This document shows positions 1 through 64,000 of a DNA stretch of 64,000 bases, in pieces. The notes beneath the pieces were generated by a model. That model was not told where the DNA came from and did no database searches. It was given only the letters and a program-made list of their open reading frames with translations. Made by a program: the position numbers and the translations under genes. Numbering within the stretch: position 1 is the stretch's first letter; every line of letters begins with the position of its first letter. This DNA is from Spirosoma endbachense (GTDB lineage: Bacteria > Bacteroidota > Bacteroidia > Cytophagales > Spirosomataceae): positions 8,764,682 through 8,828,681 of the forward strand of contig NZ_CP045997.1 in NCBI RefSeq assembly GCF_010233585.1, read 5' to 3'.

Positions 1-1
1 C

Positions 2-1441
2 AACATGCGCTACGCAACCGGTACCCAGACAACTTCAGAAACCGAGTCGGAAACAGGATTCCTGTCTTACGCCGGTCGGGTCAATTACAACTACGCCAAC
101 AAATACCTGTTCGAAACGGCCATTCGGTATGACGCTTCGACCAACTTTGCCCCTGAATATCGCTGGGGATTGTTTCCATCCTTCTCGCTTGGATGGGTTA
201 TATCGGAGGAACGGTTCTTTCGGGATAATGTCCGCTGGATTGACTTCCTGAAACTGCGTGGATCGCTGGGCTTTCTGGGCGGTGATGCGACAAGAGCCTA
301 TAACTGGCTGACCAGCTACTCGATTCAGCAGGGAAAAGGGGCCGTATTTGGTGGCAATGCAGACCGGCCGCTAGTCGTGACACCCAACAACGCGATGGCT
401 AACCGTCAGGCTCGCTGGGACGACAATACGAAATACAACGTCGGTATCGACGCTCAATTCCTGAAAAATCGGCTGTCGGTTACGCTTGATGCCTTCTACG
501 ACCACCGCTACAACATGTTGACCACGTTAAGCTCGTCGGTGCCTTTACTGGTTGGCGCTACCCTACCCTCCGAAAACTACGCGACCGTCAATGGATTCGG
601 GACGGAGATTTCGTTGGGCTGGAATGATAAAATCGGGAGCGACTGGTCCTATAAAGTCAATACCTTCTTTACCTGGAATGACAACAAGCAGGTGCTGGTC
701 GATGTCGATCGGGGCAAAATTGGTACGTATTTAGATCCAACCGGAAAATCGAATGATATGGGTTTATTGGGCTACCATTACCTGGGTATGTTCAGAACGC
801 AACAGGATGTTGACCAATATCTGGAAAAGAATCCGGGCTATACACTCTTCGGTGCTGTGCCCAAACCAGGAATGCTTTATTATCAGGATGTCAGAGGGCC
901 GAAAGATGCCTCGGGGCAGTTCACCGCACCGGATGGAAAAATTACCGATGCCGATTTAGACTACCTGACCAAAAAAGCCAACAATCACTACGGCATTGGG
1001 TTTAATTTCTCGGCTTCGTATAAAAATTTCTCGCTGGCAGCCGTGATCGGCGGTTCGTTTGGTGGCCAGTCAATGGTAGAAGGAACCGCTCGGGCACAAG
1101 GAACACTAACGTCGAATCGTCCGGTATTCTGGGCCGATCACTGGACACCCGAGAATCCGAATGCGGCCTACCCGAGCCCGTATTATAAAGACACCTACAC
1201 AGTCGATTCGCAATTCTGGTACGTCAGCTCTACCCAACTGTCGGTTCGAAATCTGAACCTTTCCTACGGGCTGCCTGCTGCTCTGGCCAGCAAACTAAAG
1301 CTTAGCAGTGTGCGTGCTTATCTGGTAGCGACGAACCCGCTTAATCTATACAATCCATACAGCTGGAAATCCTACTCGGGCAATTTCGATTCCTATCCCA
1401 TGCTGCGGTCGTTTTCACTGGGACTGAATCTTGGTTTGTAA
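2..1441 (+). CDS. SusC-type TonB-dependent outer-membrane transporter, C-terminal part
   Basis: This is the C-terminal 479 codons of a SusC/RagA-type TonB-dependent receptor, the outer-membrane channel that imports oligosaccharides together with a SusD lipoprotein. The frame is open to the left edge, so the plug and TonB-box regions lie outside the window. The first ATG, at 5, is internal and not the true start. The protein has the alternating aromatic beta-strands and Asn/Gly/Tyr-rich loops of a beta-barrel, a late segment typical of SusC ends (around the words VRAYLVATNPLNLYNPYS), and a terminal SFSLGLNLGL strand. A SusD gene follows after 15 bp. Family assignment is firm; the imported substrate is inferred from the neighbouring pectin enzymes. 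Confidence 0.93.
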   Translation, partial: NMRYATGTQTTSETESETGFLSYAGRVNYNYANKYLFETAIRYDASTNFAPEYRWGLFPSFSLGWVISEERFFRDNVRWIDFLKLRGSLGFLGGDATRAYNWLTSYSIQQGKGAVFGGNADRPLVVTPNNAMANRQARWDDNTKYNVGIDAQFLKNRLSVTLDAFYDHRYNMLTTLSSSVPLLVGATLPSENYATVNGFGTEISLGWNDKIGSDWSYKVNTFFTWNDNKQVLVDVDRGKIGTYLDPTGKSNDMGLLGYHYLGMFRTQQDVDQYLEKNPGYTLFGAVPKPGMLYYQDVRGPKDASGQFTAPDGKITDADLDYLTKKANNHYGIGFNFSASYKNFSLAAVIGGSFGGQSMVEGTARAQGTLTSNRPVFWADHWTPENPNAAYPSPYYKDTYTVDSQFWYVSSTQLSVRNLNLSYGLPAALASKLKLSSVRAYLVATNPLNLYNPYSWKSYSGNFDSYPMLRSFSLGLNLGL

Positions 1442-1456
1442 ACCCCATCCGATATC

Positions 1457-3232
1457 ATGAAACTTTCCAATAAATTACTCGTCGCTTTCTGTTCATCGCT
1501 CCTGCTGACAAGCTGTATGGACGTGCTCGATAAAACGGATCTGGGTTCAACTCAGGGTGCGCTGATCTTTAAAGATTCGATGCTGACCCAGATGAACCTC
1601 GATTTCATCTACGATCAGAATTTGCCCGCTCCAATCGGAAGTTTAGGGCCGGAGCCACTTGGTATAAGCGGCTTGTCAGACGAATCGTATGGCGAAAGCA
1701 AACTGTTGCAGGGTACGGTACTGGTCAATGATGTGACCGATTTTGGCACAGCCCTCAAGGCCGATAACAACTACGGTAAGATTCGGGTCATCAACATGTT
1801 TCTGAATGATGTAAAAGCAGGGCCGCTACCACAGTACACCAAGAATAAGCTCCGGGCGCAGGCGCAGTTTTTCCGGGCCTGGCGGTATTTCGATCTCGTT
1901 CGTTTATACGGTGGCGTACCACTGGTTTTAACGCCACTGGCGGCCGTTGGTGTCGAAGCCAAGCAGCTTGACTTTTTACCCAGAAATACCACTGCCGAAA
2001 CGTTTGCCCAGATTGTTAAAGATCTGGATTCAACCATAGCCTCAGTACCGGGTCGCTGGAGTGCTTCCAATGATTGGGGTCGGGTTACAAAGGGCACCGC
2101 TGCCGCATTGAAAGGCCGGGCATTGTTGTATGCCGCCAGCCCGCAATTTAACCCAACCGACGATCAGGCCAGATGGCAGGCTGCCTATGATGCCAACAAG
2201 CAGGCTTACGATCTGCTAACCGCCAATGGCTATGGTTTACATGCATCGTTCGATCAGCTATGGTTTCAGGAAGTCAACAACCCGGAAGCTGTTTTTCTGA
2301 CTGGCTATAATACGGCAACCGGCACTCAAACGGCCAAAAGCAACGGCTACGATAACAGCACACGACCATCGTATGCCGGAACGGCTGGCGGCTCCAATCA
2401 GCCTTCGTGGGAAATGGTCAAAGCGTTTCCAATGCTGGATGGCAAAAAGCCGGGTGAGTCAACGAAATACACCTACTCCGAACAATTGTTCTATAAAAAC
2501 CGTGATCCGCGATTTGATAAAACGATCGCTTATAACGGCGCAAACTGGCCATTGAATGGTAACACGGCTTATAAGGTTTGGACGTATTATGTAGGCGGCA
2601 AAACCATCGAATCGAAAGCGTCCAACACCGGATTTTATACCCGTAAAGCCATAAACCCTTCGGTCAGCACGGGTGATGCACAGTATACGGGAACCGACTG
2701 GATCGAGATTCGATTTGCTGAAGTGCTGCTCAATCTGGCCGAAAGTGCTGTCGGGATCAATAAACCCGACGAAGCCTATACACAACTCAAAGCCGTTCGC
2801 AAACGGGCGGGGATTGAAGCAGGCACCGACGGTCTATACGGTCTGAAAGCCAACATGTCCCGTGCCGAACTCTTCGATGCCATTCTGTACGAGCGGCAAA
2901 TTGAATTTGCGTTTGAAGGCAAACGATTCTGGGATTTACGTCGCTGGAAGCTGATCGAAAAAACGCTGAACGGAACCCGTAGAACCGGCGTCACGATCAA
3001 TCTGAAAACAACGGGTGTTCCCGCTGATTTTGCGACCAATCGCGACAATGTCAATCTGGATGTAGCGTACACCAACTACTTTACGCTGGCCTTCAAACAG
3101 CTCGACACGAAGTATTCCATCGCCTGGAAACCAGAATATTACTTCTTTGCAATACCCCAGTCTGCCATCGATAACAACCCTAAATTAATTCAGAATACCA
3201 CCTGGGGTGGCGCATTCGATCCGCTGAAATAA
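1457..3232 (+). CDS. SusD/RagB family nutrient-binding outer-membrane lipoprotein
   Basis: 591-aa cell-surface glycan-binding lipoprotein, partner of the SusC transporter ending 15 bp upstream. The signal peptide ends in a lipobox (LLLTSC, Cys20). The family hallmarks are visible: a tetratricopeptide-like helical part (FFRAWRYFDLVRLYGGVPLV near residue 140), the sequence TDWIEIRFAEVLLNLAE near 415, and the C-terminal RQIEFAFEGKRFWDLRRWK near 480, which is characteristic of SusD/RagB proteins. It lies in the same transcription unit as SusC. The ligand is probably a pectic oligosaccharide, inferred from context only. Confidence 0.95.
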   Translation: MKLSNKLLVAFCSSLLLTSCMDVLDKTDLGSTQGALIFKDSMLTQMNLDFIYDQNLPAPIGSLGPEPLGISGLSDESYGESKLLQGTVLVNDVTDFGTALKADNNYGKIRVINMFLNDVKAGPLPQYTKNKLRAQAQFFRAWRYFDLVRLYGGVPLVLTPLAAVGVEAKQLDFLPRNTTAETFAQIVKDLDSTIASVPGRWSASNDWGRVTKGTAAALKGRALLYAASPQFNPTDDQARWQAAYDANKQAYDLLTANGYGLHASFDQLWFQEVNNPEAVFLTGYNTATGTQTAKSNGYDNSTRPSYAGTAGGSNQPSWEMVKAFPMLDGKKPGESTKYTYSEQLFYKNRDPRFDKTIAYNGANWPLNGNTAYKVWTYYVGGKTIESKASNTGFYTRKAINPSVSTGDAQYTGTDWIEIRFAEVLLNLAESAVGINKPDEAYTQLKAVRKRAGIEAGTDGLYGLKANMSRAELFDAILYERQIEFAFEGKRFWDLRRWKLIEKTLNGTRRTGVTINLKTTGVPADFATNRDNVNLDVAYTNYFTLAFKQLDTKYSIAWKPEYYFFAIPQSAIDNNPKLIQNTTWGGAFDPLK

Positions 3233-3306
3233 AATAGTAATAGGTTGGTTTGTTTTCTAATCGGTAGCATTGCCTGTTGGCAGTGCTACCCTCTTTTACT
3301 CACGCT

Positions 3307-4323
3307 ATGAAAACGTTAGTTTGTACCACTCCCGGACAACTGGACTACCAACAGGGTGTAAAACCCAAACCGGCTCCCGGAAGAGCCATCATTGATATCC
3401 GGCGAATCGGGATTTGCGGAACGGATCTACACGCTTACGAGGGTACACAGCCGTTTTTTGCGTATCCACGAATTTTGGGACATGAGCTGGCGGGCGAACT
3501 TATTGAGGCCGACGATGCTCCGGGTTTCCGGCCGGGCGAGCGGGTTACAATCATTCCTTATTTTCACTGTGGCCGGTGCATCGCCTGTCGATCTGGCAAA
3601 CCGAATTGCTGCACGCAGATGCAGGTCAGTGGTGTTCATATCGACGGTGGCATGGCCGAATACCTGTCAGTTCCCTCCTATTCACTGGTGCGTGGTCAGG
3701 GCCTGACGTTCGATGAGCTGGCTTTGGTGGAGCCGCTGGCCATTGGTGCTCACGGCGTTTGGCGAGCGGGTATTGAACCCGGCGAATTCGTGCTGGTGAT
3801 CGGCGCAGGCCCCATCGGACTGGGCATTATGGAATTTGCCCAAATTGCTGGTGGCCGGGTTATTGCCATGGATATTAACGAATCCAGACTCGCTTTTTGC
3901 CGCGATAGGCTTCACATTAACTATACCGTCAATGCCAGTTCGGAAACAATTATGGAACAACTTCAGCTCATTACTGATGGTGATATGCCGACTGTAGTCA
4001 TTGACGCGACCGGGAGCCGACATGCGATCAATAATTCCTTTCGGTTCATGGCACATGGAGCACGTTATGTGCTGGTCGGCCTCCAGAAGGGCGATATCTC
4101 CTTTAGCCATCCGGAGTTTCACAAGCGTGAAGCAACGCTCATGAGCAGTCGGAATGCAACCCGTGCCGACTTCGAACACGTCATTACCTGTATGCAAAAA
4201 GGACTGGTTAATCCCACAACCTACATTACGCATCGGGTTGATTTTGGTCAGGCTAAAGACAGTTTCGAAACCTGGCTCAATCCAACTACCGGCGTTATCA
4301 AAGCAATGGTAGAACTTGGCTGA
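3307..4323 (+). CDS. Zinc-dependent medium-chain sugar/alcohol dehydrogenase
   Basis: 338-aa cytosolic NAD(P)-dependent dehydrogenase of the medium-chain zinc superfamily, of the sorbitol, threonine or L-galactonate dehydrogenase type. The catalytic zinc ligands are Cys37 and His59-Glu60. The structural zinc has four cysteines (88, 91, 94, 102). The Rossmann loop is GAGPIG at 166-171, and an acidic residue near 189 suggests NAD preference. ATG 3307 was chosen over an in-frame TTG at 3277, which would add ten residues before the usual MKTL start. There is no signal peptide, so it acts inside the cell on an imported product. Family resemblance suggests oxidation of a sugar acid or deoxysugar acid (for example L-galactonate), but the substrate cannot be read from sequence. 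Confidence 0.9.
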   Translation: MKTLVCTTPGQLDYQQGVKPKPAPGRAIIDIRRIGICGTDLHAYEGTQPFFAYPRILGHELAGELIEADDAPGFRPGERVTIIPYFHCGRCIACRSGKPNCCTQMQVSGVHIDGGMAEYLSVPSYSLVRGQGLTFDELALVEPLAIGAHGVWRAGIEPGEFVLVIGAGPIGLGIMEFAQIAGGRVIAMDINESRLAFCRDRLHINYTVNASSETIMEQLQLITDGDMPTVVIDATGSRHAINNSFRFMAHGARYVLVGLQKGDISFSHPEFHKREATLMSSRNATRADFEHVITCMQKGLVNPTTYITHRVDFGQAKDSFETWLNPTTGVIKAMVELG

Positions 4324-4336
4324 TTTCTCCTCAATC

Positions 4337-5302
4337 ATGTCAAAAACGCTACTCATATTCGCTATTATCTGCCTGTTTACGGGCATGAAACCAGTTCCGC
4401 CCAATCCAGAGCCAGAAAAGAAAACTGCTTATTTATTTTCCTATTTCAAGGGTAATGGCGAAGATGGGCTGCATTTCGCGAGCAGTTCCGACGGATTAAC
4501 CTGGAAGACTCTTAGAAACGATCAGTCGTTTCTAAAACCCGCCGTTGGACAGGATAAACTAATGCGCGACCCGTGTATTACCCAGGGGCCTGATGGTACA
4601 TTCCATATGGTGTGGACGGTGAGCTGGAAGGAGAAAAGCATAGGTTATGCTTCATCCAAAGACTTGATTCACTGGTCGGACCAACAGAACCTTCCTGTGA
4701 TGGCGCATGAGCCGAACGCAAAAAACTGCTGGGCTCCTGAAATCTTCTATGATGATGCCAGTCGTCAGTTTTTCATTTTCTGGGCAACCAGCATTCCTGG
4801 CCGGTATCCAGAAACAGACAATGATCGCCAGCCGGGTTCTACAGAATCGAACCGGAATCATCGCATTTATTACGTGGCCAGTAAAGACCTGAAGACATTT
4901 AGCAAAGCCCGGCTATTCTATAATCATGGGTTCAGCGTTATTGACGCTACGCTCCTGAAAGATGGCAAACGCTATCTACTGTTTCTGAAGGATGAAACCG
5001 ACAAGCCGTTTACGCCCCAAAAGAACCTGCATTTAGCCTTTAGCGATAAAGCAGAAGGACCCTATAGTGCGCCATCGGCATCGATTACCGGCAATTTCTG
5101 GGCTGAAGGACCCACTGTTCTGAAAATCAACGGCAACTGGATGGTTTATTTCGATCGCTATCGGGACCATCGATACGGTGCCATCCAATCGAAAGATCTG
5201 GAACATTGGGAAGACATTTCCGATAAAATTCATTTTCCGGTGGGTGTTCGGCATGGTACCGCCTTTCCGGTCTCGGAAGAAATACTTGCCGGATTGCAGT
5301 AA
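4337..5302 (+). CDS. GH43-type five-bladed propeller glycoside hydrolase
   Basis: 321-aa exported protein with the look of glycoside hydrolase family 43 (alpha-L-arabinofuranosidase/beta-xylosidase clan), possibly near subfamily 34. Visible motifs are RDPC at 77-80, WAPE at 132-135, VIDAT with Asp203 (usual pKa-modulating Asp) and AEGPT with Glu257 (usual general acid). Blade repeats of the form S-K-D-L-x-x-W or S-S-D-G-L-x-W recur. The ATG at 4337 starts a hydrophobic signal segment (LLIFAIICLFTG); the longer TTG form at 4316 would overlap the upstream stop. It sits between a sugar dehydrogenase and a GH28 gene, which fits pectin side-chain trimming. The exact linkage is unknown. Confidence 0.85.
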   Translation: MSKTLLIFAIICLFTGMKPVPPNPEPEKKTAYLFSYFKGNGEDGLHFASSSDGLTWKTLRNDQSFLKPAVGQDKLMRDPCITQGPDGTFHMVWTVSWKEKSIGYASSKDLIHWSDQQNLPVMAHEPNAKNCWAPEIFYDDASRQFFIFWATSIPGRYPETDNDRQPGSTESNRNHRIYYVASKDLKTFSKARLFYNHGFSVIDATLLKDGKRYLLFLKDETDKPFTPQKNLHLAFSDKAEGPYSAPSASITGNFWAEGPTVLKINGNWMVYFDRYRDHRYGAIQSKDLEHWEDISDKIHFPVGVRHGTAFPVSEEILAGLQ

Positions 5303-5347
5303 CCCCAGCCGGAATGCATCATTCCGAAAGTTCAACGAAGCAACCGC

Positions 5348-6925
5348 ATGAAAACCACTACGATCTATTCGCTATTACTTGTATTTTGTCTGACTGCCTT
5401 TGGAACGATCACTGCATCAGGACAACAATCACTCTATTTCAATGTCCTGCAGTATGGAGCGAAGAACGATAGCAGCAAAATCGCGACAGCATCCATCAAA
5501 AAGGCCATTGATGCGGCCGTGAAAGTAGGCGGAGGGACGATCTATTTCCCACCGGGCAAGTATCTGACGGGACCCATTCACCTCAAAAGCAACATTACCA
5601 TCCTGATCGACGCGGGTGCCGAACTGCATTTTAGCGACAATTTCGACGATTACCTGCCGATGGTTCCCTCACGCTGGGAAGGAACCGATGTGACGAATTT
5701 TTCGCCCTTGTTTTATGCCTATAAAGCCGAAAATATTGCCATTCGGGGACGAGGAATCATTGATGGACACGGCAAAAAATGGTGGGGTTATTCAGAAGTT
5801 ACCGTCAAGACATCGCCCGGTTCAAGATGGCAGGATGAATTTTATCGCCTGAACAAAGACATTCTGCGTCCCGATTTGCCGGGCTGGGTCGAAAAAGGGT
5901 TTCTTCGGCCACCCTTCATTCAGCCAATGCATTGCAAAAACGTGCTCATCGAAGGCATTACGATTCGCAATTCGCCCTTTTGGACGGTCAATCCGGAGTT
6001 CTGCGAAAACGTGACCGTGACCGGTGTGACCATCAACAACCCGCATTCGCCCAATACCGACGGCATTAACCCCGAATCGTGCCGATACGTGCATATTTCC
6101 AACTGTCACATCAGCGTGGGCGACGATTGCATCACCATCAAATCGGGTAAGGATCGGGCGGGTCGAAAAATGAACGCACCGGCAGAAAATTACACCATCA
6201 CGAACTGTACCATGCTGGCCGGACACGGGGGCGTAGTGATTGGTAGTGAGATGTCGGGGGGTGTTAAAAAAATAGTGATTTCGAACTGTGTTTTCGACGG
6301 TACCGATCGCGGGATTCGCATCAAAACCGCACGTGGCCGCGGTGGCGTCGTTGAGGATATTCGGGTGGACAACATCATCATGAAAAACATCCGCGAACAG
6401 GCTATTGTGCTCGATATGCAGTATGCAAAAACAAACCCTGAACCCGTTTCAGAGCGGACACCGGCCTTTCGGAATATTCATTTCAGCAACATCACCGCCG
6501 AAACCAATCAGGCTGGTTTTCTGAACGGCCTGGAGGAAATGCCCATCGAAAACATTAGCTTCAGCGGGCTGGAATTCCGGGCGAAAACGGGATTTGTGAT
6601 CAATCAATCCCGGCAGGTGGCGTTTCATAACGTAACAGTCAATACGGCGAGTGGGCCGTCTATCAAAGCTGACAACGTGCATGATCTGGAAATCGACGGT
6701 GTAACAAGCCGCACCCCGCACGCCAACACGCCTGTGGTGGCGTTAAACGACGTAGACGATGCCTTCATTTACGACTGTTTTCCGAAAGTGGGCACCGATG
6801 TATTTTTGAAACTTAACGGCGGGAAAACCCAGAATATCACGGTGAGTGGCAACAACTTTCGGCACGTTAAAACGCCCGTACAGAAAGATGACAAGCTCGA
6901 AAGTCTGAAAATTGACCCGAACTAG
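5348..6925 (+). CDS. GH28 polygalacturonase / exo-galacturonidase
   Basis: 525-aa exported right-handed beta-helix enzyme that hydrolyses alpha-1,4-galacturonosyl linkages of pectin backbone. The signal peptide ends near residue 25. All GH28 signatures are present: NTDG at 236-239, GDDC at 258-261 (the catalytic Asp pair), GHG at 292-294 and RIK at 324-326. The full-length family fold is intact. It is the last gene of the plus-strand SusCD group. Exo- versus endo-action, or action on RG-II galacturonic acid, cannot be settled from sequence. Confidence 0.95.
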   Translation: MKTTTIYSLLLVFCLTAFGTITASGQQSLYFNVLQYGAKNDSSKIATASIKKAIDAAVKVGGGTIYFPPGKYLTGPIHLKSNITILIDAGAELHFSDNFDDYLPMVPSRWEGTDVTNFSPLFYAYKAENIAIRGRGIIDGHGKKWWGYSEVTVKTSPGSRWQDEFYRLNKDILRPDLPGWVEKGFLRPPFIQPMHCKNVLIEGITIRNSPFWTVNPEFCENVTVTGVTINNPHSPNTDGINPESCRYVHISNCHISVGDDCITIKSGKDRAGRKMNAPAENYTITNCTMLAGHGGVVIGSEMSGGVKKIVISNCVFDGTDRGIRIKTARGRGGVVEDIRVDNIIMKNIREQAIVLDMQYAKTNPEPVSERTPAFRNIHFSNITAETNQAGFLNGLEEMPIENISFSGLEFRAKTGFVINQSRQVAFHNVTVNTASGPSIKADNVHDLEIDGVTSRTPHANTPVVALNDVDDAFIYDCFPKVGTDVFLKLNGGKTQNITVSGNNFRHVKTPVQKDDKLESLKIDPN

Positions 6926-6950
6926 TGCCCGGCCAATTTAAACCCATAAG

Positions 6951-6982
6951 CCGGGCCGCCGATGCGCCGGGCCGCCGATGCG
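6951..6982 (+). repeat. Tandem pair of a 16-bp GC-rich unit
   Basis: Two perfect head-to-tail copies of ccgggccgccgatgcg, 25 bp after the GH28 stop codon. Both the left flank (ataag, 6946-6950) and the right flank (cttat, 6994-6998) are short mirror images. A third copy with one substitution (gatgcg to ggtgcg) interrupts the transposase at 63394-63409 on the opposite strand. Confidence 0.85.
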
Positions 6983-7070
6983 GTGTCAAAAACCTTATAG
7001 ATTTATAATCAAGCACATCCATGACTATTATGTATAAAATATAAACTGAAAGAGTACTAGCTACCAACGA

Positions 7071-7103
7071 AACGTCCCGAAAGGGTTGACCTTCCGGGAC
7101 GTT
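7071..7103. terminator. Hairpin between convergent GH28 and DoxX genes
   Basis: Inverted repeat with a nine-base stem (7071-7079 with 7095-7103) that continues with four more pairs after one mismatch, and a five-base loop. On the plus strand it is followed by a T-rich stretch, so it could end the GH28 transcript; it also lies just past the DoxX stop codon on the other strand. Confidence 0.6.
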
Positions 7104-7124
7104 AATCTTCGTTTTTGATTCAGC

Positions 7125-7580
7125 CTACACAGCTATTCGAAAGTCGTTCTGAACGGTTTCAGAGGTTCGCAAAGCGGATTCTTTCAGCCGTTTATGATAG
7201 AAAAAATACGAACCAAAACCCAGCGCAACAAAGATAAAAATAGGCGACCATTCGCCGAGAGTCTTACCGCTATTCGCGACGGAATAGGTAGCACCCAGCA
7301 AATCAAAAATGAGTCCGGCATACGCCCATTCTTTAATACGCGGAAAGCCCGGAACCAGTATGGCCACCACACCAAGAAGTTTGGCCCAGCCCAGAAACGG
7401 GATTATATAGGTCGGATAACCCATTTCATGAAAACCCTGCACCGACATTGGATTGACCATAATATTGGGAATGGCCGAGCCCGCCATAACAAAAGCGAAT
7501 AATCCTGTCAATACCCAGTACGTGATTTTTGTCTTTTTCATGGTTTTTTGCGTTGCGTTTACTGAATGGAGTTGTGTCAT
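7125..7580 (-). CDS. DoxX-like small membrane protein
   Basis: 151-aa integral membrane protein with four predicted hydrophobic helices and the Gly/Pro-rich start of the DoxX_2 type (TGLFAFVMAGSAIPNI, then FLGWAKLLGVVAIL and WAYAGLIFDLLGA). Members are poorly characterised; some relate to thiosulfate or quinone chemistry, many have no known role. An alternative ATG at 7541 (MKKTKITYW) would drop 13 residues and may be the true start. It appears to be a single gene with its own promoter candidate and no obvious link to glycan use. Confidence 0.8.
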   Translation of the reverse strand: MTQLHSVNATQKTMKKTKITYWVLTGLFAFVMAGSAIPNIMVNPMSVQGFHEMGYPTYIIPFLGWAKLLGVVAILVPGFPRIKEWAYAGLIFDLLGATYSVANSGKTLGEWSPIFIFVALGFGSYFFYHKRLKESALRTSETVQNDFRIAV

Positions 7581-7611
7581 TTTGTAGATGTTGTTCCGTT
7601 GATTAACAGAA

Positions 7612-7619
7612 CAAATTTA
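7612..7619 (-). promoter_or_regulatory. Candidate -7 box of the DoxX gene
   Basis: On the minus strand this reads TAAATTTG, an exact match to the Bacteroidetes -7 consensus TAnnTTTG, 31 bp before the ATG at 7580. No good -33 TTTG lies at the usual distance, so support is partial. Confidence 0.35.
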
Positions 7620-7930
7620 CCACCCACAACCGACTTCGACAGGGGGTATAACCGGCAAAAAAAGGGTGATTTGCGACATTATTTTCCACCCATTTTACCG
7701 CCAGAATTGCAGGAGTAAACGACCCTATTTACGGCTATTCTCGTCACCCGATCAGCCCCGGATGTCAGGTAAACGTCCACCCGGATTTTGCCATTCCAAT
7801 GGGGCAATTTGCCAGATAATAACCCAGTTACCCGCCAGGCCTAACAGCTATAAACCAACCGCATCTGGCCAGATCCAGATACGCATTAAAGCATTGGTTT
7901 CGGCCTACATTGACGTAACTAAATTAAACG
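7620..7930. other. Intergenic stretch without recognised genes
   Basis: About 310 bp between the DoxX promoter area and the stop codon of the GH95 gene. I see no convincing ORF, RNA gene or strong hairpin. It separates the DoxX unit from the end of the long minus-strand run. Confidence 0.6.
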
Positions 7931-10768
7931 TTACAATACGTTCAAATCCTGATTCAATCGGTACGTTTTCCCTTTTTCGGTTGTAAAGCGAGCTTCCTTA
8001 TCACCGTAGCGAAGTACGCAGGGTTGCCCAGCTTTGGAGGTAACCTCAACCCCGCTCAGACGCCCATTTTGCCAGCGGATGTTCAATACAAAACCGCCCT
8101 GTGCACAGATACCGTTGACAAATCCGGTCGGGAGTGCCGTTGGAAGCGCCGGGAGCAGATCAATCGTTTTCCCCTGACTCTGTAACAGCATTTCAGCAAT
8201 GCCGCTGGAACCGCCAAAATTTCCATCGATCTGAAAGGGCGGGTGCGCATCGAAGAGGTTCGGGTAAGACCCTCCACCCGTTGTTCCTTCCGGCGAAATG
8301 GCGGGACGAAACAGCAACTTGAGCATGTTGTACGAATGATTTCCATCACGAAAACGTGCCCAGAAGTTAATTTTCCAGGCCAGGCTCCAACCCGTCCCTT
8401 CATCGCCACGCTCCAAAAGCGACTGCCGGGCAGCTTTCATCAGATCGGGCGTCTCATCCCAGGTGATATCCGTGCCGGGATGAACACCCCAGAGGTGAGA
8501 AACGTGTCGATGGGTGTCTTTAGGATCATCGACGTCCTGTAACCACTCCTGCAATTGCCCACGTTTACCAATCTGGTTCGGGGCAATCTGGCGATACATT
8601 GTCTGAAGTGTGTCGCGGAACGCAGCATCGGTACCGAGGATTTCACTAGCCGCAATGCAGTTTTTAACCAGATCGCGGATTAGCTGGTGATCCATCGTCG
8701 GCCCCGCGACTAAACCACCATGCTCCGGCGAGTTGGAAGGGGTACTGATGAGCCAGCCGGTTTTGGGATCTTTAACAAGAAAATCCACGAAAAAACGAGC
8801 GGCTTCTTTCATGATCGGATAGGCACGATCATGCAGAAAAATTCGGTCCTGTGTGTAGCGATAATGTTCCCAGAGATGGTGCGACACCCAGGCTCCACCA
8901 CTCACCCAGATACCGTGATTCGATGCGTTGATGGGAGCCGTACCGCGCCAGAGATCGGTATTGTGGTGCAGCACCCAACCACGGGCGTTGTAGTGCGCTT
9001 TAGCCGTTTTTCGCCCGGCTTCGGCCAGCTCTTCGATGGCAGCAAACATCGGTTCATGACAGGCCGATAGATTCAGCATTTCGGCGGGCCAGTAGTTCAT
9101 CTCCAGGTTGATGTTCGTGGTGTATTTACTACCCCAGGGCGGAGTAAGCAGATCGTTCCAGATACCCTGCAAATTGCCCGGACGTGTACCGGGTCGCGAA
9201 CTCGAAATCAGCAAATACCGACCATATTGGAGATAAAGCGCAGCCAGTGCCGGGTCCGGTGATTTCTCGAAACGCTGAAGCCGTTCGTCGGTTGGAAGCT
9301 GTTCGTTGGCCGAGTGGCCCAAATCGAGTGTCAGGGTATTGAAGTACGTCTGATACTCCCGGCTATGAGCCGCTTTGATCGCATCGAAGCCTTTGGTACG
9401 GATGGCCTCCAACGGTCGCTGGCTCAGGGTGGCGGGATCGCCCGAAACGTCATTGTAGTTTTTAAAATTAGTCCCCGCCGTTAGGTACAGAGTTGCTTCG
9501 TCAGCGCCCGACACAGTCAGTTTATTGCCAACCACGGCTATTTTTCCCTTCTTCGTTTGGATATGAAGTAAGCTTTCGCCTTTTAACGCACCATCTCGTA
9601 CCTGAACCGCCAACGCAATGGTCTGGTCATCAATTTTCCGAACGGACGCTCCCCGATGTGGACTATTCAGTGTAGCCTCGAAGCCGATTTTACCCGGCTG
9701 GCTGGCCGTCAGATGAACAGCCATAACCTGATCAGGTGCATTCACCAGGTATTCACGGGTAAAATTCACGCCATTGGCAGCGTACGTAACGCGGGAAATC
9801 GCGGTCATTAGGTCCAGTTCCCGATGATAATCTGTGGCTGGTGCCGTGTTTTTAAACTGTAGCCACAAATCACCAAATGGCTGATAATCGGCCTGGTAAC
9901 GGGGCGAAGCCGGGGGAGTCTCATCCTGAACCCAGTATTTAAACGGTTTTGCCAGCGGAACACCCTCAGCCGGTTGTTGCCCTTCCGGATAAACAACAAA
10001 TGTCGGCTGGCTGGTTTTGACGCCAATAAAGCCTCCTTTATCGAACAGATTAATGACCTGAATCGCTAGTTGATTTTTACCAGCGTGCAGCTTAGCCGCC
10101 GGAATTTTGTAACGTCGGTTCTTGGCGATGCCTTCGTCGGAGCCGACCAGCTCTCCATTGAGATAGGTAAAATCCTGATCACGAATACGCCCCATATCCA
10201 ATACCACATCTTTCCCTACCCAGGCCTGTGGTAAGTCAAATGAGGTCCGGAACCAAAGGGCACCGTCCAGCCCTTCCAATCCGGCCTTTTCCCAACCATC
10301 AGCTGTTGGAACGGTCATTGTTTTCCAGGCACGATCATCAAACGCAGTAGCTGCCGGGTTCGCACGGGCACTGGTCAGATTACGGACGCTTGCCAACCAT
10401 GCCGTTTTCTTCTGTTCGTATCCTTCTTCGTTGCTTTGTTTGCCCATAAAATGCTCCTGGGCCACTTTTTCCGCTTCAGCCTGTTTGCCATCGACAAGTA
10501 GCTGACGAATCTGGGGCAGGTATTGAGCCGCTCCTTCCCGCTGATACTCACGCGGACCGCCCGTCCAGAGCGTTTCTTCATTGAACTGAATATGGTCCGT
10601 TTCAACACCGCCAAATACCATACCACCCAGTCGCCCATTGCCAATAGGAAGTGCTTCCACCCACTGACGGGCAGGTTGCCGGTACCAGAGCGTAAGCGGC
10701 TGACGAACTGGAGGCTGAGCCTGAGCGGCCAGGATAGTCATTAATAATAAGGTGCTTACTCGTACCAT
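7931..10768 (-). CDS. GH95 alpha-L-fucosidase / alpha-L-galactosidase with an inserted jelly-roll domain
   Basis: 945-aa exported enzyme of family GH95, which inverts alpha-1,2-L-fucosides or, in pectin-degrading members, alpha-L-galactosides of RG-II. From the chosen ATG (a clean signal peptide MVRVSTLLLM...) the catalytic residues are seen as Asn552 and Asn554 (TTNINLEMNYW), Glu682 (NSPEHGG) and Asp848 (QIDGNFGG), in an (alpha/alpha)6 barrel. The N-terminal beta domain (LPIGNGRLGGMVFG...) is interrupted after EHFMGK by about 170 extra residues (roughly 118-288) that form a galactose-binding/jelly-roll-like unit (WFRTSFDLP, LNGELVG, GKNQLAIQV). The upstream in-frame start at 10789 adds seven residues. 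The stop of the next gene lies 40 bp upstream of the chosen ATG, so the genes are probably cotranscribed. Confidence 0.93.
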   Translation of the reverse strand: MVRVSTLLLMTILAAQAQPPVRQPLTLWYRQPARQWVEALPIGNGRLGGMVFGGVETDHIQFNEETLWTGGPREYQREGAAQYLPQIRQLLVDGKQAEAEKVAQEHFMGKQSNEEGYEQKKTAWLASVRNLTSARANPAATAFDDRAWKTMTVPTADGWEKAGLEGLDGALWFRTSFDLPQAWVGKDVVLDMGRIRDQDFTYLNGELVGSDEGIAKNRRYKIPAAKLHAGKNQLAIQVINLFDKGGFIGVKTSQPTFVVYPEGQQPAEGVPLAKPFKYWVQDETPPASPRYQADYQPFGDLWLQFKNTAPATDYHRELDLMTAISRVTYAANGVNFTREYLVNAPDQVMAVHLTASQPGKIGFEATLNSPHRGASVRKIDDQTIALAVQVRDGALKGESLLHIQTKKGKIAVVGNKLTVSGADEATLYLTAGTNFKNYNDVSGDPATLSQRPLEAIRTKGFDAIKAAHSREYQTYFNTLTLDLGHSANEQLPTDERLQRFEKSPDPALAALYLQYGRYLLISSSRPGTRPGNLQGIWNDLLTPPWGSKYTTNINLEMNYWPAEMLNLSACHEPMFAAIEELAEAGRKTAKAHYNARGWVLHHNTDLWRGTAPINASNHGIWVSGGAWVSHHLWEHYRYTQDRIFLHDRAYPIMKEAARFFVDFLVKDPKTGWLISTPSNSPEHGGLVAGPTMDHQLIRDLVKNCIAASEILGTDAAFRDTLQTMYRQIAPNQIGKRGQLQEWLQDVDDPKDTHRHVSHLWGVHPGTDITWDETPDLMKAARQSLLERGDEGTGWSLAWKINFWARFRDGNHSYNMLKLLFRPAISPEGTTGGGSYPNLFDAHPPFQIDGNFGGSSGIAEMLLQSQGKTIDLLPALPTALPTGFVNGICAQGGFVLNIRWQNGRLSGVEVTSKAGQPCVLRYGDKEARFTTEKGKTYRLNQDLNVL

Positions 10769-10808
10769 GGTTTGTTCGTGGTTTGGCATCTCTGCGGCAT
10801 CGGGACAA

Positions 10809-13319
10809 CTATCGAATCGCTTTCAATTCAACCCATACCTCGCCCGGCTTTGTACCCGAAATCCCTTCCTGATACTTTTTCATCCGGGCGTTCCACTCCT
10901 CGACGCGGGGGTTATTTTCGGTGGTTTTCGGGTTGAGTTTGTCTAAACGTTCGCCTTTGGGAAGACTGATCACCAGCATCAATTGCCGCCCGTTCCTGTA
11001 TAGCAACACTTGTTGAAACTGCGCATTGCAGAATCCTCTGGCAACTTCGGGCCATTGCTCAAACTGGTTTGCATGATAGGCCAGGTAATCGTTCTGAAGG
11101 ACAGGGTCAGCGACCAGATTAGTGGTTAAAATTGTATGCTCCAACTCGCCCGTTTTCTGGCCACCATCGCATCGTTTGCGGTTGAATTCGTAAAATAGAT
11201 CATAATAGGTCTTAACCTTCGTGGTTGGGAAGGCCGACTTCAGCCGTTCACTCAATACGAAAACGTCCTGCACTTTATCGAAAATAACGTAGTGGTTCTC
11301 CCACTGATACAGCGCATTGGGATTTACTTTAGCCCGAATCAGCACTTCCCGGAGCCGTTGTTTATCAATTGGCTTGTCGGGGTTCGCAACCAACTCGACG
11401 ATGACCGGATTTTCTTTATTGATACCCCACTTCGAATCTGGCTTAACCCTGTCCTTGATCAAATACTGATAGGGCGGCTGAATGCCAGCTTTTGTCTTTA
11501 AGCTATCGGCGACCTGCGGACCATTGTGCTCCCAGACATTGTTCGGGCCATTGGCGTTTTGCAGGTATTTTTCCGAGGGTGTCCAGTTTTCTTTTATCGT
11601 AAAATAAGACGAACCTTCGTCGGTATACAGGTAAAACCAGTGAGCAGGCAGATGGGCATACGGCGCTTTGTAGACACTGTCAATGTAGTTTTCGGTAATG
11701 GTTGAACCCGGTTGTGCCGACAACGTATAAATGGCCGCGGCATCGTACATGTGTTTGGCGAAGTGATGAATCCTGTTCGCTACCACTTTATTATTCCGCA
11801 TGGCATTAATGGTTTTAGTCCACCCCCACCCCATGCTGATACCACTGTAGGCGACATCACTGATTTCGTTATGTTTGATGGTGATTCCCCGAACATAGCC
11901 CGCCCCAATGCCGACGCAACCCCAATCTTCATTCGTTACATTGGTAATCAGGTTGTTGCTAATGAGCATATTGCTACACACTTCCCGCTCATCGGTGGGG
12001 TTATAAGGGCGATGGATCTCCGTCGCTTCGTCCGCAAAAACACCTGCCATAATGCCGGTACCACCAATGTCTTTGAAGAGATTCCCGCGAATGGCATTGT
12101 CCTGTACGCCTTTGTTGTAATCCAGCCCGGTTGCCGCCAGATGCTCAAACCGGCAATTGTCGAAACTGGTATGGTTGGCAAATGACACCTCCACAGCCGC
12201 TGCCGGACGGCCCACCCATGCTTGGTTTTCCAACGACTTTTTGTCGGGTGTACCCGGAATTTTCAGTTTGTAGGCGTCCAGCATATACAACCCTGCCTGG
12301 TGCGGAACGTGCCCCTGCTGCGAGGGCCTGAGCCAGCCCGTATGCTGAAATGCGATACCCTTAAAAATTACATTTGACACCGGACTATCGACCGTTCCTG
12401 CGATACGCACCAGCGTTTCGAGTACAGGCACCATGACCTGGGCAGTAGCCAGGTTGTCGGTAGGATCAGGAATATAGTAGATCTTTTCGGCTTTGGTATC
12501 TAAAAACCACTCCCCCGCCTGATCCAGAAACTGGATCGCATTGCTAAGGTAAAATGCCGAATTCCCGGTTTCTTTCGACATCCAGGGGGCGGGCCAGGGG
12601 TGCTCGGATTGAATGCGACTTTCGGGCTGATGAAAACTTAACTTAGCGCTATCTTCCTGTACCTCAATTCGTTTGACGCGCAAACTGGCAACTGCCCACC
12701 ATTGATGAATGAGCATCTCAAGGCCATCGGCTTTCGACAAATCACCAAATTTAGGAGCCGGAATCCAGCAGGTTTGTTCCTGTTTGTTCCACGATAAGAT
12801 GCGGTTCATCAATGGGTAAGGCGTGTCTTTTGCCCGAGTTGCTTTCTCTCCGTTTACCCAGAGCTGCCGGAATTCGACCAATCGCCCTCCAACTCTCGGC
12901 GCATCGGCTACCCATACCTTTCCGACAGCTTCTTTTGGCAAACCAGTCACGTTGCCCTTACCCTTTTGCCAGTTTGTAATTGGTATTCCACCGCTTAAAA
13001 TGGGGCTTTCATTCGGAGCCGCTTCTATGATCGTTGGACTAGCGGCTGTGCCAGAATCTTCCGGACGAATAAAAACTGGCTCGGCCAACGCGTACAGACC
13101 GTTTTTCAAATAGATGTGTGCCCCATCCGCAATACCCGGATCGGCAAGCCGACGTAGTTCACGAACCTTGCGAAGCGCCATCGGCAAACTGGCCAACGGT
13201 TTTTCTTTCGTTCCGGCGTTCGCATCCGACCCACCCGGTGCAACCCAGATTTCGGTCTGTTGTGCGAAAATGAGCGGAGACAGGCAGGAGAGTAAAAACG
13301 TAGTTAAGGCTCGATTCAT
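10809..13319 (-). CDS. Exported right-handed beta-helix protein fused to an L-rhamnose-mutarotase-like domain
   Basis: 836-aa protein with signal peptide MNRALTTFLLSCLSPLIFAQ. Residues about 22-610 form a pectate-lyase-like parallel beta-helix: an opening WVAPGGSDANAGT typical of exported beta-helix CAZyme-like proteins, then many N-x-I/V-x-x-N rungs such as NNLITNV and HNEISDVAYSG. Residues about 731-836 resemble RhaM (Pfam L-rhamnose mutarotase family): YLAYH with the usual active-site His, WPEVARGF, LLYRNGRQLMLVIS and NPRVEEWNARM. A related ferredoxin-like segment may precede it near 640-720. ATG 13319 was chosen because the upstream 30 residues of the longer frame are encoded by a hairpin region. 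The glycosidic or lyase activity is unproven. Confidence 0.82.
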   Translation of the reverse strand: MNRALTTFLLSCLSPLIFAQQTEIWVAPGGSDANAGTKEKPLASLPMALRKVRELRRLADPGIADGAHIYLKNGLYALAEPVFIRPEDSGTAASPTIIEAAPNESPILSGGIPITNWQKGKGNVTGLPKEAVGKVWVADAPRVGGRLVEFRQLWVNGEKATRAKDTPYPLMNRILSWNKQEQTCWIPAPKFGDLSKADGLEMLIHQWWAVASLRVKRIEVQEDSAKLSFHQPESRIQSEHPWPAPWMSKETGNSAFYLSNAIQFLDQAGEWFLDTKAEKIYYIPDPTDNLATAQVMVPVLETLVRIAGTVDSPVSNVIFKGIAFQHTGWLRPSQQGHVPHQAGLYMLDAYKLKIPGTPDKKSLENQAWVGRPAAAVEVSFANHTSFDNCRFEHLAATGLDYNKGVQDNAIRGNLFKDIGGTGIMAGVFADEATEIHRPYNPTDEREVCSNMLISNNLITNVTNEDWGCVGIGAGYVRGITIKHNEISDVAYSGISMGWGWTKTINAMRNNKVVANRIHHFAKHMYDAAAIYTLSAQPGSTITENYIDSVYKAPYAHLPAHWFYLYTDEGSSYFTIKENWTPSEKYLQNANGPNNVWEHNGPQVADSLKTKAGIQPPYQYLIKDRVKPDSKWGINKENPVIVELVANPDKPIDKQRLREVLIRAKVNPNALYQWENHYVIFDKVQDVFVLSERLKSAFPTTKVKTYYDLFYEFNRKRCDGGQKTGELEHTILTTNLVADPVLQNDYLAYHANQFEQWPEVARGFCNAQFQQVLLYRNGRQLMLVISLPKGERLDKLNPKTTENNPRVEEWNARMKKYQEGISGTKPGEVWVELKAIR

Positions 13320-13336
13320 GCAGAGATTATTTGCCA

Positions 13337-13425
13337 GGATTTTCGCCTGGAGATGTGCCACGGTTGCTGCCCACAAATAGAAACCGCGGTCCGCCGTGCG
13401 GTGGCACATCTCCAGGCGAAAATCC
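13337..13425. repeat. Intergenic inverted repeat A, 25-bp perfect arms
   Basis: Arms 13337-13361 and 13401-13425 are perfect reverse complements over 25 bp, with a 39-bp loop. It sits just before the start codon of the beta-helix/RhaM gene and after the stop of the GH2 gene (13497). The tip begins with tgccacggtt, a 10-mer that recurs in repeat B. Confidence 0.9.
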
Positions 13426-13496
13426 GGTTTGCATTAACAAGTGGCGGTTGAGCACATTTTTGTCATACTGTCAAAAGAGAAATTTCAAAAACAGTT

Positions 13497-16286
13497 TCAC
13501 CGCCCCGAAAAATCAAAAAACAACGTCAGCTCTTTGGCACGAGCTGGTTCTTTTTCATAGTCGTAAAAAATGTTTTTCATGCCCATTGGGCCAGTCGTTT
13601 CGTTGCGCTGCGTTTTGGTGCCAATACTACTGATTCCCTGCATGAAGGAAATGTCGCCGGATGGAAAAATCGGTTCGTAATTGTGCCACTGATCGGTTTT
13701 CCAGGCGGGGGTGAACAGGCGAAAGAAAACGTCCTCATTTTCGGTTACAACGGTAAATGGATTACCCGTTACCTCAAACCGGCACCAGTACATATTGGCG
13801 TGGTATCCCTTGAATTCGGGATAAACAAAGGGAGCCTCGCCCGTTTCTGTGTTGTTATAGGCTTTGTTCCAAACCCCCAACGCGCCCCCTTTCATCCGAT
13901 TTTTCCAGACCCGATACGGGCCTTTTCCCATCCATTTCACACCCTTTATGCTCGCTTCCGGAAACGAGAAATTAACGCCATCCATCATGGTAAAATAACC
14001 GTCGGGGAAATAGCGAACCCGCATTTTGACCCAGCCTGACGGGTAAATAGTCCATTGCAATGTATTATAGCTCGTTTTCCGGTCGAAGGTCGATTCGAGG
14101 ATGACAGCCTTACCGTCATTACGATGTGTGACGTTTTTGAAATTATTGACACCCTCCTGTAAAATGGGGCCATTCGTAAACGGAATTGTTCCAGCGCTGT
14201 TCGCGACCTGTTTTAAGATACCAGTTTGTTTGCTGAATGACAGATGAATGTTGTTCGCTGTTATGGTATAGAGCGAATCGGCTTCGGTTAAAACTACCTC
14301 ATTGGCGCCCTCTGTTTTGATGAGCGACGACGCAATTTTGTTCGGTAACGAAATCGGAAAACTCCACGTAAACAGCTCCCGTTTATGCGGATCGATGGCG
14401 GTTATGTACAGAAAATCGTAGTCTTTCCAGTCGGCGGGGAAGATTGCTTTCAAGGCCCCTTTCTCGGACGGTTTCAGATTCGGTGCCGACACGGTGAATG
14501 TCTTTTCGAGCGGCTTTGCTAGGGTATAGGGACCGTTAACACGGGTCAGTTTTCCTGTAAAAGAGCATTGGGTGGTGTTGGTAAAATAATAACGGTTCTC
14601 AATCGGAAAATTCCCGTCGAAGGTTGGCGTAATTTCGCGACGCTCCAGCTTAATCGGCGACCATACTTCCTTGACGGTAAAAAAGCTCCCTTCTTTTTCG
14701 CGGTATGGCCCTACAATACCATCGGCTCCGCGATTGCCATCGGTATCGATAGCGCCGTTTCGATCCGTACGGACCACACCTTCGTCTGAGAAATCCCACA
14801 GGAAGCCACCAGCCGCCAGCGGATCATGCCACATAGCTTCCCAATAATCTTCCAGACCGGCACCATGCCCGCCGTCGTAAAGACCATGCAGGAATTCAGT
14901 TGGCAGCGTCATCGAATGGCCGTGATTGTAGTTGCCGATGCCGTAGTTGTACTCCCGGTAATGCTGCGTATCGAAACCGCCAAAATCTTCCCAGGCATGA
15001 ATCACATGCCGTTTCTGAATGTCTTCTTTGGCAAACAGCGGGTCGAGGTCGTAGTTATGACCACCCTCGTTGCCGTTGATCCAGAAAATAACCGACGGGT
15101 GATTGACGTCGTGCGTGATGAGTTCCTTAAGCAGTTTAGTGCCCGTTGGCGTGTCGTAGTGGCCGTGCCAGCCTGCCAGCTCATCGAATACATACAGTCC
15201 CAGCGAATCGCAGACGTCCAGAAAATGATCATCGGGTGGATAGTGCGACATCCGAACCGCATTCATGTTCATGTCTTTCATCAGATTCACATCGAGCACA
15301 CTCAGCTTTTTGCTGAGCGCCCGACCCGATGCCGGCCAGAACGAATGACGATTGACGCCCTTGAGTTTAATCTTCGTGCCATTGACGTAGATGCCATCCC
15401 GTTGCTTCACCTCAACGGTTCGGAAACCGAAATACCGGCTTAGTACATGAACGGGTTTCCCTGCCTGCAATAGCCTGAACTCTACCTTGTATCGATTGGG
15501 TGTTTCCGACGTCCAGAGCAACGGGTTCTGAATCGTTTTCGCCAATGTAACGGACTGGTTTTCGTTCCCAGTTTTTGCCGTAAATGGCGTTCCAACTTTT
15601 TGACCGGACAGGGTATAAATCTGCGCTAAAACGTCAGTTGCTTTGCCCTCCGTGTTAAGCTGAACCTGAGCCGAAAACGTACCGTTTGCTTTCGCATCTA
15701 TTGCGACGTGGGCAATATGGTCGGCGGGGAGAATTTCGAGATAAACAGGGCGAAAAATGCCGCCAAAAATCCAGAAATCGCCTTTACGCTCGGCTTCATT
15801 TACGGACGCATTCGCTGAATGTTTCGATACGGTAGCTTCCAGCAAATTACCCGAACCATAGTTGAGCAAAGCTGAAACATCGTATTTGAAGGCATAGTAC
15901 GAGCCCTGATGCGTTTGGCCCGCCGACTTGCCGTTTATTTTGACGTCTGTATCGGTCATGGCCCCTTCAAAGACAAGGTTTATTCGTTTACCTTTCCACG
16001 ACGCCGGAACCTGAAATTCGTGCTTGTATAAACCCTGCTCTTTCCCGCGGGCACTATCTTTGGCAAAGCCATAATTGTACTTCCCAAAACCCTGTAATTC
16101 CCAGTTCGAGGGTACCGGAATGGTCGTCCATTTGCCCGAATTCTGGCCTGCGGTACAGTAAAACTGCCAGTTCACAGTGTTGTCATTTCCCGTACCCGAC
16201 AGATAGCGCTTTTCGGTTTGCTGCGCTACTACGGGTAGCCCAGGTAAAACCAACAACAGGAATGCAGTTAAAAATCTATACGTCAT
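13497..16286 (-). CDS. GH2 beta-galactosidase-like glycoside hydrolase
   Basis: 929-aa exported GH2 enzyme. The signal peptide MTYRFLTAFLLLVLPGLPVVAQ supports ATG 16286 rather than the longer frame to 16385, whose extra 33 residues lie over inverted repeat B. Domains: sugar-binding N domain (VPSNWELQGFGKYNYG near 58; VFEGAMTDTDVKINGK near 105), Ig-like domain, and TIM barrel with general acid/base Glu407 (WINGNEGG) and nucleophile Glu464 (PTEFLHG), then a large C-terminal beta domain. The general family is certain. The substrate could be beta-galactoside, beta-glucuronide or alpha-L-arabinopyranoside; context suggests a rhamnogalacturonan side chain. Confidence 0.92.
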   Translation of the reverse strand: MTYRFLTAFLLLVLPGLPVVAQQTEKRYLSGTGNDNTVNWQFYCTAGQNSGKWTTIPVPSNWELQGFGKYNYGFAKDSARGKEQGLYKHEFQVPASWKGKRINLVFEGAMTDTDVKINGKSAGQTHQGSYYAFKYDVSALLNYGSGNLLEATVSKHSANASVNEAERKGDFWIFGGIFRPVYLEILPADHIAHVAIDAKANGTFSAQVQLNTEGKATDVLAQIYTLSGQKVGTPFTAKTGNENQSVTLAKTIQNPLLWTSETPNRYKVEFRLLQAGKPVHVLSRYFGFRTVEVKQRDGIYVNGTKIKLKGVNRHSFWPASGRALSKKLSVLDVNLMKDMNMNAVRMSHYPPDDHFLDVCDSLGLYVFDELAGWHGHYDTPTGTKLLKELITHDVNHPSVIFWINGNEGGHNYDLDPLFAKEDIQKRHVIHAWEDFGGFDTQHYREYNYGIGNYNHGHSMTLPTEFLHGLYDGGHGAGLEDYWEAMWHDPLAAGGFLWDFSDEGVVRTDRNGAIDTDGNRGADGIVGPYREKEGSFFTVKEVWSPIKLERREITPTFDGNFPIENRYYFTNTTQCSFTGKLTRVNGPYTLAKPLEKTFTVSAPNLKPSEKGALKAIFPADWKDYDFLYITAIDPHKRELFTWSFPISLPNKIASSLIKTEGANEVVLTEADSLYTITANNIHLSFSKQTGILKQVANSAGTIPFTNGPILQEGVNNFKNVTHRNDGKAVILESTFDRKTSYNTLQWTIYPSGWVKMRVRYFPDGYFTMMDGVNFSFPEASIKGVKWMGKGPYRVWKNRMKGGALGVWNKAYNNTETGEAPFVYPEFKGYHANMYWCRFEVTGNPFTVVTENEDVFFRLFTPAWKTDQWHNYEPIFPSGDISFMQGISSIGTKTQRNETTGPMGMKNIFYDYEKEPARAKELTLFFDFSGR

Positions 16287-16310
16287 TGTATTCAAATTCT
16301 GGAACTCAGG

Positions 16311-16377
16311 CCGTTCGCCAAACGTCGTACCACGGCTCTTTTGTGTAGTTAACCGTGGCAGGGAGTTTGGCGAACGG
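16311..16377. repeat. Intergenic inverted repeat B
   Basis: Outer stem of 13 bp (16311-16323 with 16365-16377), a symmetric six-base internal loop, then an inner 6-bp stem (16330-16335 with 16353-16358). It lies between the GH2 start codon (16286) and the aldolase stop (16441). On the minus strand 16351-16360 reads tgccacggtt, identical to the tip motif of repeat A; 16331-16339 (cacggctct) also occurs in repeat C. Confidence 0.85.
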
Positions 16378-16440
16378 TTCTGCACTATTCAGCCTCGGCC
16401 GGAGACAACCGCCAACAGCTTACGAATGCATGACCCAACC

Positions 16441-17385
16441 CTAGGCAACTCGCAACGCCAGTTGCTCCTGCAAACGCGTATAGGCCGCAAATAAGCCGTC
16501 GACCTGCTGGGCTATATCCGGCGTAAACGTGCCCACATTCCGCCGGGTAAAGGTCGAAATATCGAATCCCCGGAGCTGCAAAAAGTATTTTGAGACAATC
16601 GGATAGACATTGTGCATGACATCCATATGATCGATCAGAAACTGCTGAACCATAGCGACTTCCTCCTGTTGATCGGCATTATCGTAGTTTTGGCAGATCC
16701 AGACGATGAGTTCCGGAAAGTAATTACCCTGAATACAGGAAAGGCCCGCCGAACCGGCTTTCAGCGACTCTACAGCATGAACCATGTAGGCATCATAAAG
16801 CCCGAAACCGGGGCCGGATGCCAGTCGCAGTTTTTCCTTGATCTGTTGCAGGTCCAGACAGGTATCCTTATGGTAAATAACACGTCCGGTCGCCACAAAT
16901 TGCTGAAGCTGCCGGGGCGAAAGCAGGCGCTTGTAGGGAACAGGGCATTCATAAAAACCAACCGGAATGCTGTCAGTCTGATCTAATAGCTGATAAACCC
17001 GCTCATTGAATACATCGTCGGAATCGGTTTCATCGGCCAGCAGGCCCGTGATCAGAATGACGGCGTCAGTACCCGTATCGTTTACGCGCTTAACAAAATC
17101 AGCCTGTTGCTGAATAGGTCCGCCGAAAGTGCCCGTAGCCACAACGGGCACCGCGCCATTCGTGGTTTTTATTACATGAGCAATGATCGCCAGTCGCTCG
17201 GCTTCGGTCAATTCAAACATTTCGCTCGACAGGCAATTGGCAAAGAGACCAGCCGCGCCCGCTTCCAGATAAAACTCTGTCAGCCGGGTAAGGGTATCGA
17301 AATCAATAGCGCCACTGTCGGTAAATGGCGTAAGCATGACAGGAATAAAGCCTTTCGAAGATGTTTTCACGATGGTATTGGTCAT
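16441..17385 (-). CDS. DapA/NanA-superfamily pyruvate aldolase
   Basis: 314-aa cytosolic class I aldolase of the dihydrodipicolinate synthase/N-acetylneuraminate lyase family. The Schiff-base lysine is Lys173 (YHKDTC) and the catalytic tyrosine Tyr145 (GFYECP). The usual pyruvate-binding G-T/S-T/S-G-E motif is replaced by CLSSE near 51-55, which is unusual and may mark a different substrate. Its ATG overlaps the stop of the upstream symporter gene by four bases (ATGA), so the two are translationally coupled. A role in cleaving an imported 2-keto-3-deoxy sugar acid, such as Kdo, is inference. A second, dissimilar family member is encoded at 40336. Confidence 0.88.
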   Translation of the reverse strand: MTNTIVKTSSKGFIPVMLTPFTDSGAIDFDTLTRLTEFYLEAGAAGLFANCLSSEMFELTEAERLAIIAHVIKTTNGAVPVVATGTFGGPIQQQADFVKRVNDTGTDAVILITGLLADETDSDDVFNERVYQLLDQTDSIPVGFYECPVPYKRLLSPRQLQQFVATGRVIYHKDTCLDLQQIKEKLRLASGPGFGLYDAYMVHAVESLKAGSAGLSCIQGNYFPELIVWICQNYDNADQQEEVAMVQQFLIDHMDVMHNVYPIVSKYFLQLRGFDISTFTRRNVGTFTPDIAQQVDGLFAAYTRLQEQLALRVA

Positions 17386-18971
17386 TGGGGTACAGACGAA
17401 ATTTTGCGGGTTGATTCGGGCCGATGGCCTTTACGTTTTGTCAATACTAATCCCGTCAGAAATATGGTAAGCGTACCCACCACAATAATCATGTTACTGT
17501 GAAGCGGATTGCGGAGGTAGCTGTATTCATCGGGGAGATTACTCGAAAAGGTCATCCAGAGAATGACCAGAACGCCAATAGCGGTGGCCGTCAGGGCTTC
17601 GTGGCTTTTGGTCTGTCGGCTGATCAGACCCAGCAAAAAGAGGCCAAGCATGCCAGCCGCAAAAATGCCGGATAAGGTCCACCAGGCGTCCAGAATGCTT
17701 TTGACACCGATCATGGCCAGCCCTGTTCCCAGGCCCAGTAAACCAACCACTACCGTTGTCAGGTGCAACAGGGTGAGCAGTTTCCGATCCGATACGTGAG
17801 CATTGACGTATCGTTTGTAAATATCTTCGGTAAATACGGTGGCCGATGCGTTCATTCCCGAACTGATCGTACTCATGGCTGCCGACAGAATTGCTGACAC
17901 GATCAGTCCCATCAGGCCCGGCGGCACTTTGGTCACCATAAAATGAGGCATCACTTTATCGCCATAATCAGCGGGTTGTAAGGTCGCTATCAATCGGGAA
18001 ACTTCGGCCGCCGACGCCGTTGCGGGCAAACGATCCAGCGCCACTTTTTGCTTAATGGCTTCAATAAATTCGGGGTGCAGCTGGTAGTAGGCAAACAGAC
18101 AGGAGCCAATCACAAAAAACAGCAACGAGGCCGGTACATACAACCACACGCAGAGCCACAGCGACTTCGATGCTTCTTTCTCGGAAGCCGTTGTATGATA
18201 ACGCTGGATATAATTCTGATCCATACCAAAATTATTCAGGTTGATGAAGAAGCCATAGAGCAACACGACCCAGAACGTCGACTGGGTAAAATCGAGGGAA
18301 TAACTACCCAGGCTGAATTTGTCGTTGGCTTTGCCGATGGTTACGATCTCGGACACTCCTCCCGGCATTTCCTCAACAATCAGGTAAAGGATCAGGAGTG
18401 CGCCAAAGGTTTTAATGACCGCCTGCACAACCTCCGTCCAGATAACGGCTTCCATGCCGCCCAAAACGGTGTAGAAGATAATGCAAACGCCCATCACGAT
18501 CATGATCATTTGCATCGAATAACCCGTCAGGGCCTGTAAACTCAGAGCAATTCCCAGAAAAATCGACCCCATCCGGGCCAGTTGGGTGAGCAGAAAACAA
18601 ACAACGGCGTAGGTTCTGGCCCAGGGGCCAAATCGATGCTCGAGGTGCGTATAGGCCGAAATTTCGCCGGTACGACGGTAGAACGGCACAAAAAAGCGGG
18701 CGGCCATGTAAGCGGCCAATGGCATCGATAAACTAAAGACAAATGAATTCCAGTTGCCACCAAATGCTTTGCCCGGAACGCCAAGAAACGTATTGCTGCT
18801 CAGGAACGTAGCGTAGATGGACAGACCCGTCGCCCAACCCGGAATCAGGCCCGATGCTTTCGTGAATTGAGCGGCACTGTGGTTTTTGCGGGCGAAATAA
18901 AGCCCAACTAAAACCATCGCTACGAGGTAAGCGGCAATAATGGCAAGATCAAATAAGGGCAGGTTTTTCAT
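17382..18971 (-). CDS. Sodium/solute symporter (SSS family)
   Basis: 529-aa inner-membrane Na+-coupled transporter with about 13 hydrophobic helices. The SSS hallmarks are present: GLSIYATFLSSNTFLGVPGKAF near 48, the long helix-rich core, IVSAILSAAMSTISSGMNASATVFTEDIYKRY near 365, and a C-terminal charged tail. The gene overlaps the aldolase gene by ATGA, which makes the aldolase substrate the likely cargo (SSS proteins carry sialic acids, hexuronates and sugars). Confidence 0.93.
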   Translation of the reverse strand: MKNLPLFDLAIIAAYLVAMVLVGLYFARKNHSAAQFTKASGLIPGWATGLSIYATFLSSNTFLGVPGKAFGGNWNSFVFSLSMPLAAYMAARFFVPFYRRTGEISAYTHLEHRFGPWARTYAVVCFLLTQLARMGSIFLGIALSLQALTGYSMQMIMIVMGVCIIFYTVLGGMEAVIWTEVVQAVIKTFGALLILYLIVEEMPGGVSEIVTIGKANDKFSLGSYSLDFTQSTFWVVLLYGFFINLNNFGMDQNYIQRYHTTASEKEASKSLWLCVWLYVPASLLFFVIGSCLFAYYQLHPEFIEAIKQKVALDRLPATASAAEVSRLIATLQPADYGDKVMPHFMVTKVPPGLMGLIVSAILSAAMSTISSGMNASATVFTEDIYKRYVNAHVSDRKLLTLLHLTTVVVGLLGLGTGLAMIGVKSILDAWWTLSGIFAAGMLGLFLLGLISRQTKSHEALTATAIGVLVILWMTFSSNLPDEYSYLRNPLHSNMIIVVGTLTIFLTGLVLTKRKGHRPESTRKISSVPQ

Positions 18972-19034
18972 GGGTTTATTTTTTTACCATTCCAATCAGA
19001 ACACGGGGTCGAATGGCAAACGCACGGGCGTTCT

Positions 19035-20591
19035 CTAGAACTTTCGAATCGTTACTGGCGCTGGCTTTTCTCTCTTTAGTACTGGTTTCCCATCAGAAAA
19101 GACTATGAAGCCTTTGCCTTTTCCGTAATGGGTTCCGGTTTTATCGAACAGGATGGTTAGAATTTTTCCGTGATACAGAACATTGTCGAGGCAAAACCAA
19201 TCCCATTTACCCTCAGGAATTAGCGGATGGATTTCCAGCGCATTGTCGGCGCGTGGTTTCAAACCGATCAGGTCACTGATAATTAAATCGGCAAAGCCCG
19301 AATGATTGTAAAATTTACTCCTTGGGTTATCGCCTTTGAGCCATTCACCCGTTTTTTCGTCCTGATATTCGCCCAGATACAAATGGCCGTTCATGGTATG
19401 CGACCGGGTGTATTTCTGCAACTCATCGTAAAAAACGGAATTTGTCATTCGGCCCTGGTTTCTGTAATCCGTGAGCAGGTTGGCCAGTCCTTTCAGGGTT
19501 TGCGTGGTGGCAAACGGCCAGACAGGTCCATCCCACTCGCACCCATGCCCAGACCCATGTGTTCGGAAAAGCGGGTGCCTTCGTTCGGCCGTCGTGATGC
19601 CCCAGGGAGCATCGAAACCCGTTGTATCGGTCAGTTGATCCCATTGACGGGCATACTCCGCTTTGTCGTCGGGCAGGTTAAAATACCAGGGAATAAATCC
19701 AATGGCTTCGCGGGCTTTGGCAAAGCTGCCATTTTCATGCTTTACTTCAAAAAAAAGGTCGTCCTTGTTCCACAAACTGTCGAGTGTCAGCTTTTTCAGT
19801 TCAGCAGCCTGCCGTTGATACCGCCGTTGAAGCGTATCGTTCTTAACCAACGCAGCCATTTCCGCTAACGCTTTGGCATTGCCGTACATGTAGCTGTTAA
19901 TGGTAGGTCGGCGGTTTTTCTCTTTCCGCGATCCGCTGATTGATTCTTCCATCGCATCGCGTACGTCAAATTGCCAGAACAGACCTTCCGATAGCTGTTT
20001 TTCCTGCTGCCATTTGCGGTAGTCAGCGTCTAAAGCCAGCAGGTTTTTCTGGATAAAAGGCTTGTCCAGATTGACGAGGTAGCGGTTATAGACCGCATCG
20101 TCTACCCAGCTGCTGAACGCATGAAATCGCTGGACCGTATGTTTCGGATCGACATAGAGCCAGAACGAAATGTAATCGTCGATATACTGCGGATTGTGTA
20201 GCCAGCGACCTTCGTAAATATGATGACCCAATGCACTGCTGATGGCGTTGTATTTACCAGCATGGTTCATTTTCGTAATAAACTCCGTGAAGATATACCC
20301 CTCCGGCGTTTCTTTCAGATGCTTCCGAAAGGCCCACCAGCGGTAGTAGTAGATCTCCCGCAAGGCCGAATCGGGACAGTCGAAAAGTGGAATATTTTTG
20401 GCAAGCCACTCAAATGACTGGTCATTTGGCACGTAGTTTTTTACGGCCTCTTCCTGATCGATGGTGTTAAACAGGCTGACGTATTGCCTGAGATTATCTG
20501 TAGACAGCACATTGGCCGACTGTGCCCGGCAAAGGGTTGTTTGCAGGAGGCATAGGGTCAGGATGACTATGTAATGCTGAATTGACTTCAT
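19035..20591 (-). CDS. Exported (alpha/alpha)6-barrel glycoside hydrolase, MGH1/GH63-like
   Basis: 518-aa exported protein with signal peptide ending CRAQ (about residue 24). The body resembles the MGH1-like/GH63-type (alpha/alpha)6 toroid: YYYRWWAFRKHL near 75, the acidic VRDAMEESISGSRKEKNRRPTINSY segment near 210 and the late cluster GHGCEWDGPVWPFATTQTLKGLANL near 350, where Glu and Asp are candidate catalytic acids. A short C-terminal beta sandwich closes the protein. Sister proteins in pectin loci include GH142 beta-L-arabinofuranosidases of RG-II; I cannot prove membership from sequence alone. It lies next to the GH127 gene. Confidence 0.75.
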   Translation of the reverse strand: MKSIQHYIVILTLCLLQTTLCRAQSANVLSTDNLRQYVSLFNTIDQEEAVKNYVPNDQSFEWLAKNIPLFDCPDSALREIYYYRWWAFRKHLKETPEGYIFTEFITKMNHAGKYNAISSALGHHIYEGRWLHNPQYIDDYISFWLYVDPKHTVQRFHAFSSWVDDAVYNRYLVNLDKPFIQKNLLALDADYRKWQQEKQLSEGLFWQFDVRDAMEESISGSRKEKNRRPTINSYMYGNAKALAEMAALVKNDTLQRRYQRQAAELKKLTLDSLWNKDDLFFEVKHENGSFAKAREAIGFIPWYFNLPDDKAEYARQWDQLTDTTGFDAPWGITTAERRHPLFRTHGSGHGCEWDGPVWPFATTQTLKGLANLLTDYRNQGRMTNSVFYDELQKYTRSHTMNGHLYLGEYQDEKTGEWLKGDNPRSKFYNHSGFADLIISDLIGLKPRADNALEIHPLIPEGKWDWFCLDNVLYHGKILTILFDKTGTHYGKGKGFIVFSDGKPVLKREKPAPVTIRKF

Positions 20592-20683
20592 TGATGGCTG
20601 TTGTTTCCCGAAAGCAACAAGCCATTGGCGGTCGTTTCGGGAAGGTGATTAATGCTAAATTGGGAATTAACCCACACAATCTG

Positions 20684-22723
20684 CTACCGAATCAACGGAA
20701 TCCAGACCGACATTTCGGAACGGCCCCGGTTGCTCCAGGCATAATATGGAATCAGCCGGACGTTCGTTGAAGCCGGTGTTTTGTCCGATACTTCGCGGTA
20801 AAGCTGGTTCGACCAGGCTCCATTTTCGACCTGCTGGGCTTCGCCTTCCAGTGCCATCACCTCACTATTTTCGATAACGATGCGGGTTGGCTTCAACTTA
20901 TTTCTGGTCGACAAAGCGAGTCCGGTTATCTTTTTATTCTGATTGTCAACCGATTCCAGGCAATACACAACCGGGCCCCGTTTAACCGCCACCTGATTGC
21001 GGGTCTCCTCGACCAGCGGATTCGCTTCAATCAGTTTTACCGGCATCGGCAGGTTGATTTCTACCTTATCGCCCGCCTTCCAGCTCCGGTTTAGCTCAGC
21101 ATAGTCGCCCGATTTGATCATTGTCGATGCCGGAGAACCATTTATTTTTATTGTTGCGCCCTGACACCAGCCCGGTATCCGGACAAACAGCGAAAACGAT
21201 TTAGCGGGTACTTGCTCCAGACTGAGTTTGATGGCTCCATCCCAGGGGTAAGCCGTTTCCTGCGTCAACCGAATGGGTGAGCCATCTTCAAGGGTAGTTG
21301 TCAACTGGTTAGCACCGAATATATTCAGCCATAGCCCCTTGTCCGACACGCTGTAGGCATAGTTGCTCACTTCGGCAAGGGTACGCACGGTGTTGGGCGG
21401 ACAACAGTTCGACAATCGGATGTATTTCTGCCGCCCTCCCATCCAGCGCATATGGTACGGATAATCGTCTGATGCACTTAGTGGGTTGGTATAAAAGAAC
21501 TTGTTCCCATCCAGGCTTATGCCCGACAAAATGCTGTTGTAGAGCGCCAATTCCATCACATCAGCATATTTGGCATTGCCGGTAATTTGTAGCATCCGGT
21601 AATTCCAGAGCAGATTACCAATGTTGGCGCAGGTTTCATTATGGGCCGAGTGGTTCGGCAACTGATACGCTTTCCCATAAGCCTGGTGAATTTTCTGCAC
21701 GGTATCGGGTTTATACGAAGTGCCTTCCGGCGAAACGCCATCGTACAAAGCACCGCATCCGCCCGTCACGTACATTTTGTGATTGACCACATCGTCCCAC
21801 ATCAGATCGAGTGTAGACAGCAGCGTACTATCACCTGTTTCGGCAAACACATCGGCAGCGCCCGCAAACAGGTAATTCGCCCGTACTGCGTGACCGATCA
21901 CTTTTGTCATTTTACGGAATGGCACCCGGTCGGAATTATCGTCAGTACCTTCCGAAAGTCCGCGAATATCGATCAGCTTTTGAGCCAGCGCCAGATAAGC
22001 GGGATCGCGGGTGGTGCGATACATTTCAATAACGCCCATGTAGTGTGACGGACAAATCGCGTTCCGAGCCTGCTCGGGGCTTGCATTGTTGTAAAAGCCA
22101 ATCAGGAAATTCGTTGCCTTCTTTGCGATATCCAGCAATGACGTCTTTCCCGTTGCCCGGTAGTGAACACAGGCGGCTGTCATCAGATGGCCGAAATTAT
22201 AGGCTTCGAAACTGAGCTTATCATCGAACATCTTTTTCTCACCCGTTTTCTTTTGCTGGATAATGGCTTTGGTATAAATGTAGCCATCGGGCGTTTGTGC
22301 CTTACCGATAACGGCAATGGCCTCGTCCATCATCGCATCGAGTTTTTTGTCTCGGGTCAGGGCATACATGCCCGCCAGCGATTCCAGTGTTTTATAAAAA
22401 TCGCCATCGTGAAACGACGGTCCTTTAAAGTTGCCCGCGCTAAGGCCAGCCGCTACTTTAAAGTTCTCGAACGAATGGCTAAGGTTCGGGTCGGTATAGG
22501 TTTGCCACAGATGCGGCACCATCGAGTCGCGACACACCTTAAAACGATCCGCCCAGAAGCCCGTTGTCCAGGTCACATCGCTCATGTTTACCCCCTGCAA
22601 CCGGGCAAACTTACTCTGCGATGTATTCACCAATCCCTTGGGTTGAGCACAGACGGTCAGGCTGACGGTCAGTGCGGTCAGCCCCACGAATGCGTTTATC
22701 AGAAATTTTCTTTTCAGGTTCAT
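20684..22723 (-). CDS. GH127 beta-L-arabinofuranosidase-type enzyme (DUF1680)
   Basis: 679-aa exported (alpha/alpha)6-barrel enzyme. The zinc-cysteine active site of GH127/GH146 is complete: Glu363 and Cys365 (HNETCANIG) with Cys440-Cys441 (SNCCPPN), the second cysteine of the pair being the nucleophile. The N-terminal motif TWTTGFWADRF and the barrel motif GPSFHDGDFYKTLE fit. Family members release beta-L-arabinofuranose, and in RG-II loci one GH127 removes aceric acid, so either substrate is possible. The start codon is 9 bp downstream of the stop of the GH2 gene that precedes it in the run. Confidence 0.92.
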   Translation of the reverse strand: MNLKRKFLINAFVGLTALTVSLTVCAQPKGLVNTSQSKFARLQGVNMSDVTWTTGFWADRFKVCRDSMVPHLWQTYTDPNLSHSFENFKVAAGLSAGNFKGPSFHDGDFYKTLESLAGMYALTRDKKLDAMMDEAIAVIGKAQTPDGYIYTKAIIQQKKTGEKKMFDDKLSFEAYNFGHLMTAACVHYRATGKTSLLDIAKKATNFLIGFYNNASPEQARNAICPSHYMGVIEMYRTTRDPAYLALAQKLIDIRGLSEGTDDNSDRVPFRKMTKVIGHAVRANYLFAGAADVFAETGDSTLLSTLDLMWDDVVNHKMYVTGGCGALYDGVSPEGTSYKPDTVQKIHQAYGKAYQLPNHSAHNETCANIGNLLWNYRMLQITGNAKYADVMELALYNSILSGISLDGNKFFYTNPLSASDDYPYHMRWMGGRQKYIRLSNCCPPNTVRTLAEVSNYAYSVSDKGLWLNIFGANQLTTTLEDGSPIRLTQETAYPWDGAIKLSLEQVPAKSFSLFVRIPGWCQGATIKINGSPASTMIKSGDYAELNRSWKAGDKVEINLPMPVKLIEANPLVEETRNQVAVKRGPVVYCLESVDNQNKKITGLALSTRNKLKPTRIVIENSEVMALEGEAQQVENGAWSNQLYREVSDKTPASTNVRLIPYYAWSNRGRSEMSVWIPLIR

Positions 22724-22731
22724 TGGGCCTA

Positions 22732-26094
<3,363 letters not shown>

Positions 26095-26172
26095 TCAGCG
26101 GAAAGCTCAAAATTAATAGCAATAAACCGCTACAAAATATGCTATTTTCCCAAGCCATTGTAGGATCTTAGC

Positions 26173-29100
26173 TTATTTAAGGGATTGATCAGGAGCATCC
26201 ACTAAAATCTGTACCGGCCCCAGTATGCCCGCTTCCAGAAGCGGTTTTCCCTGTAATCGGAAAGGCGCTGTGGTGCGGGTGATGCGCCTGGATTCGGGCC
26301 GCAACTGATCGCCGATCAGGCGATTGGCCCAGGTGTTGCTAACGTCGATGGTTAGCCTGTTTTCGCCGGTTTTGAGTACGTGCGTGATCTCAACCCGATA
26401 CGGAGCCGTCCATGCGACACCACAGGAAACACCGTTTAGTTTGACATCGGCGATGTTGGCAATTTTGCCTAAATCGAGCCAGATACGCTGTTTAGAAGAC
26501 GTTGATGGAGGAGACCAGTTAACGACTTTCGAATACGTTGCCGTCCCGGAATAATACCGGATAGCAGAGTCAGCCAATTGGCTCCAGTCGGTGAGTTGAG
26601 CGAAAGTCTGGGGTTGTTTTGGGCCGCCATATGCCGTATCAAACTGCACTTGCCACGAACCTTCCAGCGTTTTTACTGGCCGAAAATCGGTCCAGTTCTT
26701 ACCCGAACAGGCAGCTTGTTGAGCTGGTTTTCGAAAGAGTACGAACAGCGATGCGTTGGGTTCTAACCGTACCGATAATTGCGTTCGCCCCTGTTGATTG
26801 CGCCACTGTTTCGCTTCGGTTAGCTCATCCGTAACGGCGTTGTAAAGCTCTGGTATTTTCCCCATTTGTCGAAACGAAACCGTGATGTCGCGTTGTCGGT
26901 CCTCCTGATTGGCAATGAAATAAAAATCCATCTGCCCATCGGTTCGATGTGTCCAGGCAATATCGCGGGCGTACTCGCCGGTCGTTTCGGTGAAATCCAT
27001 ATCCCGTGAAAGGCCAAGCTTTTCAAAGGAACCAACCGGAAAAGGTGTTTGAATAACCCTACCTTTCCCAAGTCGCTTCATCCGAAAGGAGCTCTTCCCG
27101 TCAGATACCTGGTCAAATGACCCGCCCCACAGCTGATCGGTCAACGCAGTAATTTGTTTATCAGCGCCTTTACCCGCCGAGAAAATAGGTTTTTCACCAA
27201 CGAGTACCGTAGCACCCTCAGTCACCAGTTTGAGAAACCTGCCGGCCGTTTCGGGAGTCATGAACCGATTATTCAAGTTTAGCGGGTGCTTATCCGGCAG
27301 CACAAGCAACGCATAGGCCGCGCCCGGTGCAAATGATACGCTACCTCCCTGCACAGTCGCCAGCGTGTTCAGCGCATCGGGGCTGAACGAATCATAGGCA
27401 TACCCTCGTAAGGGGTCCACCCAATTTTCAGGATCGGCCATATTCGCTGAATGCGTTACGCCTGCTGGTTTCTGCCGTAAGGGTTCGCCGATATTGGCCA
27501 ATCGCTTTGCTTCTTTTTCAACGACTTCTTTTCCGAAAATACCGGGCAGGGTCGAAACCAGCCGATCCGGTAGAACGGCCCGTCGGGGAATGTCTTCGCC
27601 CGTAAAAACGGCAATATCCGCTACTGGTTTCCCGATTTGCAGGAGGGTCTGACATCGACGGGCATAATCGACCCAGGCGCGGGCTGACTTCCACCAGGTC
27701 TGATCCCGTTGAAAATAAAGTCCAACACCGTCGAGTGTCATGCCAGGTTTGCGGTCGAGCCAGGGGTTATGAGTGAAAACGTGGTAAACTAACTTGTTTA
27801 TTCCCAACGCGTAGTTACGATCCTGAAGCGTTTTCAACATACCCGGATGCTCGTCCCAGGCCATCCGAACGGTGGTAAATCCTTCGGCCTGTACGATATT
27901 TTTCCCATAGATATGAGCCGCCGACACCGCATCGAGCATGTCGTTCGGTTTGTCGTGCGTTGGGCTGTTCAGCCAGAATTCACCCATCGGCACATCGACC
28001 CGTTTGTAATGCGCCAGTCCATCGCTGGTCATGGTTGGGGCTACGCTCTCGGCAGTGAACGTAACTCCTTTTTCATGAGCCAAATCCGCCAGTGTTTTAT
28101 AAAATACATCGACAATTAGATCGGCCACCGTCCGGCGAATATCATATAACACCTGTTCCGACACCTCAACGCTCTCGATGGGAATACCCGCCATAACCGG
28201 CAGATAAGGTGTTAATTCATAGCCCCGCCGTTTTTTGAATTCGCGGGCAAAGTTGGCTGACCAGTTCTGGCTACCACACTCCCAACTGTCTACATGGAAG
28301 ACTTTCAGAACGTTTTTGCTCAGGTCAGGACCCATTTGCCGCTGCGCTTCGCCAAACCAGCTTGTAAACTGAAGGGTAATTGCTTCAGGATTAAACTTAT
28401 CGCACTCCAGTCCTTTACCCGCCCCGGCCGTAGCATTCGTGTGTCCCGTAGAGGTATGACCGATGCGCATGATGGTCCAGGAGCCAGCGGGCGCATCCCA
28501 GTTCAGGTGGCCGTCTGCCGTTAGTTTGTCGGTCAGATTGATCACGTTGTTGAGGGGTATGGCTAACCTGTCAATGTCCTGATTTGCCAAATTCGCGGGG
28601 CCACCCTGCTTAGGGACGTTCATCGCAGGCATTGCTCGCTGGCCAACCCGCCAAACAACTGCCGACTTCCCTTCAAACTGATTAATTCGGGGTTCATCGG
28701 AGAGTTCCAGACCGACGAGTTTCAGCCCCGGTTTCCACTTGGCGGCATCCAGATCTTCAGCTCCCGGTTCTGAACCGGCTTTATCGTACACAAATCGGAA
28801 ATAGCGGGCAGTGGTCGGTGTGATGGCATGGGTTACGTCGGCATCGGTATCCTGCCAGCCATGACGCGGTGGTTCAAGGCGAGGTATTGGCCTAAACAGT
28901 TTGCCATCATTGCTGACCTCGATCTGTAACCGCTGCGCCTGGTAGTTATTCCCACCCGTTCGGATGAGGATCGAACGGCCCGTAAATGGCTGATCATACG
29001 CATATTGAATCCAGCAGGCAGTGTCACTTTTAAAGCTTTCCTTACTGGCTCGGTCAATCAAAAACTGCGGATTTACACCGGGCTTGCTCGATGTTATTTT

Positions 29101-29703
29101 AGGTTGTGGGCTTCCGTTCGGGCCATCGGTCGACCCCTTGAACGATGGAAAAGCCAGTACGGTAATGTCTTTGTAATAGCCTTCATTAGCCGGTGGTTGG
29201 GGGAGCTTAACCGAAACGGGTTGATTGCCCCGAACCTGCATCGATGAATACACTACTTTCTGCATCGACAAAGCGGGCGTTATCCAGGGGCCGCCAGCCA
29301 GCGCAAAGCCATCGCTCACGTGCATGCCCATCTCCAGTCCAAGCCGTTTAGCCTCCTGCATCGTAAACCGCACCATGTCCCACCAGCGCGGGCTAAGTTG
29401 CGCGGTAGCGGGCGTATACAGGGGCGGGTCTGTAACACCCTTTATAGGCATAAGGTAAGCGCCACCGATACCAGCCTCTTTCATCGCTTCCAGATCGGCC
29501 GTGATGCCCTCTTTCGAAACGCCACCCTGCATCCAGTACCAGAACACCCACGGTTTGGCATCAGCCGACTGTTTAGCCAGAGGAACGATTTTTGCCAATC
29601 CACCCGACGACTGCGCCAATGATTTTTCACCAGCCAGCCATAGTGAAAGTGGAATCAGGAAAGCAAAAAATCGTAAGCAATAGTTAGCGTTTATCATGCC
29701 CAA
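26173..29703 (-). CDS. GH106 alpha-L-rhamnosidase
   Basis: 1176-aa exported enzyme of family GH106, which releases alpha-L-rhamnose from rhamnogalacturonans. After the signal peptide the family opening PWVFWYWMQGGVSKEGITADLEA (in part) spans residues 51-73, and MGMHVSDGFALAGGPW lies at about 125-140. Later barrel segments HVDSWECGSQNW, FTAESVAPTMTSDG and VQAEGFTTVRMAWDEHP hold the conserved acidic residues. The C terminus has a galactose-binding-like domain (IWLDLGKIANIADVKLNG). The length is normal. The start could also be the ATG two codons later. Confidence 0.93.
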   Translation of the reverse strand: MGMINANYCLRFFAFLIPLSLWLAGEKSLAQSSGGLAKIVPLAKQSADAKPWVFWYWMQGGVSKEGITADLEAMKEAGIGGAYLMPIKGVTDPPLYTPATAQLSPRWWDMVRFTMQEAKRLGLEMGMHVSDGFALAGGPWITPALSMQKVVYSSMQVRGNQPVSVKLPQPPANEGYYKDITVLAFPSFKGSTDGPNGSPQPKITSSKPGVNPQFLIDRASKESFKSDTACWIQYAYDQPFTGRSILIRTGGNNYQAQRLQIEVSNDGKLFRPIPRLEPPRHGWQDTDADVTHAITPTTARYFRFVYDKAGSEPGAEDLDAAKWKPGLKLVGLELSDEPRINQFEGKSAVVWRVGQRAMPAMNVPKQGGPANLANQDIDRLAIPLNNVINLTDKLTADGHLNWDAPAGSWTIMRIGHTSTGHTNATAGAGKGLECDKFNPEAITLQFTSWFGEAQRQMGPDLSKNVLKVFHVDSWECGSQNWSANFAREFKKRRGYELTPYLPVMAGIPIESVEVSEQVLYDIRRTVADLIVDVFYKTLADLAHEKGVTFTAESVAPTMTSDGLAHYKRVDVPMGEFWLNSPTHDKPNDMLDAVSAAHIYGKNIVQAEGFTTVRMAWDEHPGMLKTLQDRNYALGINKLVYHVFTHNPWLDRKPGMTLDGVGLYFQRDQTWWKSARAWVDYARRCQTLLQIGKPVADIAVFTGEDIPRRAVLPDRLVSTLPGIFGKEVVEKEAKRLANIGEPLRQKPAGVTHSANMADPENWVDPLRGYAYDSFSPDALNTLATVQGGSVSFAPGAAYALLVLPDKHPLNLNNRFMTPETAGRFLKLVTEGATVLVGEKPIFSAGKGADKQITALTDQLWGGSFDQVSDGKSSFRMKRLGKGRVIQTPFPVGSFEKLGLSRDMDFTETTGEYARDIAWTHRTDGQMDFYFIANQEDRQRDITVSFRQMGKIPELYNAVTDELTEAKQWRNQQGRTQLSVRLEPNASLFVLFRKPAQQAACSGKNWTDFRPVKTLEGSWQVQFDTAYGGPKQPQTFAQLTDWSQLADSAIRYYSGTATYSKVVNWSPPSTSSKQRIWLDLGKIANIADVKLNGVSCGVAWTAPYRVEITHVLKTGENRLTIDVSNTWANRLIGDQLRPESRRITRTTAPFRLQGKPLLEAGILGPVQILVDAPDQSLK

Positions 29704-29759
29704 ACCGGAGTGTGCAGGTTATGTATCGCGGAGCGACGAGTTATAGGGAGACCTCAAAC

Positions 29760-32210
29760 TTATTTACTAATCAGCTCAACAACAGCACTTTGCAAACCTT
29801 CGGCAGTAGCTTTCAGGCTAATCGTACCGGTATTGTCGGTTGTCTGAATAATGGCCAGGCATTTTCCATTATACGCCTTTCGATAATTGGCTTTAAACGG
29901 CTCAAGGCTAGCCTGATAGCCATTATCGACTCCTGCCAGCGTTCCGGAGCCTTTCAAACCAAACGTGATCAAATGATTGGCATCGGGTACCAGATTACCC
30001 TGTTCATCGAGCACATTTACCGTTACAAAAGACAGATCCTTTCCATCGGCTTTCAGCGTGTTTCTATCAGCGATCAGTTGAATTTTAGCGGGCTTCCCTG
30101 CCGTCGAAACGGTACGGGTAAGTACTGATTTACCTCCCTTTCGAGACACTATCCTGAGCGTACCGGGTTCGTAACTGACGCGCCACATGACGTGCAGATC
30201 ATCACCATTTTTCCGGCGGATTCCCAGCGATTTATCGTTCAGAAACAGCTCAACTTCATCGGCCTGGCTGTAATAGGCCCAGACATCGACGGTTTCACCT
30301 TTGGGCCAGTTCCAGTGGGGGAACAGATGCAGCACGGGCTTGTCTGTCCACTCGGACTGATACAGATAATACACATCTTTCGGGAAACCAGCCAGATCGA
30401 GAATGCCAAAATACGAGCTTCGGGCAGGCCACGGATAAGGATGGGGTTCACCGAGATAGTCGAAACCCGTCCAGATGAACAGCCCTGCCATATGCGGGTA
30501 TTTCCTGATAACTTTCCAGGTCTGTTCGTGCGTTGAACCCCAATAAGCCGCTTCGTTATCATAGGCCGAAGCGGTCCAGTCGGGGTTGCCATCCCTGAAT
30601 TTGGCAGGCCCACCCTTTCCCCACATACGCACCGAGTCAGAAGGCATGTCATAATGCCCGCGTGTTTGCAGCGACGAGCCTGTTTCGGAGGCAATCACAG
30701 ACTGATTCGGGAACGTTTTTGGGAAATCGCCGTAAGCTTCGTGTTTATAATTGAAACCTAAAATATCCAGCGCACCTGACCGATAAATGAAGTTTTTCTC
30801 CGGGATATTCTCGGTAAGTGCCGAGGTAACAGGCCGGGTTGAATCCAGCTTTTTAACGATATCGGCTAACTCTTTCGTGATCGTAATGCCCGTTGAGTCA
30901 AACTGTTCGCGAATCTCATTACCAATGCTCCACATAAAAATGGATGGATGATTTCGGTCGCGACGGACCATGTCTTCGAGGTCGGTTTTGTGCCAGGCAT
31001 CCCAGTTGAGGCCGTAATCCTGCTTCGACTTCTTTTTTTTCCACATGTCGAACGCTTCATCCATCACGAGGAAGCCCATCTCATCACACAAGTCCAGAAA
31101 CTCGGGTGCGGGAGGGTTGTGGGCTGTTCGGATCGCGTTACAACCCATTGCCTTCAGCAGTTCAAGCTGACGCTGCATAGCCCGTCGGTTTACGGCAGCG
31201 CCTAAAGCGCCTAAATCGTGGTGCAGACAAACTCCCAGAATCTTCATCGGCTGCCCATTCAACGAAAATCCAGTGGCAGAGTCGAACTTAAAATACCGAA
31301 TACCGAATGGCGTTTCGTAAGTGTCTTCCAGACGGTTCTGGCTGTAAATCCGGGTTATAATTTTATAGAGGTAGGGTTTTTCAATCGACCAAAGTATTGG
31401 GTTCTGAAGATCGAATTGCTGAGCTATCGTAGTCAGCGTATCCGTTAATTGGACCGACGATGACGTTTGTGTGGCTACTTTATTTCCGGCCGCATCCAGG
31501 ACCGTACTGATCACATCGACCGTTTCCGGTTTTCCGTCGGAGCGCCGACCGTCCTTTACCCGCCCCAGCGGATTCTGGATGCTTATCTGGGCTAAAACCT
31601 GCGCTTTCTGGCTCGTTACGGTTGGGGTTGTCACGAAGGTTCCCCATTGGGCGACCGCCATTTTTGACGTCGTTACTAACCGTACATTCCGATAAATACC
31701 CGAACCCGTATACCAGCGTGAATTGGGCTGGGCCGCATTATCGACTCGTACGGCAATGCTATTTTTTTCACTTCCGAACTTCAGATGCTTCGTAAGTTCA
31801 TACCGAAACGAACTATACCCGTACGGCCGAATGCCCAGCCGGTGGCCGTTAATCCAGACTTCGCTGTTTCGGTAAACACCGTCGAATTCAATAAAAACAC
31901 GTTTGGTTTTTGATGAAACCGGGATCAGAAAGGCTTTGCGATACCAGCCAATTCCGGTAGGCAGGGCTCCTTCCTGGGTTGTGCTCAGGTGTTGTTCACT
32001 AAACTGTCCTTCAATGCTCCAGTCGTGCGGCAGATTGAGCGTTCGCCAGTCGGCATCAGCAAAATCGGGGGCCTTCGCGGTTGGTTCATCGCCCGGAAAA
32101 AACTTCCAGCTGTGGTTAAAATCAACTGCTGTTCGGGGCTCATTCTGCGCGAAAATGGGCGAGGTTACTAAGGCCAGCAACAAGCTGATATAGGTATATG
32201 CATTCCTCAT
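29760..32210 (-). CDS. GH2 beta-galactosidase-like enzyme with DUF4982-type C terminus
   Basis: 816-aa exported GH2 enzyme. The N domain has the family markers LPHDWSIEGQF (60-70) and GVYRNSEVWINGHRLG (111-126). The TIM barrel has acid/base Glu432 (WSIGNEIRE) and nucleophile Glu509 (VIASETGSS). The C-terminal domains are of the DUF4982 and bacterial Ig-like type (GETVDVWAYYSQADEVELFLNDKSLG; then a strand-rich sandwich ending at VELISK). Its ATG overlaps the stop codon of the propeller gene by four bases, which suggests joint translation. It is distinct in architecture from the two other GH2 enzymes of the window. Confidence 0.93.
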   Translation of the reverse strand: MRNAYTYISLLLALVTSPIFAQNEPRTAVDFNHSWKFFPGDEPTAKAPDFADADWRTLNLPHDWSIEGQFSEQHLSTTQEGALPTGIGWYRKAFLIPVSSKTKRVFIEFDGVYRNSEVWINGHRLGIRPYGYSSFRYELTKHLKFGSEKNSIAVRVDNAAQPNSRWYTGSGIYRNVRLVTTSKMAVAQWGTFVTTPTVTSQKAQVLAQISIQNPLGRVKDGRRSDGKPETVDVISTVLDAAGNKVATQTSSSVQLTDTLTTIAQQFDLQNPILWSIEKPYLYKIITRIYSQNRLEDTYETPFGIRYFKFDSATGFSLNGQPMKILGVCLHHDLGALGAAVNRRAMQRQLELLKAMGCNAIRTAHNPPAPEFLDLCDEMGFLVMDEAFDMWKKKKSKQDYGLNWDAWHKTDLEDMVRRDRNHPSIFMWSIGNEIREQFDSTGITITKELADIVKKLDSTRPVTSALTENIPEKNFIYRSGALDILGFNYKHEAYGDFPKTFPNQSVIASETGSSLQTRGHYDMPSDSVRMWGKGGPAKFRDGNPDWTASAYDNEAAYWGSTHEQTWKVIRKYPHMAGLFIWTGFDYLGEPHPYPWPARSSYFGILDLAGFPKDVYYLYQSEWTDKPVLHLFPHWNWPKGETVDVWAYYSQADEVELFLNDKSLGIRRKNGDDLHVMWRVSYEPGTLRIVSRKGGKSVLTRTVSTAGKPAKIQLIADRNTLKADGKDLSFVTVNVLDEQGNLVPDANHLITFGLKGSGTLAGVDNGYQASLEPFKANYRKAYNGKCLAIIQTTDNTGTISLKATAEGLQSAVVELISK

Positions 32211-33316
32211 TGCTTCTTGCTGATGGCGACAAAATTCTTCTTACTTTTTCCTAAATCGGCCGACGTAGCCACTGCAATACCCCGTTGATCCTGCTTATTA
32301 ACAGCACAATAGAAGTGATAAACGACGCCTTTATGCTTGACAACGAACGACTTATGAGCATACAGTTCATCATAAGGCTCTGACGGTTCGATCAGGTTTT
32401 CGCCTGTCCAGTCGGTCCAGCTGACCAGATCGGTTGATGCGGCAAATCGGTTGAAGGCTCCTTTCCGATCCTGCCAAAAAGCCCCAAAATAGAACATCAC
32501 CCAGGTGTCGCCTAGTTTCTGAATGACGGCGTCGCCTGTAATGCCGACCGGATGTTGCAGAATCGGCTCGTTTCCAAAACGTTTCCAGTTCAGCATATCG
32601 TCCGAAACAGCCATACCAATTCGCTCGAACCAACGCGTTTTATTCACGCCCGTCGTATCGCCATTGGCGTTGTAGTACATCACAAAGGGATGACCGGTTC
32701 GTTTTTTCGGATCGTGGATGACTGAACTTTTATAAAGCTTTCGGTTTTCCCACCAGCGGGTATCAGCGTCTTTAGCGGTTAGAACAGGCGTTGGTTTACG
32801 TTGCCATTCGTGCACGTTTGTGGGGTTCTGATCCGTATAAGCAATCCCAATTGACAAATCACCGGCTTCGTATCCGCGAGCGGCCCCGCCGATATACGAC
32901 ATCCAGTACTTATTCTGATATTTTTTCAGTTCATAACTCCCACCCCACTGAAAATCCTGCAAAGCATTATAGCCTGCTTTCTGATTGCCATCCCACTGTG
33001 TTGTATCAGAGAAGGACATTATTCGGCCCTGCGTTTCCCAGTGCAATAAATCATTGCTATTGGCCAGCCAGGTTTCGTAGCCCCGGCCGCCATAGATGAT
33101 GTAGGTCATGTACCATTTTTTGCCTTTTCGAAAAACCGTCGGGCAGTCCAGCTTCTGCGAGTTATCAGCCGGTGTTATGACTAAACCATACTTGAAAGGC
33201 GTTTTCACTTCCTCATAAATCTGCTTCATCTGCGCGTCAGAAACACGGACGGATTGAGCAAATAGGGGTAAAACCAGAAGACAAAAGAGTACAATTCGAA
33301 CGATCGGGGAAATCAT
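32207..33316 (-). CDS. Exported five-bladed propeller glycoside hydrolase-like protein (GH43/GH130-like)
   Basis: 369-aa exported protein with signal peptide ending LFAQ. It shows propeller blade patterns of clan GH-F/GH-J/GH130 proteins: DCPTVFRKGKKWYMTYI near 56-72, then GYETWLANSNDLLHWETQG, GNEPILQHPVG and ITGDAVIQKLGDTWVMFYFGAF, followed by FAASTDLVSWTDW. Candidate acids are Asp56 and the Asp in TGDAVI. I could not assign it to a family with certainty. Its stop codon overlaps the start of the GH2 gene (ATGA), so the two are probably functional partners. Confidence 0.72.
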   Translation of the reverse strand: MISPIVRIVLFCLLVLPLFAQSVRVSDAQMKQIYEEVKTPFKYGLVITPADNSQKLDCPTVFRKGKKWYMTYIIYGGRGYETWLANSNDLLHWETQGRIMSFSDTTQWDGNQKAGYNALQDFQWGGSYELKKYQNKYWMSYIGGAARGYEAGDLSIGIAYTDQNPTNVHEWQRKPTPVLTAKDADTRWWENRKLYKSSVIHDPKKRTGHPFVMYYNANGDTTGVNKTRWFERIGMAVSDDMLNWKRFGNEPILQHPVGITGDAVIQKLGDTWVMFYFGAFWQDRKGAFNRFAASTDLVSWTDWTGENLIEPSEPYDELYAHKSFVVKHKGVVYHFYCAVNKQDQRGIAVATSADLGKSKKNFVAISKKQ

Positions 33317-33353
33317 TACACGGATTAATTAATGCATCTGGAAACATTGAGTG

Positions 33354-33361
33354 CAAATCTA
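33354..33361 (-). promoter_or_regulatory. Candidate -7 box of the propeller/GH2 unit
   Basis: Minus-strand sequence TAGATTTG, an exact match to the Bacteroidetes TAnnTTTG consensus, 37 bp before the ATG at 33316, in a 192-bp gap after the GH78 gene. No clear -33 element was found. Confidence 0.35.
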
Positions 33362-33508
33362 TCCGCGATAAAGCCTATACCTATCTATTATTTTTCCTAA
33401 AGTTTGTATGATGTTAGCGTGAGCCAATTATCGCGTATCGATGGCCGAAGCAGCTTCCCGATCTCAGCTTCCTGAAGATTTCGCCGGAAGCAGGATAATA
33501 TAGAAAAT

Positions 33509-36301
33509 TTAGTCCTGTACCGTAAATCGATACGTTCCAGAGCCAACCAGAATCCTGGCTCTATCCTTCTCAAAACCAAGCACTTTTATTTCTTTGCGCT
33601 TACCGACTGGCTGCCCTCCTTCGGTGATCGGGCTGCTTATCGACGCAGGCAGGTAGATCTCCGACGACGTATTCGGTGGAATCTGAACGGTTAAGTCAAA
33701 GCGGGTTCCTACCTTTTTCCAATCACTCGAAATCAGGCCGTAAGGTGAATCGTAGGAAGCTTTTGCCTGCATAACATCGCCAACGGGTTGCGGGTAAATG
33801 ACGCTGTTCCGGAACGCAATTGACGTGTCGGCCTGCTTGATTCCCGCCAGACCGGCATAAAGCCACTCAAGCAAATGCCCCAGCATGAAATGATTGTTCG
33901 ACACCGATGGCAACGCCTGCCACGATTCGGTCAGGGCGGTTGCTCCTTTAGCCAACTGGTAGCCATAACCCGGCACATCGGAGCGGCTATTCATATCAAA
34001 AATCACATCCGACCGTCCGGCATCTTCCAACGCCCGAAGCAGATACCGATACCCAATATCACCGGCTGTCAGGCTGTTGTTCCGGCTCCGAATATCCTGA
34101 ACGATGTTTTCGACAACGGCTTCCCGGTATTGCGGTTCTACCAAATTCAGGTAGAGGGCCATTGCATTGGCGGTCTGGCTATTGGTTGCGTACTGCTTTG
34201 TCTGGTGGTTGAAAAACGCCTGATTAAAAGCGACTTTGACTTCACCAGCGAGTTTATCGTACTGCAAGGCATCATCAGACTTGTTTAGCATCCGGGCAAT
34301 TTTTGCCAGAATGGTCAGGTCATAGTAATACATTGCCGTACCCGTAACGCCCATCGGCGTCAACTGCGATACGCCCGGCGGTTTCGGACCCAGATCATAC
34401 CAATCGCCCAGCCCCTGAGCCAGGATATGGCTCTTCGCTTTCGTCCCCAGATAGGCAATGTAACGCTGCATCATGGTGTAACTAGCGGCCAGTTCGTCTT
34501 TCTCGCCATACCACTGATACAGATACCAGGGCACAATAATCGCACTGCTCCCCCACTCGGGCGAATCACGAAAGATGCCTCCTCCCCAGTCAAATTTCAC
34601 ATATTCCGGCGCAATCTCAGGAACCAGTCCCGCATCGGCAGATTGATTGTCGAGTTGCGAGTCTTTCATATCCTGAATTACTTTTTTGAGCAGACTGGCT
34701 ATATCGTACTGGTAGCGAACAGAGCCGCCCATCAAGTGCAACTCCTCCAGCCAGCCCAGCTTCTCGCGGTGCGGACAGTCGGTGAACACACTCGCCATGT
34801 TGCTTTTGATTCCCCAGTCGATGAGTGTACTCGCTTTATTGAACAGTTCATTCGAGCACGAAAACTGGCCAGCGCTTGCAGCCGCATTGCGCGTGTGTAA
34901 GCCCTTAAGATCAATGACCTGTGGCTTTTGGACTGGATTTTGCTCACCCTGAGGCACCCCACCTTTTAGCTGCAAATAGCGGAAGCCATAATACGTGAAC
35001 CGGGGTTGCCAGGTTTCGGCTCTCCCTCCCTTCAGAACGTATTCAAAATAAAACGGACTTCCTGACGCCTTCTGATTGACCGATCCATCAGCTTTCAGCA
35101 ATTCTGCCGGGTAAATCCGGATTGTATCGCCCTGCTTTCCGTTGACAGTCAGGCTAATTATCCCCGACGCATTTTGCCCTAAATCATAAACCCAGTCACC
35201 GGAATCGAGTCGTTTTTTGCTGATTGGCGCAAACGTATCGAACACCTTCAGCGGTTCCTGCATTTGTGACGTTAAAACGGGCGGTCCATCGACTATCAAT
35301 GCATTTTTCCAGGATTTGTCCGTAAAAGCCGGGCCATCCCAACCCGGTTGTTCGCGGGTAGCGTTGTAATTTTCACCCCCGTAAATGCTCGAAAACGTAA
35401 TTGGGGAAGGGGCCGTTTTCCAGGATGCGTCACTGACAACGTTATCCGTTGAGCCGTCTGTATAGGTGATAAACAACCGGCAAATCATCTTCGGATAGCC
35501 AAACATGACTTTCAATTTGCGGTATCGCTCCTTAACGGGTGGCACGTAATAAAATCCATTACCCAGCATGACACCGATGACATTTTCACCCGACTTTAGC
35601 TTATCGGTCAAATCGAAGGTGACGTACTGGGCCTGTTTGTCATATTTTGTCCAGCCGGGGTCCAGAAAATGGTCACCTATTTTTTGCCCATTCAGGTGGG
35701 CATCGAATTGCCCCAGGCCCGATATAAACAAGGTAGCCTTTCGCACCGATTTTGTGATCGTCAGGCTCTTTCGCACTAAAGGCAACACATTCCCGCCCTG
35801 CACCTTATCTTTCTTCCCATCGGTCGGCAGCGTATTGACCAATGAATCGGGTAGTTTTTCGTAGCCAATCCAGGCGGCACCTTTCCAGTCGACTTTGGTC
35901 AATAAGCCCATTTGCCAGGACGCTACCGGGCTCCAGGGCGACTCGGTATCTTTTGTATCCCAGACTTTAATTTTCCAGTAGTAGAACTTGGTTGGCTCCA
36001 GTACTTTACCCTGATAGCTGACCTGAATAGAGGCATCGGAATTAACCCTGCCCGAATTCCAGATGTTCCCTTTGTTCTGACCAAGCGCTTCCGGCGAATC
36101 GGCAACCAGAATCTGATAGGCTTTCTGAAGCGTATTACGCTGCTGAGCAACCAGCTGCCAGCTCAACGCAGGCTTCGCGGTCTGTACACCAAGTGGATTG
36201 GAACGGTATTCACAACGCAGGTTCGTAACTGTCAGCGCCTGCGAAAATCCCGTTGCCGAAATGAGTAGAAAGAAAAGAATGTAACGGTATCTCGTATTCA
36301 T
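33509..36301 (-). CDS. GH78 alpha-L-rhamnosidase
   Basis: 930-aa exported enzyme. The signal peptide ends GFSQ (residue 20). Domains in order: a fibronectin-like N domain (NLRCEYRSNPLGVQTAKPALSW near 27-48), the Bac_rhamnosid N domain (FISGLGQFDAHLNGQKIGDHFLDPGWTKYDK near 192-222), the (alpha/alpha)6 catalytic barrel with FTDCPHREKLGW at 506-517, and a short beta domain at the end. The DCP-x-R motif and Glu513 are the usual catalytic region. Releases alpha-L-rhamnose from rhamnogalacturonan or RG-II. The gene is preceded by the 40-bp inverted repeat C. Confidence 0.95.
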   Translation of the reverse strand: MNTRYRYILFFLLISATGFSQALTVTNLRCEYRSNPLGVQTAKPALSWQLVAQQRNTLQKAYQILVADSPEALGQNKGNIWNSGRVNSDASIQVSYQGKVLEPTKFYYWKIKVWDTKDTESPWSPVASWQMGLLTKVDWKGAAWIGYEKLPDSLVNTLPTDGKKDKVQGGNVLPLVRKSLTITKSVRKATLFISGLGQFDAHLNGQKIGDHFLDPGWTKYDKQAQYVTFDLTDKLKSGENVIGVMLGNGFYYVPPVKERYRKLKVMFGYPKMICRLFITYTDGSTDNVVSDASWKTAPSPITFSSIYGGENYNATREQPGWDGPAFTDKSWKNALIVDGPPVLTSQMQEPLKVFDTFAPISKKRLDSGDWVYDLGQNASGIISLTVNGKQGDTIRIYPAELLKADGSVNQKASGSPFYFEYVLKGGRAETWQPRFTYYGFRYLQLKGGVPQGEQNPVQKPQVIDLKGLHTRNAAASAGQFSCSNELFNKASTLIDWGIKSNMASVFTDCPHREKLGWLEELHLMGGSVRYQYDIASLLKKVIQDMKDSQLDNQSADAGLVPEIAPEYVKFDWGGGIFRDSPEWGSSAIIVPWYLYQWYGEKDELAASYTMMQRYIAYLGTKAKSHILAQGLGDWYDLGPKPPGVSQLTPMGVTGTAMYYYDLTILAKIARMLNKSDDALQYDKLAGEVKVAFNQAFFNHQTKQYATNSQTANAMALYLNLVEPQYREAVVENIVQDIRSRNNSLTAGDIGYRYLLRALEDAGRSDVIFDMNSRSDVPGYGYQLAKGATALTESWQALPSVSNNHFMLGHLLEWLYAGLAGIKQADTSIAFRNSVIYPQPVGDVMQAKASYDSPYGLISSDWKKVGTRFDLTVQIPPNTSSEIYLPASISSPITEGGQPVGKRKEIKVLGFEKDRARILVGSGTYRFTVQD

Positions 36302-36320
36302 CTGAGCCAGGAACCAGGTT

Positions 36321-36418
36321 TCGGTTAAGGCAGGCCTTTCGGTTAGAGCCGTGCACGGTTACTAATGATGTTCCTAAAAACCGTGCACGGCTCTAACCGA
36401 AGGGCCTGCCTTAACCGA
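36321..36418. repeat. Intergenic inverted repeat C, 40-bp arms
   Basis: Arms 36321-36360 and 36379-36418 pair over 40 bp with a single mismatch that would be a G-U pair in RNA, and an 18-bp loop. The element occupies nearly all of the gap between the symporter stop (36429) and the GH78 start codon (36301). The tip contains gcacggtt and cacggctct (36386-36394), shared with repeats A or B. Confidence 0.95.
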
Positions 36419-36428
36419 GTCAATCTTG

Positions 36429-38045
36429 TTATACTTTTCCCTGTAACTTCCCCATTGCCTCGAATTTCCGGGAAGTGGATGTTTCCTCTTTTGCCGATGA
36501 TCTGGATGCGTTTCGCCAGCCGCTGTACAACAGATTGGTATCCAGCACGGGCTTTGGGAAGAAAAGGCTGGCAATGTAACCGACACCAATAACGATCAGG
36601 TGGCTATAGACACCAAGCATCAGTTTGTGGTGAGTGAAATTGTAGGCACCCATGTCGAGCAACAGCTTTTTGTTATCACCGTATCCGATTTTGGTCGACG
36701 TCAGAAACGCATAGGCCGTAAACAGAATACAGATTACGATGGCAATATTTACCCCTTCTTTATTGGCTCGGGCGCTGAAAATACCCAGCAGAAAAATACC
36801 GACGATCCCGCCCGAAAAAATAGCGTATAAGGTGAATACGATTCCTAAAACCCCTTCATTACCCGCCTGCAGGTAGATGGCTCCAATAAGAATGGCAATG
36901 ACACCAGAAAAAACGACAATCAGCTTGCTGACGGTCAGGTATTCTTTATCGGTTCTTGCCGGGCGCGCTTTTTTATAGAAATCCTCTAATCCAACAGCGG
37001 CCAGCGAATTCAGATCGGCACTCAGACTACAGATAGCCGCCGAGATCATGGCTGCCAGAATAAACCCAACAACGCCCGTCGGGAAGCGGGTCATGATGAA
37101 ATACGGGAAAACCGCATCCGGCCGCAATGTTGGCGGTAAAGGTTGTTGTTTGTAATAGACAAACAGGGCCGTACCAATAAACATGAATAGTGCCCATACC
37201 GGCACCGTTAGCGAGATGCCCAGAATTGAGGCTTTGATAGCTGCTTTATCCGTTTTGGCGGTCAGATAACGCTGCACAACGGTCTGGTCGGTACCATATT
37301 TCTGAATGGCGTAGAAGGCACCATTGATGACCATCACGATGAACGTAAGTTTGGTAAAATCCAGATCGTAAGGGCCAAATCCGGTGCGACCATTGACTGA
37401 AGCAATATCCAGAATCTCCGGCAGGCCACCCTTAACCGAAAAAATGATGACCGTAACGCAAAGAATACCACTGGCAAACAGCATGAATCCCTGAAAAACA
37501 TCTAACCAGATAACGGCTTCAATACCCCCTAACAGGTTGACCGTGATGATGATCGCCCCAACGACAACAATGATGTAGAATGTTTCAACACCGGTCATGT
37601 TGGTCAAGGCTACCGCCAGTAGGAAAAAAACAGTTCCCATGGACGAAAATTGCCGGAGAACGAACGCGATTGAGCTGTAATAGCGGGCAAAACGGCCAAA
37701 GCGTTTTTCAAAATATTCGTAGGTACTCAGGCCAATTACTTTCCGGTAGAGAGGGACAATAAACCAGATCGTTCCCAACAAAACAATAGGTACCATTAAG
37801 CCCTGTACCAGCAAGATCCAGTTCGACGAATAGCCTTCACTGGGGTATCCTAAAAAGGTAACGCTGCTGATTAATGTCGCCAGCAATGACATGCCGATGG
37901 CCCAGGCAGGAACCCGACCTTTAGCGGCAAAATATAATTCTGTGGTTTGCTGTTTTCGGGCATACCGCAACCCAAAATACAGGTTGATGAATAAAACCGT
38001 ACCAATTATCAGATAATCGAGTACGCTCAGGGTTGGGTTTGGCAT
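36429..38045 (-). CDS. Sodium/solute symporter (SSS family)
   Basis: 538-aa inner-membrane Na+-coupled transporter with about 13 helices. It begins with LDYLIIGTVLFINLYFGLRYARKQQ and contains the SSS signature areas IGMSLLATLISSVTFLGYPSEGY and AAMISAAICSLSADLNSLAAVGLEDFYKKA. It is only distantly similar to the symporter at 17382. It lies 16 bp upstream-to-downstream of the acid-sugar kinase gene, so its likely cargo is the acid sugar processed by the following enzymes (36-43 kb). Confidence 0.93.
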   Translation of the reverse strand: MPNPTLSVLDYLIIGTVLFINLYFGLRYARKQQTTELYFAAKGRVPAWAIGMSLLATLISSVTFLGYPSEGYSSNWILLVQGLMVPIVLLGTIWFIVPLYRKVIGLSTYEYFEKRFGRFARYYSSIAFVLRQFSSMGTVFFLLAVALTNMTGVETFYIIVVVGAIIITVNLLGGIEAVIWLDVFQGFMLFASGILCVTVIIFSVKGGLPEILDIASVNGRTGFGPYDLDFTKLTFIVMVINGAFYAIQKYGTDQTVVQRYLTAKTDKAAIKASILGISLTVPVWALFMFIGTALFVYYKQQPLPPTLRPDAVFPYFIMTRFPTGVVGFILAAMISAAICSLSADLNSLAAVGLEDFYKKARPARTDKEYLTVSKLIVVFSGVIAILIGAIYLQAGNEGVLGIVFTLYAIFSGGIVGIFLLGIFSARANKEGVNIAIVICILFTAYAFLTSTKIGYGDNKKLLLDMGAYNFTHHKLMLGVYSHLIVIGVGYIASLFFPKPVLDTNLLYSGWRNASRSSAKEETSTSRKFEAMGKLQGKV

Positions 38046-38061
38046 TAGGTTTAGAAATTAA

Positions 38062-39213
38062 TCAACATGTCCATAAGTCCGCTGGCCATCGATAGCTTCC
38101 CGGTTTTACAGTGATATGCAAGCTGTCTTTTTCAATAGCATCGCTCCTGACCACACCGGGGGCCAACTCCTGAACCGGAACCAGCCGCGTGACACCAATG
38201 GCCCGAAGCACAGCCGAAGCGGTTGACCCTCCTTCAATAATCAGCTCATCGGTTTTTGTTTGTGCCAGCACCCGGCTCACAGCCTTGGCCATTACCGTTC
38301 GCAGGTGAATAGCCGCCCGCTTATTGTCATCAATCAAACCTGGCTCAATAGCGATAATGACCTGACTGTGGTGCTGAAAACACCCGACGATTTCGGCCAC
38401 CCAACCAGCCAGATCGGACTCATTAAATCGGGAAATGTGCGTCAGTGCATTCGGCATATAACTGACGGCCTGACCAGCATCGGCCGCTTTCTTTACCAGC
38501 GCAACCCGCTCACCAAATGCGCTTCCACATACATAAAGCCTGTTTTCACCCAATTTCGCAGGCTCTTGTCTCCCTGATTCTGGCAGTTGCAATGAATCGA
38601 GTATGGCTGTAAAAAATCCGGAACCTCCCCCAATCATGGTTTCGGTATCGACCCGTTTTACCCATGCCCGTAAATCGTCCGTTGTTGCGACTTCACCGAT
38701 AACAATTCCCTGCTTCGGCAACGCTGTGGTATGCGGCTGCACGGTTAGTTGGGCAACATTAACGCTGAGCCGTCTCAATACATCCGAATCGGTTATCGGA
38801 AATTCCGGATCTTCAGAAAAATGCGTCTGGTCAATCGGTTGGCCATTTACATAATACGTACCGTTGATCAATGTTCTGCCCAGCGCCGGATTAGCCGGAA
38901 CGATCAGGGCTTTTTCTACCCCAAAAACTGCCAGCTGTGCCTGTGTTTCGGCAATAACATACCCTCGCAACACCGAATCGACTTTCTTGAAAATCAATTG
39001 CGGCTTCATCGGAAGTAACGCTTTGCTGGAACAGGTCATTTCCTGCACAGCGTCCGGCTCCGAAACCGACCGGGCATCGGTAGCGATTACCAGCAAATCG
39101 GCGGTAGATTGTGGATTGACCGACATGGCAATTTCGACACGAAGCCCATACGTCAGACCAATGCCTCCAAGCTCAGCGGCTCCCGTTAAATCGTCTGCAA
39201 TAACCGCGATCAT
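38062..39213 (-). CDS. Four-carbon acid sugar kinase (DUF1537 family)
   Basis: 383-aa cytosolic ATP-dependent kinase of the DUF1537/OtnK-DtnK family. These enzymes phosphorylate four-carbon sugar acids such as D-threonate or D-erythronate at O4. The N-terminal substrate domain starts with IADDLTGAAELGG (residues 5-17). The C-terminal nucleotide domain carries the Gly/Ser-rich GGSTASAVLRAIG near 325. It is followed, in the direction opposite to transcription, by a PdxA2-type gene; kinase plus PdxA2 is the established pair that turns D-threonate or D-erythronate into DHAP and CO2. The exact stereoisomer cannot be read from sequence. Confidence 0.88.
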   Translation of the reverse strand: MIAVIADDLTGAAELGGIGLTYGLRVEIAMSVNPQSTADLLVIATDARSVSEPDAVQEMTCSSKALLPMKPQLIFKKVDSVLRGYVIAETQAQLAVFGVEKALIVPANPALGRTLINGTYYVNGQPIDQTHFSEDPEFPITDSDVLRRLSVNVAQLTVQPHTTALPKQGIVIGEVATTDDLRAWVKRVDTETMIGGGSGFFTAILDSLQLPESGRQEPAKLGENRLYVCGSAFGERVALVKKAADAGQAVSYMPNALTHISRFNESDLAGWVAEIVGCFQHHSQVIIAIEPGLIDDNKRAAIHLRTVMAKAVSRVLAQTKTDELIIEGGSTASAVLRAIGVTRLVPVQELAPGVVRSDAIEKDSLHITVKPGSYRWPADLWTC

Positions 39214-39227
39214 TTTTTAATTATCGG

Positions 39228-39270
39228 ATGATTGAGTTGTTCTTGCCTATGCAATCAACAACTCAATCAT
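39228..39270. repeat. Hairpin between kinase and dehydrogenase genes
   Basis: Perfect 14-bp arms (39228-39241 with 39257-39270) and a 15-bp loop, filling the 61-bp gap between the PdxA2-type gene stop and the DUF1537 kinase start. It may modulate relative expression or be an intergenic repeat. Confidence 0.85.
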
Positions 39271-39274
39271 TCAA

Positions 39275-40327
39275 TCATGCATTCAATAGTTCTTTATTTT
39301 TCGCTAATTGGACTGCCGACTCAATCGCCAATACCATCGCGTCGGCGCTGGCAACCCCTTTGCCCGCTATTTCAAAAGCCGTTCCGTGGTCGACAGACGT
39401 ACGAATGATTGGCAGGCCCATAGTAATGTTCACGCCCTTCACACTATCCATCTGTTTCTTTTCAGCATTCCATTTAAAACCGGTCAGCTTAAATGGAATG
39501 TGGCCCTGATCGTGATACATGGCAACAATTCCTCCATAATAACCCGTCGCTGCTTTCGCAAAGAGCGTGTCGGCCGGTACTGGTCCTTCAACGTCGAAAC
39601 CCCGTCGTTTAGCCTCTTCAACCGCAGGCAGGATTTCCTGATCATCTTCGGTTCCGAACAAACCGGAATCGCCTGCGTGCGGATTCAGGCCCGCTACGCC
39701 AATTTTCAGATTGGTTTCTCCCAGAGAAATCAAGCCATTATGCAGCAGTTCAATTACTTCCAGAATCCGGTCTTTCTTGACCAGATCGCAGGCCTGCCGA
39801 AGCGACACATGCGTCGATACATGAATGACCTTCATCTGATCTTCAACCAGCAACATACCATACTTTTTGGTATTGGTATAATGGGCGTAGATTTCGGTGT
39901 GTCCTGCGAAATGATGACCCGCTTCGTTAATCGATTTCTTGTTGATCGGGCCGGTCACCGTAGCGTCAATCTCATCGGCCAGGGCCAGTTCGATCACCGT
40001 TTTTACGGCTGCAAAAGCGGCTTCTCCGGCCATTGCCGAAATTTCACCAAACTTTAACTGATCAATGTCTACATTGTTGAGGTCATACACATCAATTGTA
40101 CCCAGTTGATAGTGTGCGTCCCGAACTGATCTGACCGGCCTGATCACTGCGTTCAGATTCAGCCGGGCAACAATATCGGCAAAAACATGCGCATCGCCCA
40201 CCAGAATAGGCTTGCACAGTTCGTAGATGGCCGGATTGAGCAGTGCTTTAACCGCTATTTCGGGGCCAATGCTTGCCGGATCACCCATCGTGATGCCAAC
40301 AATTGGTTTATCATCTTTATACATCAT
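39275..40327 (-). CDS. PdxA2-type 4-phospho-acid-sugar dehydrogenase
   Basis: 350-aa cytosolic enzyme of the PdxA family, NAD-dependent and divalent-metal dependent. Metal-binding histidines are seen at His173 (STHVSLR), His217 (NPHAGDSG) and His272 (YHDQGH). The opening VGITMGDPASIGPEI is typical. PdxA proper makes a pyridoxal-phosphate precursor, but adjacency to a DUF1537 kinase points to the paralogue PdxA2, which oxidises and decarboxylates D-threonate 4-phosphate or D-erythronate 4-phosphate to DHAP. Nine bases separate it from the aldolase gene. Confidence 0.88.
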   Translation of the reverse strand: MMYKDDKPIVGITMGDPASIGPEIAVKALLNPAIYELCKPILVGDAHVFADIVARLNLNAVIRPVRSVRDAHYQLGTIDVYDLNNVDIDQLKFGEISAMAGEAAFAAVKTVIELALADEIDATVTGPINKKSINEAGHHFAGHTEIYAHYTNTKKYGMLLVEDQMKVIHVSTHVSLRQACDLVKKDRILEVIELLHNGLISLGETNLKIGVAGLNPHAGDSGLFGTEDDQEILPAVEEAKRRGFDVEGPVPADTLFAKAATGYYGGIVAMYHDQGHIPFKLTGFKWNAEKKQMDSVKGVNITMGLPIIRTSVDHGTAFEIAGKGVASADAMVLAIESAVQLAKNKELLNA

Positions 40328-40335
40328 CTGCTCGC

Positions 40336-41256
40336 TTACAGTTGTATTTCTTCTTTTTCGACCAGTTCGGCCAGGGTCGTTTTCAGTTCGGTGGCTTCGC
40401 GCTCAGAAAGCGATTGCAGGGGAGGCATCATTGTTGGATCACAAAGACCATATTCCTGCATCAACACTTTCAGTGCCCATAATGATTCGCCCAGTGTCCG
40501 ACCCGATTGGTACAACTGGCCAAATACATCCGATTGATTTTGATACCCATAGGCTTTATCGGCGTCGCCAGCCCGAACCGCCTTCATCATATCCCGGTAG
40601 ATACCCGGAAACAGATTGCCGGTGCTGGGAACCAGCCCATCGGAACCATACAAAAGTGCCTGCGCCGACTTTGCTGCCCATCCCATAAAATGGCTGAAAT
40701 CAGCCCGATTTGCCCATAAAGACAGTGATTCGTTCAGTCGTTCACTGCTTCGCTCCGAGTCCTTCGTACCGACAATATTGGGGTGGTAACTTAATTCGTC
40801 AATCACCGCCAGCGGAATCGACATGTGGGTGGTTGCAAAGATGTTATAGATGATCAGCGGTCCGTTCAACTGATTAGCCAGTTGCTCGAAATACCGCTTC
40901 ATCTGACTTTCTGAGAGGCTGTAGTAGGAAGGGAGTGTAGCCGCAACCGCATCGATACCCGAGTCAAAACAGTAGTTCGCAAAATCGATCGTTTCTTCCA
41001 GACAGTTTGACGAAATACCGGCGTATACCATCATATCGGCTGATTTTAGCTGTACTACCGCCCGCACATAATCCTTTTTTATCGGTGTAGGCAGCGAAGC
41101 AGACTCTCCTGTTGTTCCTAAAATAAACGGCATAGCCTCATTCGCCTGAAGATTGCTCACTATCTTCTCAACCGCCGGCCTATCCAATTGGTATGCTTCG
41201 GTCAGGGGCGTAACAAGCGGAACAACAACACCCTGATACTTCTTTTTTAGGTTCAT
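40336..41256 (-). CDS. DapA/NanA-superfamily pyruvate aldolase
   Basis: 306-aa cytosolic class I aldolase. The pyruvate-binding motif GTTGE is intact (47-51), catalytic Tyr137 is in LIIYNIF and the Schiff-base Lys165 in VGTKDSE. This differs from the CLSSE variant at 16441. The start codon lies 2 bp after the Fe-alcohol dehydrogenase stop, and the stop is 9 bp before the PdxA2-type start, so this is a tight operon. A retro-aldol cleavage of a 2-keto-3-deoxy sugar acid to pyruvate and an aldehyde is the expected reaction; Dha (3-deoxy-D-lyxo-heptulosaric acid) is the candidate proposed here. Confidence 0.88.
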   Translation of the reverse strand: MNLKKKYQGVVVPLVTPLTEAYQLDRPAVEKIVSNLQANEAMPFILGTTGESASLPTPIKKDYVRAVVQLKSADMMVYAGISSNCLEETIDFANYCFDSGIDAVAATLPSYYSLSESQMKRYFEQLANQLNGPLIIYNIFATTHMSIPLAVIDELSYHPNIVGTKDSERSSERLNESLSLWANRADFSHFMGWAAKSAQALLYGSDGLVPSTGNLFPGIYRDMMKAVRAGDADKAYGYQNQSDVFGQLYQSGRTLGESLWALKVLMQEYGLCDPTMMPPLQSLSEREATELKTTLAELVEKEEIQL

Positions 41257-41258
41257 AA

Positions 41259-42407
41259 TTAGTAGGCGGCTGTATAAATGGCAATGGCATCCTCACGGGT
41301 AATTTCACGAGGATTATTTTTCAGTAACCGGGTAATTTTCATAGCATCCTCTGCCATTTGTGGAATGGCTTCTCGGGGAATATTCACATCGCGAAGGCGG
41401 GCCGGAATGCCACAATCGCGAATCAGTTCATTGATTTTCGCCACTCCGCGGGCTGCCGTTTCGGCATCAGTGCTACCCCGCTCGCACCCCAGTGCGATGG
41501 CCACCTGTGCATGCCGGCAAAGCGACGCCGACGCGTTGAACTCCATCACATAAGGCAGCAATAAGGCATTGGAGAGCCCGTGGGCCAGATGAAACATACT
41601 CCCCAGCGGATACGACAGGGCATGAACACCGGCCGTGTTGACAGGCCCCAGACAAAACCCACCCAGCAAACTACCCATTGCGACCTGTGTACGCGCTTCT
41701 TCGTCCGATCCATCCCGTACGGCCTGCACGATATTGGCCGCAATCAGGCGCATGCCTTCAAAGGCGTACATGTCGATGAACGGTTGGGCAAATTTGTTGG
41801 TGTAAGCCTCCAGGCAATGCGTTAGTGCATCAATACCGGTAGCTGCGGTAATGGCCGAAGGAACACTCAGGGTCAACAATGGATCGACATAAACGATGTC
41901 GGGCACCAGAAACGGACTGATGATGCCTTTCTTCTGATTATCGGCCGTATCGACTAAAATGGCGTTTGGCGACGCTTCACTGCCCGTTCCCGATGTGGCA
42001 GGCACACAAATAAGTTTTTTACGCCTACTGCTCAGGTTTCCAATGCCAACGATTTCAGCCAGAGCCTGGTCATTGTCGAGTTGGGCCGCTACCAGTTTGG
42101 CAATATCCAGCACGCTTCCTCCGCCAATACCCACCACCAGGTCGGGATTAAACGGAGCGACAGCTTGTAGTAATGCGTCGAAATCATCGAAGGTTGGCTC
42201 CTGAACAATACTGGTATCGACCCGAACAGCAATTCCATTGCTTTCCAGGCTATCAATCAGGCTTTTCAACTGTCCCAGAAGTGGGCTAATGGTTATGAGT
42301 AGTACCCGTTGGGGAAACAGTTGACTGATTTCATCAGCTAAGCTCCCCAGAGAGCCTTTACCAAAAACCAGTTTGCCGGGAAAATGTATTTTTAAAGCCT
42401 GAGTCAT
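41259..42407 (-). CDS. Iron-containing (group III) alcohol dehydrogenase
   Basis: 382-aa cytosolic Fe-ADH. The NAD-binding loop is GGGS (95-98), and the metal ligands are Asp193, His197 (GIDALTHCLEAY), His262 and His276 (VHALSY..., FHLAHGLSN). Relatives include lactaldehyde reductase (FucO), methanol and 1,3-propanediol dehydrogenases, which reduce small aldehydes. Its position directly before the aldolase gene suggests it handles the aldehyde released by that aldolase. A fucose or rhamnose lactaldehyde role is an alternative. Confidence 0.9.
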   Translation of the reverse strand: MTQALKIHFPGKLVFGKGSLGSLADEISQLFPQRVLLITISPLLGQLKSLIDSLESNGIAVRVDTSIVQEPTFDDFDALLQAVAPFNPDLVVGIGGGSVLDIAKLVAAQLDNDQALAEIVGIGNLSSRRKKLICVPATSGTGSEASPNAILVDTADNQKKGIISPFLVPDIVYVDPLLTLSVPSAITAATGIDALTHCLEAYTNKFAQPFIDMYAFEGMRLIAANIVQAVRDGSDEEARTQVAMGSLLGGFCLGPVNTAGVHALSYPLGSMFHLAHGLSNALLLPYVMEFNASASLCRHAQVAIALGCERGSTDAETAARGVAKINELIRDCGIPARLRDVNIPREAIPQMAEDAMKITRLLKNNPREITREDAIAIYTAAY

Positions 42408-42477
42408 TGTTTCTAAAGTGTTTTTGTCCTGCTGATGTAGCCTGATCGCCGGAGCGAATGCATGACAAAAAACAGTT

Positions 42478-43611
42478 TCAATCCTTCGTTATTTCTTTTG
42501 CTATTGGTGCCGTATAGCCTGCCAGAGTGGGCCAAACGCCGTTTTCAATAGGTTTCAACTTCAGTTTCTTCGGATCAATGACCGCGTGTTTGATCTTTTG
42601 CCGACGCCATGTATAAATCACATGAATCAACCCATCGCTCGTTTGAATCACGGATGGATACGAATACTGACTGATGGGTGAATCTTCCAGGATGACCGCT
42701 GCCGACCAGTTTTTACCATCGTTCGACACGGCCAGATTCAGCGGTGTTCGCGGCCCTTTGGCCAGATCCCCCGGTGGCAGTACGTGGTTATAGACCAGCA
42801 CCTGCCGACCATCGCTGAGCGTTACGGCATCGGTTCCTGAATTGTTATTGGGCAATGACGATTTGGCCAATGGCGACCACGTTTCTCCATTATCTGTCGA
42901 CCAGGATTCGACAATTGCGCGATCTCTACTACGTGCCAGAATCTGGAGTTTTCCCTTCCCGTAACTCAGAATGCTCGGCTGAATGGCATTGATCGTTTTG
43001 CCGTCATTGATCGGGCCGACCATCCGCCAGGTTTTTCCAAAATCCGGAGTCACTTCGAAATGCAGTTTCCAGCCGTCGCCCTCCGTGCTGGACGGGCAAA
43101 CCAGATTTCCATTGGCCAGCAATACCGGTTTGTTTTTCACTGGTCCTATATACCCTTCGGGTAAAGCTTTGGCCTTCGACCATATGCGACCACCATCTGA
43201 GGATGTTTTCAGCCAGCCTTTCCATTTGGACGGACTTGGGCCAACTTTGTAGAAAAGCATCAGATCACCCTTCGGAATCTGATACAAAACCGGATTCCAG
43301 CAGGCGTACCGGAGCGTATCGTTGATAATTCCATTGGCCACGTTTTGCGGAGCCATCCATTTGCCGTTTTCCTGGCGGCTTATCCAGATGCATACGTCCG
43401 GGTTCCGTTCTTTAGTCCCTCCAAACCAAGCCGATACCAACCCGGTCGGCGTTTCGGTAATGGTGGCGGCATGGCTTTCCGGAAATGGTGGTTTTTCAAC
43501 CACAAATTCATCGACTACCAATCCGGATTGCCATTTCGGCAACTGGGCGAATGTTGTACTGAAGAGTGTCAGACTGGTCAGCAGGGTCAGGTATAGGGGT
43601 TTGTTTTTCAT
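42478..43611 (-). CDS. Exported sialidase-like BNR-propeller hydrolase
   Basis: 377-aa exported six-bladed propeller of the BNR_2/sialidase superfamily. ATG 43611 gives a signal peptide (MKNKPLYLTLLTSLTLFSTTFAQ); the longer frame to 43776 would overlap the DUF3826 gene. Three Asp-box motifs are visible: SSDGGRIW (137-144), TPDFGKTW (188-195) and STDNGETW (238-245). The classic sialidase FRIP is not seen. Because sialic acid genes are otherwise absent, the substrate may be another 2-keto-3-deoxy acid glycoside such as Kdo or Dha of RG-II; that is inference from the next genes. Confidence 0.82.
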   Translation of the reverse strand: MKNKPLYLTLLTSLTLFSTTFAQLPKWQSGLVVDEFVVEKPPFPESHAATITETPTGLVSAWFGGTKERNPDVCIWISRQENGKWMAPQNVANGIINDTLRYACWNPVLYQIPKGDLMLFYKVGPSPSKWKGWLKTSSDGGRIWSKAKALPEGYIGPVKNKPVLLANGNLVCPSSTEGDGWKLHFEVTPDFGKTWRMVGPINDGKTINAIQPSILSYGKGKLQILARSRDRAIVESWSTDNGETWSPLAKSSLPNNNSGTDAVTLSDGRQVLVYNHVLPPGDLAKGPRTPLNLAVSNDGKNWSAAVILEDSPISQYSYPSVIQTSDGLIHVIYTWRRQKIKHAVIDPKKLKLKPIENGVWPTLAGYTAPIAKEITKD

Positions 43612-43681
43612 TCTTCGGGAGAATTTTCCGAAACGGAGCCGATCAACGGTTTTACCCTTTCGAGAAGCTGATTCGGAACTA

Positions 43682-44386
43682 TCAATTTGTCGCCTGTTTC
43701 TTCTCAGCGGCTTTTTTTGCTTTGATTGCAGCCGTATAGGTATTGTACATTTCTCGCCAATTGCGGCCATTGGCATTGAGATACTGCTCTGATTTGGTTT
43801 TGTAGATCTCGAAAATGGCCGAAATCTCTTTCATGCTTTTATAATCGACAGCCTGTTCCCGAGCCTGCTCCAGAAATCCCAGAATGGTTTCTTCTTCCTG
43901 AGCGGTTATGTTGGGGACGATGGCCCTGTAACCGTTCATCGTGAACGCGACTTTTCCAATCGTGTATTTATTCAGCACGGCGTCAACCTGCTTTTTATCG
44001 AGGTCTTTTTGCAGCCCAGTCATCAGATCCTCGTGTACGGTTTTGGGAATGGCCGAGTCGGCTATGAGTTGGCGGTCCAGCTCTGACAGCGGTTTGCCCG
44101 TTACGGGATTGATCCCGGCCGGAACTGAAGCAACGGGATGTTCATTGTGCCAGTCGCGTATGGCATTCAGGTGCGTAGCAACCACTCCGGTCAGGCGTTT
44201 TTCCTTATCCGGATCATTCAGGTTCAGTGAACTAATCCACTCGGCGGCTTTTTTCTCCTGTTCAGCATCGGCTTTCGCTTTGGTCTCGGCAGAGGCTACT
44301 GGCATGACGGATTGAGTCTGGCTGAATACAGGCGCTGCCGACAGGACGCCAGCTATGAACAAACAGGTATTGACAATTTTTTTCAT
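43682..44386 (-). CDS. DUF3826 exported protein
   Basis: 234-aa exported mostly helical protein with a signal peptide ending VFSQ. It is rich in Lys, Glu and Ala and has no recognised catalytic motif. The stretch LTGVVATHLNAIRDWHNEHPV and NGYRAIVPNITAQEEETILGFLEQAREQAVDYKSMKEI match what is known as DUF3826, a family found next to pectin-utilisation genes in Bacteroidetes. Function unknown. It lies 2 bp from the start of the esterase gene unit. Confidence 0.75.
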   Translation of the reverse strand: MKKIVNTCLFIAGVLSAAPVFSQTQSVMPVASAETKAKADAEQEKKAAEWISSLNLNDPDKEKRLTGVVATHLNAIRDWHNEHPVASVPAGINPVTGKPLSELDRQLIADSAIPKTVHEDLMTGLQKDLDKKQVDAVLNKYTIGKVAFTMNGYRAIVPNITAQEEETILGFLEQAREQAVDYKSMKEISAIFEIYKTKSEQYLNANGRNWREMYNTYTAAIKAKKAAEKKQATN

Positions 44387-44388
44387 GG

Positions 44389-45864
44389 CTATTTTGAGCG
44401 TTCAGGAAGTTGTACTAGTTCATACTGCTGATTCTTCAATGGATTATCGGTTCGAAACGGGCGGGCAGGCAGCCCTTCGTTATTGAACAGATTCGGTTGG
44501 GCCGCTTCGTCCCAGGCAAAGCGAACAGCCACCGGATTCGACACAGAAGCCGCCGAAACGAGCACGTGTCTGCCGTCGATTCGTGCCTGTGCGGGTACAA
44601 AAACGCCATTGGCCCCGGCAACCGTAAAGCCAGTAAGTGGTTGCCCGTCTTTACTGACCAAACCATTTCCTATGTTCCGGAAGCTTAGTTCGGCCATGCC
44701 GCTCTTTACCCGCATGCCCTCATAAACAGGGCTTTGCGAACTAACCGAACGCTTTCCGTAATCTGTAGCCAGGGCGAGTAAGGCAAGTCGTCGACCAATT
44801 TCCCATTTGTAGGGAGGATGGATGTCGGACAGATCTTCGGCCAGATCGGTCGTTACGATCATTCCGGTTTTGGGCAGACTCAGTACCAATTCCTGCGCTT
44901 CCCGAAATTCAGGCAATGTTTCGCGCGTGAGCACAACTTTTCCTTTTGATTCAGAATATTTGAATGGCGCTAGTTGAACGTAATAAAACGGCAGATTCGG
45001 GTCGCTCCACGCGCTACGCCAGCTCGTAATCAGCGTTTTCATCTTGTGCGAATACGAACTGGTTTCTTTCAGGAAACAGTTGGTTTCTCCCTGATACCAC
45101 AGAAAACCCTTTACCGCAAACGGTGCCAGTGGCCGAATCATGGGTTCATAGAATTTTCCGGGTTCGCCGTCTACTTTCTGATCGCCATAATAAGCATCCT
45201 CCCGAAAAGCTGATTCTGAAATCCACGGCTCAATCCGGCTGCCGGGTATGGCCGACGAAATGACCCCAATCGGCACATTCAGGTTTTTGTAGAGTTCTTT
45301 CGCGAAGAAATAAGCGGGTGCCGAAAATGACCGCAAAGCCGAATCCTGAGCCATGTTCCAGCCGCGATGCAGCGAATCGGGCTTACCAAGCTCTTTCCGG
45401 TTGACCAGAAAGATGCGGATCTGAGGATTCGTAGCGTACTCCAACTCATCGACTGGATTATGGCCGTCAGTGTCAGTGGCCAACGCCCGATTCACCTTGC
45501 TATTCTTCCGCATGGTGTATTCCATGTTCGATTGTCCCGAGCATAGCCAGACTTCGCCCACCAGAATATTTTGCAGCCGGATGGTATTGGTGCCCGAAAT
45601 AAGCAACTCAGATGGCTTCGTTGAGGCTTTCAGTGGTTTCAGGGTAATCTTCCATTGGCCCGAGGCATCAGCAAACGTAGTCTGTTGTTGCCCGGCAAAC
45701 TGAATCGTCACCGTCTCGCCAACCGATCCCTTTCCCCAGATCACCACCGGTTTCCCCTGTTGCAGTACCATATTGTGCCCAAAAATTCGGGGCAGTATGA
45801 TTTCGGCTTTCAGTTGGATCGAAAGGGAAACTGTAACAAGGAATATGACGATAAATTTGGACAT
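44389..45864 (-). CDS. Sialate O-acetylesterase-type SGNH esterase
   Basis: 491-aa exported carbohydrate esterase of the SASA (DUF303) family. The catalytic Ser112 lies in CSGQSNMEY, a second block is GFLWYQGETNC, and the Asp-His dyad is in DLSDIHPPYKWEIGRR. The N-terminal beta domain (GHNMVLQQGKPVVIWGKG) is normal for the family. ATG 45864 begins the signal peptide; a further in-frame ATG at 45876 would add four residues. In pectin loci these enzymes remove acetyl groups from rhamnogalacturonan rather than from sialic acid. Confidence 0.9.
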   Translation of the reverse strand: MSKFIVIFLVTVSLSIQLKAEIILPRIFGHNMVLQQGKPVVIWGKGSVGETVTIQFAGQQQTTFADASGQWKITLKPLKASTKPSELLISGTNTIRLQNILVGEVWLCSGQSNMEYTMRKNSKVNRALATDTDGHNPVDELEYATNPQIRIFLVNRKELGKPDSLHRGWNMAQDSALRSFSAPAYFFAKELYKNLNVPIGVISSAIPGSRIEPWISESAFREDAYYGDQKVDGEPGKFYEPMIRPLAPFAVKGFLWYQGETNCFLKETSSYSHKMKTLITSWRSAWSDPNLPFYYVQLAPFKYSESKGKVVLTRETLPEFREAQELVLSLPKTGMIVTTDLAEDLSDIHPPYKWEIGRRLALLALATDYGKRSVSSQSPVYEGMRVKSGMAELSFRNIGNGLVSKDGQPLTGFTVAGANGVFVPAQARIDGRHVLVSAASVSNPVAVRFAWDEAAQPNLFNNEGLPARPFRTDNPLKNQQYELVQLPERSK

Positions 45865-45911
45865 TTGAGCGAGCAACTTTCCGAACGACTTAAGTCTTTC
45901 TGGAAGTTTAT

Positions 45912-47789
45912 TTATTCTTGAAATTTGATTAACGGACTCGTTTTAAACGACTTAATCACAAACACAGCTTCTTCGTCCTGCTCGCCTGCTTTGGGTAAAT
46001 CATAACTTTGGTCGGTCGGCGTATCGGCATCCGGGAACCGGCGAACACCACCGGTTCGAAACACCACCCGCCGGAACGACGCCACAGGGGCAAAGAACAG
46101 TTTAGCCCCTTTCGATTGCCCATTCACAAACGTCGTAAACATCCGTTTGTCGCGATCCAGCTCAATTCGTACCTCGTATTGTTTACCCGCTTCGTATTTC
46201 TGAATGCCTGAATCACGGTAGCCGACTTTGGCTTTAAAAAGACTATCCGAATCGAACATCAGTCGAACAGCCGCATTGCCTTTGGCATCCTGAAACTCGA
46301 TCTGTAAAACCCCTTTATTAGCCTGTTGGGGCACGATTGAAAATTCGACAGCCACCTTCTTTGCGTCGGGGATAACCCGCTCGGCTTTGGCATAATCGAA
46401 CTTGTCTTTATCCCGAAGAACCAGTGCTTTCGTACCCGCAGCTGTTTCAATTTTTGCCGTAGCCTGAAGCGGGCTGTAGATGTTCCAGTATTTTAGCTCT
46501 TCGCCCGCTGGTAGCTGGGCAAACACATCATTAGCCTGATTTTTCACCTCGTCGGTGATCGGAACCGGAATGCTGGATACCCAGATATCTTCCTTGTTCA
46601 TGCTGTAGGTAACCCACAGATTGCCGTCGGGTGGCGTACCGTTGCCTTCTTCAATGCCCCGTACGTATTGCGGCCCATATGACTTGTAAGCCCCTCCATA
46701 GCGCATGGATGTAATTTCTCCATTTACCAACAGCAGATTCGTGTAGGCCAGGCCGTCTTTGCTGGTCGAAACCGCCAGCGGCCAACGAAACTCGGACGGG
46801 TTATAAACAGTGGCGTATTGGCCATCCGACGTTTTCTGACCCCATATCTTGGCGTTGCTGTTAACAAAACCCGGTGCCCGAAGCGGATTATACAACCAGG
46901 TTTTGCCTTCGTCTTTGCTGATTGTCGTTAAGGCGTGTTTCCATAGACCCACCACACGATTGTCGGGCAAATGATAATAGCTGAACGCTTTCACATCCTT
47001 CTTGAGCGAAATGAGTGGATCGTTGCGGTCGGCTTCTTCGATCCATTGCTGCATCATCAGCGGATTGGCGAGCAATTCATTACAGGCTTCGACAAATCCT
47101 TTGTCTTTCGAGCTGGTATAGAACGGGTAGGTCGATTTAGCCCGATCGGGGTTGCCATTGTTCCAGGATGTGTTATTGCGGATAAAGTAAATTGGTCCGA
47201 ATTTACCATCCGGGTAGACTTCCCGAACTACGCGACCGATGCCGTTTCCATCGTTCGGGTCGTCTTTGGGTCCCATCACAATTCCGTAGAAAGCCAGCGT
47301 TAACAACCGTTTGTTTTTCGCGACAAAGAAGCCCATCCGCTGGTGCATGACTGCGTACAGATCTTTGGCGACTTCTGGCCGACCTTCTTTCTTCCAGCCA
47401 TCCGGCACTTTGTATGGGGGAAAAATAATGGTTGGCTTCGACCAGTTATACCCATCTTTGGAGGTTAGAAGCAGCGTTTGCCCCGGCGGTACGTGTTCAC
47501 CGACCGGATTGCTGAGGTATTGCAGGTAGAAGGTATTATTCCAGTAGGCGAGCATGGGGGCGTGATTGTACGTCCAGTTGGTGCCGCCTGCCAGTTCTGG
47601 ATTTTCCCGGTTTGCCCGAAATACCTGAATGTTGTGTACGCCCACCGCCGGACTCAACTGACCGTGGTGATAATCGACATTGGACAACGTTTGCCCGACA
47701 TAGTGCACGGTATCCTGCGTGTATGCGTAGTGGGTAAGGCAGAACAGAAGTACCGTCTGAAGAAATAGTTGACCTAACTTTTTTGTCAT
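45912..47789 (-). CDS. Exported BNR-propeller protein with C-terminal ConA-like domain
   Basis: 625-aa exported protein with two parts. Residues about 50-430 form a sialidase-like propeller with sequences such as TSKDGYNW, ISKDEGKTWLYN and STSKDGLAYT. The last 180 residues form a beta sandwich of the ConA/LamG type (VAVEFSIVPQQANKGVLQIEF, YEVRIELDRDKRMFTTFVNGQ). ATG 47789 (MTKKLGQLFLQTVLLF) was chosen; the frame extends upstream to 47933 but covers a hairpin region and gives no signal peptide. I do not recognise the glycan target. It is likely a glycosidase of an RG component. Confidence 0.72.
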   Translation of the reverse strand: MTKKLGQLFLQTVLLFCLTHYAYTQDTVHYVGQTLSNVDYHHGQLSPAVGVHNIQVFRANRENPELAGGTNWTYNHAPMLAYWNNTFYLQYLSNPVGEHVPPGQTLLLTSKDGYNWSKPTIIFPPYKVPDGWKKEGRPEVAKDLYAVMHQRMGFFVAKNKRLLTLAFYGIVMGPKDDPNDGNGIGRVVREVYPDGKFGPIYFIRNNTSWNNGNPDRAKSTYPFYTSSKDKGFVEACNELLANPLMMQQWIEEADRNDPLISLKKDVKAFSYYHLPDNRVVGLWKHALTTISKDEGKTWLYNPLRAPGFVNSNAKIWGQKTSDGQYATVYNPSEFRWPLAVSTSKDGLAYTNLLLVNGEITSMRYGGAYKSYGPQYVRGIEEGNGTPPDGNLWVTYSMNKEDIWVSSIPVPITDEVKNQANDVFAQLPAGEELKYWNIYSPLQATAKIETAAGTKALVLRDKDKFDYAKAERVIPDAKKVAVEFSIVPQQANKGVLQIEFQDAKGNAAVRLMFDSDSLFKAKVGYRDSGIQKYEAGKQYEVRIELDRDKRMFTTFVNGQSKGAKLFFAPVASFRRVVFRTGGVRRFPDADTPTDQSYDLPKAGEQDEEAVFVIKSFKTSPLIKFQE

Positions 47790-47865
47790 TGCGACCTGAG
47801 TAGACTCTTGAGGGTTCACTCGTGTTACGATTGCTCTTTTGTCGGAATGACAAATCGCTCCCGAT

Positions 47866-47897
47866 CGTTTTGCCGGGTTTGAGATCCCGGCAAAACG
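47866..47897. repeat. Short inverted repeat upstream of BNR gene
   Basis: Perfect 12-bp arms (47866-47877 and 47886-47897) with an eight-base loop, in the 140-bp gap between the BNR gene start (47789) and the stop of the large beta-helix gene (47930). Confidence 0.75.
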
Positions 47898-47929
47898 ACA
47901 CGTTTCGACAAGTTGATTAACGTACACGT

Positions 47930-50900
47930 TCATAATCCTTTACTTTTTTTAACCCAAATTACTTCCGCATCCGTCGACTGATTTTTCAGACTGACCATTC
48001 CTCCTCCTTTTACCACCTCTTTCGATTTCGTGATCCGGCCCGTTTTGGGGTTCACATAACTGACCGAGAACGAACCCACGGCTTTTGTCAAATCAAGTTG
48101 AACAGGGTTTGGCGATTCGTTGTAAAGGATATAGCCGGTTTTCTCTGCGCCCAAAATCCATTGATTCGGGGCCGTTTGAGTCAAATCGAGTGGCTGCATT
48201 TGAGCCGCATCCGTTAAAAATTGAGGATCGGCAATCAGTGGGATAGTAGGCATAGACCCACCCGCCATCAACACTGCCCAGCCCATTGACTCGTAGCTGT
48301 CGGCAGCATAGGTAACGGATTTTTCGGGGTACTTCTGGCGATACTCCCGCACCGCCCGATACACCTGTTCAAACGACGTTTTTTTGGGAACGACCAGACG
48401 AGCGTGCTGACGCGGGGCGAGGTTCTGCCCACCGGCGGGTGCATAGACCGTACCGCTGGCCTGATAATGCCAGTAGCGAATATCGACCAGGTTAATGACC
48501 GCTGCTCGTCTGGCATCAGCCAGAATAGCATCCTGAACATCTTTGGTCGTGCTCAGGCCAACAATAACTTTTTTACCAGTTTCCTTCTCCCATTCGCTAA
48601 TGGTATCGATCCAGAACTGTACAAAATGCAATGGTCCCGTAAATTCTGCCCCGATGAGCTGAATGACGCCTGAATTGTCCGCAAAATTGTCCAGGCACTT
48701 CCGAATGTAAGCTTTGTGCAACGCCCGACGAACCGGGTGCGACACATCGTAAAATTGTTCAGCCATGAAAATCCGTTTGTCGCCCGCATACGGAACCGGC
48801 TCCGGAAAACCCGTATTATTGATGTTATTAACAGGCCGCCACGGAAAATCGGCATAATGAGCACCTGCTTCAATGATGTTGTGCTGGAAATAATTCTCGT
48901 GGATCAGGGCAAGGCCTTTCCGGTCGGCGAGGTCAGCAAACTGTTTTAAGCGGCTCCAATACCAGTTATTATATTTCGTCAAATCATATTTACTCAGTCC
49001 GTCCCAGGCCGTTTCCTTTCCGCTACGGGAAAAGGGTAATTCATAAAAAGGCGGCCACACCTCGCCATCCATCCGGCGAATACGCTCATGATCATCGCGT
49101 CGACGCTCATACCAGAGACCGTAGTTATGATCGATAGCCAGAATATTCCGTACTTTCATCGAATCGGTCAGTTCCTCCAGATTATCGGTCAATCCCTGCC
49201 CGCTCATACCCGGCACAAAGCGGGTGATGTGTGGTTTGGCATTGTCGAGCCCATACGGACGAGCACTACCATTCCACCAGGGCACTTCCTGCCGCCGACC
49301 CGTTAGTAGTTTTGCTCCCCGAACTAGTTTTCCATGCTGAATCTGCATGGGTTCGCCTTTGGAGAGAGTTGCATCTTTGGGCAATCCAATGGCGTCGATC
49401 GAGCGGGCATTTGGTGTCGTTGGAATGGGCTGTCGACGGGAAGAAGCCGTGATAAAATCGTATAATGTCGGGGCAGGGTTGACAGCGAGTTTGGTCAACG
49501 CAGCCGCTACATCTACTTTGGGGCTGCTCGAAGCCTCCGAGTCGACTGGGAGTAAACTAATTCGGTCGGTAACTTTGTCGCCCAGACGGTCTTTTAATTG
49601 GGCATAATACAAACTGCGTGGGTGAATATGTTCGTTTGACATATCCCAATACCCATCTCCTGAAAACTGCGCCCACAATCCAAACGCCCAGTTCTGGGCA
49701 GTGGGCGGTTGATAGCAGTCAATTCGGGCGGCCGTACTTTGCCAGAGCACGCTATTGGCTGCACTCCAGCCAGCTCCCTGACCGTCCTGGCCAAGATTGG
49801 CAAATCGCAGGGCGTTGCCATCAATGTTCACGACGTCGAACAACACGCCCGATGCCCAACTGTCGATAGTGCCACTAAAGCTGAACGGCAAATGCGCTTC
49901 GCACTGCACAAACGCAGTAGGTCCGGCATTGCAAAAACCTACCGCGAAATCATGATAACCATACTCCGAATAAAGCCGCTGAAAGAGCGTCTGTTGCCCT
50001 TTGGTAAAGAAGGTATAGCGACGCTCCCCACCAATTTCCGATACCGGCGCCATCGACTGGCAATCTTCAACCGTAACCCGTTTTGCCGTTTCCTGCACGT
50101 ATACGGCCGAACCAGCAAAATGGCGAAAAACGACCTGCCTTACCCAGGCATCCTGTACATTTTCGAGCACAATGGCCATCCAGCGATGATCCTCATCTTT
50201 CGGATTGTTTTTGTCGTAGGTCGATTCCAGAACCAGATTCTCTACGCCCGACTGCTCAATTCGACCCGACCAGGTATACCGGGCAATCGTACCTCCACCA
50301 AAAGCAGAGTCCAAGGCGGTTGTTATGGGGGCATCGACTGTAAGCTCAGCCCCATTAACCGCCGTAATTTTACGATCCCAATAGAGATCACGCTGGCCCG
50401 GTTTCCAGCCCAGGGCTGTAATTCCTCCGCCAAAATGATCGGCCTGTAGTTTCTGAATCCACTCTTTTGTAGACGGACGGCGAATTTGCACCCAATCACC
50501 GATGGCAAATCCAGTCGGTTGAGCGACCCGAATTTTAGTAGCATTTACGGGTACATAACCGTCCGAAATTGGTACCGCTGCGGTTAGCTGGCGGTCGTTT
50601 TTACCAGAAATTGTCAGAAGATTATCACGGCTGAAACCCGTTCCCAGAATCGTCGTTCCACCCGCTCCCATTCCACTACCCCGAAGCACTACACCCGAAG
50701 CCGTTATTTTTAAGCTACCCGCGACGTCATAAACGCCCTTTTCGAGCAGAACAGCCCCGCGAATTCCTTCTGAATTGGCTGGCAAAGAGGCAACGTAGTC
50801 AATTGCGGCCTGTATCCGGAGGGTTGCATCACCCTTCCGAACGGGTACAACTACTTTTATATCGGCGTTCGGAATGGCCTGTTCACCAGCTTTATAGCCG

Positions 50901-51082
50901 CAATACGAGAAGTCAGGGATTCGATTCTCCCGTTCGTCGGGTGCATAGATCAAATGCCCCTGCTTATCGAGCGAAACAGGTTGTTTCCTGACCGGCTTAT
51001 TTCCCTGCGCACGCACGTCTCCAACACGCCCAAGAGCGACCAGAAGATAAAGCAGAGCGATAAATAAGTAGGGTTTCAACAC
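47930..51082 (-). CDS. Large exported beta-helix protein with DUF4955/DUF6298-like C-terminal region
   Basis: 1050-aa exported protein. A signal peptide is followed by a pectate-lyase-like right-handed beta-helix (about 80-480: IQAAIDYVASLP, VVLRGSGMGAGGTTILGTG, then VRQVVFRHFAGSAVYVQETAKRV rungs). Residues about 620-950 form an alpha/beta region with FADLADRKGLALIHENYFQHN, VIQLIGAEFTGPLHFVQFW and YESMGWAVLMAGGSMP, compatible with a TIM-barrel-like hydrolase part, and a final beta domain. The composition matches the DUF4955/DUF6298 proteins often found in pectin loci of Bacteroidetes; the enzymatic role is not known to me. Confidence 0.75.
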   Translation of the reverse strand: MLKPYLFIALLYLLVALGRVGDVRAQGNKPVRKQPVSLDKQGHLIYAPDERENRIPDFSYCGYKAGEQAIPNADIKVVVPVRKGDATLRIQAAIDYVASLPANSEGIRGAVLLEKGVYDVAGSLKITASGVVLRGSGMGAGGTTILGTGFSRDNLLTISGKNDRQLTAAVPISDGYVPVNATKIRVAQPTGFAIGDWVQIRRPSTKEWIQKLQADHFGGGITALGWKPGQRDLYWDRKITAVNGAELTVDAPITTALDSAFGGGTIARYTWSGRIEQSGVENLVLESTYDKNNPKDEDHRWMAIVLENVQDAWVRQVVFRHFAGSAVYVQETAKRVTVEDCQSMAPVSEIGGERRYTFFTKGQQTLFQRLYSEYGYHDFAVGFCNAGPTAFVQCEAHLPFSFSGTIDSWASGVLFDVVNIDGNALRFANLGQDGQGAGWSAANSVLWQSTAARIDCYQPPTAQNWAFGLWAQFSGDGYWDMSNEHIHPRSLYYAQLKDRLGDKVTDRISLLPVDSEASSSPKVDVAAALTKLAVNPAPTLYDFITASSRRQPIPTTPNARSIDAIGLPKDATLSKGEPMQIQHGKLVRGAKLLTGRRQEVPWWNGSARPYGLDNAKPHITRFVPGMSGQGLTDNLEELTDSMKVRNILAIDHNYGLWYERRRDDHERIRRMDGEVWPPFYELPFSRSGKETAWDGLSKYDLTKYNNWYWSRLKQFADLADRKGLALIHENYFQHNIIEAGAHYADFPWRPVNNINNTGFPEPVPYAGDKRIFMAEQFYDVSHPVRRALHKAYIRKCLDNFADNSGVIQLIGAEFTGPLHFVQFWIDTISEWEKETGKKVIVGLSTTKDVQDAILADARRAAVINLVDIRYWHYQASGTVYAPAGGQNLAPRQHARLVVPKKTSFEQVYRAVREYRQKYPEKSVTYAADSYESMGWAVLMAGGSMPTIPLIADPQFLTDAAQMQPLDLTQTAPNQWILGAEKTGYILYNESPNPVQLDLTKAVGSFSVSYVNPKTGRITKSKEVVKGGGMVSLKNQSTDAEVIWVKKSKGL

Positions 51083-51120
51083 GATTCGAGGGAGGGATTA
51101 GGACTGGATTTATTCGTATC

Positions 51121-51152
51121 TGTGATGGCTCTGAGTGGTCAGAGCCATCACA
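51121..51152. terminator. 14-bp hairpin after the pectate lyase gene
   Basis: Perfect 14-bp arms (51121-51134 and 51139-51152) around the tetraloop gtgg, 10 bp after the PL1 stop on the minus strand. There is no T-run on the minus strand, so it may be an attenuator or a 3'-end stabilising hairpin instead of a classic terminator. Confidence 0.65.
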
Positions 51153-51161
51153 AAAAGGGGA

Positions 51162-52805
51162 CTACGTTCTCGGTCTTACCTGCTGAACGGATACGACACT
51201 GTTCAGGTAATCTTCAATGTTGGTATAGCCATCCTTGTTTTTATCCTGTCTGGCATCGGCCGCATCGTTTGGATTCAGGCCATTTTTCGTTTCCCAGGCA
51301 TCGGGCATACCATCTTTATCCGAATCGACATAGGGTTTGCCGGTATACTCAGGATAGCCACCTACCTGAATCGGATCAGTGATAATGCCGTTCTTATACG
51401 AATCCAGGGGTAAGCGACGGTGCTTAAACTGCGATTCTGGCAATTTCACCCCTTCTTTGTACGTAATTTTACCTGTACGTACTTGCTCGACCACCCGTGT
51501 ATCGACCGGATCACGCTTGGGAAGTGTGGCTCCGGCGTTGACTAACACATAGTCGTAAGCTTGTTTGGCCGGCAGGATGGTGATTTTGGGCATGGGTAAC
51601 GGTTCATTCCATTTCATGTTTGCCGTGTATTTACCCGCATCGGCCATATCTTCAACCTGTACGCCCCCGTCCCAGTTATCCTTTGTCACTTTCTCATTCC
51701 CGTCGACAATGTTCCCGGACACATAGGCACGACCGTAAACCCGATAGCTCAGTTTACTCCGTCCCGATTCGGGCTTCAAAATTCGGTAGCCGATTGGCGA
51801 ATTCTTCGGTGTTTCAGGACCAGGCTTATAGTAGTTGTTGATAATATTGTACATAGCCGTGTAATCGCCCCCATCCGTTGACCGGTGCACCCAGTTGAAG
51901 ATAACGTTATTGGCAAAATTGAAGATTCCATTCCAGCCAATCGACGGATTCCGACCTGCGTTATCGGCCCATAGATTGCGCATGAACGTACAGTTTTCGC
52001 CACCCAGCGTACTGCCAAAGGCATGGTTCCAGGTATCTAATGCCTCCGAGAAAATCGAGTTCTGAATCGTAATGTTTACCGTAGGTAATTTCTCTTCTAC
52101 GGTCTTGCCTGTACTGTCGTTATACATATGGCGATACATCGACATATTCTCGTCGAGTCCCCAGCTCGCCGATACGTGGTCGATCATGATGTTCCCGATC
52201 GGGTTTCCCCCAATTGAATCGTCGCGACGGCCCACGTTGGTTTCACCCCGCCGAAAACGCATGTAGCGGATAACGACATCATGCGTATTGATCCAGACTG
52301 ATTCGCCCGCCACGCAAACGCCATCGCCCGGTGCTGTCTGCCCGGCAATCGTAATATACGGAGCCCGAATGATGATTGGGGTTTTAATCCGGATAATACC
52401 CGCCACATTGAAAACAACCATGCGTGCGCCCCCCTGCTCACAGGCTTCCCGTAATGTGCCGGGGCCGCGATCTTCCAGACTGGTCACGACGTATACTTTT
52501 CCGCCCCGACCGCCAAATGTATACGCGCCACCGCCTTCTGCTCCCGGAAAAGCCGGGATACTGGCCTGGGGTAAATCTACAGGTCGAGCGGCCCAGGGAA
52601 TGTAGGGCCTACCTTCTTTGGCTTCTTTATCGATGATTGGCTTTGCCTTTTCCCAGGCAATATCAGACTGACGTCTGGATTCATTGAGCAGATCGTCACT
52701 TTCCTTCTGAATATCCGGCGGAATTGTCGGGTATTGCGCTGAAGCTGGTCGATGCGCAAAAAGCAGAACAGCCGAAAGTAGGACAGGAATAAGTTGCTTC
52801 TTCAT
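51162..52805 (-). CDS. PL1 pectate lyase with C-terminal calcium-binding repeats
   Basis: 547-aa exported lyase of polysaccharide lyase family 1. The signal peptide ends ASAQ. The right-handed beta-helix has the PL1 core GNIMIDHVSASWGLDENMS near 210-230 and PGDGVCVAGESVWI near 160. The C terminus contains EF-hand/thrombospondin type 3 style repeats (DSDKDGMPDAWE and DKNKDGYTNIEDYLN) that usually bind calcium or attach to the cell surface. Cleaves unsubstituted homogalacturonan by beta-elimination. First gene of the minus-strand run, so its upstream region should hold the main promoter. Confidence 0.93.
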   Translation of the reverse strand: MKKQLIPVLLSAVLLFAHRPASAQYPTIPPDIQKESDDLLNESRRQSDIAWEKAKPIIDKEAKEGRPYIPWAARPVDLPQASIPAFPGAEGGGAYTFGGRGGKVYVVTSLEDRGPGTLREACEQGGARMVVFNVAGIIRIKTPIIIRAPYITIAGQTAPGDGVCVAGESVWINTHDVVIRYMRFRRGETNVGRRDDSIGGNPIGNIMIDHVSASWGLDENMSMYRHMYNDSTGKTVEEKLPTVNITIQNSIFSEALDTWNHAFGSTLGGENCTFMRNLWADNAGRNPSIGWNGIFNFANNVIFNWVHRSTDGGDYTAMYNIINNYYKPGPETPKNSPIGYRILKPESGRSKLSYRVYGRAYVSGNIVDGNEKVTKDNWDGGVQVEDMADAGKYTANMKWNEPLPMPKITILPAKQAYDYVLVNAGATLPKRDPVDTRVVEQVRTGKITYKEGVKLPESQFKHRRLPLDSYKNGIITDPIQVGGYPEYTGKPYVDSDKDGMPDAWETKNGLNPNDAADARQDKNKDGYTNIEDYLNSVVSVQQVRPRT

Positions 52806-53271
52806 GTGACGGAATTTCTGTCAAGTACCCGTATTCTCCTAATAAACAACGATTTAGCTAATCTGGAGAATACGAAACTAGGGTTAATGGCTAGATTGTA
52901 TATCAATCTCAAAATAAGGCTAAAAAAAGTGCCAATATCTATATCATTTTTTCGGCAATGTATAGGATATTATCATCCGCCTGGATCAGCCCATTCGCAT
53001 ACTAAACGAGGTCGGAATACTAGAAAGGCACGTAGATTTTGCCTACTATCTTCTAGGTAGTTTATAGACGCTCCTGCCAACAGCCGGGTGATGACCAGAT
53101 TTCAAAAAAGCCTGACTGGAATAATGAATCAATTACGCGCAAAACGGGTATGAATCCTGCCAAAATGCCTTGTTGTACCGGGAAATTGCAGAATCATTTT
53201 AACTATAAGCTTCAGCTGGGAAGCATTACTTGAACTGGTAAAGTCCTGAACCTATTCCGAAATCCTACTTT
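52806..53271. promoter_or_regulatory. Divergent intergenic region between PL1 and epimerase genes
   Basis: 466 bp with the starts of two divergent transcripts. No gene recognised. A perfect 10-bp inverted repeat (52830-52839 with 52865-52874) lies 25-69 bp before the PL1 start, within its presumed 5' leader; it could be an operator or RNA hairpin. A weak -7-like sequence (TTATTTTG on the minus strand, 52910-52917) is the best promoter candidate; support is weak. Confidence 0.5.
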
Positions 53272-54633
53272 ATGAAAAGCACAGGTTTTACGTTTAGCCT
53301 GATCGCCCTACTCCTTGGGCTAACGCATCAGGTTGTGTCACAAAAAATGACTGAGGAGCGGAGCCGTATTGCCGCTGAAATGGAAAAATCCGTTCGTACC
53401 GAAATGCTCAACGATTGGTATCCTCAGGCGGTTGACAAGGAGTTTGGTGGTTACCTAAGCACCTTCACGTATGATTTCAAACCCACCGGGCCACAGGACA
53501 AGATGATTGTTACCCAGGCCCGCCATACCTGGACGACCGCCAAAGCGGCCGAACGGTATCCGGCTACAACCTATTATAAGAGTAACTCTCAGCACGGCTT
53601 CCGATTCCTTCGGGATGTCATGTGGGATAAAGAATTCGGTGGTTTTTATACGCTGGTCGACCGAAAAGGCACGGTTAAAGGCGTTGGCAACAAAGAAGCT
53701 TATGGAAACGCCTTTGGGCTCTACGCCCTGAGCGCTTATTACCACATGTCGCACGATACGGCTGCGCTAAATCTGGCAAAAAAATCGTTCGGCTGGCTGG
53801 AAAAGCATAGCCACGATCCCGTTTACAAAGGTTATTTTCAGCATCTGCGCCGGGATGGTACGCCTATCAAGCGCGATGCATCCGTACCCTCTACCTCCGA
53901 TCTTGGCTATAAAGATCAGAATAGCTCTATCCACCTCCTGGAAGCCTTAACGGAGCTGTACGGCGTTTGGCCCGATCCACTCGTTCGGGAGCGGCTCAAC
54001 GAAATGCTGCTGCTGATACGGGACAAAATTACGTCGCCCAAGGGCAATTTAGTCTTGTTTTTCCAGCCTGACTGGACACCCGTATCCTATCGGGATTCAT
54101 CGGAAACCGTTGTTCTGAAGCATCGCAACCTCGACCACGTTTCGTTTGGCCATGATGTTGAAACCGCTTACCTGATGCTTGAAGCGTCGCATGTATTAGG
54201 TCTGAAAAATGACACCAAAACGCTGGAGGTAGGCAAACGAATGGTCGACCATGCGCTGGCGACGGGATTTGACAAAACCGTAGGCGGGTTCTACGACCAG
54301 GGCTACTACTTCAAAGACAAGCCCGGCATGTCAATTATTAAAGAGAGCAAAAACTGGTGGACACAGGCCGAAGGGCTCAATACGCTCCTGCTCATGGCCA
54401 ATAAATTCCCCAATGATCCTGCGCAGTATTTCAACAATTACAAGCTGCTTTGGCAATACTGTCAGACGTATCTGATCGACCACGAACACGGCGACTGGTA
54501 CGAAGAAGGACTGGACAAAGATCCGCAGCGCAAGACGGGCCTGAAGGGCCATATCTGGAAAGCGGCCTACCATACCTATCGTGCCCTGACGAGTTGTGTC
54601 GATCAGTCGCGAACCAAACCGTCAGCCCATTGA
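53272..54633 (+). CDS. AGE-family epimerase/isomerase, exported
   Basis: 453-aa protein of the N-acylglucosamine 2-epimerase/cellobiose epimerase family with an (alpha/alpha)6 barrel. The family residues are visible in RHTWTTAKA, GHDVETAYLM, NWWTQAEGLNTLL and GHIWKAAYHTYRAL, which supply the catalytic histidines. Unlike most members it begins with a signal peptide (MKSTGFTFSLIALLLGLTHQVVSQ), so it would act outside the cytoplasm, for instance on oligosaccharides or acid sugars released in the periplasm. Substrate unknown. Confidence 0.86.
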   Translation: MKSTGFTFSLIALLLGLTHQVVSQKMTEERSRIAAEMEKSVRTEMLNDWYPQAVDKEFGGYLSTFTYDFKPTGPQDKMIVTQARHTWTTAKAAERYPATTYYKSNSQHGFRFLRDVMWDKEFGGFYTLVDRKGTVKGVGNKEAYGNAFGLYALSAYYHMSHDTAALNLAKKSFGWLEKHSHDPVYKGYFQHLRRDGTPIKRDASVPSTSDLGYKDQNSSIHLLEALTELYGVWPDPLVRERLNEMLLLIRDKITSPKGNLVLFFQPDWTPVSYRDSSETVVLKHRNLDHVSFGHDVETAYLMLEASHVLGLKNDTKTLEVGKRMVDHALATGFDKTVGGFYDQGYYFKDKPGMSIIKESKNWWTQAEGLNTLLLMANKFPNDPAQYFNNYKLLWQYCQTYLIDHEHGDWYEEGLDKDPQRKTGLKGHIWKAAYHTYRALTSCVDQSRTKPSAH

Positions 54634-54651
54634 GCCAACTAACCATTTGTC

Positions 54652-55293
54652 ATGAAAACGACTTATTTAGCATTCCTCATTGTAACCATCGCCCTGTCGA
54701 TCAGCTTTGCGCCTGCCAAAAAGATTGGCGTTTTTCAACAAAGTGTCGATGTTGGCAATCCTAAACTCTCTGGTTCGTCGCAATACAACGCGCAGACCAA
54801 AGAATACACCCTGAAAGGTTCTGGGTATAACATCTGGTTTGAGCGGGACGAATTTCAGTATCTGTTTAAGAACCTGACGGGCGACTTTACGGCCACTGCC
54901 GACTTTGAATTCGTTGGAACCGGTACTGACCCACACCGTAAAGTGGGCTGGATGGTCCGCGAATCACTGGACGACAATGCCTCTCACATCAGTGCAGTCG
55001 ATCATGGCGATGGCCTGACGGTGCTGCAATGGCGGGTAAAAAAAGGGATGGCTATGCGCGATCCGGAAGATGAAATTTTTAGCCCGCAAAAGAGTATTCA
55101 GACTATACAACTGGAACGTAAGGGCGATGAATATACCATGCGGGTAGCGAAAAAAGGAGAGTCGTTACAGACTGTCGGTTCGCATACCATGAGTAATCTG
55201 TCTAAACAAGTGATGGTCGGACTTTACATCTGTTCGCACAATCCAGCCAAAGTAGAGGAAGCGATTGTCAGGAATGTTCAACTAAAGCAGTAG
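54652..55293 (+). CDS. Exported ConA-like (DUF1349-type) beta-sandwich protein
   Basis: 213-aa exported single-domain beta sandwich resembling DUF1349/GH43 C-terminal modules: NPKLSGSSQYNAQTKEYTL, NLTGDFTATADFEF, VGWMVRESLDDNASHIS and LTVLQWRVKKG. There is no visible catalytic residue set; it may bind glycans. It lies 18 bp after the epimerase gene and 22 bp before the esterase gene, so it is probably cotranscribed with both. Confidence 0.75.
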   Translation: MKTTYLAFLIVTIALSISFAPAKKIGVFQQSVDVGNPKLSGSSQYNAQTKEYTLKGSGYNIWFERDEFQYLFKNLTGDFTATADFEFVGTGTDPHRKVGWMVRESLDDNASHISAVDHGDGLTVLQWRVKKGMAMRDPEDEIFSPQKSIQTIQLERKGDEYTMRVAKKGESLQTVGSHTMSNLSKQVMVGLYICSHNPAKVEEAIVRNVQLKQ

Positions 55294-55314
55294 CCGTCTA
55301 AACGAAACCTTATT

Positions 55315-56217
55315 ATGACCAGAGCCCCACTTATTTACGGCCAACTTGCCCTGTATCTGCTGATCGGCTTAGGGCCTCGCCTGTTGCAGGCACAGGCTAC
55401 ACCCACGGAGGTTCCGCTTTGGGCCAATGGGGCACCCGGTTTCGAAAACCGACGAAATGAGCCCGAAAAGGCGAAAGATTACTGGGTAAAAAACATTCAT
55501 AATCCATCGATTACCGTCTATCTGCCGCCCAAGGAAAAAGCCACCGGCGCTGCCGTTGTGATTTGTCCCGGAGGTGGTCATCGGGAGCTTGTTTTCAATG
55601 CAGAAGGCAATCAGCCAGCGCTCTTTCTGAACAGTATTGGCGTAGCTGCCTTTGTGTTAAAATATCGGCTTGCCCGCGAAGAAAATTCACCCTACTCGCT
55701 GGATAAGCACCCACGGAAAGATGCTTACCGGGCTATGCGGCTCGTTCGCAGTAAAGCAAAAGAATATGGTATCGACCCGGATCGGCTTGGAATGCTGGGG
55801 TTTTCGGCGGGTGGCGAAGTTGTCGGGATGGTCGCTTATGCACCCGGTAAAGGTCAGCCCGACGCATCCGACCCCATTGACCGGCTGGATGGTAAACCAA
55901 ATTTTCAAATGCTGATTTATCCGGGTCCGCTGGGTGTTCCCGAAACAGTTCCAGCCGATGCACCACCCGCCTTTATGCTGGCCGCAAATGATGATGTGTG
56001 CTGTTCCGGCCCGATTGTCAGCCTGCTTCAAAAATACCGGGCCGCCAATGTTCCGGTTGAGGTCCATATCTATACGCAGGGCAAGCACGGATTCAACATG
56101 GGTGATCGGTCCAAACTGAATTCGATAAAAACATGGCCGCAACGCATGGCCGACTGGATGGCCGACACGAACTTGTTGACCCCCAAAATTGACCAAACCA
56201 ATAAGGCATCCAGGTGA
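55315..56217 (+). CDS. Alpha/beta-hydrolase carbohydrate esterase
   Basis: 300-aa exported alpha/beta-hydrolase. The oxyanion-hole motif is PGGGHRELV near 85-93, the nucleophile Ser164 lies in LGFSAGGEV, Asp226/Asp227 in AANDDVCC and His258 in GKHGFNMG. It resembles the exported acetyl- or xylan/pectin-esterases found in Bacteroidetes loci. Likely deacetylates plant glycans; specificity is unknown. Confidence 0.85.
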   Translation: MTRAPLIYGQLALYLLIGLGPRLLQAQATPTEVPLWANGAPGFENRRNEPEKAKDYWVKNIHNPSITVYLPPKEKATGAAVVICPGGGHRELVFNAEGNQPALFLNSIGVAAFVLKYRLAREENSPYSLDKHPRKDAYRAMRLVRSKAKEYGIDPDRLGMLGFSAGGEVVGMVAYAPGKGQPDASDPIDRLDGKPNFQMLIYPGPLGVPETVPADAPPAFMLAANDDVCCSGPIVSLLQKYRAANVPVEVHIYTQGKHGFNMGDRSKLNSIKTWPQRMADWMADTNLLTPKIDQTNKASR

Positions 56218-56219
56218 GC

Positions 56220-56275
56220 AAAACGGCGATTTACCTCAGCATTGACACGTATTTAACGCTGTAAATCGCCGTTTT
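56220..56275. terminator. Hairpin between convergent esterase and propeller genes
   Basis: Perfect 15-bp arms (56220-56234 and 56261-56275) around a 26-bp loop. One arm starts right after the esterase stop and the other overlaps the last codons of the convergent propeller gene, so it can act in both directions. Confidence 0.65.
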
Positions 56276-57236
56276 CGACAATGCCCGGCTCGTCGAGCAG
56301 TTGGATGGCTGATGCAGGCCCCAGATCGGCAGGAGCCTGCCAGGAACTCAACGCCCAAACGATTTTTTTATCGGGCGTTACTTCAAAAACCTGAACAGAA
56401 CCCGGCCAGTCTTTGGCGTCTTTAATGCCATTGGCGCACCAACTGCAAATTACGGTGTTGCCATTGGCCAGTCGATTTACTTCCTGCACATTGAATAAAG
56501 AAAAACCGGGCAGATCTTTCTGGGTGAACTCCCAAACCGTTTCGCCTTTGGGGTTCACTTCCCGGGCATAGCGGCTCGCATCTCCACTGATCATTGTGTT
56601 CCCATTTTTAAGCCGAACAGCGGCCCAGGGTGAAGGCACATCCACCGACCAGAGCACCTTACCCGCCGAATCATATTCCACGACTTTGCCTTCCATATGC
56701 GCCACCAGAAATGTGCCTGCTCTGGTCATACGGACATGGCGGAACTGTCCATGCGGACTGTCGGGCCTGCTGGTCGGAATGATCAGTTCTTTTTCGGTTT
56801 TACCCGTCACTTTATTGATGATCAAAAGCTTTGCCGGATTGCCATTCTGCATCAACATAACGCGATCTTTACCAATGGGTTGCGTTGTATGAATTTCACA
56901 TTTTGGCGGTGCTTCGTAGTTCCAGACGATCTTCTTATCGGGCGTAATTTCACTGGCCCCTACTTTTCGGGAGAATAGGATGTTGCCATTCGAAAGCATA
57001 TGCGCATCGCCCAGCTCCTGTAGTTCGCCATTAGGCGCCTTGATCGGGATGCCATACGACCATGCAACTTTACCATCCCGCACAACCCAGAGCGTTTGCA
57101 TCGGATTGCGATAGTCCCATTCTCCGGCATACAGAAACGGATGCTGACTTAGTCCTTTGCCAGGCAGTTGGGCCACCTGTGCGCCGACGGCAAGGCTCAT
57201 TAAGCAGAGAACCAAACATGTAAAGCAGGTTTTCAT
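56253..57236 (-). CDS. Exported PQQ-like propeller protein
   Basis: 327-aa exported protein with repeats of the form G-x-L/I-x-W-x/V (LWVVRDGKVAWSYGIP, PDKKIVWNYEAP, SAGKVLWSVDVP, PKGETVWEFTQ, PDKKIVWALSSWQ). These match beta-propeller/quinoprotein-like repeats and NG-x-T-x-I motifs (NGNTMISG, NGNTVICS). No cofactor-binding residues can be identified. Function unknown. Convergent to the esterase gene; stop codon lies in the shared hairpin. Confidence 0.75.
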   Translation of the reverse strand: MKTCFTCLVLCLMSLAVGAQVAQLPGKGLSQHPFLYAGEWDYRNPMQTLWVVRDGKVAWSYGIPIKAPNGELQELGDAHMLSNGNILFSRKVGASEITPDKKIVWNYEAPPKCEIHTTQPIGKDRVMLMQNGNPAKLLIINKVTGKTEKELIIPTSRPDSPHGQFRHVRMTRAGTFLVAHMEGKVVEYDSAGKVLWSVDVPSPWAAVRLKNGNTMISGDASRYAREVNPKGETVWEFTQKDLPGFSLFNVQEVNRLANGNTVICSWCANGIKDAKDWPGSVQVFEVTPDKKIVWALSSWQAPADLGPASAIQLLDEPGIVENGDLQR

Positions 57237-57715
57237 GGTCGTTGGAATAGGTTCGGGATAACAAATTTTCTATGATTGACAAAGTACATCAAGGGCGTGC
57301 AACTACTCCGTTTTCGTTACCTAAAAAAATTCGGAGGGCATTCATAATACAACGTTACAACTGCCGGAGCCAACTCTATATAACTGGCAGCCACTAACTC
57401 ACGCTGAAAGCAAGATCGTTGATCAGTAAATAACGCAGATTGTATACTTCAGTAACTGACTACTGTTTTCAGGAAGTGCATACGTCCATTAGCGAGAATT
57501 TCCATTCAGTTCGTCAGTAAGCCCTTCAATTACTCAACCAGGAAGCAGGCATACGGCGTAGAAAAAGGAACTGGATTTGGGGTATATACTTGTTGGAAAT
57601 GCTTGTTAAGATGTGACTACATCTAGTCTGCTTATCAATATAATTATTACTTTTAGTATTTTAATAAGGATAATTCCTTGACAGGTTATCAAACTTTCGT
57701 TGAAGCCTATATCGT
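57237..57715. other. Intergenic region without recognised genes
   Basis: 479 bp between divergent propeller and DUF1080 genes. AT-rich in its second half, as expected for a promoter. I see no convincing consensus promoter, ORF, or strong hairpin. Confidence 0.5.
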
Positions 57716-58435
57716 ATGCAAACTGGACAATCACCCGAAAACAGGAACCAGATTGACGCCTGCCGGAAGTATCTGCTTCCTGTCACATCGAACCGGTTTC
57801 TGACCCTGCTCCTCATTTCACTTTTTCAGGTTGTCAATGGATTACAGGCTTCTGCCCAGTCACTTCCCAAAACGGAATCATTATTTGATGGAAAAACCCT
57901 GGCTGGCTGGAATACCGTTGACCCCGCTCATTCCAACCTGTGGTTTGTAAAAGATAGTGTGATTAGAAGTGGGGACGGTGTAAAAAAGATACCGGAGAAT
58001 ACCTACCTATATACCCTGAAAGAATATGGTGATTTTGAATTTCGCTGCCTGTTCCGGCTGTCAGGCAACCCGTCAACGGGCATGATCAATAGTGGAATTC
58101 AATACCGATCCGTTCTTGAGGGCAGTAAAATAGTTGGGTATCAGGCTGATATTGGCAATGGATATTGGGGCGATATTTATGATGAACACCGGCGTGGAAA
58201 ACTGGTTGGTGGCGATTTGAGAACCCTCAGGCGTGTTCTTAAAGAAGATGGCTGGAATAGTTACATCATCCGCTGTAAAGGCAACCGCCATGAGCTGTAC
58301 ATCAATGGCATTAAAACCTGCGACTATATAGAGCTGGACAGCAAAATCCCATCTAAAGGCGTTATTGCCGTTCAGATTCACAGCGGGGGCGTTGCTCAGG
58401 TTGAATTCAGAGACCTGACCATATCCGAGCTTTAA
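57716..58435 (+). CDS. DUF1080 exported protein, 3-keto-disaccharide hydrolase family
   Basis: 239-aa exported beta-sandwich protein of the DUF1080 family (3-keto-disaccharide hydrolase). Characteristic words are SLFDGKTLAGWN near 55, FEFRCLFRL near 105, NSGIQYRS near 122, and IHSGGVAQVEFRDLTI at the end. The N-terminal part before the hydrophobic segment (about 27 residues) is charged and the start is uncertain. It precedes a PVC-type dehydrogenase fusion; family members cleave glycosides after 3-oxidation. Confidence 0.85.
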   Translation: MQTGQSPENRNQIDACRKYLLPVTSNRFLTLLLISLFQVVNGLQASAQSLPKTESLFDGKTLAGWNTVDPAHSNLWFVKDSVIRSGDGVKKIPENTYLYTLKEYGDFEFRCLFRLSGNPSTGMINSGIQYRSVLEGSKIVGYQADIGNGYWGDIYDEHRRGKLVGGDLRTLRRVLKEDGWNSYIIRCKGNRHELYINGIKTCDYIELDSKIPSKGVIAVQIHSGGVAQVEFRDLTISEL

Positions 58436-58510
58436 CGTTCAGCCCTGGAATGCCCAAATTCTGCTCAGAAAACCCCTTATCCTTACATGCAAGTTATACG
58501 ACCTATTCCG

Positions 58511-61381
58511 ATGAACAAGTTCCGGTTGCTCATACCCTTCCTAATTAGTAGCCTTATACTACCTGTAATGGATAGTATAGCCCAATCTTCCCAAACCAAA
58601 GTCGTTCAGGACACGGCGAAAGTTGATCGCGATTATACCCTTGAAGCGACCATGCTGGGCTTTTTTGCCAAAGATGGCTCCCGAAATCCCACCTTAAAAG
58701 CCAACAAAGGCGATCGGGTCCGCATTACGATCATCAACGGCGAGCTGATGACGCATGATATTGCGCTGGAAAAACTCGGCCTCAAAAGTAAGACCCTTCA
58801 GGAAAAAGGAACGCGTACCAGCATTACGTTCAAGGCCGATAAAAGCGATACGTATTACTGTACTGTTCCCGGACATCGGGCAGCAGGTATGGTTGGAAAC
58901 TTTGAGGTGGTCGAAGGGTCTATCACGGCGGCTACGGTTGCCGGTCAGGTGCCAATGAAGAATGGACAACCCCTGAATCTGAATTTCGAAACGGGGACAT
59001 TAAAGGATTGGACGGCCACCGGAGATGCCTTTACCAGTCCGCTTTTCGCTCAGGACGACCCATCCCCAGTTCATGAAAAAGATATGCACATCGGTTTTGA
59101 TGGAAACTATTTCCTGAGTAGTGGAGGAACCACCAACTATAAACAAACTGGAACCTTAACGTCTGTTCCTTTCACCGTAACCCAGCCGTTTGCCGCTTTT
59201 AAAGTTTCGGGCGGTGCCTTGCAGGATACGCGGGTCGAACTGGTACTGGCAGGCACAGATAAGGTCATTTTTCATAGTACCGGGCAAGGTCGTGCCACTC
59301 TCCAGCCGGTCATCGCTGATCTGCAACCGTATTTAAATCAGGATATCTTTATCCGCATCGTCGATAACGAGACGGGTATTTCGCAGATTCCGTACATTCC
59401 AAATGATAAATGGGCGCACATCAATTTTGATAATTTTCTGTTTTACGCCACTCGCCCAAACTTTCCGAACGAGCTGAAACAAAAAGATATCATCATCCTG
59501 CCACCGCTGGACCCTGTCCTGAATGCAGGGCTTTCTGGAATCAAGGCGGCACAGGCCATGACACCGCCTAAAGGCTTTAAAATCACACTGGCAGCCGCCG
59601 AACCCGATATTGTCAAACCGATTTGTTTCACGCTCGATGCACGGGGCAGGCTGTGGGTCGTTGAATCACATACCTATCCGGTTCCGGCACCGGAAGGTCA
59701 GGGACGGGACCGCATTCTGATTTTTGAGGATACGAATGGCGACGGTACGCTCGACAGCCGAAAAGTCTTTGCGGAGGGGCTAAATCTGGTCAGTGGTATT
59801 GAGGTCGGCATGGGTGGTGTGTGGCTCGGTGCAGCCCCTTATCTGTTGTTTATTCCGGCCGATTTCAAAAATGACAGGCCGGCTGGGCCTCCCCAAAAAC
59901 TACTCGATGGCTGGGGCACGCAGGATACCCATGAAGTACTGAATAGCCTGCGATGGGGCCCTGATGGCTGGCTTTACGGCACCCACGGTGTATTTACTCA
60001 TTCAAACGTGGGTAAGCCGGGGGCTCCAGACTCCGAACGGTTGAAGCTGAACGCCGGGGTCTGGCGGTATCATCCAACAAACCAACAGTTCGAACTATTT
60101 GCGGAAGGCACCAGCAACCCCTGGGGGCTGGATTTCAACGACTATGGCCATGCGTTCGTTACGGCCTGTGTGATTCCGCATATGTATCACATGATTCAGG
60201 GAGGACGTTATTTCCGGCAGGCAGGAAAGCATTTCAACCCGTATACCTACGACGATATCAAAACCCATGCCGACCACGTACACTGGGTTGGCGAGCGCGG
60301 TCCTCATGCAGGTAATTTCCGGTCGGCTTCTGCAGGAGGTGGCCATGCCCATTCCGGGGCAATGATCTACCTCGGCAATAGCTGGCCTCAGGAATACCGG
60401 AATGATATTTTCATGAATAACATCAACGGTTCCCGGTTCAACCAGGATCATCCGACCCGGTCTGGATCGGGTTATATGGTCACCCACAAATCGGATTTCA
60501 TGGCCATGAATGACTCCTGGTCGCAATGGCTGAATTTCAAGTACGACCCAAGCGGTTCGGTTTATGCCATCGACTGGTACGATAAGAACCAATGCCACAG
60601 CCCCAATCCTGACGTGCATGACAAAACCATGGGCCGAATCTTCAAGATTACCCATGAAAACGACAAATGGGTACAGGTCGATTTAGCTAAGGCATCGGAT
60701 ATGGAACTGGTTAATTATCAGTTGAACCCCAACGAATGGTATGTACGGCAAGCCCGAACGATTTTACAGGAACGTGGACCCAATAAAAAGGTACAGAAAG
60801 CTCTGAAAGAAATTCTGGCAAAAAATCCCGATGCTACCCGAAAACTACGGGCACTCTGGGCGCTGCATGTCACGAAGGGGCTCACCGACAAGGAGTTGAC
60901 CGATTTGCTGACGAATGAAAATGAATACGTCAGAAGCTGGGCCATTCAACTACTCGCCGAAGACAAAAGCGTTTCTCCGGAAACGTTGAAACAGTTTGTT
61001 ACAATGGCCCAGAACGATAATTCGGCGCTTGTTCGGCTTTATCTGGCATCGGCCATGCTGAGGCTGGAACCGGCGCAACGCTGGGATGTACTGGATGCGC
61101 TCGTTCAAAAAGAAGAAGACAAGGATGATCATAACCTGCCTTTGATGCTGTGGTATGCCGCCGAACCGCTGGCCGCTATCGATATGAAGCGGGCGCTGGA
61201 ACTGGCGCAAAAATCCAAAATGCCGAAGCATCTCCCCTACACCATTCAGCGCGTTGCGGCAATCGGTACGGAGGATTCTAAAAAAGTCCTGAAAGAATTG
61301 AATAACCGGGTCGGCAAACTGGATCATTCACACGAAAGCCATGAAATTCAGGCGTTGATTGCCAAAGTACTGGAAGAGTGA
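58511..61381 (+). CDS. Cupredoxin - PVC-type membrane-bound dehydrogenase fusion with HEAT-like end
   Basis: 956-aa exported protein. The N-terminal cupredoxin domain (residues about 40-140) has type 1 copper ligands His82, Cys117, His122 and Met127 (TYYCTVPGHRAAGM). After a beta-sandwich region comes a beta-propeller dehydrogenase domain of the PVC type (about 350-720: GFKITLAAAEPD, GRLWVVESHTYP, NPWGLDFNDYGHAF, GGGHAHSGAMIYLG). The last 220 residues are helical HEAT-like repeats. A cytochrome c domain, usual in relatives, is not seen. ATG 58511 was chosen since it starts the signal peptide MNKFRLLIPFLIS. It probably oxidises a sugar with copper as electron acceptor. Confidence 0.82.
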   Translation: MNKFRLLIPFLISSLILPVMDSIAQSSQTKVVQDTAKVDRDYTLEATMLGFFAKDGSRNPTLKANKGDRVRITIINGELMTHDIALEKLGLKSKTLQEKGTRTSITFKADKSDTYYCTVPGHRAAGMVGNFEVVEGSITAATVAGQVPMKNGQPLNLNFETGTLKDWTATGDAFTSPLFAQDDPSPVHEKDMHIGFDGNYFLSSGGTTNYKQTGTLTSVPFTVTQPFAAFKVSGGALQDTRVELVLAGTDKVIFHSTGQGRATLQPVIADLQPYLNQDIFIRIVDNETGISQIPYIPNDKWAHINFDNFLFYATRPNFPNELKQKDIIILPPLDPVLNAGLSGIKAAQAMTPPKGFKITLAAAEPDIVKPICFTLDARGRLWVVESHTYPVPAPEGQGRDRILIFEDTNGDGTLDSRKVFAEGLNLVSGIEVGMGGVWLGAAPYLLFIPADFKNDRPAGPPQKLLDGWGTQDTHEVLNSLRWGPDGWLYGTHGVFTHSNVGKPGAPDSERLKLNAGVWRYHPTNQQFELFAEGTSNPWGLDFNDYGHAFVTACVIPHMYHMIQGGRYFRQAGKHFNPYTYDDIKTHADHVHWVGERGPHAGNFRSASAGGGHAHSGAMIYLGNSWPQEYRNDIFMNNINGSRFNQDHPTRSGSGYMVTHKSDFMAMNDSWSQWLNFKYDPSGSVYAIDWYDKNQCHSPNPDVHDKTMGRIFKITHENDKWVQVDLAKASDMELVNYQLNPNEWYVRQARTILQERGPNKKVQKALKEILAKNPDATRKLRALWALHVTKGLTDKELTDLLTNENEYVRSWAIQLLAEDKSVSPETLKQFVTMAQNDNSALVRLYLASAMLRLEPAQRWDVLDALVQKEEDKDDHNLPLMLWYAAEPLAAIDMKRALELAQKSKMPKHLPYTIQRVAAIGTEDSKKVLKELNNRVGKLDHSHESHEIQALIAKVLEE

Positions 61382-61504
61382 AAACCTGGATACCATAGAA
61401 TGAACATGGAGGAGGTAAAATGAATCGTAGTGGTAAGCACCGAAAGTAGTCCGACTGTATGATTTATTATTCATTCTCCATAGTTCATAAATCCCTTACT
61501 AGCC

Positions 61505-62770
61505 ATGATGACAAGAATAGACCTGAATAGCCGACATTTGCTGAGCGGCCTACTCCTTTTCGGCTGTATTATAAACGCGTATGGTCAGGATAAATCCCTG
61601 TTTAAAGTACGCCAGCAGCAGGCCGCGAATACAACCGCAAACGCCCCTGATTCAAAGTCCATCGTGCTGTCTGATGACTTTAAAAAGACAGAAATAACGA
61701 GAGATTTTATTTCCGAAGGAGTAGCCGTCGCTGATCTGAACAAGGATGGGCTAATGGACATTGTTGCCGGTTATTACTGGTTTGAAGCGCCCAGTTGGAA
61801 ACGCCACGAGATGGCTCCTTCCCGCGTCTATGACCCTCGAAAGGAGTATAGTGATTCGTTCCTGAATATGGGAATGGATGTAAATCAGGATGGCTGGGAC
61901 GACGTCGTCATTGTTGACTTTCCCGGAAAACCGGGTTTCTGGTTTGAGAATCCCAAAAATCAACCGGGCCAATGGAAAAAACACGCTCTCGACGATTCCG
62001 TTGGCATCGCCAATGAGTCGCCGGGTTTTATTGACATAGATGGCGATGGCCGACTCGATATTCTTTGCGGGGATAAGGCGAAGAAACAGATTGTATGGCT
62101 AAAAGCGCCCGACAAACCAGGTGAAACCGCCTGGAAACGCTTCGCCCTGAGCCGGGAGAACGTACCCGGAACCGAGATCTTTTCGCACGGAATCGGGTAT
62201 GGCGACGTGAATAAGGATGGGTTTAACGATGTTGTGGTTCGTGAGGGCTGGTTTGAAGGAACGGCCGATAAAAAATCCGGCAACTGGGTATTCCATCCGG
62301 CAAATCTGGGCGAACCCTGTTCCCACATGCAGGTACTGGATGTGAATGGCGACGGAAAAAACGATGTAGTAAGCGCATCGGCCCATGCATTGGGTGTCTG
62401 GTGGCATGAGCAGGTAGTCGATGAGCAGGGTAAGCTTACTTTTAAAACCCACTTAATGAGTAACACCACAGCCCAGACTCATTCGTCGATCATGGCTGAT
62501 CTGAACGGAGATGGTCGTAAGGATTATATAACCGGAAAGCGATTTCTGGCTCACCACGGTCGTGACCCCGGCGACAGTGATCCGGCTATTCTCATGTGGT
62601 TTGAGTTTACGCCGGGTAAAGAGCCTTATTATAAAGAGCATGTTATCGACAACGACTCGGGTGCGGGGCTCAATATTGTGGCGCAGGACATGAACGGCGA
62701 CAAGAAAACCGACCTTGTTGTGGCCAATAAAAACGGGGTTTTTCTATTTGAGAATAAGATGAAGAAATAG
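61505..62770 (+). CDS. Exported FG-GAP/VCBS-repeat propeller protein
   Basis: 421-aa exported protein of seven-blade FG-GAP/VCBS type. Calcium-binding repeats are visible: VADLNKDGLMDIVAGY, GMDVNQDGWDDVVI, DIDGDGRLDILCG, GDVNKDGFNDVVV, DVNGDGKNDVVSA, DLNGDGRKDYITG and DMNGDKKTDLVVA. These are typical of surface binding or adhesion proteins and often stand beside PVC-type dehydrogenase genes. Function unknown. It ends 30-70 bp before the IS element. Confidence 0.85.
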   Translation: MMTRIDLNSRHLLSGLLLFGCIINAYGQDKSLFKVRQQQAANTTANAPDSKSIVLSDDFKKTEITRDFISEGVAVADLNKDGLMDIVAGYYWFEAPSWKRHEMAPSRVYDPRKEYSDSFLNMGMDVNQDGWDDVVIVDFPGKPGFWFENPKNQPGQWKKHALDDSVGIANESPGFIDIDGDGRLDILCGDKAKKQIVWLKAPDKPGETAWKRFALSRENVPGTEIFSHGIGYGDVNKDGFNDVVVREGWFEGTADKKSGNWVFHPANLGEPCSHMQVLDVNGDGKNDVVSASAHALGVWWHEQVVDEQGKLTFKTHLMSNTTAQTHSSIMADLNGDGRKDYITGKRFLAHHGRDPGDSDPAILMWFEFTPGKEPYYKEHVIDNDSGAGLNIVAQDMNGDKKTDLVVANKNGVFLFENKMKK

Positions 62771-62838
62771 AAATTAACCTAACGATATTATATCTGAGGG
62801 TGTCGTATGCTACTGATTGAGTTGGACAGATATTAAAA

Positions 62839-63769
62839 TCACCGAAATACCGCTTCATATTGTACATTTCCGTACCGGACTTTCTTGTACGGATACCAGC
62901 GCACCGGCGCCCGGCGAAGCTTGGGTTTACGCTTACGCTGATGCATCTGACTTGGAGTCAAATAATTTAATGATGCATGGGGGCGAACCGTGTTATAAGC
63001 ATTGATGGCTTGGGAGACGCCTTCTTCAGCTGTTGAAAAAGAAGAGAAGCCACGCGCTAATTTGCAGTCATCTTTTAGGGAGCGAAGTACCCGCTCGGCC
63101 ATCGCATTCTCGTTCGGATCACCTGATTCAGTCATACTAATAGTGGCATTCGCTTGCCTTAGGCGCTGTACATAAGTCCATGAACAATACTGCACACCCC
63201 GGTCAGAGTGGTGGATGAGTGGCTGACTAATGTCTTTACGGGCCGACAAGGCTATTTTTAAAGCATTAAGTGCTCCCTGCGCATGCATTGTCTTCTGCAA
63301 AGACCACCCCACAATTTTGCGTGAGAAGGCATCCATAATGACATACAAATAAGCATAATTGACGCCCACTGGAATGTACGTCGGATCGCTCACCGCACCG
63401 GCGGCCCGGCCAAAGTTCATTTACCCGAGTCGGCTTCAAGTCTTTAGCCATGTTGGGATACTTATAATGAGGATGATTAGACTCTGTAGTAGCCACTTTG
63501 TTGACTTTCTTTTTGGCCAACATCCCATGCTCCTTTAAGAGCAAATGCAATCGATCTCTACCTAATTTGATGCGATGGCGCATCAGGAATGTCTTCAGCT
63601 CGTTATGAAGCTTGTGAGTACCCATACCAGGTACTTCACGACGTATACGTCTGACCTCCTGCAAAATAGCATCAATTTGGAAACTCGTTCTTTCTTGCCG
63701 CCGGGTAGCCGCATACCAGGCTTGACGCACTCTGCCAAACAGTCTACAGATTAACTCCATACCCACCAA
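62839..63769 (-). pseudogene. IS3-family transposase OrfB, disrupted by a 16-bp insertion
   Basis: Coding pieces of the IS3 OrfB integrase lie in two frames: 63769-63410 (helical region, ...EHGMLAKKKVNKV and TRVNELW) and 63393-62839 (rve domain with SDPTYIPVGV, HHSDRGVQY and GDPNENAMAERVLRSLKDD). The junction carries ccgggccgccggtgcg. Removing these 16 bp restores NELWVSDPTYI, the normal start of the DDE domain, so the break is an insertion and the rest is intact. The frame upstream of TTG 63769 is open into orfA, consistent with a fusion produced by frameshifting. Confidence 0.85.
63394..63409 (-). repeat. 16-bp insertion unit inside OrfB
   Basis: Reads ccgggccgccggtgcg on the minus strand; 15 of 16 bases match each unit of the tandem repeat at 6951-6982. 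It is followed by gtg in both places. Confidence 0.8.
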
Positions 63770-63783
63770 GGGGTAGCGACGAG

Positions 63784-64000
63784 TTAATTTTTCGGCCGCC
63801 TGGCGCCAGGCTTTTTTATGATAGGGATGTGAAATTGCTCCTCTGCAATCTGAATCACAGTTTGGTAGGCCTCGGCTTGTAAGCGTAAAAATTGATTCTC
63901 GGTTTCGGCTAGTTTCTTCTCTAACATTTTGACATAATCAGCATCCCGTTTCATGGCTTTACGACGGTTTTTAGGAAATAACAGAGGAAGTAAGCGGTAC
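63784..64000 (-). CDS. IS3-family OrfA, C-terminal part
   Basis: The last 71 codons of IS3 OrfA, open to the right edge of the window. The predicted sequence includes DADYVKMLEKKLAETENQF, a leucine-zipper-like helix typical of OrfA ends, then IAEEQFHIPIIKKPGARRP and a TAA at 63784. The helix-turn-helix part is outside the window. Confidence 0.75.
   Translation of the reverse strand, partial: YRLLPLLFPKNRRKAMKRDADYVKMLEKKLAETENQFLRLQAEAYQTVIQIAEEQFHIPIIKKPGARRPKN
63811..63817 (-). promoter_or_regulatory. Programmed -1 frameshift heptamer (A AAA AAG)
   Basis: In the OrfA frame the codons are ATA AAA AAG, a classic A_AAA_AAG slippery site. The -1 frame continues without a stop into OrfB (HKKAWRQAAEKLTRRYP). 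Directly after it lies the palindrome gcctggcgccaggc, a possible stimulatory hairpin. Confidence 0.8.

Follow-up and report, generated by a model that had tools for sequence, protein, structure and literature searches.

A candidate Dha catabolic module in an RG-II-like operon of Spirosoma endbachense

Dha is a rare sugar acid of RG-II, a pectin in the plant cell wall. The analyzed window is a 64,000 nt stretch of the Spirosoma endbachense contig NZ_CP045997.1 (assembly GCF_010233585.1), forward-strand positions 8,764,682 to 8,828,681. The host is a soil bacterium (Bacteroidota; Bacteroidia; Cytophagales; Spirosomataceae). As is evident from the open reading frames and Pfam matches, 23 co-directional genes at 7931-52805 enclose the five-gene module ADH-ALD-PdxA2-KIN-SSF and the gene of a BNR_2 protein (Table 1). 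An earlier note on this DNA had described these six adjoining genes at 36429-43611, and all of them are open frames on the minus strand, located where it had placed them. The intergenic gaps within the module are 16, 61, 8 and 2 bases. The run further encodes GH95, GH141, GH127, GH106, GH78 and GH143 proteins, three GH2 proteins, a GH130-like protein, a DUF3826 protein, a SASA esterase and a DUF6298 protein. With several glycosidase families in one co-directional run (GH143, GH141, GH106, GH78, GH127, GH95 and GH2), it looks like an RG-II operon. Pfam also identified a SusD protein at 1457-3232 on the opposite strand to the operon. No SusC was identified within the window; the frame preceding the SusD gene, which is cut by the window start, has no Pfam match.

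Table 1. Genes of the operon, with proposed roles and profile matches; counts refer to the 47 stretches carrying the module
Feature	Coordinates	Strand	Predicted identity or proposed role	Profile match and occurrence
GH141	10809..13409	-	GH141 protein	PF21231 6.4e-70
ALD2	16441-17385	-	Second aldolase, candidate Kdo aldolase	PF00701 2.5e-26
SSF2	17382-18971	-	Second symporter, candidate Kdo importer	PF00474 1.1e-39
GH127	20684..22723	-	Beta-L-arabinofuranosidase	PF07944 1e-108; in 12/47
GH106	26173..29703	-	Alpha-L-rhamnosidase	PF17132 1.6e-170
GH78	33509..36301	-	GH78-type alpha-L-rhamnosidase, directly behind SSF	PF17389/PF08531 and others
SSF	36429..38045	-	Sodium:solute symporter, proposed Dha importer	PF00474 1.2e-36
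KIN	38062..39213	-	Four-carbon acid-sugar kinase of the short DUF1537 type, proposed to act on D-threonate	PF07005 6.6e-36, PF17042 3.3e-10
PdxA2	39275..40327	-	PdxA paralogue, proposed D-threonate 4-phosphate dehydrogenase/decarboxylase (DHAP + CO2)	PF04166 1.3e-101
ALD	40336..41256	-	Class I aldolase of the DHDPS/NAL family, proposed to cleave Dha	PF00701 3.9e-43
ADH	41259..42407	-	Fe-alcohol dehydrogenase, proposed to form D-threonate by reducing the four-carbon aldehyde acid	PF00465/PF25137
BNR2	42478..43611	-	Sialidase-like protein, probably exported	PF13088 1.7e-92, on the longer frame starting at 43776
DUF3826	43682..44386	-	DUF3826 protein	PF12875 7.1e-66; in 16/47
SASA	44389..45876	-	SASA-type carbohydrate esterase	PF03629 2.9e-24
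GH143	45912..47933	-	Proposed Dha release from RG-II side chain D	PF24067 7e-126 (419 bits, cut-off 27), PF22585 2.1e-67
DUF6298	47930..51082	-	DUF6298 protein, adjoins GH143	PF19815 1.7e-254; in 13/47

The GH143 protein aligns with residues 24-611 of BT_1020 (PDB 5mqr) at 784 bits. Ndeh et al. 2017 reportedly showed the release of Dha by GH143 and described RG-II degradation loci with BT_1020 (GH143/GH142) in Bacteroides thetaiotaomicron. Dha release is known as the activity of the family, as given in an excerpt of PMC7761036. Like those loci, the window operon combines a GH143 homologue with GH106, GH141, GH78, GH95, GH127 and GH2 proteins. Unlike BT_1020, the window protein is GH143 alone, its match ending before the GH142 residue Glu694 of BT_1020 (excerpt of PMC7263609), and unlike the B. 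thetaiotaomicron loci the operon includes intracellular catabolic genes. The GH143 gene lies outside the stretch covered by the earlier note, which missed it, and its presence in the same operon is the strongest evidence for a role of the module in Dha catabolism. The earlier note had suggested that the sialidase-like hydrolase could release Dha; judged by sequence, this step is more likely to be carried out by the GH143 protein. The GH127 protein is a candidate for removing the capping arabinose from the Dha of chain D.

The aldolase ALD has 4xky and YagE (3n2x) as its best solved relatives. It carries the Schiff-base lysine, the tyrosine and the GxxGE motif of class I aldolases, and shares the fold family, the catalytic lysine and tyrosine and a GTTGE-type motif with the 2-keto-3-deoxy acid aldolases YagE, NanA and KDG aldolase. 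We take the catalytic roles of these elements to be those of the DHDPS/NAL family. The residues G47-T-T-G-E51, Y137, K165, R169, R173 and R184 are identical in the window protein and in the best 120 of its 2183 relatives at E<=1e-60; the last five are invariant also in 40 sequences from the loci. K165 and Y137 have identical counterparts in the aligned 3n2x and 4xky sequences, and the glycine-rich motif differs in details. In contrast, both structures have other residues at the positions of R169, R173 and R184. In the NCBIfam profile search ALD stayed below every equivalog cut-off, and ADH reached no cut-off.

The kinase KIN contains both DUF1537 domains, PF07005 with 124.6 bits (cut-off 25) and PF17042 with 41.1 bits (cut-off 28.3). 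Its best NCBIfam model is the D-threonate kinase NF047819, by name a model for the gammaproteobacterial type, with 121.5 bits, below the cut-off of 450. The solved relatives of PdxA2 are 4jqp, 2hi1 and 6e85, the last of which is named D-threonate 4-phosphate dehydrogenase. PdxA2 scores 310 bits against the model of this enzyme, NF002891, and misses the cut-off of 583; it was therefore treated as PdxA2-like and not as a proven member.

A D-threonate pathway consisting of the DUF1537 kinase DtnK and PdxA2 was reportedly described by Zhang et al. 2016 in PNAS, and the handling of D-threonate by this pair is known at the family level. Excerpts of PMC10971088 and PMC9997740 partly confirm this pathway. 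The module resembles it in having adjacent genes for a DUF1537 kinase and a PdxA paralogue with DHAP and CO2 as predicted products. It differs in that KIN is of a short subtype (383 aa) under the cut-off of the DtnK model, and in that, within a pectin operon, the gene order adds a pyruvate aldolase and an Fe-alcohol dehydrogenase predicted to make D-threonate from Dha.

The genes ADH, ALD, PdxA2 and KIN are contiguous, in one order and on one strand, in 46 of the 47 loci read, and the module starts with ADH in 46. This conservation of gene order is far beyond chance. At the exceptional locus, L011, ALD was located at the expected place by tblastn, the ORF step having given no match there. The SSF gene comes next after the kinase gene in 40 of the 47 loci; among the other seven, the stretches of L008, L012 and L013 end at the kinase. 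The RG-II-like surroundings of the module vary by genus and include GH143/BNR2, GH127/GH106, GH141/GH78, GH95, or DUF6298 with an apiosidase.

The co-occurrence of the kinase with GH143 was assessed in two samples that had been drawn without regard to GH143. The order sample comprises 291 genomes of the order of the window genome, which is one of them. The kinase (E<=1e-60, four weaker matches being left out) was found in seven genomes and GH143 in 31, and all seven kinase genomes are GH143-positive. With genomes treated as unrelated, the hypergeometric probability of this overlap is 8e-8; leaving the window genome out raises it to 7.6e-7. In the class sample of 395 genomes, 12 score above the GH143 cut-off. 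The kinase is present in two genomes, one being the window genome, and both belong to these 12. The earlier note had proposed a survey of co-occurrence with RG-II enzymes; in these samples every genome with a strong kinase match also has GH143 (7/7 and 2/2). The earlier note had also held that confinement of the cluster to non-pectin loci would speak against its proposal; such confinement is not seen, though 11 of the 47 module loci have none of the RG-II marker genes used within the stretch read.

Among 80 GH143 loci, which of 437 are the 80 most similar to the window, the kinase is present in 49 genomes, two of them with partial matches at contig ends; these counts are interdependent because of the choice by similarity and of shared ancestry. 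For the remaining 31 genomes one protein query gave no kinase match, and the ALD search returned only DHDPS-family matches of <=27% identity. The kinase and a close ALD are absent from all eight Dyadobacter, three Runella and five Hymenobacter GH143 genomes searched, save for a kinase fragment in one Dyadobacter. Where tabulated, the kinase lies <=50 kb from GH143 in 26 of 34 kinase-bearing genomes, in 13 of these 26 <=15 kb away and on the same strand. At a further ten loci (L004-L013) the distance is about 5 to 9.5 kb. The control genome of Bacteroides ihuae has a GH143 match yet is not among the control genomes matching either DUF1537 domain; thus, the proposed route is not the sole fate of Dha.

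We propose that Dha is freed outside the cytoplasm by GH143 and imported by the SSF symporter. Cleavage between C3 and C4 by ALD would give pyruvate and a four-carbon aldehyde acid of D-threo configuration, the aldehyde group of which would be reduced by the Fe-alcohol dehydrogenase to give D-threonate. The DUF1537 kinase would convert D-threonate into D-threonate 4-phosphate, and PdxA2 would oxidize and decarboxylate the latter to DHAP and CO2. The C7 sugar diacid would thus yield pyruvate, DHAP and CO2 with one ATP consumed, and the route would be redox neutral if the reduction by ADH and the oxidation by PdxA2 share a nicotinamide cofactor. We infer the substrates of ALD, ADH and SSF, and both substrate and stereochemistry for the kinase and PdxA2 of the window. 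The stereochemistry was reworked by hand, with the same outcome as in the earlier note, namely pyruvate and an acid reducible to D-threonate. The proposal of that note, a single Dha route through aldolase, Fe-alcohol dehydrogenase, kinase, PdxA2 and symporter, holds as a genomic prediction, and on firmer ground than the note itself had, in view of the GH143 gene in the operon, the block conserved in 46/47 loci and the 7/7 and 2/2 co-occurrence. We consider it quite probable that the five-gene module imports Dha after its release by GH143 and converts it to pyruvate and DHAP.

Alternatively, the module might act on Kdo, the other 2-keto-3-deoxy sugar of RG-II, and yield pyruvate and D-arabinose; the kinase and PdxA2 would then have some other role. 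Kdo cleavage would naturally fall to enzymes of the DHDPS/NAL family, and the sialidase-like BNR2 adjoins the module and is fused to a GH78 part in loci L096 and L094, which fits the Rha-Kdo of chain C. The start of BNR2 at 43611, as in the earlier note, is likelier than that at 43776, because the longer frame overlaps the neighbouring gene, and its N-terminus, read by eye, suggests that the protein is probably exported. As a hydrolase, BNR2 more likely serves the Kdo of side chain C than Dha. However, a DUF1537 kinase and a PdxA would be superfluous for D-arabinose, yet they follow ALD in 46/47 loci, and the operon has ALD2 and SSF2 besides. In L096 these two adjoin the GH78-BNR2 fusion, while ADH, ALD, PdxA2 and KIN are absent from the stretch and the genome has no kinase and no close ALD; in L094 both sets lie side by side. 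This arrangement fits two separate sugars, and Kdo degradation by the module itself appears improbable. Uptake of D-threonate, D-erythronate or another four-carbon acid as such, with ALD and ADH acting on an unrelated substrate and the RG-II link being a by-product of life on plant litter, is no better a prospect. It would account for the 11 loci lacking RG-II markers and for L161, where the module is preceded by an IlvD/Edd-type dehydratase, an enzyme that could supply some other 2-keto-3-deoxy acid. It leaves unexplained why 46/47 loci keep ALD and ADH next to PdxA2 and KIN and why GH143 occurs in 7/7 kinase genomes of the order sample against 31/291 overall.

It is very unlikely that the module serves the RG-II sugars apiose or aceric acid, neither of which is a 2-keto-3-deoxy acid. 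Apionate pathways use the DUF1537 kinase OiaK, and in L164 an apiosidase gene comes next after the symporter of the module, but KIN reaches only 18 bits with the model of OiaK, which has a cut-off of 700, compared with 121.5 for D-threonate kinase. To our knowledge, apionate routes involve neither a pyruvate-type aldolase nor PdxA, which also counts against this assignment, and we know of no catabolism of aceric acid. That the window PdxA serves vitamin B6 synthesis among coincidental neighbours is scarcely credible: its 331 bits do exceed the cut-off of 290 of TIGR00557, the general model for PdxA, but another PdxA with 388 bits is encoded elsewhere in the genome (G000:C1:3709798-3710673), and 46/47 loci keep PdxA2 in its place between ALD and KIN.

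Taken jointly, the operon would encode a complete, previously undescribed bacterial Dha pathway (GH143, SSF, a dedicated aldolase, D-threonate, kinase and PdxA2) and a separate Kdo route (BNR_2, SSF2 and ALD2), so that both 2-keto-3-deoxy sugars of RG-II would have their routes in one operon, a combination we favour with less assurance than the Dha module by itself. Since Dha also occurs in the scales of some green flagellates, RG-II is perhaps not its sole source. In plants, Dha and Kdo are reported from RG-II only, according to an excerpt of PMC12168206.

Among the literature matches listed, no paper describing Dha catabolism was recognized. If the proposal is true, it would provide a natural origin of the D-threonate on which the known DUF1537/PdxA2 enzymes act, and a candidate function for a large group annotated as 'dihydrodipicolinate synthase family protein' (2183 ALD relatives at E<=1e-60, the best 120 examined). 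It would also make possible an enzyme assay specific for Dha; such an assay would be of use, as an excerpt of PMC12168206 notes a lack of Dha standards. The five genes of the candidate module can be cloned and assayed, which makes Dha catabolism directly testable.

All six genes that the earlier note had grouped into a catabolic operon were found where it had placed them, on the minus strand. They are transcribed in the order BNR_2 (sialidase-like protein), ADH (Fe-alcohol dehydrogenase), ALD (DHDPS-family aldolase), PdxA2, KIN (DUF1537 kinase) and SSF (symporter), with successive gaps of 70, 2, 8, 61 and 16 bases; the last five genes are referred to as the module. The six genes are part of a co-directional run of 23 genes with every gap below 200 bases, which includes GH95, GH141, three GH2, GH127, GH106, GH78, GH130-like, DUF3826, SASA esterase and DUF6298 genes. 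The genome containing the window is 10.3 Mb in size. The promoter and terminator scan gave a number of sites not above that of shuffled sequences, and Rfam and tRNA scans of the whole window gave no match.

In the proposed route, ALD would cut the C3-C4 bond of Dha, whose C4, C5 and C6 have the D-lyxo configuration (hydroxyls left, left, right), in a retro-aldol reaction. This would yield pyruvate and OHC-CHOH-CHOH-COOH with the hydroxyls left and right. After reduction of the aldehyde, and with the chain turned carboxyl-up, the hydroxyls would again stand left and right, as in D-threonate. The stereochemistry was already set out in the earlier note and gave the same result when reworked by hand. 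D-threonate kinase is listed among the DUF1537 members (PMC10971088), and PdxA2 is described as a PdxA paralogue for organic-acid catabolism (PMC9997740).

KIN is of the short DUF1537 type. Its best model is that of D-threonate kinase, yet its score lies below the cut-off; PdxA2 likewise resembles D-threonate 4-phosphate dehydrogenase and scores below the cut-off of that model. Because of these scores the two steps can only be said to work like the known reactions, and membership is not proven. A vitamin B6 role for PdxA2 is unlikely, since a second PdxA is present elsewhere in the genome. An apionate pathway was rejected, KIN scoring 18 bits against the OiaK model. The GTTGE motif, Tyr137 and Lys165 of ALD, which are catalytic features of DHDPS-family aldolases, are kept in the window protein and the best 120 of 2183 relatives, as are R169, R173 and R184. 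Across 40 ALD sequences of greater diversity, taken from the loci, neither Tyr137 and Lys165 nor any of the three arginines varies. In contrast, alignments place other residues at the three arginine positions in YagE (3n2x) and 4xky. Judged from these alignments, R169, R173 and R184 are candidates for gripping the second carboxylate of Dha. The search of plasmids for ALD returned 26 records, every one below 60% identity.

BNR_2 was put forward in the earlier note as a hydrolase that could release Dha. This assignment was set aside because a protein of the Dha-hydrolase family GH143, absent from that note, is encoded three genes upstream, and because two loci have BNR_2 joined to GH78. The GH143 protein matches residues 24-611 of the reference BT_1020 (PDB 5mqr) with 784 bits and PF24067 with an E value of 7e-126. 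BT_1020 reportedly has both GH143 and GH142 activities, a result attributed to Ndeh et al. 2017. Since Glu694, given as the conserved residue of GH142 (PMC7263609), falls outside the matched part, the window protein represents the GH143 half alone. The families GH137, GH138, GH139, GH142 and GH143 are described as strongly co-occurring and tied to RG-II (PMC7922503).

Positions of the features discussed, in the window unless a locus is named
Feature	Position	Remark
Run of 23 genes	52805 down to 7931	co-directional
547-aa protein	51162-52805	no Pfam match; in the loci read, the 14 closest matches are 65-89% identical and come from several genera; start resembles that of pectate lyases; candidate lyase
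DUF6298 protein	47930-51082	directly adjoins GH143 in the window and lies close to it in many of the 80 loci
GH143 protein	45912-47933	
BNR_2 protein	42478-43611	minus strand
ALD2 and SSF2	16441-18971	second aldolase and second symporter; genes overlap by 4 bases, same operon
GH78-BNR_2 fusion	L096:16007-19828	one open frame
GH78-BNR_2 fusion	L094:1-2790	one open frame, beginning at the stretch edge
ADH of module type	L078:20300-21815	Niastella caeni, behind BNR_2
IlvD/Edd-type dehydratase	L161:14515-16245	genome G509, immediately ahead of the module, on its upstream side
Row of three genes: symporter, DHDPS-family protein, L-fucose isomerase	L098:44363-48665	Rufibacter tibetensis plasmid with a GH143 locus

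The conservation of the module was assessed in the best 80 of 437 GH143 loci in GTDB genomes, those most like the GH143 of the window, whose flanks were read. Protein searches found the kinase in 49 of the 80 genomes, 32 of 50 in one set and 17 of 30 in the other, the latter including ten Spirosoma, Larkinella, Arsenicibacter and Fibrella genomes (L004-L013), all kinase-positive. Two of the 49 kinases (G425, G731) are cut short by a contig end, and a 122-residue fragment in G730 is excluded. The kinase surroundings were read in 42 of the 49 genomes, those other than G425, G725, G729, G731, G732, G735 and G739. The 47 module loci (L004-L013, L092, L094, L095, L129-L158 and L161-L164; L159 and L160 are stretches identical to L013 and L007 and were excluded) comprise 42 from genomes picked for GH143; the class and order samples supplied the other five (L092, L161-L164). 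ADH, ALD, PdxA2 and KIN are contiguous, in the same order and on one strand in 46 of the 47, and SSF comes next after KIN in 40. The remaining seven stop at the kinase (L008, L012, L013), continue with other frames (L132, L157) or carry SSF upstream on the opposite strand and none next to KIN (L162, L163). All 31 kinase-negative GH143 genomes contain DHDPS-family matches to ALD, none above 27% identity, whereas the tabulated module ALDs show at least 44%. This indicates that the kinase and the ALD type are present or absent together in these genomes. Niastella caeni, a genome without the kinase and without a close ALD, has an ADH of the module type; the remaining module genes have apparently been lost.

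The neighbourhoods of the module are mostly RG-II-like and differ by genus. Among 34 tabulated kinase genomes, GH143 lies on the same contig in 29, within 50 kb in 26, and within 15 kb and on the same strand in 13; these are the 39 kinase genomes in L014-L083 less G425, G725, G729, G731 and G732, with contig identity assumed from coordinates for L077 and L083 and contig sizes 100 bases apart for L047. In Hufsiella, Desertivirga and Pedobacter sp. SYSU D00535 the module follows the series GH143-SASA-GH2-GH78-DUF3826-BNR2. It adjoins GH127, and mostly GH106 too, in Mucilaginibacter, GH95 and GH127 in Adhaeribacter, GH141, GH78 and BNR2 in Arcicella, and DUF6298 and an apiosidase in G701. At least one gene from a marker list of our own choice (GH143, GH141, GH106, GH127, GH78, BNR2, DUF6298, GH95, DUF3826, MGH1, GH2a) is present in the stretch for 36 of the 47 module loci. 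The other 11 have none; the refuting case named in the earlier note, co-occurrence with non-pectin loci only, was not observed. GH127, a beta-L-arabinofuranosidase family, was found in 12 of the 47 stretches. This fits chain D, the site of Dha, since chain D is described as terminating in beta-1,5-arabinofuranose (PMC12282258).

The same tie is seen in genomes not chosen for GH143. In the order sample of 291 genomes, the kinase was found at E<=1e-60 in seven and GH143 over the cut-off in 31, one of them marginal (G490, 30.4 bits). All seven kinase genomes are GH143-positive. Under independence the hypergeometric chance of seven in seven is 8e-8, and it becomes 7.6e-7 when the window genome is left out; both values ignore relatedness. 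At E<=0.001, 11 genomes have a kinase match; the four uncounted ones (G705, G489, G518, G637; E 4e-8 to 6e-4) look like other DUF1537 types, and GH143 is present in G489 and G637 and not in the other two. In the class sample of 395 genomes, the kinase occurs in two, one being the window genome, both GH143-positive; GH143 matches are found in 15, three below and 12 over the cut-off. All these counts treat related genomes as independent, and the searches covered the class. The module and GH143 are far apart on one contig in G690 and G116 and on different contigs in G509, G617 and G701, so the tie is one of the genome's capacity and not only of physical neighbourhood.

A separate branch appears to serve Kdo. 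The GH78-BNR_2 fusions suggest joint action on a rhamnose-Kdo disaccharide, and RG-II chain C is described as rhamnose on Kdo (PMC12282258). In L096 the fusion adjoins SSF2 and ALD2 with no Dha module, in a genome without the kinase or a close ALD; in L094 it is followed by both modules. From the fusions, the composition of chain C and these two arrangements, we think that BNR_2 belongs with SSF2 and ALD2 to a branch for Kdo, in which ALD2 is a candidate Kdo aldolase and SSF2 a candidate Kdo importer. Five aligned ALD2-type sequences have a conserved motif set unlike that of ALD. The Rufibacter plasmid symporter is SSF2-like (49% identity). L-fucose isomerase, also encoded in the plasmid row, is an enzyme type that accepts D-arabinose as well, the aldehyde product of Kdo cleavage. 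The plasmid aldolase was rejected as an ALD2 orthologue, its best window match being ALD at 29%, so that it is neither ALD nor ALD2. Only the neighbours of this aldolase, the symporter and the isomerase, point to Kdo, so the row is no more than a hint. With the GH143 locus and this row on a plasmid, RG-II use may spread by plasmid.

Several observations weigh against the proposed Dha route. The module is lacking in 31 of the 80 GH143 genomes. Bacteroides ihuae has the only GH143 match in 14 control genomes and is not among the three with DUF1537-domain matches, so Dha must also have fates other than this route. The dehydratase ahead of the module in G509 may feed a different 2-keto-3-deoxy acid into the same aldolase, which suggests that such acids may be the substrates of some copies of the module. 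Dha also occurs in the scales of some green flagellates, so RG-II need not be its only source.

Among the matches listed in searches of the open-licence literature, no recognisable description of Dha catabolism was found. As far as searched, the Dha route is new within the literature covered, and an earlier description is possible. We propose that the module is most likely a genuine catabolic route assembled from known enzyme families, that its substrate is probably Dha and, with somewhat less confidence, that the exact intermediate is D-threonate.
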